Positions 1 through 41,593 are shown, numbered from the stretch's first letter. The stretch is 41,593 nt of DNA from Aestuariivirgaceae bacterium (GCA_028282065.1 JANQIR010000042.1:1-41593), one strand, 5' to 3'. Translations and numbers: made by a program. The notes: a model not told the origin generated them from the sequence alone.

Positions 1-1377
1 ACCAGGTTTGCCGATGTGACCGAGCAGGACCCATATCAGAATCATCGAACGTTCGATCAGATTGCCATGGAAGTACTTGTTGAGACTGGACCCGGAGACG
101 TTCGACAGAGCCTTGGCGGCGATGACCATCTTTGCGAGCCGCCTGATCACTTTGACCGGCGTGCCGCACATTTTCGAGGCGGCTTCGGGCGTGTAGGGCG
201 CCAGCCTGTCCTTCAGCAGGGAGTATACTGAGCGGACTTCGACCTTATCGCCGCTGGCCAGTTTGACGCTCTCGCGCACGTCCAGCATCGGCCTCAAGCC
301 GTCGAGATCAAGCGACCCGTTCGGCGCGAGCACCAGGCCGTCTTGCGAATCCTTCATGTAGAAGCGATTCGTTTCACCGCCAGAAACGTCGGCTTCGGTC
401 AGGAAGCGGCCCGTATCGGACCGGACCAGCAGCGGCAAGTCGGTCTGTTCGGAGACGAAGCTCTCGTTCACATGACCGCCAACGACAATCTCGCGGGCAA
501 TTGCCAATGCCAGGGCCGCGTCGGTACCGGGTTTGACCGGCACCCAGAGATCGGCCTTGATGGCGGAGGCGCTGTAGTCCGGCGAAATCGTCACGATTTC
601 AGTACCGTTGTAGCGCGCTTCGGTGAAGAAATGGGCGTTCGGAATGGACGTATAGATGGGATTGCCGCCCCAGATCAAAATGAGGTCCGAGTAGAAATAG
701 TCCTCGATTTCGCGTTCCATATAGATATTGCCGAAGGTCTCAAACGCTCCGCGGTGACCGTCACCGTTGGAGGAGTTCGAGTCCAGGCAGATGGAATGGG
801 TTAACTGGGCGAACCGGCCCTGTGCGGCGTTGGCCGCACCAACGTTGATGTTCGGTCCCATATCCCAGATGACACGGTCGGTACCTTCCTCAGTGACAAC
901 ATCGAGAAACGTATCGGCGATTCCGTCCAGCACCTCTTCCCAGGAAACACGCTCCCATTTGCCCTCGCCGCGCTCACCAACACGGCGCATCGGGTATTTG
1001 ATGCGCGATTCTTCATACATCCGATGGGAGAAACAACAGCCCTTCTGGCAACCGCGCGGGTTCATATCGGGCAGTTCGGGCCGAAGCTGCTTGTACTCGC
1101 CAGCCTGTTCCTCACGAAACACCAGTCCATCGCGGACATAGACATCAAACGCGCAATGGGCCTGATACCAGCAGTTGATCATGTGGGTGCCGCGAACGGT
1201 TTTGTCCCAGGTCCATTTCTTGCGGTAGATGTCCATGAACGTGCCGTAGGCGGCAGGCTTGGTGGCGGCCAGTGCTTCGATACTGCCGGCCGAGCGCGCT
1301 ACGAAATCCGGCAGGGCAAGGCCGGCGGCGGCTGCTGCTCCCGCCTTCAGGAACGATCTGCGTGACAGGTCAGCCAC
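1..1377 (-). CDS. Type II DMSO-reductase-family molybdopterin oxidoreductase, catalytic alpha subunit (partial, C-terminus off window)
   Basis: The reverse strand is open from a GTG at 1377 to the window edge, giving 459 codons of a protein usually about 900 or more residues long. The N-terminus has a twin-arginine signal (SRRSFLKAG, residues 5-13) followed by an alanine-rich segment, so export to the periplasm by Tat is expected. An N-terminal FeS motif follows: H65, C69, C75 and C110 (H-x3-C-x5-C-x34-C); the leading His is typical of the NarG/DdhA/EbdA (type II) branch. The Mo ligand could not be assigned with certainty. The GTG start overlaps the beta-subunit stop by 8 bases, so translation is probably coupled. 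Relatives oxidise or reduce dimethyl sulfide, ethylbenzene, steroids, chlorate or selenate. The substrate here cannot be read from the sequence. Confidence 0.85.
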   Translation of the reverse strand, partial: MADLSRRSFLKAGAAAAAGLALPDFVARSAGSIEALAATKPAAYGTFMDIYRKKWTWDKTVRGTHMINCWYQAHCAFDVYVRDGLVFREEQAGEYKQLRPELPDMNPRGCQKGCCFSHRMYEESRIKYPMRRVGERGEGKWERVSWEEVLDGIADTFLDVVTEEGTDRVIWDMGPNINVGAANAAQGRFAQLTHSICLDSNSSNGDGHRGAFETFGNIYMEREIEDYFYSDLILIWGGNPIYTSIPNAHFFTEARYNGTEIVTISPDYSASAIKADLWVPVKPGTDAALALAIAREIVVGGHVNESFVSEQTDLPLLVRSDTGRFLTEADVSGGETNRFYMKDSQDGLVLAPNGSLDLDGLRPMLDVRESVKLASGDKVEVRSVYSLLKDRLAPYTPEAASKMCGTPVKVIRRLAKMVIAAKALSNVSGSSLNKYFHGNLIERSMILIWVLLGHIGKPG

Positions 1378-2401
1378 GAGCGCGTTCCTCCAGCGTCTTG
1401 GCCACATCCTGCGGCTGATTGGTGAACGGGCCGAACATGTCGAGCCAGTTGCGCGAAATCAGTACATCCATCAATTCCGATGGCTCGCCGCGCTTGCGCT
1501 TCTCCCGCTCCGCCTTAATCTTCTCAATCGACTGGCGGACTTCCGGGCCGAACAGGGAGATCAGGTAGTCGATGGGAATCCGTTTGTCGTCGACCGGGTT
1601 GCCCTCATCATCGAAGCTGGGCGGCGCCAGCGGCGGGATATAGAAGACGTTCGGCTGCGTCTCGTATTCCGGGTGCAAGGGCAACGCGACCTTGTGTTCG
1701 TGCACCAGTTTGTAAATCGGACCGTCCTTATCATCGAGAAATCCGAGGAAGCGTACACGCCCAGGGCATTGGCGCGAGCAGGCGGTCGCGACGCCCTCCT
1801 CGACGCGCGGCAGGCAGAAGATGCATTTCTGCGCGGTTCCAGAGACCGTGTTGTAGTAGATCTCCTTGTAGGGACAGGCTTCCTGGCAGAACCTGAAACC
1901 CCGGCAGTGATCCTCGTTGATGAGGACAATTCCGTCCTCATCACGCTTGAAGATCGCTCCACGCGGACAGGCTTCCATGCAGGCCGGCTTGGTGCAGTGA
2001 TTGCAGATGCGCGGAATATAGAAGAAGTAGGAGTTGGGATACTCCCCTGCCCCGATGTCCTCATCCCAGTTGGTGCCCCAGTCCGGTTCCTCGCCGACGG
2101 GTCCAAGCGTTGCGTGCTGATCGCCGGAGAACAGCGCCTCTTCGAAATTGAACTCCCAGGGATCGCCGAATTCCGTCTGTTTGGGCAGTTTTCCCGGCTG
2201 GGCTTTACCATTGCGGAAGCCGCCGCCCATGTTTTCCCAGTTCTTCGGTGTCCCCTTGCCAGGCGCAGTGGCGACCGTATTCCACCACATGCCCTCCTGA
2301 CCTTCACCGGAGGTCCATTGGGTCTTGCACGCGACCGTGCAGGTTTGGCAACCGATACACTTGTTGAGATCGATCACCATCGCAACCTGTTTACTGCTCA
2401 T
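1370..2401 (-). CDS. Iron-sulfur beta subunit of a type II DMSO-reductase-family enzyme (DdhB/EbdB/NarH-like)
   Basis: This 343-residue ferredoxin-like electron-transfer subunit carries four cysteine groups: CIGCQTCTVAC (residues 15-25), CNHCTKPACMEACP, CRGFRFCQEACP and CIFC-x11-CSRQC. In the third group an aromatic residue (F) stands where a cysteine would complete a 4Fe-4S site. This is the arrangement known for the 3Fe-4S centre of NarH-type subunits. The length is normal for DdhB/EbdB. It has no signal peptide, as expected for a subunit exported together with its Tat-bearing alpha partner. It lies 17 bases after the gamma gene and overlaps the alpha start. Its role is to carry electrons between the molybdenum site and the haem subunit. 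Confidence 0.9.
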   Translation of the reverse strand: MSSKQVAMVIDLNKCIGCQTCTVACKTQWTSGEGQEGMWWNTVATAPGKGTPKNWENMGGGFRNGKAQPGKLPKQTEFGDPWEFNFEEALFSGDQHATLGPVGEEPDWGTNWDEDIGAGEYPNSYFFYIPRICNHCTKPACMEACPRGAIFKRDEDGIVLINEDHCRGFRFCQEACPYKEIYYNTVSGTAQKCIFCLPRVEEGVATACSRQCPGRVRFLGFLDDKDGPIYKLVHEHKVALPLHPEYETQPNVFYIPPLAPPSFDDEGNPVDDKRIPIDYLISLFGPEVRQSIEKIKAEREKRKRGEPSELMDVLISRNWLDMFGPFTNQPQDVAKTLEERARG

Positions 2402-2418
2402 CTGTGCTCACTGTTCCC

Positions 2419-3072
2419 CTATGCGCGCAGGATCAAGTCTTCCCAGGCGGGCGAAACCGCCTTTATACCGGCGCGTTCTTCGTTCGCACCATTCCAGATT
2501 GCAAAGCCTATCTGAGAATTCTTCTCAGGTGAAAGCGACGACACGTCGCTTGTGCCGGACATTTCACGTGTAAAGACGACAGTCCATCTGCCGGATGACC
2601 AGCCGGCGGCAACGGTCTCTGCGATGGACGGTGCCGTCACACTCAATCCAATGCCAGTCGCCAGGACGGATCTCACCATATTCTTACGTGCCATCCACTG
2701 CAGAAAGTGGACCGGCGCGTCTTCGGAGCCCATCTGCATCAATTCCGGCTCTCCCCTGACCGGAAAAGCAATCGCGGCAGCATCGGGAAAGCCTTCGCCG
2801 GCGCCGGTATTGGGACGGGCGCTGGCCCAGTCCAGACGTATCGCGATGCGATTGCCATCATGCACGCTGGACGCCAGAAGGCTCTCCACTTCGCCGTAAG
2901 GCCGGTCCTGCCAGCTTGCGATGATGTAGTCCGTTGGCTGCAGGCCCAAGGGCGCCGGCACCATCTCGACGGTGGTTCCCGGCACATCGCGCCACTCACC
3001 CGACGCGGGGTCCAGGTAACCGCCGATATTTGCGACGTTGAGGCTTTGCAAAACCGCTTTCTCCAAAAACAC
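2419..3072 (-). CDS. Haem-b gamma subunit of a type II DMSO-reductase-family enzyme (EbdC/DdhC-like)
   Basis: The protein has up to 217 residues and resembles the ethylbenzene-dehydrogenase-related haem-binding domain. Candidate axial ligands are a methionine in ELMQMGS and the lysine in ERAGIKAVSPAW, matching the Met/Lys haem ligation known for this family. The longest reading starts at GTG 3072, which has no ribosome-binding site. A TTG at 3051 sits 9 bases after GGAG and may be the true start. Known gamma subunits carry their own Sec signal peptide; none is visible here, and an in-frame TAA at 3100-3102 rules out an upstream extension. It is the first gene of the operon (gamma, beta, alpha), the reverse of the usual alpha-first order. 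Confidence 0.75.
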   Translation of the reverse strand: MFLEKAVLQSLNVANIGGYLDPASGEWRDVPGTTVEMVPAPLGLQPTDYIIASWQDRPYGEVESLLASSVHDGNRIAIRLDWASARPNTGAGEGFPDAAAIAFPVRGEPELMQMGSEDAPVHFLQWMARKNMVRSVLATGIGLSVTAPSIAETVAAGWSSGRWTVVFTREMSGTSDVSSLSPEKNSQIGFAIWNGANEERAGIKAVSPAWEDLILRA

Positions 3073-3114
3073 TGAGATAAGGACTGAAGCGCGGTTGTTT
3101 TAGGGGTAGCGAAG

Positions 3115-3141
3115 GTGTGACGCCAGCCCGTTTTGTCACAC
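3115..3141. promoter_or_regulatory. Inverted repeat upstream of the molybdoenzyme operon
   Basis: Perfect 7-base arms GTGTGAC (3115-3121) and GTCACAC (3135-3141) are separated by 13 bases. The repeat lies 43-69 bases before the gamma-subunit GTG, where an operator would act. The spacing does not fit a CRP or FNR site. The T-N11-A rule of LysR regulators is not clearly met either, so the binding protein is unknown. Confidence 0.4.
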
Positions 3142-3160
3142 TGCGATAATCTGCCCGCCA

Positions 3161-3196
3161 TCAAAAAGAAGTGGCCCGGCACATACGGCCGGGCCA
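3161..3196 (-). terminator. Rho-independent terminator of the DUF4242-like gene
   Basis: On the minus strand a 9-base-pair stem (TGGCCCGGC / GCCGGGCCA, at 3188-3196 and 3172-3180) with a 7-base loop is followed by the tract CTTCTTTTTGA. It begins 25 bases past the stop of the small gene at 3221-3484, so it separates that gene from the molybdoenzyme operon downstream. Confidence 0.8.
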
Positions 3197-3220
3197 TGGG
3201 TTACGAGGGAAATCGGATTG

Positions 3221-3484
3221 TCAGGGCGTGAGGTCCAGGGCTTCGACAATGCGGTTGTAGGGCAAGCCCGCCTCGTCGTTCAGGGACTTTACCGCCTCTT
3301 CGGACTTTGCCTCGAACAAACACATACAACGACCGTCATCAGGGGCGAAAGTTGAGCGGATGTACTTCACATCGGTTCCGGACTGCGTCATTGCCTCTGC
3401 TGTGGAAATGGCCGCCTTCTGCGCACCAGCTAGGTTCTCCATGCTGATTCCGGCGAGATTCCTTTCAACCATGTAAACTGTCAT
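3221..3484 (-). CDS. DUF4242-like small protein (possible metal-binding, ferredoxin-like fold)
   Basis: This is an 87-residue protein with the pattern of the DUF4242 family: an N-terminal YMVERNLAG strand, a helix, IRSTFAPDDGRCMCLFEA, and a C-terminal AGLPYNRIVEAL. One characterised family member is reported to bind nickel; the function here is unknown. The start ATG at 3484 is preceded by AGGA at a 9-base spacing. The gene has its own terminator and is divergent from the LysR gene at 3638, whose candidate binding site lies between them, so it is a likely target of that regulator. Confidence 0.7.
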   Translation of the reverse strand: MTVYMVERNLAGISMENLAGAQKAAISTAEAMTQSGTDVKYIRSTFAPDDGRCMCLFEAKSEEAVKSLNDEAGLPYNRIVEALDLTP

Positions 3485-3574
3485 CTTGCGGGGTCCTCAT
3501 CAGGTGTTCGAATTCGCAGGACACATGAAACACCACGAGCCATCCGCAGTGAACGAGCGATGTTCTATCGATCA

Positions 3575-3589
3575 ATAACTTCCAGTTAT
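3575..3589. promoter_or_regulatory. Candidate LysR-type binding site (T-N11-A dyad)
   Basis: The perfect dyad ATAACT-TCC-AGTTAT contains T-N11-A (T3576 to A3588), the classical LysR-family recognition pattern. It sits between the divergent DUF4242-like gene (starts 3484) and the LysR gene (starts near 3638), about 50 bases from the regulator start. This fits autoregulation and control of the divergent gene. Confidence 0.55.
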
Positions 3590-3637
3590 CGTCAGATACT
3601 GTAGGCTGAAGACAGGCTCATATGGGGAGTGACCGCG

Positions 3638-4516
3638 ATGGAAATGTCCCAAATCAGGTATGTGATTGCGGCGGCGAAAACACTCAATTTCACCAAGGCG
3701 GCCGCGGAGTGCAACGTCTCGCAACCTGCCTTGACCAAGGCGGTAAAGACGCTGGAGACCGAACTGGGTGCGCCGCTGTTTCATCGCGAAGGCAAGCGAA
3801 TCCTGCTGAGCGAGTTTGGACGCAGCATGCTGCCTCATCTCAAACACATTATTGACGAGGCCGAAACAACCCGGACGCTGGCGCAGAATTTCCGCCTATT
3901 GAACCAGGTGCCGGTCAGGCTCGGCGTGATGTCGACCGTCGGTCACGTGCGGCTGTCCAGGTTTCTCGCGCAGTTTCAGAGCAGTTTCGACGGTGTTGAG
4001 GTCGCCGTTACAGAAGACAGTGTGGAGGACCTTGAACGGCAGCTCGATGAAGGCGAGCTTGATCTTGCGGTTCTCAATCCGATCGCGGCCCCGCGTGATT
4101 CGTTTCACATGCACGAGCTCTATACGGAGCGCTATGTCGTGGTGCTCCCGCCGGAACATCATCTGGGCAAGATGAACGCAATCAAGCTCAGTGACCTGTC
4201 GGGCGAGCCCTATGTCGACAGGCTTGCCTGCGAATTGCGCGAAATGGTCATGTCGGTCTGCCAGGAGCGCGGGCTGGAGCTCTACGCGCGCTTCCGCTCG
4301 GAGCGCGAAGACTGGATTCAGGCGATGGTGCTGGCGCGCATTGGCTTTGCGTTCATGCCGGAATATTCGGTGACCCTGCCGGAACTCGTACAGCGTCCGC
4401 TGATCGAACCAACACTCGAACGCAAGATATCGATGGTCACGGTGCCGGGCAGACCTTTCACGCCGGCGGTTTCGGCATTCGTGCGCTCTGCCCAGAGTTT
4501 TGCCTGGCCCGGATAA
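3638..4516 (+). CDS. LysR-family transcriptional regulator
   Basis: The N-terminal winged helix-turn-helix (residues about 1-60) reads LNFTKAAAECNVSQPALTKA and continues into GAPLFHREGKRILLSEFG, the standard LysR DNA-binding signature. Residues about 90-290 form the substrate-binding-like effector domain. ATG 3638 is preferred over GTG 3629 because GGGGAG (3624-3629) lies 8 bases upstream of the ATG. Length (292 residues) is normal for the family. The divergent small gene at 3221-3484 shares a promoter region with a T-N11-A dyad. The molybdoenzyme operon beyond that gene could also be controlled, but its separate promoter dyad is different. The effector is unknown. Confidence 0.92.
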   Translation: MEMSQIRYVIAAAKTLNFTKAAAECNVSQPALTKAVKTLETELGAPLFHREGKRILLSEFGRSMLPHLKHIIDEAETTRTLAQNFRLLNQVPVRLGVMSTVGHVRLSRFLAQFQSSFDGVEVAVTEDSVEDLERQLDEGELDLAVLNPIAAPRDSFHMHELYTERYVVVLPPEHHLGKMNAIKLSDLSGEPYVDRLACELREMVMSVCQERGLELYARFRSEREDWIQAMVLARIGFAFMPEYSVTLPELVQRPLIEPTLERKISMVTVPGRPFTPAVSAFVRSAQSFAWPG

Positions 4517-4544
4517 CCGCAAGCTCCAGGTTTTCACTTTCTGT

Positions 4545-4573
4545 TTGACTTTGACCCAATCGTGCTACGGTAT
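4545..4573 (+). promoter_or_regulatory. Possible promoter for the CHASE2 cyclase
   Basis: TTGACT (4545-4550) is followed at 15-17 bases by a TACGGTAT stretch that weakly resembles a -10 element. It lies about 105 bases before the cyclase start and after the LysR stop. The -10 match is poor, so this is a suggestion only. Confidence 0.25.
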
Positions 4574-4678
4574 TCGTCCTCGCAAACCATGGCGTGGCGC
4601 ATGGAAAACCGGGGAAAGCCCGCGTTGTGGTGACAATCGAAACGGCGGTGTGACGGCACAAGGGTTCGCACTTAAAGT

Positions 4679-6913
4679 ATGGCGTTCAGCTTATCGCAGA
4701 TTTCAGGCCGGGTGACCAAAAAGGGCACGATCGAGCGTTTGATCGGTCTTGCGCTGCTGGTTCTGATATTGGGCCTGCGTTACATCGACCCGGCGCCGCT
4801 GCAACTGCTCAGGCTCAAGACGTTCGATATCTTTCAGCAGCTCAGCCCCAGGCAGGTTCCTCAGCCGGTGGTCATGATTATCGATATCGACGAAGAGAGC
4901 CTCAACGCCTATGGGCAATGGCCCTGGCCGCGCACCCGTATTGCCGAACTGATCAAGGCGGCGGCGGAAAATGGAGCAGCCGCAGTCGCGTTCGATATCA
5001 TCTTTGCCGAACATGACCGGATGTCACCGGGAAACATTGCGACAAACCTGCGCGGACTGGACAAAGCGCTCAAGGACCGGCTTAAGGCGCTGCCGTCGAA
5101 TGACGAACGCATGGCGGGAGCGATGCGCAATGCGCGCGTTATCCTCGGCCAATCGGGCTTGTCTCGCAAAGTCGAACAATGGCACGCGGCGGCCGAGAAA
5201 CAGTCGCAACTTGCCACGGTCGGGTCGGACCCTAGGCCGTTTTTATTCAAATATCCCGGTATCGTGCGCAATGTGCCCGAGCTGGAGGCGGCTGCCCTGG
5301 GTCGGGGCCTTCTGACCATCCAACCGGAGATCGACGGGGTGGTGCGCCGCGTCCCGATGATCATGGACGTGGACGACAAGGTCCTACCATCGTTGACCCT
5401 TGAGCTCTTGCGCGTGGCAACAGGGGCTGGAGCGGTGCTGGTGCGCACAAATGATGCGGGAATAGACTCCGTCGTCGTGCGTGGCGTGAGGGTGCCGACC
5501 GATGGCAATGGCCGGGTTTGGGTACATTTTTCGCACAGCGATCCGAAACGCTATGTTTCCGCGAAAGATCTGCTTTCCGGCACGGTCGCCGGCGGGTCGC
5601 TGCGCGGAAAGCTGGCTATTGTCGGGACATCGGCAACGGGTCTGTTCGACTTGAAATCGACGCCGGTCAATCCGGTCATGCCGGGTGTGGAGGTACATGC
5701 CCAGTTGCTGGAAACGATTTTGACCAACGCCCAGTTGAGCCGGCCGAACTACGCGGTTGGCGCGGAGCTGTTCCTGGCGATGTTCGTCGGCCTGCTGATC
5801 ATTTCCCTGGTGCCAATGCTGGGCGCGGTGACAACGCTGGTACTCGGTTTCTTCGTCTCGGCCGCCATTTCGGCAGGTGCATTCTATCTGTTCCAGAATA
5901 AGGGCGTGATGATCGACGTTGTCTATCCGCTACTGGCCAGCTTCGTGATCTTCTCCACCATGATTTTCCTGAACTATTTCCGCGAGGAGATGCAAAAGCG
6001 GCAGATACGCGGCGCATTCGGGCAATATCTCTCCCCTGCACTGGTCGAGCAGCTCGCCAAGGATCCAGACAAGCTGGTGCTCGGCGGGGAAACAAAGGAC
6101 ATGACGATCCTGTTTTCCGATGTGCGCGGTTTCACCACCATTTCGGAAACCTACAAGGACAACCCTCAAGGTCTTACGGCACTCATCAACCGGCTGCTCA
6201 CGCCGATGTCGGAGGTTGTGGCGAACCGCAACGGAACCATCGACAAGTACATGGGCGATTGCATCATGGCGTTCTGGAACGCGCCTCTGGATGACGGCGA
6301 TCACGCCAAGAATGCCTGCGCCGCCGCCCTTGGGATGCAGGTGGCCGTGGAAAAGCTGAACGAGCAGCGTAAGGCGGAGGCGGAGGAAATGGGAGAGGCG
6401 TTCCTGCCCATATCGGTCGGCGTCGGGATCAATACAGGCGATTGTGTCGTCGGCAACATGGGCTCCGACCTGAGATTCGACTATACCGTCCTTGGCGATG
6501 CCGTAAATCTCGCCTCCAGACTTGAAGGCCAGACCAAGGGCTATGGGGCGGATGTCATCATCGGGGCGCGGACTGCGGAACTGGCGGGATCGGACTTTGC
6601 GGTCCTTCCCATCGACAAGATCCGCGTGAAAGGCAAGGCGGAACCAGAAGACGTTTTCGCGCTTATCGGAGCACGGGAGATTCGCAGCGATGATGAATTC
6701 GGCCAACTCGCCGGGAAGCATGGTGAAATGATCTCCGCCTACCGGAACCGCAAGTGGCGCATGGCGCACAACGCGCTGAAGGCATGCCGGGAACATGCTG
6801 AGAAATTCGCGCTCAGCGGTGTTTATGACGTCTACGCGGCGCGCATCCGAGCGTTTCAGAAAACGCCACCACCGAAGGACTGGGATGGCGTGTATGACGC
6901 GCTCAGCAAGTAA
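4679..6913 (+). CDS. CHASE2-domain membrane adenylate cyclase (class III)
   Basis: The protein has 744 residues. A first membrane helix (about residues 20-38) leads into a periplasmic CHASE2 sensor (about 40-345; motifs DIDEESLNAYGQWPWPR and GAAAVAFDIIF). Three more helices follow (about 358-434) and then a cytoplasmic class III cyclase domain (about 470-655). Metal-binding aspartates are D481 (FSDVRGF) and D527 (KYMGDCIMAFW). The segment DYTVLGDAVNLASR has Thr at the adenine-selecting position and retains the catalytic Asn and Arg, so the domain looks active and of the IIIb type. It should convert ATP to cAMP in response to an extracytoplasmic signal that is not known. It is monocistronic as far as can be seen, and converges with the ABC-2 permease. 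Confidence 0.92.
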   Translation: MAFSLSQISGRVTKKGTIERLIGLALLVLILGLRYIDPAPLQLLRLKTFDIFQQLSPRQVPQPVVMIIDIDEESLNAYGQWPWPRTRIAELIKAAAENGAAAVAFDIIFAEHDRMSPGNIATNLRGLDKALKDRLKALPSNDERMAGAMRNARVILGQSGLSRKVEQWHAAAEKQSQLATVGSDPRPFLFKYPGIVRNVPELEAAALGRGLLTIQPEIDGVVRRVPMIMDVDDKVLPSLTLELLRVATGAGAVLVRTNDAGIDSVVVRGVRVPTDGNGRVWVHFSHSDPKRYVSAKDLLSGTVAGGSLRGKLAIVGTSATGLFDLKSTPVNPVMPGVEVHAQLLETILTNAQLSRPNYAVGAELFLAMFVGLLIISLVPMLGAVTTLVLGFFVSAAISAGAFYLFQNKGVMIDVVYPLLASFVIFSTMIFLNYFREEMQKRQIRGAFGQYLSPALVEQLAKDPDKLVLGGETKDMTILFSDVRGFTTISETYKDNPQGLTALINRLLTPMSEVVANRNGTIDKYMGDCIMAFWNAPLDDGDHAKNACAAALGMQVAVEKLNEQRKAEAEEMGEAFLPISVGVGINTGDCVVGNMGSDLRFDYTVLGDAVNLASRLEGQTKGYGADVIIGARTAELAGSDFAVLPIDKIRVKGKAEPEDVFALIGAREIRSDDEFGQLAGKHGEMISAYRNRKWRMAHNALKACREHAEKFALSGVYDVYAARIRAFQKTPPPKDWDGVYDALSK

Positions 6914-6925
6914 CCGACCAATGGT

Positions 6926-7717
6926 TTACGCAGAGCGATTGTCCCAGCGGAAGAAGTAGGCGGCGAGCGCGGTTGCCAGCAGCCCCCAGGCGATCATGAT
7001 CGCAAGTTCCGGCAAGATGGCATAGATCTCTTCGGTCTCCTGCCAGACGAACCCGTGCCCCTTCAGCCCGGGACGGAACATGCCCGTAAAGGCATCGGAG
7101 AAGTGCTTCAGCGGAAATACATCGCCGATAAACTGCATCCAAGCGGGTTGTTCGCGAAACGGCCTGATGAAGATGTTCGACACGAAGGCCAGCGGCAGAA
7201 GTGTGGCACTGGTCACTGCCTGCACCAGTTCCGATGTCCTGCAAAGAGCCGTCACCATCATACCGAGGCTGGCGAACGTCATAGTGCCGGCAGTCAGCGC
7301 AACGAGGCCTGCCGGGACCTTTTCCCAATAGACCTTGATTCCGTAAAACGTTATGCCGACAGCCATCACCACCGCAACGGCGATCAAGGCGATGATGCTG
7401 ACCGAAACGATGCGGGCAGCAACGAATATGGCCGGCGGCAGGGGCGTTCCTCGGATCCGCTTCAAAATACCGGTATCGCGGGCATTGGCCGTCGCTACGG
7501 CAAGATAGCTGTAACAGGCGGTCACCGCCCCGAACACAGCCAAGGCAGGCGTGTAGAATTGCGCGGTGGTGACGTCCTTGTCCTCAATCAGCTCGTTGCC
7601 GAACAGTTCGGTGAAGACGACCAGCAAGATCACCGGCATGATGATCACCAGGAATACCGATGCCGGCCTGCGCGCGAACAGCAGTAACTGATGGACGGTC
7701 TCGTACCACAACAACAT
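6926..7717 (-). CDS. ABC-2 type transporter permease
   Basis: This hydrophobic protein of about 263 residues has roughly six membrane segments and the ABC2_membrane pattern (RDTGILKRIRGTPLPP, then ASLGMMVTAL and LPLAFVSNIFI). A TTG at 7723 overlaps the ATPase stop (TTGA), but the ATG at 7717 lies 10 bases after AAGGGG and is preferred. It forms an exporter with the ATPase encoded just upstream. The substrate is unknown; small-molecule, lipid or drug export is typical of the family. The stop converges with the cyclase at 6913. Confidence 0.88.
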   Translation of the reverse strand: MLLWYETVHQLLLFARRPASVFLVIIMPVILLVVFTELFGNELIEDKDVTTAQFYTPALAVFGAVTACYSYLAVATANARDTGILKRIRGTPLPPAIFVAARIVSVSIIALIAVAVVMAVGITFYGIKVYWEKVPAGLVALTAGTMTFASLGMMVTALCRTSELVQAVTSATLLPLAFVSNIFIRPFREQPAWMQFIGDVFPLKHFSDAFTGMFRPGLKGHGFVWQETEEIYAILPELAIMIAWGLLATALAAYFFRWDNRSA

Positions 7718-7719
7718 GA

Positions 7720-8634
7720 TCAACGCGCCCCTTCGCCGTCACCGGTCAGTTTAAGATAGATATCCTCAAGGCTCGGACGGGCCACGGTGATCGAGCTGAG
7801 ATCATAGCGGTGGCGGAACGCCCAGTTGGTGAGGTCAGCCAGAACCGGAGCCGGGTCACGGGCTCTCAGGGTTGCCCAACCGCGCGAGACTTCAACCAGC
7901 TGCCGCAACGGTCCAGGAAAGTCATCCGGCAGTTCATTACCTGAAAGCCCAAAACGGATGACGGCATGATCGCTGAAGCGGTCCTGCAACTGGGCAGGGC
8001 TGCCCTCGGCAATGATCTCGCCGTGTTTCATCACCGCCAGCCTGTGCGCCAGCGCTTCAACCTCGTCCATGTAATGGGACGACAGCAAAATGGTTTTGCC
8101 CCTGGAATTGAGATCCAAAATGAGCTGCCAGATCTTGCGGCGCGCATCGGGATCGAGTCCGGTGGTCGGTTCGTCCAGAAAGATCACCGCCGGATCACCG
8201 ATGATGCCTAACGCTATTTCAAGCCGTCTTTGCTGGCCGCCCGACAGGGCCTTGACCCGCTTTGCCGCCGCGTGACCTAGGCCAACGATGTCGATCACCT
8301 CATCGACATTGAGCGGCTTGGGATAATATTTCGAGAACGCCGATACCGTTTCACGGGCGGTGAGCTCAAGCTCCAGCGAGGTGACCTGCAGAACCAGGCC
8401 GATGGATTCGCGAAACCTCCGCCCGCCGGTGGCGGGGTTCATGTCAAGAACGCGCGCCTCACCGCCATCGGGCGTCCTGTAGCCTTCGAGAATTTCCAGA
8501 CAGGTGGTCTTGCCGGCACCGTTCGGCCCAAGCAACGCGAATGTCTCTGCAGGTTCCACCTGAAAGGAAACGCCTTTCAGCGCTGGCGCCCCAGAATAGG
8601 ATTTGGTCAGGTTTGCAACTGCAACCGTTGACAT
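7720..8634 (-). CDS. ABC-2 type transporter ATP-binding protein
   Basis: The protein has 304 residues with intact ATPase motifs: Walker A LLGPNGAGKTT, Q-loop region, signature LSGGQQRRLE, Walker B VIFLDEPTTGLD and switch histidine in LLSSHYMDE. The C-terminal extension is of the drug/lipid exporter kind. The open frame extends further upstream, but MSTVAVANLTKSY at 8634 is the natural N-terminus and follows GGAAAG. It is transcribed with the permease that follows, with overlapping ends. Divergent from the carotenoid-like operon. Confidence 0.9.
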   Translation of the reverse strand: MSTVAVANLTKSYSGAPALKGVSFQVEPAETFALLGPNGAGKTTCLEILEGYRTPDGGEARVLDMNPATGGRRFRESIGLVLQVTSLELELTARETVSAFSKYYPKPLNVDEVIDIVGLGHAAAKRVKALSGGQQRRLEIALGIIGDPAVIFLDEPTTGLDPDARRKIWQLILDLNSRGKTILLSSHYMDEVEALAHRLAVMKHGEIIAEGSPAQLQDRFSDHAVIRFGLSGNELPDDFPGPLRQLVEVSRGWATLRARDPAPVLADLTNWAFRHRYDLSSITVARPSLEDIYLKLTGDGEGAR

Positions 8635-8961
8635 CAAGCGTATCTTTCCGGATTGAGCCAGGTGCCTGACCCTAATTGACGTGTCCGGGTTCAGGCAGTA
8701 CCAGTGTGCCGCGTTTCCGTCCACCCGGCAGGCGATTAAAATCAAACCGCATCGAGGGGCGGCATGGCCAAGTTCATCAGCTTCAGATCGAGCTCATTTC
8801 AGCATGTGGAAGAACACAGCATAAGATGCAATACGTACAAGTGCCAACACACCTTTGACAGTCACGTCGAATTTCGGCATTTAACGGTTCACATCCGTGC
8901 GGCGTTTTTGCATGCCTTTTCGCTATGACACGCCGGAAAAATACACCATAAGACGGTTTCC
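8635..8961. promoter_or_regulatory. 327-base intergenic region between the ABC exporter and the carotenoid-like operon
   Basis: No convincing gene was found here; a short 60-codon frame on the plus strand has no family resemblance. The region must hold promoters for both directions. On the plus strand a perfect -35 TTGACA (8855-8860) is followed at 18-19 bases by an AT-rich stretch ATTTAAC that is a poor -10. No operator was recognised. Confidence 0.4.
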
Positions 8962-10452
8962 ATGAAGAACACTGAGCGAAAAGTTGTGATTGTCGGTGCT
9001 GGTCCCGGCGGATTGGCGGCGGCAATGATGCTGCAGCAGATGGGTTGTCAGGTGACGATCCTGGAACGGCTGGACCGGGTTGGCGGCCGGACAGGCGCCA
9101 TCACGGAAGATGGCTACACGTTTGATATCGGCCCCACCTTCTTCCTGTACCCCCGAGTGCTGGAAGACGTCTTCAAGTTCTGCGATCGCGATCTGTGGGC
9201 GGAAGTGCCCATGAAACAGGTCGACCCGATGTACCAGGTCGCCTTTGAAGATGGCGGATCTCTGTTTGCCCGGGCCGGCCTGGAAGCCATGAAGGCGGAG
9301 ATCGCCAAGCTCGCGCCCAAGGATGCCGAAAACCTGGCGCGCTACATGGATGACAACAGGCGCAAGCTTGAAAAGTTCCGACCGGTTCTCGAGAGCCCGT
9401 TTGAAAGCCTGCTCGACTATCTGCGGCCGGATGTTCTTGCGTCCTTATCGCTGCTCAAGCCGCACGAGGGGCTGGACAAGGATCTGCGCAGGTATTTCGC
9501 CGACCACAGGGTGCGGAAAGCGTTTTCCTTTCAGGCAAAGTATCTCGGCATGTCGCCGTTTAACTGCCCGAGCCTGTTCACGATTCTCGGTTTTCTGGAG
9601 CACGAGTACGGTGTGTGGCACCCGATCGGCGGCTGCAACGCAATCATGAACCGGATGGCAGAAATCGCCCAGGAAATGGGTGTGGACCTACGGCTGTCGG
9701 AGCCGGTGGAGAATATCGAGTTTGAGGGCAACCGGCCAATTGCCGCCGTGACCGGAAACGGCCGCTATCCGGCAGACGCCATGGTTGTAAACGCCGATTT
9801 CGGCCAGGCCATGACCCGGCTGGTGCCGGAAAAACTCCGACGGCGCTGGAACGATCAGAAGATCGACGCACAGGTCTATTCCTGTTCGACGTTCATGTTG
9901 TATCTCGGCATCGAAGGCAGGCTGGACAACCACCCGCATCACACGATCTGCCTTGCCGACGATTTCGCCGGAAATATCGACCAGATTCAGGATTCGAAAG
10001 TTCTTCCCAAGTCACCGTCTTTTTACGTACAGAACGCGTCGATCAACGACAGCACGCTTGCGCCGGAAGGGCATAGCACTCTTTATATTCTCGTGCCGGT
10101 GCCACACCAGACGCCAAATGTCGATTGGGCCAAGGAAAAGGCCGCGTTCAGGGAGACCACGCTCGACAGGCTGTCGCTGATCGGTATCCCCGATATCCGC
10201 AGCCGTATCCGTTATGAAAAAGTTGTCACTCCGGACGACTGGGCTAATGATATGAACATCTACAAGGGCGCGACGTTCAACCTGTCGCATACGCTTGGCC
10301 AGATGCTGTATTTCAGGCCGCACAACAGGTTCGAGGACCTTGAAGGGGTCTATCTGGTCGGCGGCGGAACGCATCCCGGCAGCGGGCTTCCGGTGATCTT
10401 TGAATCAGCCCGGATCTCTTCAAAGCTGCTCGCCCAAGACCTTGGACTGTGA
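8962..10452 (+). CDS. CrtI/CrtN/CrtP-like carotenoid desaturase/oxidase (FAD-dependent)
   Basis: The protein has 496 residues. The N-terminal FAD-binding Rossmann motif VVIVGAGPGGLAAAMM is followed by LERLDRVGGRTG and DIGPTFF. The C-terminus carries the phytoene dehydrogenase signature GGGTHPGSGLPVIFESARIS. Family members desaturate or oxidise C30/C40 carotenes at the membrane. The next two genes (an acyltransferase and a CrtQ-like glycosyltransferase) make a carotenoid-acid tailoring role (CrtP-like) as likely as desaturation (CrtI/CrtN-like). The stop overlaps the next start (TGATG), so translation is coupled. No phytoene or dehydrosqualene synthase is present in the window. Confidence 0.85.
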   Translation: MKNTERKVVIVGAGPGGLAAAMMLQQMGCQVTILERLDRVGGRTGAITEDGYTFDIGPTFFLYPRVLEDVFKFCDRDLWAEVPMKQVDPMYQVAFEDGGSLFARAGLEAMKAEIAKLAPKDAENLARYMDDNRRKLEKFRPVLESPFESLLDYLRPDVLASLSLLKPHEGLDKDLRRYFADHRVRKAFSFQAKYLGMSPFNCPSLFTILGFLEHEYGVWHPIGGCNAIMNRMAEIAQEMGVDLRLSEPVENIEFEGNRPIAAVTGNGRYPADAMVVNADFGQAMTRLVPEKLRRRWNDQKIDAQVYSCSTFMLYLGIEGRLDNHPHHTICLADDFAGNIDQIQDSKVLPKSPSFYVQNASINDSTLAPEGHSTLYILVPVPHQTPNVDWAKEKAAFRETTLDRLSLIGIPDIRSRIRYEKVVTPDDWANDMNIYKGATFNLSHTLGQMLYFRPHNRFEDLEGVYLVGGGTHPGSGLPVIFESARISSKLLAQDLGL

Positions 10453-11267
10453 TGGCGGAAACGGGAACAGGCACGCGGGCCAACGAACCGGCCGCGGAGG
10501 TGCTGGCAGCCTTCAGTCCACGCGTTTTCAGAGTCTTCATTGCCTATCTGGAAGGGTATTTCGCCCGCAACTTTGACGCCGTCCGTATTCTCAAACCGGG
10601 CCTTTCCAACCTTCCGGCAGACCGGCCGGTCATCTTCATCACGAATCACTGTGCATGGTGGGACCCCATCATGCTGTTGCTGCTGTCATCGAGATGCACC
10701 CCTGGCCGGCGCGGGTTTGGGCCGATGGACGCCGAAGCCTTGAAAAAATACGGCTTTATGAAACGCATTGGCATTTTTGGCGTGGAACGCGACAGTCAGC
10801 GCGGCGCGGCGCGGTTTCTCAAAATCGCCAAAGGAATCCTGGCTGAGCGAAATACCGCGCTGTGGCTCACGCCCCAAGGCGAATTCATGGACACCCGGAT
10901 GCGTCCCGTCACGTTCAAGCCGGGCGTTGCCCATTTGGCGCGGGACCTTGAGTGCACCATCGTGCCGATGGCCATGGAGTTTCCCTTCTGGGATGAACCG
11001 AAGCCTGAAGCGCTTGTCCATTTCGGGGAACCTATCGATACCGGAAAGTCCGAAGCGTGCGACGCCGATAGCTGGAATGCACAGTTGCAGACCGCCCTTG
11101 AAGAGACCATGGACGAACTCGCAACAGCCGCCATGACACGTGATCCCGGGCTATTCGACACAGCGGTCGCCGGCAAAAAGCGGGTTTCGCCCGTTTATGA
11201 CGCCTGGCGCTATCTGAAGGCTGCATTCCGGGGAGAAAAATTCTCCGCCGCTCACAAATCTGATTGA
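10452..11267 (+). CDS. PlsC-family 1-acylglycerol-3-phosphate-like acyltransferase
   Basis: The protein has 271 residues. The acyltransferase catalytic motif H-x4-D appears as NHCAWWD, followed by a GIFGVERDS block and LTPQGEF plus KPGVAHLA, the later conserved PlsC blocks. The start is ATG 10452, overlapping the desaturase stop; GTG 10449 is also possible. In this operon it may acylate a glycosylated carotenoid, as CrtO does in staphyloxanthin synthesis, rather than making phosphatidic acid. That role is inferred from the neighbours only. Confidence 0.82.
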   Translation: MAETGTGTRANEPAAEVLAAFSPRVFRVFIAYLEGYFARNFDAVRILKPGLSNLPADRPVIFITNHCAWWDPIMLLLLSSRCTPGRRGFGPMDAEALKKYGFMKRIGIFGVERDSQRGAARFLKIAKGILAERNTALWLTPQGEFMDTRMRPVTFKPGVAHLARDLECTIVPMAMEFPFWDEPKPEALVHFGEPIDTGKSEACDADSWNAQLQTALEETMDELATAAMTRDPGLFDTAVAGKKRVSPVYDAWRYLKAAFRGEKFSAAHKSD

Positions 11268-11277
11268 GGCACCGGCC

Positions 11278-12411
11278 ATGGAAGTTGCCGTCATGATAAT
11301 GCTCGTCCTCGCGGCCCTACCCCTGGGTCTGGGGATCATCAACATGGTCCTGTACCGGCGCCTGCCGGCCGCGGCCTCTTCCAGTATCGCGATGTCGGTG
11401 CTTATACCGGCGCGCAACGAGGAACAGCGTATTTCCCCGGTGCTGGATGCACTGACGGCCAGTGGGAAACAGAACGTGGAAATCATCATTGCCGATGACA
11501 ATTCCACGGACCGGACGGCCCAGATCGTACAGGAATATGCATCCAGGGACACCCGCATCCGGCTGATTTCCGTGCCAGCCCTGCCGCAAGGCTGGATTGG
11601 CAAGAACCATGCGTGCCACACGCTTGCACAGGCAGCGAAAAATCCATTGTGCCTGTTCCTGGATGCTGACGTCATCATCCAACCGGACACGCTAGACCGG
11701 ATCGCCGGCTTCATGGAACGCAATCAGAGAATCAAGCTGCTGAGCGGGTTTCCACGCCTGTTGACCGGAACGCTCGGCGAGAAACTGCTCATTCCACTGA
11801 TCCATTTCGTGTTGCTCGGCTTCCTGCCGTTCCCAGGAGTTCGCTTCACGGACCAGCCGATGTTCGCAACTGCCTGCGGACAGCTCATTGCCGTGGACCG
11901 GCAGGCATATATGGATGCCGGCGGTCATTCGGCAATCCGGGCAAGGATCCATGAAGGTGACCAACTCGCCCGGCTGTTCAGAAAGGCCGGTCACTTTACC
12001 GACCTGTTCGATGCCACCGACGTGGCCGCGACCCGCATGTACGACAACTTTCCGGACCTCGTTAAAGGCCTGATGAAGAATGCGCATGAGGGTATGGCGA
12101 CACCGGTCGGTCTGCCTGTGTGGACGGTGCTGCTAGGAGGTGGACAGGTGCTGCCGATCATCGTACTGGCCGTGGCCTGGCTGGCCGGCGCCTCGGCTGC
12201 GGTGGTGAATATGGCGGGGCTGGCGGTCGTGCTGGGATATGGATTTCGGTTCTTGTGCATGCTGCGCTTCCGGCAATCGCTGACCGGGGCGCTGCTGCAT
12301 CCTGTCGGAATGACAATGCTGCTTGGTATTCAGTGGATCGCACTGGTGCGCTGGCTCAAGGGCCATACGGTGAGCTGGAAAGACCGCAGCTACGGCGACC
12401 AGCAAGGCTGA
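11278..12411 (+). CDS. GT2-family glycosyltransferase, CrtQ-like
   Basis: The protein has 377 residues: one N-terminal membrane helix, then a GT-A domain with VLIPARNEEQRI, IIADDNSTDRT, WIGKNHAC and FLDADVI (the DxD-like motif), an acceptor-region sequence HEGDQLARLF, and several C-terminal membrane helices ending VSWKDRSYG. The order and the tail (WK-x-R-x-Y) recall CrtQ, which glycosylates diaponeurosporenoate. It lies 10 bases after the acyltransferase. The likely product is a glycosyl carotenoid ester or similar glycolipid at the inner membrane. It converges with the cNMP-binding gene. Confidence 0.8.
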   Translation: MEVAVMIMLVLAALPLGLGIINMVLYRRLPAAASSSIAMSVLIPARNEEQRISPVLDALTASGKQNVEIIIADDNSTDRTAQIVQEYASRDTRIRLISVPALPQGWIGKNHACHTLAQAAKNPLCLFLDADVIIQPDTLDRIAGFMERNQRIKLLSGFPRLLTGTLGEKLLIPLIHFVLLGFLPFPGVRFTDQPMFATACGQLIAVDRQAYMDAGGHSAIRARIHEGDQLARLFRKAGHFTDLFDATDVAATRMYDNFPDLVKGLMKNAHEGMATPVGLPVWTVLLGGGQVLPIIVLAVAWLAGASAAVVNMAGLAVVLGYGFRFLCMLRFRQSLTGALLHPVGMTMLLGIQWIALVRWLKGHTVSWKDRSYGDQQG

Positions 12412-12440
12412 TAAAGGCTTCGACGCAACGCCGGAGGCGA

Positions 12441-12905
12441 TCAGGATGCCTGCTTGCGCAGCTCGTTACGGGCTTCCGACAATTCAGCCGTCGTTATGGA
12501 AAGCCGGTTGGCCAGTTCCCGCATGACTTCAATGCCCATTTCCGGAAACTCACGGATCAAACGCAGGAAGTGCTCTTTGTCGATCTTCAGCGTTTCCATC
12601 CTCGTGACAGCCTTGATCGTCGCCGTACGGGGCACATCGCAAAGGATTGCAATTTCGCCAATGAAGGCATTTTCACCGAGCTTGGCTACGGGTATCTCAC
12701 CTTCGGGCGTGTTTACCAGCACATCTGCATCGCCGCTAATCACCACATAGGCGGCATCGCCCTGATCGCCCTGTTTGAACAGAACCTGGTCTGCCTGGAA
12801 GGACATCCGCTCGGACGTAAATGCCAGCAGCTTAAGCTTGCCCGGATCTATCTGTGCAAACAACGGTACCCGCCGCAGCAGGTCGACTTCATCCTTTAAT
12901 CCCAT
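12441..12905 (-). CDS. Stand-alone cyclic-nucleotide-binding domain protein
   Basis: This 154-residue protein is a single cNMP-binding beta-roll with no DNA-binding domain or channel. The phosphate-binding cassette reads FIGEIAILCDVPRTATI, with the ribose-contacting Glu (E84) and phosphate-contacting Arg (R93) both present, so cAMP or cGMP binding is expected. A C-terminal helical tail (residues about 118-154) could bind a partner. It follows the degenerate ABC-transporter gene after 44 bases on the same strand and is probably co-transcribed. This suggests it makes that membrane protein respond to cyclic nucleotide, but no direct evidence exists in the sequence. Confidence 0.9.
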   Translation of the reverse strand: MGLKDEVDLLRRVPLFAQIDPGKLKLLAFTSERMSFQADQVLFKQGDQGDAAYVVISGDADVLVNTPEGEIPVAKLGENAFIGEIAILCDVPRTATIKAVTRMETLKIDKEHFLRLIREFPEMGIEVMRELANRLSITTAELSEARNELRKQAS

Positions 12906-12949
12906 ATTGGTTACCTGTCTCTACCTTTGCCCCAAAACACACTCAATCG

Positions 12950-15682
12950 CTATGCCACCAAGGCGGCATATTCTCCCTTTTGCGCCAACAGTTCGGAAGG
13001 TTCGCCTTCCTCGACCATGGCGCCATCCTTCATGACGACCACCCGCTCAAACTCGCTGGCAAAAGCGGCATTCGTCAAGGCCCAGACAACACCGTATGGC
13101 GGGTTGGCGTCCGTGCCCTCGCTGTCTTTCAATACCCTTTGAATAATGGCCATCTGACCCGCCCGATCCAGGCTCGAAAGAGCCCGATTGATCAGCAGGA
13201 CGTCAGGCCGCTTCAGCAATACGCGCGCCATCAAGACCTTTTGACGCTGGCTTTGTGCCAAGCGTTTACCGCTGGTTCCCACATTGAAATCGAGCCCGAC
13301 GTCGAACACATCATCGATGAGTTCATGCTTTTCCAGAACATCCAACCCCAGCTTCAGGATGGTTTCCGCACCACCGGCAACGCCGTAGGCGATCCGGCCG
13401 AAGAGGATATTGTCCTGGATGGACGACGCCCGGTTATAAGCTTCGGGATCATAGAACTCAATCGCGCCGGCAAGTTCTTGCGGCAGCTTTTGCCGCAGCG
13501 CCTGGCGGGCCGTTACGATACGGGCCATCATCGATTCATCCAGCAACCCCAGACGGTGACGCGGCTCGACATAAACGAACGGCAGGCGAAGAACCATGTC
13601 GCGATCGGCATCCGACACATCGACTACGCTTTGGTGCTGAATACGTGCGAGAACGGCCTGATACTCCGGTATTTGCTCGGCCGACATGAAACTCAGCTGC
13701 TCAAAGAACGGATGATCCGGAGGCAGATCGGCAAACAGCTCAATGGCGGTGTCGGCGATTTCGCGCCCCATCTCGAACAGGTCCGTGTCCAATCCCTCGC
13801 TTTGGAGAATCTTGCGGATATAGTCGTGGCTGCTCAAATATCCGTCCGTGAAAGCCTCGCCCACGGGTGTGCCAAACAGAAGATTTTCGCCGATGGTCGC
13901 CTGCTGGTTATAGGCGTCGGGGTCGAACTGTTCGACAAGGCCCTTGTAGGCGTCATCTTCCAGGATCTGCCTCAGTGCGCTGCGTGCCGCCAGAAGACCA
14001 GCGGCCAGTTCGGGCCGGTTGTCGGGATCGATCACCCCACGAAGGCCGAGGCCAAGCATGTCTTCGTCGAGATCCACGATCTTCAGGACGCGAAGCACCT
14101 GGTCCAGCAGGTCCTCGGGGCCGGAAGCGCCGGCAGCCTCGTAGTCGATCCAGTCGGCGCCGATATCGAGTGTCGTATTGCCGGAATTCCTGGCCTCGGA
14201 AATCTCCCAGGCGCGATGTTTCGCAGCGGCGCCGTCGTATGTCGCCTCGCGCAGCGGCGCACGCTTCAAGATGTACAGGATGTTATCGCGCACGGATCCC
14301 TGAAACAAAGATGCATCGGTCGGTACATATCCGATCCGCCGCCCAGTGATCGCTTCAGGAAGTTCGTCCAGATCCTCGCCCTGCAGGGTTATCCGTCCGG
14401 AACCGGGCGGCAACAGCCGGGCAAGCGCTTCACACAGATATTCCGCACCACTGTTCAGCCCGCCGACAACCGCAACCTTCCTGTCGAGATTGAGCTCCAT
14501 CGACAGGCGCTCCAGCAACCTCGCGCCGGAATCGTCGTTGACCGTCAGATTGGAGATCTTGAACTGGCCTTTCAGCCGATCCGGCCGATCGGTCACGACG
14601 GGCTGCAGTTGTGACTCCATCATGTTGTCGACCGTGAACTGGTCAATGACCTGGGAGTACTTCACCTGAACGTCGAGGCGCTGCTGGTCCCAGTCGATCA
14701 GCTCCTTGATCGGCGACGGCAAGTCCTTGTAAGCAGCGATGACGGCAACGAGCTGGCCAATGTCGAGCCGTCCGGTCAGGGCAAAATAACCTCCGACCGA
14801 ATAGAACAGAAACGGCGTCATCTGCGCCAGCAGGTTGTTAAGGAATTTGACGAAGAACTTGCGCTGATAGATCTCGTAGCGGATGGCAAAGATCTTCCCC
14901 AGCCGTGAGCTGACATCGGCACGCTCGAAATTCGACGTGTCGTTCACATGCACGCCGCCGATCGCATCCACAATCTCCCCGACACGGCCGGACAGGGCCC
15001 GTGTCGTCAACTGCCGTTCCCGGCCCAGCTCGATCAGCCGGCGCCGCAATCTCGGAATGAGGATGACCTGGATGCCGATGATCCCCGCAGCCATGCCGCC
15101 GAGCCAGACGTTCTGCACCAGAATAAAGCCCATGGCCGTCGCCGCCTGCCCGCCCAAAAACACAGGGGTGACAAAAGCATCGCCAATGAAGCCTCCCAAC
15201 GGCTCGACTTCGTCTTTCACCATGGTTGCGACTTCGGACGGCTTTACGCGCTTGAACTGCACCATGGGAAAACGCAGGACCCGGTCAACGAGTTCGTAGC
15301 GCAACCGGCGCAGCATGCGCTCGCCGAGCCGGCCCTTAAACGTGTTGATGTAGAATTTGAAGAGCCCGTTGATGCAGACCAGAAAAAGGAAGGTCAAGCT
15401 CAAGCCAAGCAGCATCTGGAACCTGTCCAGATCGAACCCTTCAAACAACACCAAAGTCCCGTCGGTATTCATCCATTCGGGAACGGAAAACTCCATGCGC
15501 AAAAATGGATCTCGAACGCTTTCATCCTCAAATCCCCGGCCCTGTATGGGGCCATTGACGATGCGTTTCGGCAGGTCGAGCGCCAAAAAGTAAGTCGGCA
15601 TGGAGATCAGCGCGACAAACAGAATCCACACCTGATGGGATCGCGTGTGTTTCCAGATATATCGGAAAAGATTGGGATCCAT
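12950..15682 (-). CDS. ABC-exporter-like membrane protein with a catalytically degenerate, internally duplicated nucleotide-binding domain
   Basis: The protein has 910 residues (ATG 15682; an in-frame TTG extension to 15754 is less likely). Residues about 1-345 are a type I exporter transmembrane domain. The NBD-like part (about 375-910) keeps its fold signatures but loses all catalytic motifs. Walker A is GGLNSGAE (407-414; Lys to Ala413, Ser/Thr to Glu414), the Q-loop Gln is Thr455, the signature is LAQSQRQ (808-814), Walker B Asp-Glu is Asn832-Arg833, and the H-loop His is Asn871. The D-loop SSLD remains. Between Q-loop and signature lies an insert of about 330 residues containing two copies of a segment ending N-[IL]-LFG, which itself echoes DNILY at 466-470. 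ATP hydrolysis is therefore unlikely. Linked to upstream glycosyltransferases and a downstream cNMP-binding protein. Confidence 0.88.
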   Translation of the reverse strand: MDPNLFRYIWKHTRSHQVWILFVALISMPTYFLALDLPKRIVNGPIQGRGFEDESVRDPFLRMEFSVPEWMNTDGTLVLFEGFDLDRFQMLLGLSLTFLFLVCINGLFKFYINTFKGRLGERMLRRLRYELVDRVLRFPMVQFKRVKPSEVATMVKDEVEPLGGFIGDAFVTPVFLGGQAATAMGFILVQNVWLGGMAAGIIGIQVILIPRLRRRLIELGRERQLTTRALSGRVGEIVDAIGGVHVNDTSNFERADVSSRLGKIFAIRYEIYQRKFFVKFLNNLLAQMTPFLFYSVGGYFALTGRLDIGQLVAVIAAYKDLPSPIKELIDWDQQRLDVQVKYSQVIDQFTVDNMMESQLQPVVTDRPDRLKGQFKISNLTVNDDSGARLLERLSMELNLDRKVAVVGGLNSGAEYLCEALARLLPPGSGRITLQGEDLDELPEAITGRRIGYVPTDASLFQGSVRDNILYILKRAPLREATYDGAAAKHRAWEISEARNSGNTTLDIGADWIDYEAAGASGPEDLLDQVLRVLKIVDLDEDMLGLGLRGVIDPDNRPELAAGLLAARSALRQILEDDAYKGLVEQFDPDAYNQQATIGENLLFGTPVGEAFTDGYLSSHDYIRKILQSEGLDTDLFEMGREIADTAIELFADLPPDHPFFEQLSFMSAEQIPEYQAVLARIQHQSVVDVSDADRDMVLRLPFVYVEPRHRLGLLDESMMARIVTARQALRQKLPQELAGAIEFYDPEAYNRASSIQDNILFGRIAYGVAGGAETILKLGLDVLEKHELIDDVFDVGLDFNVGTSGKRLAQSQRQKVLMARVLLKRPDVLLINRALSSLDRAGQMAIIQRVLKDSEGTDANPPYGVVWALTNAAFASEFERVVVMKDGAMVEEGEPSELLAQKGEYAALVA
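13397..13501 (-). repeat. Internal repeat copy 2 in the degenerate ABC protein
   Basis: Residues 728-762 run from ALRQKL through YDPEAYN to DNILFG, and form the second copy of the unit at residues 569-604. This copy leads on into the degenerate signature region at 802-814. Confidence 0.8.
13871..13978 (-). repeat. Internal repeat copy 1 in the degenerate ABC protein
   Basis: Residues 569-604 run from ALRQIL through FDPDAYN to ENLLFG. They match residues 728-762 in the pattern ALRQ-L...[FY]DP[DE]AYN...I-x-[DE]-N-[IL]-LFG. Both resemble the segment that follows the Q-loop of a normal ABC domain. Confidence 0.8.
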
Positions 15683-15871
15683 GCGGTGAAGCTCGCTGCC
15701 CTTTGTTCTCTTACCGTCTGTCTGGTTGCCCCGGCGTCGCACCGCATGACACAAGGAACCGTATGCCGGAAAGACACCCCGGTAATACGATACAGCGAAA
15801 TTCCCGCTACGTCACTGTTTGCTATAAGTATTCCCCGGCTGCGGCATGCCCGTCACGAAACGTCAGGGCTT

Positions 15872-16990
15872 TCACAGAGCCGACAGCAAACGAGCGGTTT
15901 GCGTGGCGCCGTCCAGTTTGACCTTCCGCATTGGCCCCGGAACCGGTAGAGCGAACCGCTGCTCGATTTCCTGCGCCAGGCGTTGGGCGGTCAAACCGTC
16001 CTGCTGCAGCACCGAGACCCGGCCCGGCCCGGCCAGAAGCCTGGCGCGGCATGTCTGTTCGCTTTCTCCGTCATCTGCGAAGGGAACCAGGACCGACCGG
16101 CATCCGGCGCGCAGGACGTCGGCCACCGTATTGTAGCCGGCTTGCGAAACCGACAGACCGGCATGGTGCAGCAGTGCGCGGAAGTCCTTGCGATGCCTTT
16201 CAAGCCTGGCACCTGACGGTACGAGCCGGCCAAGTTTCTGGAATTCTGCTTCCGGTAAATTCGGACCCGCAATAAGGCACCAGGTACGTTCACCGTCCAT
16301 CAGGCCGGCTGTCCGGCATGCCGTCTCCAGAAGTTTCAATCCCGCAACGCCACCACCTGCCGAAACGACAATGTCTGCCGGTGGTCCCTGCAACTCGCCC
16401 GGTGGCGCAGAAACGATGCCGGTGTAGTGAACCAGATCCGCTATCTCGGATGCCAGCGGAAACGTCTCATCCAGCCGCACCATCAAGGGGTCACCATGAA
16501 CCAGTACGGCGGCGAAGTGCTGCCTGACAGTGCGCACTGTCTCGGCATCGCGTTCAGGTGAACGTGCCTGCAAAATGTCACGTACCGAGCAAACGATTTT
16601 GCAATCCTTCAACTTGCCCGCTACGTCAAGTAGTGGGTGCAGCTCAAAGCGCATCTGCCTGCGTCCGAACGGAAAAGCCTCGATCAAGACAATGTCCGGC
16701 TTCAACCGGCCGAATACCTGCAAAAGTTCAGTGCATCTCGCCTGCTTCCAGGCCGCATCCACCCGCTGACCGTCGGCGCTGACGAGATCGGAAAACCCAC
16801 CATCACCCGCGCGAAGCGGCGGCAATTGCACGGCCGGCACGTCAGGGCCCGGGAAACCATCAACCGGCATCCCTCCGGTTACCATGGTCAGTTCAAGGCC
16901 TTCTGCGATGGCCGCTTGCGCGATCGCGCTAGCACGGGCCAGATGCCCGATACCCAGCAGATGCTGAACGTAGAACAGAACCTTTTTCAA
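15872..16990 (-). CDS. COG4671-type predicted glycosyltransferase (GT-B, MurG-like C-domain)
   Basis: The protein has 372 residues and opens with KKVLFYVQHLLGIGHLARAS, the hallmark of the COG4671 predicted glycosyltransferases. The C-terminal half has VSAGGGVAGLKLLE and LSVSQAGYNTVADVL, a GT-B nucleotide-sugar-binding pattern. The start is TTG 16990, overlapping the stop of the upstream gene (TTGA); the strong family N-terminus supports this unusual start. It is the third gene of a glycosyltransferase operon. The acceptor and sugar are unknown. A 189-base gap separates it from the degenerate ABC gene on the same strand. Confidence 0.85.
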   Translation of the reverse strand: MKKVLFYVQHLLGIGHLARASAIAQAAIAEGLELTMVTGGMPVDGFPGPDVPAVQLPPLRAGDGGFSDLVSADGQRVDAAWKQARCTELLQVFGRLKPDIVLIEAFPFGRRQMRFELHPLLDVAGKLKDCKIVCSVRDILQARSPERDAETVRTVRQHFAAVLVHGDPLMVRLDETFPLASEIADLVHYTGIVSAPPGELQGPPADIVVSAGGGVAGLKLLETACRTAGLMDGERTWCLIAGPNLPEAEFQKLGRLVPSGARLERHRKDFRALLHHAGLSVSQAGYNTVADVLRAGCRSVLVPFADDGESEQTCRARLLAGPGRVSVLQQDGLTAQRLAQEIEQRFALPVPGPMRKVKLDGATQTARLLSAL

Positions 16991-18249
16991 CTTGCACCAC
17001 CGGCCTTACCAGACCGAAGCGTGGCCCGGAACAGGTCGTTCAAAAACCCAACGCTTGTGCACATGTCGAAATCACGGCGGACAATTTCCTGACCACGATT
17101 GCCCAATTCGGCCCTTCTTTTCGGATCGGTGATCATGTTCTGCAGGGCCTGCGCAAGGGCCTCGGGGTCCTCCGGCGGCACCAGCAGGCCATTTATACCG
17201 TCGCTGACGAGTTCCGGCACACCAGCCACCGTGGTCGACACGCAGGCCAGTCCCTGGCTCTGAGCCTCGACGATCACATTGGGCAAACCGTCACGATCGC
17301 CATCGCGCGCGATACGGCAGGGGAGCACAAACAGGTCCGACGAACGGTATTGCTCCAGCACGGCGCTTTGCGGCAATGGGCCCCGCCAGGTCAGCCGGTC
17401 CGCTACGCCGCGCTCTTCGGCACGCTCTTTCAGTCTTGTCACCAGTTCACCGGCACCTATGTGCGTCCAGTGCCAATTGAGATCTTCAGGCAGCAGCGCA
17501 AGTGCGTCTATCAAGAGGTCCAGGCCCTTTTTCTCCACTGCCCGGCACACGGTCACGAGCCTGACCGGTTCTGATTTGCCGTCGTTGCCAAGTGTGCCGA
17601 CCTTAGATTCCGGCGGACCAAAGCGCGAAAGATCCAGGCCATGATAGCTTAGATGAACCTGCGCCTGCGGACGGGCCAGAGACTTAAGCCTGTCGAAGCC
17701 GGCCTTGGTGCAGGTGACGACCCACTGCGCGGAAGACAGCTTGCCGGCGAGGTCTTCGCTGGTGGACGTCCAGATGTCCTTTGCATGTGCCGAACAGGTC
17801 CACGCCAATCCGGTCATGACACTGGCATAAAAGGTGACGGATGCAGGTGTGTGGATGAAATGGGCATGCAGATGCCGCACATCCGGTGGCAGCTCTGCTG
17901 CCAGCACCATGGCCTGGCCCCAGCGGCGCACCCGGTTGCGGGTCAAATCTCGGCGCAGGTCGGACAGGAAGGTTCGGAAGGCGGCCTTGTAGCCAGGCAG
18001 GCGCCGAACTTTCCGCCATGCCTTCAGCACACGCATTGGCTCGTCCGTCAGGTACTCCGGCAGGTAACTGACGGGAGCCCGGATTTCCTTGTGCACCTGG
18101 TGAACGTGCTCATCGGTCGGATGGCGCATGGAGTAGAGCATCAAGTCCAGCCCGAGCCTCTCCAGGCCCAGCAATTCCTGGGCAATGAAGGTTTCCGACA
18201 GGCGGGGGTAGCCCTTCAGGACAACGGCAATACGGCCAATATCAGTCAA
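16987..18249 (-). CDS. GT4-family glycosyltransferase
   Basis: The protein has 420 residues: GT-B fold, N-terminal KGYPRLSETFIAQELLGLE, then HLHAHFIHTPASV and a C-terminal donor domain with VCRAVEKKGLDLLIDAL and GLPNVIVEAQSQGLACVST (the E-x7-E-like region). Such enzymes transfer sugars from nucleotide donors in exopolysaccharide and glycolipid assembly. The start is a TTG at 18249; no in-frame ATG lies between the upstream stop codon and it. It lies 27 bases after the first COG4671 gene and overlaps the third gene by 4 bases, so the three are one operon. Confidence 0.88.
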   Translation of the reverse strand: MTDIGRIAVVLKGYPRLSETFIAQELLGLERLGLDLMLYSMRHPTDEHVHQVHKEIRAPVSYLPEYLTDEPMRVLKAWRKVRRLPGYKAAFRTFLSDLRRDLTRNRVRRWGQAMVLAAELPPDVRHLHAHFIHTPASVTFYASVMTGLAWTCSAHAKDIWTSTSEDLAGKLSSAQWVVTCTKAGFDRLKSLARPQAQVHLSYHGLDLSRFGPPESKVGTLGNDGKSEPVRLVTVCRAVEKKGLDLLIDALALLPEDLNWHWTHIGAGELVTRLKERAEERGVADRLTWRGPLPQSAVLEQYRSSDLFVLPCRIARDGDRDGLPNVIVEAQSQGLACVSTTVAGVPELVSDGINGLLVPPEDPEALAQALQNMITDPKRRAELGNRGQEIVRRDFDMCTSVGFLNDLFRATLRSGKAGGAS

Positions 18250-18276
18250 TTTTCGGATCCGATTCTGTGCTGACCG

Positions 18277-19476
18277 TCAGACCACGGCCAACCGGAGCCT
18301 GTCTCGGCGGGCGATCAGCTCCTCTGTAAGATCGGCGATCACGTCCAGGCCCCCCATCATCTGCGCGGCGCCCGATACCGATGGTGCCGGACGGCGCACC
18401 AGAGCTTTCAAGGCCGAGGCCATGGCCAACGGGTCGACGGCATCGTTAGGGTGCAGCATATCCAGCAGTCCAAGCTCCTGGGCGCGCCTGGCCCGCACAT
18501 ATTGCTCCTGACGCGGTTTGACCCGAGGAACAATCAAGGCCGGCTTGTCAAAGGACAGTATTTCGCAGAACGTGTTGTAGCCGCACATGCCGACCACACC
18601 GGCTGAATCGGTAATCAGTTTCTCAATCCTGTTGTGAAATTCGATAATCTCGACCCGCTTGGTTTGCCGGGCGCGCTCCGTGAGCGTCTCACGTTCTTCC
18701 GCCGGCATGAAAGGCCCCAGCGTCATGACCGCGTTTACGTCTATGCCGGGGTCAGCCTCATAGGCGGCCAGGACCTGGCTTAGCAAACCTGCCCCGTCGC
18801 CCCCGCCACCGGCCGTCACCAGGATATACTTGCCGGAGGTCAAAGGCGCACTGGCGTAACTCGGCGGCACGGTACGATCCAAAAACCCGGTGAACGTCAT
18901 GCGTTCGCGCAAACGCTCGGGCACATCGAGCCCGGTCAGCGGATCCCAGAAGCTCTTTGGCCCGTAAACCCAGATATCATCGTACAGCTCGTCAATCTTG
19001 CCAGCCATATCCGTACGGGACCACTCCTTGCGCAGCAATTCCGGAGAGTCCATGACATCGCGCAGTCCCAGGACCAACGTGCAGCGCTGAGACTTCAAAT
19101 AACGGAGCGTTTCCTCAAGTTCGCCGCGCAGCCCCAATGGCTCCTTGTCGACAATGAAGATGTCGGGATCAAAGGACTTGGTGGTGTGGTGGATCATCGA
19201 CATGCGCATATCCAGCGTTTCCTGGATATCGATATGCTGATCGATCGAGGTATATTCGCCGTTGTGCAGCTTGATCACGCTTGGGATCTTCACAAAATCA
19301 ACCCTGGCGCGAAAATCGAAGGCACCGGCGATCGGCGAGCCCGAAATGATCAGGACATGCACACCTTTGTAGTGTTCAACAAGGGAATGGGCGATCGTCC
19401 GGCAGCGGCGAAGATGGCCCAGGCCGAACGTGTCGTGGCTGTACATTAGGATTCGGACGTGTTCGAGCCGCTTCAT
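18277..19476 (-). CDS. COG4671-type predicted glycosyltransferase
   Basis: The protein has 399 residues from ATG 19476 (MKRLEHVRILMYSHD, then FGLGHLRRCRTIAHSL). A longer in-frame reading to 19575 lacks family sequence. The C-terminal half has VTAGGGGDGAGLLSQVL and GVVGMCGYNTFCEIL, paralogous to the enzyme at 15872-16990. Two related COG4671 enzymes flanking a GT4 suggest successive sugar additions to one acceptor. It is first in the operon; the 226 bases before it contain no recognised gene. Confidence 0.85.
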   Translation of the reverse strand: MKRLEHVRILMYSHDTFGLGHLRRCRTIAHSLVEHYKGVHVLIISGSPIAGAFDFRARVDFVKIPSVIKLHNGEYTSIDQHIDIQETLDMRMSMIHHTTKSFDPDIFIVDKEPLGLRGELEETLRYLKSQRCTLVLGLRDVMDSPELLRKEWSRTDMAGKIDELYDDIWVYGPKSFWDPLTGLDVPERLRERMTFTGFLDRTVPPSYASAPLTSGKYILVTAGGGGDGAGLLSQVLAAYEADPGIDVNAVMTLGPFMPAEERETLTERARQTKRVEIIEFHNRIEKLITDSAGVVGMCGYNTFCEILSFDKPALIVPRVKPRQEQYVRARRAQELGLLDMLHPNDAVDPLAMASALKALVRRPAPSVSGAAQMMGGLDVIADLTEELIARRDRLRLAVV

Positions 19477-19702
19477 GACCGGTTTCCCTGACCTAACGGA
19501 GCCTCTTTGACGCTGAGTACACCAGGTTTGCGCGCTGTTGAGAGCGGTGCCCGGCGCTCGGTTCACCAGGAGCAAATCCCACTACTGCAATATTCGGGAA
19601 AATCCCGCCCTGCCTGCCAACTGAACTATGGCACACAGACGGTTGCCGCAAAATGGCCGTAACGCGTGTTTTACCTTTTTTGCTACCCACACCAAACTCT
19701 CA

Positions 19703-20887
19703 TTACTTATACGGATCGGCGGCATCGCGCAAACCGTCGCCGAGAAAATTATACGCCAGTATGACCAGGATGACCGGCACCACGGGCAGCATCAGCCAGG
19801 GATACAACACCACCGCATTGATGTTTTGCGCCTCGGTCAGAAGAACCCCCCAGCTGGTGATCGGCGGTCTCAACCCCAGCCCCAGGAAGCTCAGGGCCGT
19901 TTCACCAAGAATCATCACCGGGATTGAAATCGTCGCCGTGGCAATGAGATGGCTCATAAACCCGGGCACCAGGTGCCGGAAAATAACCCTGGACGTTCCA
20001 GCTCCCATCAGTTGCGCCGCCAGAACATAATCTTCCTCGCGCAATGCCAGAAGTTTCGATCGCACCGCTCTGGCCAACCCGGTCCAGTCGATCAGGCCGA
20101 GTATGATGGTAATCGCAAAATAAACCACAATAGGCGACCATGTGACCGGCATGATGGCGGCGAGTGCCAGCCACAACGGAATACTGGGCAGCGATTGCAG
20201 CACCTCGATGATGCGCTGAACGATCATGTCGGTCAGGCCACCATAGTAGCCCGCGATACCGCCGATCACGATCCCCAGAGAAAAACTGATGGCGATACCG
20301 ATCAAGCCGATCGTCAGCGAAATACGCGCACCATAAATCATTCGCGAGAAGATATCCCGGCCCAGGCGATCAGTCCCCAACAGGAAGAACGGACCTTTCT
20401 TCGGCGGACAGACGATGTGGAAGCTGCCTTCCCAAATACCCCAGAACTTGTACGTGTCGCCGGAGCAGAAGAACCTCAACGGCAGAACCTTTCGCTCGTC
20501 GCGCTTGTAGATCGGTTTCAGGGTCTCCAGGTCCCGGCTGGCCTTGATACCGTAGACGAAGGGCCCGACAAACTTACCGTCGTGGAACAGGTGCACACCC
20601 TGTGGCGGGGCAAACTGATAGCGGCTGTTGCGCGTGTGAAGATTATACGGCGCGAGGATCTCGCTGATGAGAATCGAACCGTACAAAACCAGCAGGAATA
20701 CTCCCGACCAAACGGCGATGCGGTGACGCTTGAACTTCCACCACATGAGCTTCCATTGGGACGCGAGATAGACCTTTTCCTGCTCGGGCGTCAGCTGTTC
20801 GATTGAACGCGGATCAAACGCAGCACTCGAGATATAGTGGTGCATTGGTTCGCCGGAAGGCGGCAATGGAGATTTACCGGTGGTCAT
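19703..20887 (-). CDS. Peptide/oligosaccharide ABC transporter permease (DppC/YejE-like)
   Basis: The protein has 394 residues. The N-terminal cytoplasmic stretch and first helix (VWSGVFLLVLYGSILIS) are followed by a periplasmic segment of about 130 residues, which is much longer than in DppC. Then comes LLGTDRLGRDIFSRMIYGAR and the permease core with the EAA-type loop ALREEDYVLAAQLMGAG. The start ATGA overlaps the stop of the DppB-like gene. It is last in a four-gene uptake operon. The long loop may contact the large binding protein. Confidence 0.9.
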   Translation of the reverse strand: MTTGKSPLPPSGEPMHHYISSAAFDPRSIEQLTPEQEKVYLASQWKLMWWKFKRHRIAVWSGVFLLVLYGSILISEILAPYNLHTRNSRYQFAPPQGVHLFHDGKFVGPFVYGIKASRDLETLKPIYKRDERKVLPLRFFCSGDTYKFWGIWEGSFHIVCPPKKGPFFLLGTDRLGRDIFSRMIYGARISLTIGLIGIAISFSLGIVIGGIAGYYGGLTDMIVQRIIEVLQSLPSIPLWLALAAIMPVTWSPIVVYFAITIILGLIDWTGLARAVRSKLLALREEDYVLAAQLMGAGTSRVIFRHLVPGFMSHLIATATISIPVMILGETALSFLGLGLRPPITSWGVLLTEAQNINAVVLYPWLMLPVVPVILVILAYNFLGDGLRDAADPYK

Positions 20888-21882
20888 TTGGTTCTCCCGC
20901 CGGCAAGGCGAATGCGCGGATCAAGCATGGCAAGCGCAATATCGGAAATCAGAACACCGATCACCGTGAGCGTGGCCAGCACCATAAGGAACGATCCTGC
21001 CAGGTACATGTCCTGGCTTTGCAACGCAGAGATCAGCAACGGACCGGTGGTCTCCAGCGACAAGACGATTGCGACGATCTCAGCACCGGAAATGATGGCT
21101 GGCAGGATGCTGCCGATATCGGAAATGAAGAAATTCAGCGCCATGCGCAGCGGATACTTCACCAGCGCACGGAACGGGTGAAGCCCCTTGGCCTTGGCCG
21201 TTGTAACATATTGCTTTTGCAACTCGTCGAGCAGGTTCGCGCGCAGCCGCCGGATCATGCCCGCCGTTCCGGCCGTCCCGACGATAATGACCGGTATCCA
21301 CAAATGGTTCAGGATCGAAATGGCCTTATCCCAACTCATCGGCGCATTGACATATTCCGGGTCCATCAATCCGCCGATCGACAGGTCAAACCAGACATTC
21401 GCCAGATATAGAAATATCAGGGCGAGCATGAAATTCGGTGTCGCCAGGCCGAGAAGGCCCAGAAACGTCAGTCCATAGTCGCCCCAGCTGTACTGGTGCG
21501 TGGCGGAGTAGATGCCGATGGGAAAAGCGATCAACCAGGTAAAGATGATCGTCGTGAAGGAGACCAGGATGGTCAGCCACATCCGGTCGCCGACAACATC
21601 CGACACGGGTAACTGGTATTCAAAGGAATAGCCGAAATCACCGTGCAGCATGCCCCAGACCCAATGGAAGTACCGCTCCACGGGCGGTTTGTCGAAACCG
21701 TATTCCTTGCGCAACTCCTCGATCTTCTGCAGATCGACCGTTTCGCCCTGAGCCTGGAGTTCGGCAATATAGCTCTCGAAATAGTCGCCCGGCGGCAGCT
21801 CGATAATGGCGAACACCAGCGCCGAAATAATCAGCAACGTCGGTATCATCACGAGAAATCTATGGATGATATAGCCGATCAA
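20884..21882 (-). CDS. Peptide/oligosaccharide ABC transporter permease (DppB/YejB-like)
   Basis: The protein has 332 residues with a standard DppB layout: N-terminal helix (YIIHRFLVMIPTLLIISALV), a periplasmic loop (residues about 30-95), five further helices, and the EAA loop around YVTTAKAKGLHPFRALVKYP. The start is TTG 21882, supported by a perfect AAGGAG 7 bases upstream; the first in-frame ATG would remove part of the first helix. It follows the binding-protein gene by 39 bases and overlaps the DppC-like gene. Confidence 0.92.
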   Translation of the reverse strand: MIGYIIHRFLVMIPTLLIISALVFAIIELPPGDYFESYIAELQAQGETVDLQKIEELRKEYGFDKPPVERYFHWVWGMLHGDFGYSFEYQLPVSDVVGDRMWLTILVSFTTIIFTWLIAFPIGIYSATHQYSWGDYGLTFLGLLGLATPNFMLALIFLYLANVWFDLSIGGLMDPEYVNAPMSWDKAISILNHLWIPVIIVGTAGTAGMIRRLRANLLDELQKQYVTTAKAKGLHPFRALVKYPLRMALNFFISDIGSILPAIISGAEIVAIVLSLETTGPLLISALQSQDMYLAGSFLMVLATLTVIGVLISDIALAMLDPRIRLAGGRTK

Positions 21883-21921
21883 GTGTTCGCTCCTTCCGCC
21901 TACGCCTCGATCCCTGCCGGC

Positions 21922-23823
21922 TTATTGGCCGGAAAACCAGAATGCGTCCATGTTGTAGATGCCGAAATAGGATCCCGGCGAAAAACTCCACACGCCCTCT
22001 TCGGGAATGTTCTCCAGTGCGGCCGCACTGACAACCGGCTGGCGGGTGCTGTTGACCGTGCCGATCGAGAAGACCTGATCGGTGTAAAGCGACAACATCT
22101 TGTGCCAGATTTCTGCACGTTCGGCCGTGGACCGGGCCGAGCGCCAGTCCTGCGCAAACTTGGCCAGCTGTTTGGCTTCTTCAATATCCGCCGGCTCGCC
22201 CTTGGCGCCGCCGGTTTCGTAATATTGCCCCCATCGCGGCCATTGCAGTTGCGCGTCGGAGCTTGGAGAAACTTCCCACGGGTTCATGTCCGCAGTGGGA
22301 AGTGCGTTGTCCAGACCGGCCCAAACCGACATCACCGTCTGACCGGAGAACACCCGGCGGCGCAGGACTTCGCGCTGCGAGGCGCGCACGAACACCTTGA
22401 TGCCAATCTTGCTCAGGTGATCGGCAATCAGTTCCAATACATCGGTTTCTTCAGTGCTCTCGCCAGCCGTTTCAATGATCAGGTCGGCCGGATTACCGTT
22501 GGGAAGCAGCCTGGTGCCTTCGCCATTGCGCTTATCCAGGCCGATTTCGTCGAGCAGTTTGTTTGCCTGTTCGGGATCATGCGCGATCCAGGCATTGGCA
22601 TATTCTTCCCGGAACAGCGGACTTTCCGGCAACACCGTGTCGGCACTTTCCCGCCCAAGGCCGTAGAACACGCTTTGGTTCAGGTCTTCACGATCAATGC
22701 CCAATGAGATCGCCCGGCGGAAGCGAACATCACGCACCAGCTTTCTCCAGACCGGGTCTTCGACATTCAAATTCGGCAGAAGCGCGAGCTTGGAACCAAA
22801 TCCGTACCGCCACAGCCGGACCTTGATCTTGCCGCGCTTTTCAGCCTCTTTCAGGAAGGTATAGTTGTCAAACCGAATGTAGCGCGCCTGGAGGTCGCTG
22901 TCGCCGGCGCCTGTCTTGGCCGGCACCAGCGACGTCGATCCCATGCTCATGATGATCTTATCGATATACGGCAGCTGCCGACCATTTTCGTCGACACGGT
23001 GAAAGTATGGGTTGCGCTCGAAAACGAACTGCTCCGATGGCGGATTGATCGTGTTATGCCAGGGATCGAGCGTCGGCAAATCCGGATTTTCGGGCCGGTA
23101 CTGACGGCCCTTCTTGATATGCAGTCCGCGCCATTTGCGCGCCCTTTCTTTCTCGACCATTTCCTCCAGCTTGGCCTTATCCTGATACTTGGCATGAAAC
23201 TGCTTCATGTAGTGGGCAGGCAGCGCAAGGAACAACGGCCGCGGCGCTGCCAAGGCGGGAAGGAAGTCGGGATTGGGTTCCTCCCAGGTGAACCGCACCG
23301 TCACTTCATCAATAACTTCGAACTTCGGCGGTTTGCCCTTGACAAGAAGCTGGCGCGGGGGCCCGGTACGCGACAATTCCTCGTTGTTGAAGACATCTTC
23401 CCAGACATACCGGATGTCCGCAGTCGTAAAAGGCTTGCCATCAGACCATTTGTGACCCTTTCGCAGCTTGAATGTGAAGATCCGGCCTTCCTTGACGTCA
23501 AACGATTCCAGAATATCGGGGACGAGTTCAAAGTCTTTGTTGAAACCCACGAGGCGCGCATAACCGTAGACCGTCATCATACGGACGTCCTTTTGCTTGC
23601 CCATGAGCATGCGGATCGTGCCACCGTGTTTGCCCGGCTTGCGGTCCAAAGCTCCCATGTTGATGACGCGCGGCGTTTCCGGCAGCCGTTCAGCCACAGG
23701 AGGCAGCTTACCGGCCTTGACATCGGCTCCAAGCGACGGCGTTTCCTGAAGAGACCCCGCATACGCCGGTACCAGCGCACATATACAGGCGAACAGAACG
23801 GTTGCTAGCAGCCGGTGGATCAT
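21922..23823 (-). CDS. Family 5 extracellular solute-binding protein (YejA-like, large)
   Basis: The protein has 633 residues. A Sec signal peptide ([20 protein letters not shown], cleavage after AYA near residue 22) is followed by a family 5 binding fold: LVPDILESFDVKEGRIFTFK, LRKGHKWSDGKPFTTADI, then RRAISLGIDREDLNQSVF and GLDNALPTADMNPWEVS. It is longer than DppA (about 535 residues) and close to YejA-type proteins, which bind peptides; some relatives in this size class take oligosaccharides. The ligand is unknown. The ATG overlaps the stop of the fused ATPase gene. Confidence 0.9.
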   Translation of the reverse strand: MIHRLLATVLFACICALVPAYAGSLQETPSLGADVKAGKLPPVAERLPETPRVINMGALDRKPGKHGGTIRMLMGKQKDVRMMTVYGYARLVGFNKDFELVPDILESFDVKEGRIFTFKLRKGHKWSDGKPFTTADIRYVWEDVFNNEELSRTGPPRQLLVKGKPPKFEVIDEVTVRFTWEEPNPDFLPALAAPRPLFLALPAHYMKQFHAKYQDKAKLEEMVEKERARKWRGLHIKKGRQYRPENPDLPTLDPWHNTINPPSEQFVFERNPYFHRVDENGRQLPYIDKIIMSMGSTSLVPAKTGAGDSDLQARYIRFDNYTFLKEAEKRGKIKVRLWRYGFGSKLALLPNLNVEDPVWRKLVRDVRFRRAISLGIDREDLNQSVFYGLGRESADTVLPESPLFREEYANAWIAHDPEQANKLLDEIGLDKRNGEGTRLLPNGNPADLIIETAGESTEETDVLELIADHLSKIGIKVFVRASQREVLRRRVFSGQTVMSVWAGLDNALPTADMNPWEVSPSSDAQLQWPRWGQYYETGGAKGEPADIEEAKQLAKFAQDWRSARSTAERAEIWHKMLSLYTDQVFSIGTVNSTRQPVVSAAALENIPEEGVWSFSPGSYFGIYNMDAFWFSGQ

Positions 23824-25727
23824 TGCGGTCTAAGCTCCCTAACATCAGCTTGCTCTCTGGCCAGGACGAAGTGGCCTTCGGCAATTTCAAAATGCTTCAA
23901 TTCGCCGTCCTCGCCTTCGGGACGGAACTGCGGCGCCCAATCTTCAATATCAGAGGCACCTTCCAAACGAAGCGCGCCAAGATCCAGCGGGCGGTCCAAA
24001 TCAGGATAAGGCACCGCCGACAACAGTGAACGGGTGTATGAGTGTATCGGCTGGCGAAACAGCACTTCGCGCGGTGCAGCTTCCACGATGCGTCCGCGGC
24101 ACATAACCGCGATCCGGTCGGCCATGTAATCGACGACAGCCAGATTATGGGAAATGAACAGATATGTCAGGCCCAACTGCGACTGCAGGTCCTTCAGCAG
24201 ATTGAGCACCTGGGCTTGCACCGAAACATCGAGGGCTGAAACCGGTTCGTCGCAAATCAGCAGTTCCGGTTTCAGGGCCAAAGCACGGGCGATTCCGATC
24301 CTCTGGCGCTGGCCTCCGGAGAACGAATGCGGATAGCGGCTCAAGAATCGGGGATCGAGACCAACCACGCGCATCAGATCCTTCACCGTTGCAAGCCGCG
24401 AAGCGTCGTCTCCAACATTGTGGATCTCCAGCGGCTCACGCAAAACGTTGGAGACAGTCATCCTTGGACTGAGCGAAGAGAACGGGTCCTGGAAAACCAT
24501 CTGTATGCGCGTCCGGAACCGCTTGAGCGCGTCGCCGTGCAACTCGTTGATATCCGTGCGGCCGGTCTTGCCGTTGAATATGATGTCGCCAGAATCGGCG
24601 GTAACGGCGCGCATGATCAGTTTCGACACGGTGGTCTTGCCGCAACCGCTTTCACCGACCAGGCCAAAACACTCCCCGCGCTTGATCTCAAAGCTCACAT
24701 TGTCCACGGCGCGCACGACGTTGTCCGCCGGACCAAACGAAAACAATCCTCCCTTGCGGGTCTGGAAAGTCTTGGTCAGCGACTTGACGCTCAAGATAGG
24801 CTCTTCAGAGGCAACCTCGCCGGACGCGGCGTCGGCGCCAAGCAATGCAACGGCGTCCACCTTGACATCACGCAACGAGGTGAGCCTTTCGCCTTCGCGC
24901 ATATCGAAATGCGGCACGGCGTTCAAAAGCGCTTTGAGATAGGGATGCTGCGGCCTGGAGAAGATCTCCTTCACAGGGCCTGCCTCCATGATCTCGCCGT
25001 GATAGATCACCACAACTTCGTCAGCCATGTTGGCGACAACGCCAAGATCATGGGTGATGAGCAGGACCGCCATGCCGAGCTTTTCCTGCAGATCCTTCAG
25101 CAGCTTGAGGATCTGTGCCTGGATGGTGACGTCGAGCGCCGTGGTCGGCTCGTCGGCGATCAGCAGTGCGGGGCGACAGATCAGCGCCATCGAAATCATG
25201 GCGCGCTGGCGCAATCCTCCGGACAGCTCAAAGGGGTACATGTCATAGGCGCGGACCGGGTCTGGAAATCCGACCAGGTCCAGCATCTCCTCGGTCCTGG
25301 AACGCCGTTCGGATTTTGGGACATTTTGATGGAGAACCAGCGCTTCCTCGATCTGATCGCCGATCGTGTGCAGCGGCGACAAGGATGTCATGGGCTCCTG
25401 AAAGATCATCGCGATCCGGCCGCCGCGCAGAGTGCGCATCTTGCCGCCATCCGGCAGCAGGCCGGCGATATCAATGACCTGGCCCGGAGACATGGGGTCG
25501 AAGAACTTGATCGAGCCGCCGGATATTCTGCCGACCTTGGGCAATATGCCCATAATCGCCTGGGCGCAGACGGACTTTCCCGATCCCGACTCGCCGACAA
25601 GCGCCATCACGCTTCCCGGACGGATACGAAAACTCACGCCTTTGACAACTTCCAGCGCACCCGATTGCAGGGTGAACTCTATTTTGAGGTCCTCAACGCG
25701 CAGCAAATCTTGTGCTGGCGAACTCAT
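23820..25727 (-). CDS. Fused double ATP-binding subunit of the uptake ABC transporter (YejF/DppDF-like)
   Basis: The protein has 635 residues with two complete ABC domains. The first (about 5-260) has GESGSGKS, a signature [11 protein letters not shown] and Walker [13 protein letters not shown]. The second (about 305-570) has [25 protein letters not shown] and [12 protein letters not shown]. Both have oligopeptide-transporter C-terminal extensions. All catalytic motifs are intact, in contrast to the exporter-like protein at 12950-15682. It is first gene of the operon and starts 44 bases from an 18-base palindrome that may be its operator. Confidence 0.95.
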
Positions 25728-25770
25728 CTCCCGTGCGGTTCCCCTTACTCAGTTTAGCGTTATTTTGCGC

Positions 25771-25788
25771 ACAGAGTGAGCACTCTGT
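25771..25788. promoter_or_regulatory. 18-base palindrome in the divergent promoter region
   Basis: ACAGAGTGAGCACTCTGT has perfect 8-base arms around a 2-base centre. It lies 44-61 bases before the ABC uptake operon (minus strand) and about 185 bases before the divergent glycosyltransferase. The centre is too short for a stable hairpin and no T-tract follows, so it looks like an operator for a dimeric repressor. No regulator gene lies next to it. Confidence 0.45.
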
Positions 25789-25973
25789 CCCGTCCACCCA
25801 ACAGATGCTTACGTACCACTCCGGTTACGGTCATGTCGAGACTTCTTGCGCGCCTTAGGGGCGGTTGAGCGAACTCCACTTTACATTACCATTTAGCCAA
25901 GAGATTGTGACAGTTTGCCAATTTCAGAGGGCGGGTTGACATCACGTCCGTAGCCGGCAAACGGAGACCTGCT

Positions 25974-27071
25974 TTGAAAATCGCGTTCTATGCGCCGCTG
26001 AAGCCTCCAGGACACCCCATCCCCTCAGGCGACAGACGGATGGCCGAGCTTCTCATGATGGCGCTGCGGCGGGCCGGCCACGATGTGGAGCTGGTTTCCA
26101 GCCTGCGGTCTTTCATGCGCGATCCCGACCAGTTTGTAACCCTGAAGGAGAGTTGCCGAACGGAGAGCGTTCGACTGGTGCAACGCTGGGAGGAGACCGG
26201 CGGACCGCCCGATGCCTGGTTCACCTACCATCCATACTACAAGGCGCCCGACCTGTTGGGACCCCAGATATGCAGGGCGGCGAACATTGCCTACTTTACC
26301 GCCGAAGCCTCCTATTCAGCCCGTCGGGACGCCACCGGCTGGCAGGAGCCGCAATCGTATGTGGTCGACGCCGTCCGGCTGGCGCGATCGAATTTCTGCT
26401 TCACACCAATGGACCGTGCCGGTCTGGACGCTGTCGCACCGCGTTCCAGTCAGACGGACCTACCGCCCTTCATCGACGCAGGCGGGCTGTGCGAGCGGAC
26501 CGGGCATCCGTCAAACAGACCAGCCAAGCTGGTGACCGTAGCCATGATGCGCCCTGGTGACAAGCTGAAGAGCTACCTCATGCTGGCCGATGCCGTGCAA
26601 CTTCTGGAGCCGGGAAGCTTCTCGCTGACAATCGTCGGAGACGGCAGCGAACAGGCCGCCGTCCATGACGCCTTCCGGAGAATTCCAGGCGCACCAGCCC
26701 GCTTCACCGGGCAGTGCGACGCGGCCGGCGTCGCGGCGCAACTTGCGCAGGCTGACCTGTTTGTCTGGCCCGGATATGGCGAGGCTTACGGACTTGCCTA
26801 TCTCGAAGCGCAAGCCTGTGGCCTGCCAGTGGTGGCGCAGAACACCAAGGGCGTACCCTACGTGGTGCAGGACGGTGTGACAGGTCTTTTGACACAACTT
26901 GATTCGGTCGAGGCCTTCGCGAATTCCATTGGCAAACTGATCGGCGATCCTCCCCTCTACCAGCGGATGTCGGCTGCCGCCTCACGTTTCGCGCGGCAGC
27001 AAAGGACGGTTGACGCGGCTGCCCGGATTCTGGATGAAGGCTTGCGTCGCGGCGTGGCCGCCTCGCCTTGA
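25974..27071 (+). CDS. GT4-family glycosyltransferase
   Basis: The protein has 365 residues: GT-B fold opening MKIAFYAPLKPPGHPIPSGD, a C-terminal domain with VTVAMMRPGDKLKSYLMLAD, and GYGEAYGLAYLEAQACGLPV as the E-x7-E donor site, then GVPYVVQDGVTGLL. The start is TTG 25974 with CGGAGA 7 bases upstream. It is followed after 19 bases by a NodB-like deacetylase, so the pair probably works on one glycan. It is divergent from the uptake ABC operon. Confidence 0.9.
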   Translation: MKIAFYAPLKPPGHPIPSGDRRMAELLMMALRRAGHDVELVSSLRSFMRDPDQFVTLKESCRTESVRLVQRWEETGGPPDAWFTYHPYYKAPDLLGPQICRAANIAYFTAEASYSARRDATGWQEPQSYVVDAVRLARSNFCFTPMDRAGLDAVAPRSSQTDLPPFIDAGGLCERTGHPSNRPAKLVTVAMMRPGDKLKSYLMLADAVQLLEPGSFSLTIVGDGSEQAAVHDAFRRIPGAPARFTGQCDAAGVAAQLAQADLFVWPGYGEAYGLAYLEAQACGLPVVAQNTKGVPYVVQDGVTGLLTQLDSVEAFANSIGKLIGDPPLYQRMSAAASRFARQQRTVDAAARILDEGLRRGVAASP

Positions 27072-27090
27072 GCCATCCGGGCAACGCAAC

Positions 27091-27855
27091 ATGACAACGA
27101 ACGTACCCTGGCAGATTCTCAGCACGGAACTTGACCGCTGGCAGACAGACGGTTTGACCGCCCGGCTGTGGCTGCGCGACGACGATGCGGTTGATGTCAC
27201 CGGCGCACTGGAGCGTCTATTTGCATCAACCGGGAAGCATTCGATTCCGCTGCTTCTCGCTGTGATTCCAAAGAATGCCACACAGGCCCTGGCAGATCTG
27301 ACAAACCGGGCGCTGCATGTGACCTGGGCCCTGCATGGGTATCGGCATCGCAATTATGCTCCAGCAGGAGAAAAGTCACAGGAACTGGGCGCACACCGTC
27401 CGGTTTCGCAGGTTCTGGGCGAGTTGGAAGCCGGGTATGCACGGTTGACGTCGCTTTGTGCGGACCGTATCAGCCCGGTGCTGGTGCCGCCTTGGAACAG
27501 GATTGCACCTGAGGTGGCAAAGGGATTGCCCGCACTGGGACTCTCAGCCGTTTCAACCTTCGGCGCAGCTGATCCGGCTTGCGGGATAAGCGGATTGCGC
27601 ACCATCAATACCCATCTCGACATCATCGATTGGAAGGGTACACGCGGCGGGCGCGATCACGCCTGGCTGGTCAGTGAACTGGTCCGGCTTCTCAAGGTGG
27701 AACGGGAGAGCGGCGGGGGCCGGCCGGTCGGCATACTGGCCCATCATCTCGATCACGATGATGTTGCGTGGGATTTTCTGACGGGCCTGTTTCGGCAAAC
27801 CCACCATCCAGCGGCAAGATGGCTGACGGTGAGAGAGCTTCTTTGCGACATCTGA
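27091..27855 (+). CDS. Polysaccharide deacetylase (NodB-like/CE4-like) family protein
   Basis: The protein has 254 residues from ATG 27091; the open frame reaches 27010 but overlaps the upstream gene. Metal-binding CE4-like features are the aspartate run D30-D32 (LRDDDAVD) and the H-x3-H pair H82/H86 (HGYRHRNY). Later LVPPWNRIAPEV and ILAHHLDHDDV fit the remaining NodB motifs. It would remove N- or O-acetyl groups from a sugar. The upstream GT4 gene suggests a lipid-linked or surface saccharide substrate. No signal peptide is visible, so it probably acts in the cytoplasm on a precursor. Confidence 0.8.
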   Translation: MTTNVPWQILSTELDRWQTDGLTARLWLRDDDAVDVTGALERLFASTGKHSIPLLLAVIPKNATQALADLTNRALHVTWALHGYRHRNYAPAGEKSQELGAHRPVSQVLGELEAGYARLTSLCADRISPVLVPPWNRIAPEVAKGLPALGLSAVSTFGAADPACGISGLRTINTHLDIIDWKGTRGGRDHAWLVSELVRLLKVERESGGGRPVGILAHHLDHDDVAWDFLTGLFRQTHHPAARWLTVRELLCDI

Positions 27856-27862
27856 ACGCCAC

Positions 27863-29224
27863 CTACCGGGCATGCAACACAACCAGTTCGAGATCCGAAT
27901 TCAGTGCGTCCAACCGGTCTTTCACAAATGTCACATCCTTGCGCGTCGGGTATCCCTGTGCGAGCGCGCGCCTCCAGGTTTGCGCATCGGTTACGGCACG
28001 TGAATTGAGGGTCTTGTTGTGCTTTTCAAGTTTGGCCGCAAGATTGACCGTCGATCCAATCGTGGTGAACTCCAACCGGTTTTCGCCCCCAAGCGCACCA
28101 AAGACTACAGGTCCGGACGCCACTGACATATTGACGTTTTCAGGTGCAATCCGGCGCACATCGCCCATTCGCGGCCATGTCTCGGTTTCCTCGATGATTT
28201 CGTCAATTGCCCGTAGCGCATCGGCAGCGAAGGTCTTGCTTGCCAAGACAGCGCCAAAACTCGCCATAATGCCGTCACCGAGGAATTTGTCGATGGTGCC
28301 GCCATTGCGCTGAATGATCGGGACAATTCGCTTTTCGTACGCCGTCAGCATCGAGACGACCCTGCGCGGTTCGAGCTTTGCGGACATGTCCGAAAACCCG
28401 CGGATGTCGACAAACACGATCGCAGCGTTGCGACGTATGCCCTCCCCCGACTTGACGGCGTGATCAGCAGAACGGATTGCGTCGGCCACTCCTGCGTCGA
28501 AGAAGCGCGAAAGATCCTGAGCCGCCGTGCCTTCGCTGACCGCCTGTACCAGCAACCCGTGCGCGCGGCGCAGGGCCAGCGCCAGAATCACAGTGACGAT
28601 GAGGATCGAGATGATCTTGTCGAACTCGGCGCCCAGCAGCACGGCGTTGCTGGTCATATACTCGATGTAATCACGTGTGATCATCGAGTTTGCCGGGTCG
28701 GAAAAAACGACATAGGCGGTCATCATCAGCCAGCCCAGCGCCGCCATGATACCGGTTGCTATGACGAAGCGCGCCTGAAAGCGCAGGGTTCTGAGTGCAA
28801 TGAAAATAAAGATATACAGGATGGTGGGCGCCTTCAGATAAAATGAAGGGGGTTGCCCGTACTGGATGTGGAAGCTCCAGATCAGGGTCATCAGCATCGA
28901 GATGTCGATGATGATGTTGATATAGATCGACCAGTTCGGCAGGCCCCGGCGCATGGCCCAGACAAGCCCGATCAGGTTCAGGACAAAATAGCCGGCCAGC
29001 GCATACGGCACCGGCGAGAAAGGCGTGCCGACGTCGGTCTTCGGAGAGACGAAGTACAACACCGCCCACACGCCCACGACCGAAAGTTGGATGAGTTTTA
29101 CGAGGATTTCTGCGGAATTTTCCCTGCGGCGGATAGCGGCAACCACGCGCGGCGGCATGTCATCACGCGAACCGCGCTTGAACGTTTCACGCAGAGCTTC
29201 GGAAAGTGCAGGTATTTGACTCAT
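27863..29224 (-). CDS. Membrane-anchored class III nucleotide cyclase with an Arg-to-Lys change at the active site
   Basis: The protein has 453 residues. About five or six membrane helices (residues about 40-225) are followed by a linker (RFFDAGVADAIR) and a class III cyclase domain (about 262-440). Metal aspartates are D273 (FVDIRGF) and D317 (FLGDGIMASFG). In EFTTIGSTVNLAAKLE the Thr at the base-selecting position and Asn394 are present, but the transition-state Arg is Lys398. I recall similar Lys-containing sequences in rhizobial cyclases, so it may still be active. It lies 23 bases after the metallo-hydrolase gene on the same strand, forming an operon, and converges with the deacetylase gene. 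Confidence 0.88.
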   Translation of the reverse strand: MSQIPALSEALRETFKRGSRDDMPPRVVAAIRRRENSAEILVKLIQLSVVGVWAVLYFVSPKTDVGTPFSPVPYALAGYFVLNLIGLVWAMRRGLPNWSIYINIIIDISMLMTLIWSFHIQYGQPPSFYLKAPTILYIFIFIALRTLRFQARFVIATGIMAALGWLMMTAYVVFSDPANSMITRDYIEYMTSNAVLLGAEFDKIISILIVTVILALALRRAHGLLVQAVSEGTAAQDLSRFFDAGVADAIRSADHAVKSGEGIRRNAAIVFVDIRGFSDMSAKLEPRRVVSMLTAYEKRIVPIIQRNGGTIDKFLGDGIMASFGAVLASKTFAADALRAIDEIIEETETWPRMGDVRRIAPENVNMSVASGPVVFGALGGENRLEFTTIGSTVNLAAKLEKHNKTLNSRAVTDAQTWRRALAQGYPTRKDVTFVKDRLDALNSDLELVVLHAR

Positions 29225-29247
29225 GAGCTATGCCGACCGGTGCGGAA

Positions 29248-30084
29248 CTATTGTCCGGGACGCAGAACCATGCCTTCCTGCGCAAGGAGACTGCCCGGGC
29301 GTGCCTGCTGCAACACAGCGGTCACACCATCTAGCGTTGCATCGTCATAGTCCGGGCGATGATGAAAAACCACGAGCTGTCCGGCATCGCACTCATCGCA
29401 AAGCCTTACCCCTTCCTGCCAGGTGGAATGACCGTAGCCGGCGAATTTCTCAAATTCCTCGTCTGTAAACATCGCATCGTAGATGACGATGTCCGCGTCC
29501 GAGATCAGGCGCATGACGTTGGCATCCGGCGCGCCCGGTACATGCTCGGTGTCGGTGACATAGCAAATGGATCGCCCGCCATATTCCACCCTGTAGCCGA
29601 CGGCGCCATCGGGGTGATTCAGTTCTGCGGTCTTGATGGTGATTCCATCGCCGGCATCAAACTCATCGGCCGGCTTGAAATCGTGGTAGTTCATCTGTGC
29701 CCAGAAATAGTCCGGACTTATCGGGAAGTACGGTCTGCTCATGTAGTCACATACCATTTCCTCGGGCGTGCGTTCGCCACCAAGGTGTCCGGCCCAGATC
29801 CGGATGACATTCTCTTCGTCATATAGCGGCGAGAAGAACGGCAAGCCTTCAATGTGATCGTAGTGACAATGGGTGAAAAACAGATCGAGCGACCTGACGC
29901 TTTCCTGTGAAAGCTGCCTGCCCAATTCCCGTATGCCAGTGCCTGCGTCAAACACAAGAACCCTGTCACCGCACCTGATCTCCACACAAGAGGTATTGCC
30001 TCCGTACTTCACGGTTGACGGGCCCGGTGCGGGTATAGTCCCACGCGCTCCCCAGATCTTCACATAAAATTCTTCAGCGGCCAT
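29248..30084 (-). CDS. Metallo-beta-lactamase-fold hydrolase
   Basis: The protein has 278 residues from ATG 30084, which follows AAGGA at about 7 bases; the in-frame extension to 30177 lacks family sequence. The N-terminus VKIWGARGTIPAPG and YGGNTSCVEI mark the PhnP/RNase-Z-like phosphodiesterase branch. Zinc ligands are the HCHYDH motif (residues 72-77), with further His/Asp residues in CYVTDTEH and VVFHHRPD. This branch includes cyclic-nucleotide phosphodiesterases, and the next gene is a nucleotide cyclase, so cAMP/cGMP turnover is a reasonable guess. Another phosphodiester substrate is equally possible. Confidence 0.85.
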   Translation of the reverse strand: MAAEEFYVKIWGARGTIPAPGPSTVKYGGNTSCVEIRCGDRVLVFDAGTGIRELGRQLSQESVRSLDLFFTHCHYDHIEGLPFFSPLYDEENVIRIWAGHLGGERTPEEMVCDYMSRPYFPISPDYFWAQMNYHDFKPADEFDAGDGITIKTAELNHPDGAVGYRVEYGGRSICYVTDTEHVPGAPDANVMRLISDADIVIYDAMFTDEEFEKFAGYGHSTWQEGVRLCDECDAGQLVVFHHRPDYDDATLDGVTAVLQQARPGSLLAQEGMVLRPGQ

Positions 30085-30277
30085 CGCCGATCCTTCAAAC
30101 CTCCGAAGCGAGCACGGCTTGGCCATAGTGCATCGGATAAGGTTAAAAACACACAACCCGCCTTGGCAACGTTTCAATAGCGGTTTGTCCCGTTTCGCAC
30201 AGGCACTTTGATGTGATACCAGTGCGCGATGCCATCACGATAGCGCGAACATTGCTGTTTTGAAACGGATTCAATTT

Positions 30278-30772
30278 ATGAAACCCACCCGTCTTGAAAA
30301 GATCCTTTATCGCCTTGAAGCGCAATGCGCCTGTTTTGACTGGGTCTTTGACCAAATCAAGAACGAACCCGGTGTGGTGTTTGAGATCGGCCTTGGTCTT
30401 GGGCGAACTTTCAACCACATGCGCCACTATCTGCCGGACCGTACAATCCTGGCGTTCGACCGGAAAATGTCGGCCTATCCCGATTGCATGCCCGAGGAAG
30501 ACGAGATCATATTCGGCGAATTGGCCGAAACCTTGCCCAAGGCGGCACAGGCCTACAAGGGCCAAGTTGTCCTGGCGCATTCAGATATCGGATCGTTCGA
30601 CCGGGAGCAGAACAAGATGATTGCCGAACTCGTCAGCGCCAATCTGCTGCCGGCCCTGGCACCGCAAGGACTGATCATGAGCGATCTGCCGCTTAACATC
30701 GCACAAACCGAACGGCTGGCCTTGCCGGAGGGTGCGCGCGAAGACCGTTACTATCTCTATCGCCGGGTGTAA
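30278..30772 (+). CDS. Small class I SAM-dependent methyltransferase-like protein
   Basis: The protein has 164 residues from ATG 30278; a TTG at 30260 would add six residues. VVFEIGLGLGRTFNHM is the glycine-rich SAM-binding loop (motif I), ILAFDRKM places the acidic residue of motif II, and VLAHSDIGSFD resembles motif III. The domain is short and lacks an obvious substrate-recognition part, so the target is unknown. It is divergent from the metallo-hydrolase (193-base gap) and its stop is 3 bases from the stop of the convergent third cyclase. Confidence 0.75.
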   Translation: MKPTRLEKILYRLEAQCACFDWVFDQIKNEPGVVFEIGLGLGRTFNHMRHYLPDRTILAFDRKMSAYPDCMPEEDEIIFGELAETLPKAAQAYKGQVVLAHSDIGSFDREQNKMIAELVSANLLPALAPQGLIMSDLPLNIAQTERLALPEGAREDRYYLYRRV

Positions 30773-30775
30773 CTG

Positions 30776-32500
30776 TCAGGCGGTTTCCGCCGTGCCTGCC
30801 TCACGCGCATCGGCCTCCACATGCTCCAGAGACAGGGCACGTTTCAGTGCGATGACCTGCAGCTTCTGTGTACGGCCCCGCACGGTGATTTCCCGGCTGT
30901 GCTCCTTGGGGATTTCATAGCCAGCGGCGTCCATCGTGTCGACCGATGCAATGAGCTGAACGCCCAGCCTTTTGCAGGAACTCTCAAGCCGGCTGGCCGT
31001 ATTGACCGTATCACCCAATGCGGTCACGCGTTCGCCGGCCCCACTCGTGCTGGCGACACCAATGCGGCCGAGGATCGCATCGCCCGTATGAACGCCAATT
31101 CCGATTCTCAACGGTTCGCCCAGTTCCTTGTGCAAGGACTGGTTCAGCGCTTCCAGCACGCCGCCCATTGCCCGCGCCGCGTTCAAGGCTTCAACCGCGC
31201 CGCGTTCAGGGCCACGCTCCATTCCAAAGATCGCCATGATGCCGTCACCCATGAACTTGTCGATATAGCCGCCAGCGTCGGTGATCGCTTCGCTCATGCG
31301 CCCAAGGTACTGGTTGAGCAGGAACACGACGTCATAGGGAAGCCGGTTCTCGGAGATTTGCGTGAAGCCCCGTATATCGGCAAACAACAAGGTGATGCGT
31401 TGTTCCACGCCCCAGAAATACTTGTCGAGCCTTGCGACATGCTCGGCCCCGATCTTCTGGGCCGGCAAGAGCGTGACGACAGTAAGGTCCGCGGCAGGCC
31501 GCAACTGGCAGGCCAGTCGTATGTTTGCCGTGGCGCCGACACGCTCCAGGACCCGGGCTTCGAGATCGCTCGGCTCCGGTTGCCAGGCCTGCCCGTCGAG
31601 AATCCGCACCCGGCAGGTCGAACAGCGCGCCCTGCCCCCACACACGGAGGCGTGCGGAATATCGAATGACCGGCTCACTTCTAGCAGGGTCTGGCCTGGT
31701 TCGACGGACACCGTCGGACCGCCGGAGTATTCGATCCGCACCTTCGGCCGGAACCTGCTGTAGAGCCCCCTCAGCACCCGGAACCCGACCAACACGGCCA
31801 GCAAGGCTGCATACCCCCATAAGGCATAGTCCATGGTTGCCTTAAGCATCACGAACTGTTCTTGCGTATACGGATTGGCAAACTCGCGCAGGTCGCGCAC
31901 TTCCCGGCCGCCCACGGCAAATCCGGCAAATCCGAGAACGGGAATCAGAACGGCCACGCCATACAGAAGGGGCTGACAGCTCCGATACCATGCCGACATG
32001 CGCAGCCACATATGCACGCCGATGACGCCGTGGATCCACACGAGCGTAATCAGAAACATCTGATTCCAGGCCTCAAGCGGCCACATTACATGCAGGGCAT
32101 ATGTATAGTCGTCGGCGACGCCAAACATCTCATGCGCGATTCGCGTGCCAATGATGTGCCGGAACAGCAAGAGCGGTATCAGCAACCCGAATGCCAGTTG
32201 CACCGCCTCCACCAGCGACATGCGCCACGTCCGCCGGCGCAGGAACTTGGTGATACCGAGTATCATGTGTACGAGCGCCGCCAGCAGCAATATGAAGGTG
32301 CCCAGAACGGATCGGGTGATGGCCGTTCGAACATCGCGCACAGCATCCATGGCGTCTATGGAGACCAACCCAAACCCATGATTTAGAAGATGCGTCGCCG
32401 CGAATGTAAACAGAATCAGGCCCGATCCAATTCGCAAACGGCGAAGGATCAACCCGCGGGGCGTGCGCGAGGGTGGGCGGTCACTGGTATCAGCTGTCAT
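30776..32500 (-). CDS. Redox-type class III adenylate cyclase: SDH-like haem anchor, 2Fe-2S domain, cyclase domain
   Basis: The protein has 574 residues from ATG 32500 (a TTG at 32539 is less likely). Six membrane helices (about 20-245) carry histidines H37, H78, H115 and H157/H163 in positions suited to two b haems, as in succinate-dehydrogenase-type anchors. A ferredoxin domain (about 255-345) has C287, C293, C296 and C331 (C-x5-C-x2-C...C), a 2Fe-2S plant-type pattern. The cyclase domain (about 365-550) has metal aspartates D375 (FADIRGF) and D419 (FMGDGIMAIFG) and VTALGDTVNTASR with intact Asn and Arg. A rhizobial cyclase (CyaC) with a similar dihaem anchor is known, so sensing of quinone or electron flow is likely. 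It lies 65 bases after the MarR gene on the same strand. Confidence 0.92.
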   Translation of the reverse strand: MTADTSDRPPSRTPRGLILRRLRIGSGLILFTFAATHLLNHGFGLVSIDAMDAVRDVRTAITRSVLGTFILLLAALVHMILGITKFLRRRTWRMSLVEAVQLAFGLLIPLLLFRHIIGTRIAHEMFGVADDYTYALHVMWPLEAWNQMFLITLVWIHGVIGVHMWLRMSAWYRSCQPLLYGVAVLIPVLGFAGFAVGGREVRDLREFANPYTQEQFVMLKATMDYALWGYAALLAVLVGFRVLRGLYSRFRPKVRIEYSGGPTVSVEPGQTLLEVSRSFDIPHASVCGGRARCSTCRVRILDGQAWQPEPSDLEARVLERVGATANIRLACQLRPAADLTVVTLLPAQKIGAEHVARLDKYFWGVEQRITLLFADIRGFTQISENRLPYDVVFLLNQYLGRMSEAITDAGGYIDKFMGDGIMAIFGMERGPERGAVEALNAARAMGGVLEALNQSLHKELGEPLRIGIGVHTGDAILGRIGVASTSGAGERVTALGDTVNTASRLESSCKRLGVQLIASVDTMDAAGYEIPKEHSREITVRGRTQKLQVIALKRALSLEHVEADAREAGTAETA

Positions 32501-32565
32501 GTACGGATGACTATACGCAATTGGCCGTGCGGCGGACAATCACGCACATGTGCCGCGCGGCTGCG

Positions 32566-33012
32566 CTATGGACCAAGGTGTCGGCCACTGTCACTCCTCT
32601 CGATCAGAACCTTCAAAACACGTTTAAGCGTGGCGGCTTCCTTTGGCGCATATGCAGACAACAGCCTGGTCTCATGCTGGCGTGCCATTTCAATGAGACC
32701 CACCACAAGCGATGCGCCCTTACCGGTCAAGGTTACCCGCACCAGTCGACGGTCGTCCTCACCTGCAATGCGCTCAACGAGCTGCTTTTTCTCCAGCCGT
32801 TCCACCGCGCGGGTCAGCGTCGGCTGCTTGACCGGGCAACGCCCCGCCAACTCGCCCACCGTCGCACCGTCGGTTCCGTGCAACACGGCCATGATACGCC
32901 AGTCCGGCACCGCAACGCCCTTCGCGGCAAGTTCGGCATGGAAATCCGCGCTGGCCGCCGCCGAAGCGCGTGCCAGAAGATACAGCAGATAGTCGTCGAC
33001 AAATCGGGACAC
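32566..33012 (-). CDS. MarR-family transcriptional regulator
   Basis: The protein has about 148 residues. The winged helix includes TVGELAGRCPVKQPTLTRAV, followed by the wing motif EDDRRLVRVTLTGKG, the MarR hallmark. GTG 33012 is preferred as start because GAAGG lies 9 bases before it; a TTG at 33021 would abut that site. It is divergent from the NicX-like catabolic operon, with an AT-rich dyad between them, so it probably represses that operon and responds to a pathway aromatic or CoA thioester. Confidence 0.88.
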   Translation of the reverse strand: MSRFVDDYLLYLLARASAAASADFHAELAAKGVAVPDWRIMAVLHGTDGATVGELAGRCPVKQPTLTRAVERLEKKQLVERIAGEDDRRLVRVTLTGKGASLVVGLIEMARQHETRLLSAYAPKEAATLKRVLKVLIERSDSGRHLGP

Positions 33013-33031
33013 CGGGAGCAACCTTCAAAAA

Positions 33032-33052
33032 ATATTACTTTTCATATAATAT
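33032..33052. promoter_or_regulatory. Candidate MarR operator overlapping promoter elements
   Basis: Arms ATATTA (33032-33037) and TAATAT (33047-33052) form a perfect 6-base inverted repeat with a 9-base spacer in an otherwise GC-rich region. The stretch contains TATAAT (33045-33050), a consensus -10 for the plus-strand operon, and TAATAT on the minus strand suited to the MarR gene. Binding here would block both promoters. Confidence 0.5.
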
Positions 33053-33107
33053 CACTGTCTGCTAAGCTTGCAACATCACAACGGCAGGCGGATACGGCAG
33101 GCTGCAG

Positions 33108-34154
33108 ATGCTGAACGATCGCATAGAGGCGAAATGGATCGATGCCTTTGCGCATGTCTTCGACCTGTGCAAGGCCGGACCGGGGCAGGACGTGGCCATC
33201 CTTTCGGAGACCCAATCGCGTGGCCTGAACGTACACCTGGCGGAACTGGCACTGGCACGGCTGGGCGCGACGGTGTTCCATGTCGCCGTTCCAACGCCGC
33301 CGCAGACCGCACCGGTCCCCGTCCGCTCAACCGGCGCAAGCCAGGCGCTGACCGGACAGGCCGCGGCAATCGAAAGCCTCAAGGCAAGCGATATGGTGGT
33401 CGATCTGACGGTGGAAGGCCTGCTGCATGCACCGCAACTGCCGGACATCCTGTCCAGCAAAACACGCATCATGATGATCTCAAACGAGCATCCCGATGCT
33501 CTGGAACGGCTGCTCCCGACCGAGGAAATGAAGGACACGGTGAAAGATGCCGTCGGCCGTTGCCGCACAGCGCAGCAGATGACCGTGACGTCGGCAGCGG
33601 GAACCGATCTCACCGTTGACATGACAGACGCCTCTACCGCCGGTGTCTGGGGCTGGACCGACCGGCCTGGTACCGTTGCGCACTGGCCGGGCGGCGTCGT
33701 CGTCAGCTTTCCCAAGGCGGGTTCGGTCAACGGCCGGCTGGTGCTGGACGCCGGGGACGTCAATCTGACGTTCAAGCGCTATCTGCGCGAACCGGTTCGC
33801 CTGACGATCGAGGACGACTATGTCACGGCGCTCGATGGCGAGGGAACCGAAGTTGAACTCATGCGCCGCTACCTGGCCGCCTGGGGCGACAAGGAGGCCT
33901 ACGCAACGAGCCATGTCGGCTGGGGGCTCAACCCGGCGGCACGTTATGAAGCGCTCACAATGTACGACCAGCGTGACACAAACTGCACGGAGATCCGCTG
34001 CTACGCAGGGAATTTCCTCTATTCGACCGGCGCCAACGAATTCGCCGGACGCTACACGCAAGGCCACTTCGACTTGCCGGTCAAGGGCTGCACCATCAAA
34101 CTGGATGGCCAGACCGTTGTTGAGGATGGCAGACCGGCCGGGGCCGAGACGTGA
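33108..34154 (+). CDS. NicX-like ring-cleaving dioxygenase / M29-family metalloenzyme
   Basis: The protein has 348 residues and follows 2,5-dihydroxypyridine 5,6-dioxygenase (NicX) closely in layout: AHWPGGVVVSFP, LVLDAGDVNLTFKRY, SHVGWGLNPAARY, CYAGNFLYSTG and TQGHFDLPVKGC. The Fe(II) ligands of NicX have counterparts at H269, H320 and D322. NicX opens the dihydroxypyridine ring in nicotinate breakdown. Automatic annotation often names this family leucyl aminopeptidase. It is the first gene of a four-gene operon. The other nicotinate genes (nicA/B, nicC, maleamate amidase, maleate isomerase) are absent, so the substrate may be a related N-heterocycle. Confidence 0.75.
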   Translation: MLNDRIEAKWIDAFAHVFDLCKAGPGQDVAILSETQSRGLNVHLAELALARLGATVFHVAVPTPPQTAPVPVRSTGASQALTGQAAAIESLKASDMVVDLTVEGLLHAPQLPDILSSKTRIMMISNEHPDALERLLPTEEMKDTVKDAVGRCRTAQQMTVTSAAGTDLTVDMTDASTAGVWGWTDRPGTVAHWPGGVVVSFPKAGSVNGRLVLDAGDVNLTFKRYLREPVRLTIEDDYVTALDGEGTEVELMRRYLAAWGDKEAYATSHVGWGLNPAARYEALTMYDQRDTNCTEIRCYAGNFLYSTGANEFAGRYTQGHFDLPVKGCTIKLDGQTVVEDGRPAGAET

Positions 34155-34894
34155 GCGAACCGCTCTACATGATTGCCGGCATCGGTTCCGACGCGACGTC
34201 CTTCGACCGCATCGGCGAACATCTGTCCGGCGTGTGCGAGTGCATTGGCTGGAACCTGCCCGGCTACGGCGGAACTGCGTTGCGCACGGGATACTCCTTT
34301 CCAGACCTCACACAATGGTTGCTGGAAGACCTGGACACGCGCGGATACGACAAGGCCCATTTCCTTGGCCATTCGATCGGCGGGATGGTTGCCCAGGATT
34401 TCGCCCTCACCCATCCTGATCGCACCGCTTCCGTCATCCTGTCGGGAACGACCCACGCGTTTGGCGGCAAAGACGACAGCTTTAAACGGGCCTTCCTCGA
34501 TACCCGCCTCAAGCCGCTTGACGAGGGCAAGTCGATGGCCGATCTGGCGAAGGCCTTCGTGCCGCAGCTCATGGGGCCATCGGTTGCCACGGAACTCGTA
34601 GAGGCGGCAATCAATAACATGGCCGGTGTGCCGCAAGCCGCCTACCGCGAGGCCATGCAGTGCCTGGTGACCTTCGACCGGCGCGAGGACATCAGGACGC
34701 TTTCGGTTCCCGCGCTGCTGATCGCCGGCGAGCTGGACCAGAACGCACCATTGAAAACCATGACCAAGATGGCCGGTCTGATCGCGGATGCGCGGCTGGA
34801 AACCCTGCCCGGTATTGGGCACATGGCGCCGCTTGAAGTTCCCGAACGCTTCGCAGACATTGTGCGAAATTTCCTCGAAAGGATGGATACATGA
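34151..34894 (+). CDS. Alpha/beta hydrolase
   Basis: The protein has 247 residues, starting at GTG 34151 which overlaps the NicX-like stop (GTGA). The nucleophile elbow is GHSIGG (S75), the acid is probably in GELDQNAP and the His in GIGHMAPLEVP. The domain begins almost directly at the first strand (LYMIAGIGSD). In nicotinate degradation NicD, an alpha/beta hydrolase, deformylates the product of NicX, so an analogous role is possible. Ring-cleavage-product or thioester hydrolysis are alternatives. Confidence 0.82.
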   Translation: MSEPLYMIAGIGSDATSFDRIGEHLSGVCECIGWNLPGYGGTALRTGYSFPDLTQWLLEDLDTRGYDKAHFLGHSIGGMVAQDFALTHPDRTASVILSGTTHAFGGKDDSFKRAFLDTRLKPLDEGKSMADLAKAFVPQLMGPSVATELVEAAINNMAGVPQAAYREAMQCLVTFDRREDIRTLSVPALLIAGELDQNAPLKTMTKMAGLIADARLETLPGIGHMAPLEVPERFADIVRNFLERMDT

Positions 34895-36171
34895 CACTGC
34901 ATGTTGATCTTCCGCTTGATGATATAGATACCGATGCACCGATCTATGATGCGCAAGCCTTCCGGCTGACACAGAAGGAAGCCGAACTGTCGGGGCTGGC
35001 GAGATCGCTCGGCAAGGCGAAGTTTGCCGACAGGGCGGAACGCTACGATCGCGAAGCGATCTTTCCGACGGAAAATTACGAGGATATGCACAAGGCTGGG
35101 CTGCTCGGCGTGTGCGTTCCCGAAGAGCACGGCGGATACGGCGCCGATTACCGGGCCTATATGATCACCGCTGCCGAAATCGGCCGCTATTGCGGGGCGA
35201 CCGCGCTCACCTGGAATATGCATGTGTGCTCATGCCTGTGGACCGGGCCCCTGTCAGACGATCTCGATCTGAGCGATGCAGACCGCAGGTCCCATCTCGA
35301 ACGACGGGCGGCGCATTACGACCGGATCGTCAATCACGGCAAGATCTATGCCCAGCCGTTCTCCGAAGGTGGCGCGGCTGCGGCGGGCGTGGTGCCGTTT
35401 TCAACATCGGCGGCGAAGGTGGATGGCGGCTGGAAGATCAGCGGCAAGAAGATATTTGCCTCGCTGTCCGGCAGCGCCGACTATTACGGAATTCTGTGTG
35501 GGGAAATTCAGCCGGGCCAGGCACCGTCCCGGCGTGACACGATGTATGTGGCCGTTCCGGCCGATGCCGAAGGTTTAAAAATCGTCGGCGACTGGGATCC
35601 GCTTGGCATGCGCGGCACAGTCTCACGGACGCTCTTGTTCGAAAATGTGTTTGTCCCGGAAGACGAAGCCCTGATGCCGCGCGGTGTCTACTATCAGGCT
35701 GCAATGCGCTGGCCGCACATGTTCATGACCCTTTCACCGACCTATCTCGGCATTGCCCAGGCAGCCTATGACTTCACGGTCAAGTATCTGCGCGGCGAAT
35801 GGCCGGGGCTGCCGCCGGTCAAGCGGCGGATGTATCCGACCAAGCAGATTGGCGTTGCGCAAATGCGCCTCATGCTGGAGCAGACCAAGGCCTTGTGGTT
35901 CCAGGCAATCAGCGAGGCCAGGCCGGACCCGAGCAAGGAACAGGTGCTGAGAGCCTATGCCGCGCAGTACACCGTTATGGAAAACGCCAACGAGATCTGC
36001 CAGCTGGCGGTGCGCACCTGCGGCGGTCAGTCCATGTTGAAGTCCCTGCCGCTGGAACGGCTCTACCGCGACAGCCGGTGCGGCTCGCTGATGCTGCCAT
36101 GGACGGCCGAGATCTGTATGGACCGGATCGGCCGCGGGGCGCTGTACGAGCCTGGAGAAACCGACGAATGA
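34891..36171 (+). CDS. Acyl-CoA-dehydrogenase-fold flavoprotein lacking the canonical catalytic glutamates
   Basis: The protein has 426 residues with the three-part acyl-CoA dehydrogenase fold: helical N-domain (GLLGVCVPEEHGGYGADYRA), beta-domain (GGWKISGKKIFASLSGSADY, GDWDPLGMRGTVSRT) and C-terminal helices (RTCGGQSMLKSLPLERLYRD). The usual catalytic Glu after the YRD motif (Y-E-G) is replaced by LMLPW (400-404), and no Glu appears at the alternative helix-G position (PHMFMTLSPTYLG). This is also the state of DszC-like flavin monooxygenases. A flavin reductase is encoded 2.5 kb away, so a two-component monooxygenase is plausible. It starts at ATG 34891 with AAAGGA upstream, overlapping the hydrolase stop. 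Confidence 0.82.
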   Translation: MTLHVDLPLDDIDTDAPIYDAQAFRLTQKEAELSGLARSLGKAKFADRAERYDREAIFPTENYEDMHKAGLLGVCVPEEHGGYGADYRAYMITAAEIGRYCGATALTWNMHVCSCLWTGPLSDDLDLSDADRRSHLERRAAHYDRIVNHGKIYAQPFSEGGAAAAGVVPFSTSAAKVDGGWKISGKKIFASLSGSADYYGILCGEIQPGQAPSRRDTMYVAVPADAEGLKIVGDWDPLGMRGTVSRTLLFENVFVPEDEALMPRGVYYQAAMRWPHMFMTLSPTYLGIAQAAYDFTVKYLRGEWPGLPPVKRRMYPTKQIGVAQMRLMLEQTKALWFQAISEARPDPSKEQVLRAYAAQYTVMENANEICQLAVRTCGGQSMLKSLPLERLYRDSRCGSLMLPWTAEICMDRIGRGALYEPGETDE

Positions 36172-37652
36172 GCGGCATCTGGCGCTGGCTGGAGACCCAC
36201 GCCGAGGCCTGCCCGGACAAGCCGGCGATACGCTTCGAAGGCGACGTTCTGACCTATGGCGCCCTTGCCCGGCGGGTGGCGTCCGTTGCAGCACACCTGA
36301 CCGGTGAAGTCGGGCTGAAGCACGGTGACCGGTTCGGATACCTCGGCTACAACACGCCCGACCAGCTGGTGCTGACATTGGCAGCGGCGCGCGCAGGGCT
36401 TATGATTATCTCGCTGAACTGGCGGCTGGCACCACCTGAGCTTGCCTATATTCTGAACAACGCCGGTGCGGGCGCCGTCTATCACCAAACCGGTTTCGCC
36501 GGCGTCGCAAGTGACATTTCAAAAGCCCTCCCGGACTGCAGCATTGAGCCGGCTTCCGTGCTCTACGACATTCAGGCAACCGCGGCAGCACCGACTGGCG
36601 AAGAAGATGACCCGTTATTGCTTGTCTATACGTCCGGCACCACCGGCCAACCGAAGGGTGCGGTGCTGACCCAGGGCGCAGTACAGGTAAATGCGCTGAA
36701 CGCCCAGCACATGCACGATATGACGCCCGACGATCATATCCTGACGGTGCTGCCGATGTTCCATGTCGGTGGCTTGAATATCCAGACACTGCCGGCGCTG
36801 ATGTGCGGTGCCACGGTCACGTTGCATCAACGGTTCGATCCGGCGCTGACGCTGCAGGCTTTCCGGCGCGAGCGCCCGACCCTGACGGTCCAGGTTCCCG
36901 CCACCATGCAGGGCATGATTTCCCATCCGCTGTGGCCGGACGCAGACCTGTCCTCGCTCCGTTCTATGTCCACGGGATCTACCGATGTGCCGGTCCGGCT
37001 GATCGAGCCGTTTCAGGACCGCGGCGTGCCGGTCATCCAGATCTACGGATCGACGGAGACAGGTCCTGTGGCGATCTACCAGCGCGCCGAGGAGGCACGG
37101 GCAACAACCGGTTCGATCGGACGCTGCGGATTGAAGACAGACGTCCGCCTGATCGACAGCCAGGGTGAGGATGTTCCGGACGGCGCTGACGGTGAAATTC
37201 TGGTGCGGGGCGGTCATGTCGCCAAGTCGTATTGGCAGGACGAGGCGATGAGCACCAAGACGTTTACCGATGGCTGGTTCCATTCCGGCGATATTGCCTC
37301 TCGCGACGAGACCGGGCTTTACTGGTTCAAGGGACGCTCCAAGAACGTGATTATTTCAGGCGGCGAGAATATCTATCCGGCAGAACTGGAACGGGTTCTT
37401 TCACAGCATCCCGGCATTGCCGAGGCTGCCGTCGTGGGCCGCGAAGACGAGCGGTGGGGGGCCGTCCCCGTCGCTGTGGTCGTCAGGCGGGATGTGGCCC
37501 TGGAACGCGATGACATCCTTGCCCTGTTCGATGGCCGGCTGGCCCGCTTCAAGCATCCTAAGCATGTGCTGTTCCTGGACGCCCTGCCGCGAAACGTCAT
37601 GGGCAAGGTGATGCTCGACGACCTGAGAGAAAGAGTCCGTTGCCGGGACTAA
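36168..37652 (+). CDS. AMP-dependent acyl-CoA synthetase/ligase
   Basis: The protein has 494 residues from ATG 36168 (MSGIWRWLETHAEACPDKPA), which overlaps the previous stop (ATGA). ANL-superfamily motifs are the P-loop LVYTSGTTGQPKG, YGSTETG, the GWFHSGD region, GGENIYPAELERVL and the adenylation lysine in RNVMGKVMLDDL. It would activate a carboxylic acid to its CoA thioester at the cost of ATP, either the starting aromatic acid or a ring-cleavage product. It is last in the operon. Its TAA overlaps the TAG of the convergent dehydrogenase gene by a few bases. Confidence 0.92.
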   Translation: MSGIWRWLETHAEACPDKPAIRFEGDVLTYGALARRVASVAAHLTGEVGLKHGDRFGYLGYNTPDQLVLTLAAARAGLMIISLNWRLAPPELAYILNNAGAGAVYHQTGFAGVASDISKALPDCSIEPASVLYDIQATAAAPTGEEDDPLLLVYTSGTTGQPKGAVLTQGAVQVNALNAQHMHDMTPDDHILTVLPMFHVGGLNIQTLPALMCGATVTLHQRFDPALTLQAFRRERPTLTVQVPATMQGMISHPLWPDADLSSLRSMSTGSTDVPVRLIEPFQDRGVPVIQIYGSTETGPVAIYQRAEEARATTGSIGRCGLKTDVRLIDSQGEDVPDGADGEILVRGGHVAKSYWQDEAMSTKTFTDGWFHSGDIASRDETGLYWFKGRSKNVIISGGENIYPAELERVLSQHPGIAEAAVVGREDERWGAVPVAVVVRRDVALERDDILALFDGRLARFKHPKHVLFLDALPRNVMGKVMLDDLRERVRCRD

Positions 37653-38635
37653 GCCGCTGTATTGACGTCCTTAATGAGGTTTTCAAGCGGCTCGCCATTG
37701 TTCCATCTCTCGACATTGTCACAGAACTTTGCGGCGAATCTGATCGGCCAGTCGGACACATTGTCGGAGGCGTGCGGTGTGATGAGAACATTCGGCAGAT
37801 CCCAAAGCGGGCTTTCAGGCGGTAGCGGTTCGGTTTCGAAAACGTCCAGATAGGCGGCCGACAGGTGTCCCAGTTGCATGACCTCCGCAAGCGCCTTTTC
37901 GTCGACGACCGGGCCACGGGATGTGTTGATCAAGATGGCATTGGGTTTCATATGCATCAGCATGTCCCGGCCGAACAGACGGCGTGTTTCATCGTTCAAT
38001 CGGACATGGATCGACACGACGTCCGCATGGCCGATGATCTCGGCAAGCATTTCCGGCCCATAGAGTTCATCGACGGCATGGTGCGGTGTGCCGCTTGCCC
38101 GGATCGCCATAACCTTCATGCCGAGCGCCCTGGCGTTTTCCGCCACATGCCCGCCGATCGCCCCCAGTCCGACGACCAGCAGGGTCTTACCGCATAGCGG
38201 ATCGAAGGGGATCGCCTGCCATGAACGCCGACGTTGCTGAGTGCGATAATCGAACAGGTGACCGTTCAACGCCAGCATTGCTCCGGTGACCGTCTCGGCC
38301 AGAAACCGCGACAGGACACCAACGCCGTTTGTGACAACAAGTTCAGACTTCGGCCAGGGAAGCAAATGGTCATAACCGGAGCCGCCGACATGAAACCATT
38401 TGACTGACGGCAGCGCGGCCGCCCGGCGGTGCAAATCTCCGGCAAACGTCGAACTCCGGATGGAAAAAACGACATCGGGCTCATAACTCTCAAGCAGCGG
38501 CTCTGCGTCATCGGTCGATCCGGCGAACCGGCATTCGATGTCCGGCAACCGCTCTGCAAATAACGGCCGGAAGTCGTCGGCAAACTCATGCAGGACAAGT
38601 GCCCTATGGACAGGTGGCCTGTGTTGTGCCGCCAT
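37649..38635 (-). CDS. D-2-hydroxyacid dehydrogenase (NAD-dependent)
   Basis: The protein has 328 residues. The nucleotide-binding Rossmann motif is VVGLGAIGGHVAENARALG, and the catalytic Arg lies in INTSRGPVVDE, followed by AYLDVFETEPLPPESPLW and the catalytic His in LITPHASDN. Family members reduce 2-keto acids or oxidise D-2-hydroxy acids. It follows the flavin reductase gene after 2 bases, in an operon with the nitrilase-family gene. A role in a late step of the neighbouring catabolic route is inferred. Confidence 0.9.
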   Translation of the reverse strand: MAAQHRPPVHRALVLHEFADDFRPLFAERLPDIECRFAGSTDDAEPLLESYEPDVVFSIRSSTFAGDLHRRAAALPSVKWFHVGGSGYDHLLPWPKSELVVTNGVGVLSRFLAETVTGAMLALNGHLFDYRTQQRRRSWQAIPFDPLCGKTLLVVGLGAIGGHVAENARALGMKVMAIRASGTPHHAVDELYGPEMLAEIIGHADVVSIHVRLNDETRRLFGRDMLMHMKPNAILINTSRGPVVDEKALAEVMQLGHLSAAYLDVFETEPLPPESPLWDLPNVLITPHASDNVSDWPIRFAAKFCDNVERWNNGEPLENLIKDVNTAA

Positions 38636-38637
38636 CG

Positions 38638-39129
38638 CTAAACACCCTCTCCGCTACCGAGGGTCTGATATGCGCTGCGATAGAACAGGAGCGGCTTGCC
38701 ATCCGGGTCATATTCGGAATTCACCACTTCGCCGACAAATATGACGTGGTCGCCACCCATGTAGGTGTTGGCCACCTTACACTCCATGACCGCCAGCGCG
38801 TTGGGCAGGATCGGACAGCCGGTGTCCCAGATTTCATAGGACACACCTGCCCACTTATCTCCGAGCGCCTTGGCAAACCGGATGGAAAGGTCCTCCTGGC
38901 CCTCACGCAACACATTCACCGCAAAATGGTCGGTCGCAAGATAGGCTTTCAGCGAGTGGGCGTGCCGTCCAAGACTCCACAGTATCAGAGGCGGATCGAG
39001 CGACACTGAATTGAATGAACTTGCGGTGTTGCCGATGAGTTCGCCACCGGGGCCAACGGTCGTGATAACCGTGATTCCGGTCGCGAAGCATCCGAGACAG
39101 TTGCGAAACTCCTGCTGGTCAACGGCCAT
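38638..39129 (-). CDS. Flavin reductase domain protein (HpaC/DIM6-NTAB family)
   Basis: The protein has 163 residues with the flavin-reductase split-barrel pattern: FRNCLGCFATGITVITT, LIGNTASSFNSVSLDPPLIL, HFAVNVLREGQEDLSIRFA and GGDHVIFVGEV. Members use NAD(P)H to reduce free FMN or FAD for a separate monooxygenase. No dedicated monooxygenase is in this operon. The Glu-less acyl-CoA-dehydrogenase-fold protein at 34891-36171 is the most likely partner within the window. It is 9 bases downstream of the nitrilase-family gene. Confidence 0.9.
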   Translation of the reverse strand: MAVDQQEFRNCLGCFATGITVITTVGPGGELIGNTASSFNSVSLDPPLILWSLGRHAHSLKAYLATDHFAVNVLREGQEDLSIRFAKALGDKWAGVSYEIWDTGCPILPNALAVMECKVANTYMGGDHVIFVGEVVNSEYDPDGKPLLFYRSAYQTLGSGEGV

Positions 39130-39138
39130 AGCGCAGGA

Positions 39139-39984
39139 TCACTGAGTAGCGGGGGCGGGATTGTCGAAGGCGTATGGTCGGTCGTGCTGCAACGAGGGAA
39201 TGCGCTGGCGGGCCAGTGACACTTCATTCAGATCAATGTCGGCCGCAATGATGCCCTCGCCTTCCCCCCCATCGGCCAGCACCTTACCCCACGGGTCAAT
39301 GATGACCGAGTGTCCATAGCACTCGGCACCGCCCTTTAGAGTGCCGTATTGGCACGGCGAGATCACATAACAGCCGTTTTCGATGGCTCGCGCACGCTGG
39401 AGCACGTGCCAATGCGCCTCTCCTGTCAGCTTGGTAAAGGCCGCCGGTGCGGCAAGGATCGAGGCACCGCCCTGCGCGAGCGTACGATAGAGATGTGCGA
39501 AGCGGATATCGTAGCAAATGGACATGCCAAGAGCGGCACCTTCAACATCGGCAATCACCGCCTCGTCGCCGGGCGCAATGGTGGCGGACTCTTCGACCTT
39601 CTTGCCCTCCCCCAGATCGACATCAAACATGTGGATCTTGTTGTAGCGCGCAGCGATGTTGCCGCCATTGTCGATCAGGTAGCCACGGTTGAAAATCCGG
39701 CCGTCGGCGGAGGTGATGCCCAGCGATCCAAGCAGCAAATAGACGTCGAGTTCGCGTGCGAGCGCGGTAAAGGCGGCCACAACCGGGTGGTTGCCTTCGG
39801 GAAATGCGACCGGATGGATCATGCGGTCGATCACCTCAAGACCGGAAAAGTACTCCGGCAGAGCAATCAGTTTCGCGCCTTCAGCCGCCGCCTGTCTGGT
39901 CAGCCGGGTGCAGATCTCAATGTTCTCATCGACGTCCGCCGTGGCACAATTCTGCACGCAGGCTGCTTTGAACTTGGTGGTCAT
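39139..39984 (-). CDS. Carbon-nitrogen hydrolase (nitrilase superfamily, Nit2-like amidase)
   Basis: The protein has 281 residues with the Glu-Lys-Cys triad at E44 (ALPEYF), K116 (YNKIHMFD) and C157 (SICYDIRF), the pattern of Nit1/Nit2-type omega-amidases and related carbamoyl hydrolases. Tail motifs ENGCYVISPCQYG and GHSVIIDPWGKVLA fit the family. In this context it may hydrolyse an amide produced by N-heterocycle ring cleavage, a step NicF (an unrelated enzyme) performs in the nicotinate pathway. The 73 bases separating it from the upstream MetE-like gene make co-transcription possible. Confidence 0.9.
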   Translation of the reverse strand: MTTKFKAACVQNCATADVDENIEICTRLTRQAAAEGAKLIALPEYFSGLEVIDRMIHPVAFPEGNHPVVAAFTALARELDVYLLLGSLGITSADGRIFNRGYLIDNGGNIAARYNKIHMFDVDLGEGKKVEESATIAPGDEAVIADVEGAALGMSICYDIRFAHLYRTLAQGGASILAAPAAFTKLTGEAHWHVLQRARAIENGCYVISPCQYGTLKGGAECYGHSVIIDPWGKVLADGGEGEGIIAADIDLNEVSLARQRIPSLQHDRPYAFDNPAPATQ

Positions 39985-40057
39985 GACTTCTTACCCAATT
40001 GCTCCTTGGCGGCACACTATACGGTTTGCAGGCCGGATTCGAGAGGCCGGAATCTGC

Positions 40058-41119
40058 CTAGACGCTTCTTGCCGCCTCGACCATGTTTTTCAACTTGGTC
40101 ATGGCGAGATCCCGGCCCAGAAAGCCCAGGCCACAGTCGGGACCGACCCACAATCTCTCCCGGTCGATATGTTGCAATGCCTGTTTCAGGCGAGTGGCGA
40201 TGACCTCAGAGGGCTCCACAGCACTCTTGGCAATGGCGATCGCCCCGAAAATCACCGTGGTATTCTTGAACTGCTCCAGCAGGGACAAATCGTTGTGGCG
40301 GTGTGCGTCTTCCAGAGAGATCTGGTTGATGCTGGAACGATCAATGGCACCGGCAAAGCGGAAATAGCTTTGCGGATCGGCCTTCATGTAGGTCGTGTCG
40401 TCGAGATGGTTGGGATAACCGCAACACATGTGCACGACACGGGTGACATCGTCGGCCACGCCATCAAAGCAGCGCTCAAGGGCTTCCATGCCGTAGTCCA
40501 GGGCCGCATCGGGTTTGCGGGCGAACAGCGGCTCATCAACCTGGATATACTTGCAGCCGGCAGCCGCCAGCGCCCTGATTTCGTAGTTCAGCGCGTCGGC
40601 CAGATCGAATGCAAGCTGGCGATCATCGTCATAGAACGCATTGGCGGTGGTATCCATGATCGTCACGGGCCCGGGCACTGTGATCTTGACCGGGTGCAGC
40701 GATACGGACTGTGCAACCTTCCAGTCACGATCCAGAAAGTGCTCCTCTTGGGCGGTTATCTTGCTACGGATGGTCGGCAGGTCGGTTTCGTAAGCACCGT
40801 TGCGCAGGACCTTGTGGGTCAGATTTTCGAAGTCGAAGCCGTCCAGATGGCGGCAGTGGTAGTGAATATAGTTCTCACGGCGCTGCTCCCCATCGGTCGG
40901 CACATCGATTCCGCAGGCGACCTGATCGGCCACCGCTTGCTTGCTCGCATCGTCGAGGGCGGAGACCAGTGCGTCCAGGTCACCCCTGGTCGCCTCGGTA
41001 TATCGCCGTGTGACTTCACTGCCGGCCTTGGTATGACCGTGCTCCAGTTGGAACCAGTCACGGACCGGCAATCCACCCGGTTTGGGATATGCACCGATGC
41101 AGGTCGTCTTAAGTGCCAT
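40058..41119 (-). CDS. MetE C-terminal-like cobalamin-independent methyltransferase family protein
   Basis: The protein has 353 residues from ATG 41119 (MALKTTCIGAYPKPGG); an upstream in-frame extension to 41194 has no family sequence. It matches the zinc-dependent C-terminal half of methionine synthase II: IHYHCRHLDGFDFEN, ITVPGPVTIMDT, YIQVDEPLFARKP, HMCCGYP (candidate zinc ligands H230 and C232) and VGPDCGLGFLGR (C329). E270 is a possible further ligand. Full-length MetE is about 750 residues; such half-length relatives transfer methyl or alkyl groups between thiols and diverse partners, so methionine synthesis should not be assumed. It is divergent from the PhnW-like gene. Confidence 0.85.
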   Translation of the reverse strand: MALKTTCIGAYPKPGGLPVRDWFQLEHGHTKAGSEVTRRYTEATRGDLDALVSALDDASKQAVADQVACGIDVPTDGEQRRENYIHYHCRHLDGFDFENLTHKVLRNGAYETDLPTIRSKITAQEEHFLDRDWKVAQSVSLHPVKITVPGPVTIMDTTANAFYDDDRQLAFDLADALNYEIRALAAAGCKYIQVDEPLFARKPDAALDYGMEALERCFDGVADDVTRVVHMCCGYPNHLDDTTYMKADPQSYFRFAGAIDRSSINQISLEDAHRHNDLSLLEQFKNTTVIFGAIAIAKSAVEPSEVIATRLKQALQHIDRERLWVGPDCGLGFLGRDLAMTKLKNMVEAARSV

Positions 41120-41176
41120 CAATTGAGTTCCCGCTGTTCGAAGAGCCCAAATCTGCCCCGGCTCCACATGTTTTCT

Positions 41177-41195
41177 ATTGTCCGGCACAGACAAT
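41177..41195. promoter_or_regulatory. Inverted repeat in the MetE-like / PhnW-like divergent region
   Basis: ATTGTC-CGGCACA-GACAAT has perfect 6-base arms and includes a T-N11-A pair, so a LysR-type or other dimeric regulator could bind. It is about 58 bases before the MetE-like start and 82 before the PhnW-like start. No regulator gene is visible next to it in the window. Confidence 0.4.
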
Positions 41196-41207
41196 CAAGC
41201 AATAGGT

Positions 41208-41235
41208 TTGACATCTTCGCGCAGGAAGATAGACC
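41208..41235 (+). promoter_or_regulatory. Candidate promoter of the PhnW-like gene with an embedded dyad
   Basis: TTGACA (41208-41213) is a perfect -35 and TAGACC (41230-41235) a weak -10 at 16 bases. Between them lies the dyad ATCTTC-GCGCAG-GAAGAT (41213-41230), placed where a bound regulator would control polymerase access. Confidence 0.4.
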
Positions 41236-41276
41236 AACGCCACAGACTTTTCGTTCGAGCAGAGGATTGAAGTGCC

Positions 41277-41593
41277 ATGAAGTCATCGGCTCTTAGCGGG
41301 ACAGGCCTGTTCAAGGGGCCGCAGGGCCAGGAGGACATGCCCTACCTTTTGACCCCTGGTCCGCTTACCACATCACGCGGCGTGAAACTGGCCATGCTGG
41401 CCGATTGGGGGTCCAGAGACGTCGAGTTCCGCCAGGTTATTGCCGGCATCCGCCAGGAACTGCTCGCACTGGCCGGGGCGACCAACCGGTACGAATGCGT
41501 ATTGCTGCAAGGCTCGGGCACCTATGCCATCGAGGCGGCACTGGGGTGTTTCTGCCCACAAGGGGGCGAAGCCAAGACACTCGTGATCATCAA
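41277..41593 (+). CDS. PhnW-like class V aminotransferase (partial, C-terminus off window)
   Basis: The frame is open from ATG 41277 to the window edge (105 codons). LLTPGPLTTSRGVKLAML, followed by DWGSRD, and ECVLLQGSGTYAIEAALG match the start of 2-aminoethylphosphonate:pyruvate aminotransferase (PhnW) and its close relatives. The PLP-binding lysine lies beyond the window. The fold type I (class V) assignment is secure. The phosphonate substrate is not, because related enzymes act on other small amines or amino acids. It is divergent from the MetE-like gene. Confidence 0.8.
   Translation, partial: MKSSALSGTGLFKGPQGQEDMPYLLTPGPLTTSRGVKLAMLADWGSRDVEFRQVIAGIRQELLALAGATNRYECVLLQGSGTYAIEAALGCFCPQGGEAKTLVII

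Follow-up and report, generated by a model that had tools for sequence, protein, structure and literature searches.

A class-wide family of ABC-exporter-like pseudo-ATPases paired with a cyclic-nucleotide-binding protein

The window, a stretch of 41,593 nucleotides from an Aestuariivirgaceae bacterium, encodes an ABC-exporter-like protein (pseudo-ABC) that retains the exporter fold despite the loss of its ATPase residues. The family to which it belongs is under purifying selection, is encoded almost always beside or fused to a cyclic-nucleotide-binding (cNMP) protein with a preserved ligand pocket, and often adjoins glycosyltransferase genes. The dead engine has been kept under strong selection and comes with a near-constant cNMP partner, so a signalling molecule, and not ATP, probably drives the pseudo-ABC as a gate or flippase in the membrane.

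Fold and nucleotide sites of the pseudo-ABC

The pseudo-ABC gene occupies 12950..15682 and encodes 909 amino acids plus a stop codon, with the ATG at 15682 and the stop at 12950. These coordinates agree with the initial annotation of the window, which had left out the strand (minus). The start was set by the N-terminus shared by the homologues, M-E/D-P-x-L-F-R-Y-I-W. The transmembrane domain (TMD, residues 1–340, 14663..15682, minus) is normal-looking, as proposed earlier, and matches Pfam ABC_membrane with E 3.9e-11, while the rest of the protein matches ABC_tran in two pieces (E 1.2e-11). The single chain thus combines an ABC_membrane TMD and an ABC nucleotide-binding domain (NBD) fold, the arrangement of a type IV ABC exporter. 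An AlphaFold2 model built from a 62-sequence alignment reached a pLDDT of 87.2 and a pTM of 0.81. When structures were superposed on this model with VIA-align, the complete NBD of S. mutans ComA fell on residues 368–910 with the insert described below skipped (239 of 239 residues, 1.8 Å, Z 30.6), and many half-exporters aligned over the full length, with Z of 28–30 to exporters and NBDs. That the complete ComA NBD superposes despite the lost motifs indicates that the NBD is structurally whole and chemically dead. An extracytoplasmic β-hairpin insertion is also predicted between TM1 and TM2 (residues 47–86, approximately 15425–15544, minus); it looks shorter in divergent relatives.

We scored nine catalytic positions, namely the Walker A Lys and Ser/Thr, the Q-loop Gln, the S-G-G of the signature, the Walker B Asp and Glu, and the H-loop His, and the window protein carries the canonical residue at none of them. 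Its degenerate Walker A, VVGGLNSGAEY (residues 405–415, 14438..14470, minus), reads GGLNSGAE in place of the GxxGxGK[S/T] of functional ATPases, with Ala413 and Glu414 at the Lys and Ser/Thr positions, and the Q-loop residue is Thr455. The C-terminal NBD half (residues 796–909, 12953..13297, minus) holds a signature that reads LAQSQRQ instead of LSGGQ, a Walker B (LLINR) with Asn832 and Arg833 in place of the Asp and the catalytic Glu, and an H-loop (WALTN), all degenerate. The initial annotation had read all of these residues correctly apart from the H-loop: the loss of the His stands, but alignment with relatives that keep it (IIWALHRANLA) places the substituted residue at Thr870 and not at Asn871. 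As a control, six other ABC-exporter-type ORFs read in the same genome carry the canonical GxxGxGK[S/T]; a seventh locus was set aside, its longest ORF being a different gene. Compared with type IV exporters of the MsbA/ABCB-like kind (TIGR02203, PF00664 plus PF00005), the pseudo-ABC shares the six-helix TMD followed by an NBD and the half-transporter architecture, but it lacks the Walker A Lys, the catalytic Glu, LSGGQ, the Q-loop Gln, and the H-loop His, and it adds an insert of approximately 315 residues and the fixed cNMP partner.

The insert (residues ~481–795, 13298..14242, minus) splits the NBD between the Q-loop and the signature. It is mostly helical and is predicted to fold alone (pLDDT 94 for residues 458–807). 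Profile-profile comparison with HHalign detected two copies of an internal repeat, at residues 556–641 (13760..14017, minus) and 715–798 (13289..13540, minus), which share 30% identity over 84 columns (probability 99%, E 1.2e-18). The two-copy insert described in the first reading of the window is therefore real, but the likeness of its units to the segment after the Q-loop turned out to be a shorter and weaker resemblance: both copies recall the stretch S-x-R-D-N-h-L-Y-G ... L..GL, with E between 1e-6 and 1e-9. Tandem duplication of part of the helical subdomain is the likeliest, if unproven, origin of the insert. The idea that the repeats copy the entire segment running from the Q-loop through the signature helix to Walker B found no support, since profile comparison of the C-terminal parts (T3 versus T1/T2) gave no significant similarity. 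The insert as a known separate domain was rejected, since structure and profile searches of the PDB gave no convincing relative: Foldseek of the 350-residue insert model returned no match at E <= 0.001, and comparing its profile with PDB sequences turned up a single match at chance level. VIA-align of the insert yielded Z of at most 4.5, and the 19 best rows were ABC NBD chains aligned mostly over repeat unit 2, a signal too weak to claim alone.

Spread, selection, and graded loss of motifs

Full-length relatives with 30–68% identity were found in 69 of 199 genomes of the order, and the insert profile matched 98 of the 289 genomes sampled in the class, approximately one third. The class is identified as the Alphaproteobacteria from the titles of those loci that carry an organism name. 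Across the phylum, 31 of 398 sampled genomes matched the insert profile and all 31 belong to the same class, which led us to reject occurrence of the family outside the Alphaproteobacteria; one metagenome-assembled genome titled Betaproteobacteria (L105) has a family member and may be misbinned. The pseudo-ABC is also present in 262 plasmid records, mostly from Rhizobium and Sinorhizobium and including S. meliloti pSymB. The longest open frame around any member has 1386 codons (L198:3347-7504), possibly through an extra fused domain or a long upstream read-through.

Selection was estimated on 70 Mesorhizobium-group orthologues, which are not the near kin of the window protein. The median dN/dS was 0.175 overall (Nei-Gojobori counts on 1065 pairs that are not independent of each other), and by domain 0.166 for the TMD, 0.239 and 0.211 for the NBD halves, and 0.153 for the insert, which is thus under selection as strong as the TMD. 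The loss of every motif in the window copy is what a decaying pseudogene or an assembly artefact could also produce. However, there are hundreds of full-length homologues, frames are open in nearly all members of this class-wide family, a clade of 38 members is entirely without the Walker A Lys and the H-loop His, dN/dS stays at 0.15–0.24 in every domain, and unrelated genomes have the same gene order. The pseudogene reading is refuted by these data and keeps next to no chance of being right, and the proposal of a conserved pseudo-ATPase made in the initial annotation is upheld.

Among 102 non-redundant members, none has LSGGQ (the S-G-G set is present in 0/102) and none has the full canonical set. 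The Walker A Lys is present in 30 of these members, the Walker A Ser/Thr in 16, the catalytic Glu in 29, and the H-loop His in 13. Lys, Glu, and His occur together in 8 of the 102, e.g., L160 and L177, the former with the motifs GTGGSGKEE, VLDEATTALD, and ALHR. In distant relatives, the Walker A Lys is accompanied by Asp and Glu or by Glu and His, and GSGKS is kept in two fused members. In the clade of the window protein (38 members, support 99), Lys and His were found in none, and Asp and Glu in one each. By parsimony, Lys changed 13 times and Glu 17 times on the tree, figures that are only indicative because the FastTree tree was built with the motif columns left in. Orthologues with an intact Walker A and B had been named at the outset as an observation that would speak against a pseudo-ATPase; the distant relatives go part of the way, but none reaches LSGGQ or the full set. 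Losses are thus graded and old, in agreement with a pseudo-ATPase status that we regard as well supported. Two divergent members with a fused cNMP domain and a canonical-looking GSGKS Walker A, L125 and L196, provide a useful near-ancestral comparison.

The alignments also bear on whether these proteins still bind nucleotide. The Walker A Gly residues are retained in 55–58 of 62 alignment rows, which makes nucleotide binding without hydrolysis possible; ATP may be bound even where canonical residues are missing. Since Lys and Glu are kept in deeper branches, part of the family may, judging from sequence, still use ATP. An alternative is that the pseudo-ABC is a nucleotide-binding exporter that hydrolyses slowly or not at all by an unconventional chemistry, in which an acidic residue replaces the Walker A Ser/Thr and Walker B reads Asn/Arg, and that the cNMP protein only tunes it. 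The kept Gly residues, the biased substitution of Ser/Thr by Glu/Asp (44 of 62 rows), and the members with Lys or with Lys, Glu, and His speak for this alternative. We nevertheless consider it unlikely, because the clade of the window protein is always without Lys, and substitutions in Walker B, the signature, and the H-loop look unconstrained.

Another alternative is that the pseudo-ABC is one half of a heterodimer whose other, catalytically competent half-exporter is encoded elsewhere. Its half-size architecture fits this, and exporters such as TM287/288 and TAP belong to a common asymmetric type in which one of the two sites is poor. The overall fold and the tolerance of degenerate motifs are shared by the pseudo-ABC with TM287/288, TmrAB, TAP, and BmrCD; these exporters retain one consensus site, whereas the window clade retains none. 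Such heterodimers usually keep some elements of each site intact, for instance the signature that faces the site of the partner, but here all are lost, and conserved-neighbour analysis detected no recurrent second (canonical) exporter beside the family. A heterodimer is therefore a very improbable explanation.

The cyclic-nucleotide-binding partner

The gene of the cNMP partner (12441..12905, minus; 154 aa; Pfam cNMP_binding E 9.7e-22) starts 44 bp downstream of the pseudo-ABC stop. The protein scores 77 bits against PF00027, with a gathering score of 27.5, and contains the cassette G-E-x(n)-P-R-[TS]-A; its phosphate-binding cassette is intact (IGEIAILCDVPRTATI). Pfam found the cNMP domain alone in the 154 residues and no DNA-binding domain. 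The partner has been annotated as a Crp/Fnr regulator in one S. meliloti record, although the C-terminal helix-turn-helix of Crp/Fnr transcription factors was not found in it.

In a set of 105 loci dereplicated at 75% identity, the partner is present in 98. Its gene immediately follows the pseudo-ABC in the same orientation in 84 of these loci; in the other 14, the partner is joined to the C-terminus of the pseudo-ABC, through two independent fusion events on the family tree. One of the seven loci without partner ends at a contig edge. The Arg and the Glu/Asp of the cassette, the residues that contact the cyclic phosphate, are kept in 97 and 96 of the 98 partners, respectively, and in the motif-less clade in 35 and 36 of 36. 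The chemistry has thus gone on one side of the pair, where the ATPase residues are lost, and has been preserved on the other. Plasmid records tell a similar story, with 262 carrying the pseudo-ABC and 245 the partner in nearly the same genera. Records of Ruegeria, Sulfitobacter, Tritonibacter, and Azospirillum are among the 262 and absent from the 245, and a Sulfitobacter record that we inspected holds a long pseudo-ABC without a separate partner gene. Altogether, the fixed partnership of the pseudo-ABC with the cNMP protein is well supported. It is the most telling feature of the locus, and the initial annotation was silent on it.

The association of an ABC exporter with a cNMP-binding domain protein is known from NHLM/NHLP bacteriocin exporters and cyc_nuc_ocin proteins (TIGR03796, TIGR03797, TIGR03896). 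Those exporters are canonical ATPases, some with a peptidase domain, unlike the pseudo-ABC, and both proteins of the window match these models far below the cut-offs (pseudo-ABC to TIGR03796, 137.4 bits against 853; partner to TIGR03896, 44.9 bits against 161). Pycsar anti-phage systems also combine a cNMP-binding domain with a membrane or TIR effector and a cyclase. In PADLOC, the partner matched cNMP-TIR effector models through its cNMP domain only and the pseudo-ABC had no match, which gives no support to a defence island; in contrast to Pycsar, the pseudo-ABC loci are stable, syntenic, and linked to glycosyltransferases.

Gene neighbourhood and possible function

Upstream of the pseudo-ABC, on the same strand, lie a GT28-C-like glycosyltransferase that is a conserved neighbour (15872..16990, minus), a group 1/GT4-like glycosyltransferase (16987..18249, minus), a second GT28-C-like glycosyltransferase (18277..19575, minus), and an Opp/Dpp-type transporter of two permeases, a solute-binding protein, and a double-NBD ATPase (19703..25727, minus). 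The resulting order (double-NBD ATPase, solute-binding protein, two permeases, three glycosyltransferases, pseudo-ABC, cNMP protein) recurs on plasmids of two symbionts, R. leguminosarum p2 and S. meliloti pSymB, for the latter as far as its incomplete annotation lists the genes. At other loci, the glycosyltransferases are often divergent and still adjoin the pseudo-ABC. Enough flank was available for 65 loci, of which 41 have a GT28-C-like gene within 4 kb and 44 have a group 1 glycosyltransferase at this distance. These neighbours, together with the lipid A flippase MsbA (TIGR02203) as the best NCBIfam match of the pseudo-ABC (151.9 bits, far below the cut-off of 602), give a sequence-based hint of the cargo.

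Nucleotide cyclases are a further recurrent neighbour. A class III cyclase lies within 3 kb in 25 of 73 loci, against approximately 2% expected by chance from the cyclase density of 22 genomes in which the family is present (313 cyclases in 108 Mb). In the window, three class III cyclases of different architecture lie within 28 kb: one with a CHASE2 domain that is a possible source of the signal (4679..6913, plus), one with the cyclase domain alone (27863..29224, minus), and a ferredoxin-domain cyclase of CyaC-like architecture (30776..32539, minus). The genome has 16 cyclase matches in 4 Mb. In several relatives, the gene that immediately follows the partner encodes a ferredoxin-domain cyclase. 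An MBL-fold hydrolase lies within 3 kb in 23 of 73 loci. Such hydrolases by the partner gene, e.g., at L041:9314-10213, match a cyclic-nucleotide phosphodiesterase model below threshold (44 bits, cut-off 400).

Taken together, we give about an even chance to the pseudo-ABC being an ABC-exporter-derived conduit or flippase for a glycoconjugate, gated by the cyclic-nucleotide sensor instead of ATP hydrolysis. As a half-size protein it should dimerise, with both nucleotide sites dead, and its NBDs would act as mechanical levers and not as motors. The cNMP subunit would dock on the NBD or the insert, and its ligand could be cAMP or another cyclic nucleotide made by the nearby class III cyclases. 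Ligand binding would then alter the contact between the NBDs so that the transmembrane pathway opens or closes, presumably independently of ATP. The neighbouring glycosyltransferases would make the likely cargo, a lipid-linked saccharide or a surface glycoconjugate, which would be flipped, scrambled, or released downhill and would need a gradient. Against such a gate, the cyclase and hydrolase neighbours are each found in only about a third of the loci, and co-location is no proof of docking.

CFTR, a gated channel, and SUR, a channel regulator, are both ABC proteins. Like the pseudo-ABC as we picture it, they use an ABC exporter body with degenerate nucleotide sites as a gate or regulator under second-messenger control. 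They are full-length proteins with one working site and nucleotide-dependent NBD dimerisation, whereas the pseudo-ABC is bacterial, has a cNMP subunit, and would have both homodimer sites dead. The broader proposal that a class-wide exporter family gave up ATP and became a bacterial CFTR/SUR analogue, in which a second messenger takes the place of ATP at the NBDs and the cNMP subunit gates the flipping or release of a surface glycoconjugate, is one that we hold tentatively and at somewhat less than even odds. A further alternative, in line with the regulatory or scaffold role suggested in the initial annotation, is a non-transporting regulator: a membrane receptor that would sense the cyclic nucleotide and, as SUR does with its potassium channel, pass this state on, either to the glycosyltransferases or to some other complex in the membrane. 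Dead sites, a dedicated sensor, and glycosyltransferase neighbours fit this as well as they fit a gate. However, the TMD is by far the best conserved domain, with 25% of its columns at least 90% conserved against 5–7% elsewhere. This pattern points to selection on a pathway or on a contact in the membrane, and a conserved effector gene common to all loci was not found. We therefore regard a pure regulator as rather unlikely and the gated conduit as the preferred reading.

We found no description of this family in the open-access literature, the part that our search covered. Precedents exist for its parts (degenerate sites in asymmetric exporters, CFTR and SUR as gate or regulator, cNMP proteins by NHLM exporters), and their combination appears to be new. 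ABC exporters are defined by ATP hydrolysis; if the gated conduit is correct, a ligand other than ATP can take over the powering or gating of the ABC scaffold. The label "ABC transporter ATP-binding protein" that databases give to family members is likely misleading. The family keeps intermediate states, with Lys, Glu, and His kept, partly lost, or all lost, so that the change from a pump into a gate can be followed stage by stage, and its presence in S. meliloti and R. leguminosarum makes deletion and testing feasible.

Further genes were noted around the family. In many Mesorhizobium-group loci, a DUF3095 protein whose N-terminal part looks cyclase-like by eye is conserved downstream (L077:12221-13420). 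A divergent conserved gene without Pfam match lies just upstream of the pseudo-ABC in L039 (4884-5633, minus) and other loci of that group, and the S. meliloti gene at the corresponding place is annotated as a SAM-dependent methyltransferase. Two Rhizobium loci (L102 and L103) share a neighbourhood without the glycosyltransferase trio, in which genes of clusters 9, 42, and 14 are found instead. In the window itself, an amine-oxidase-fold oxidoreductase, an acyltransferase, and a GT2 glycosyltransferase follow each other in a row (8962-12411, plus), an arrangement that recalls C30 carotenoid (staphyloxanthin-type) clusters.
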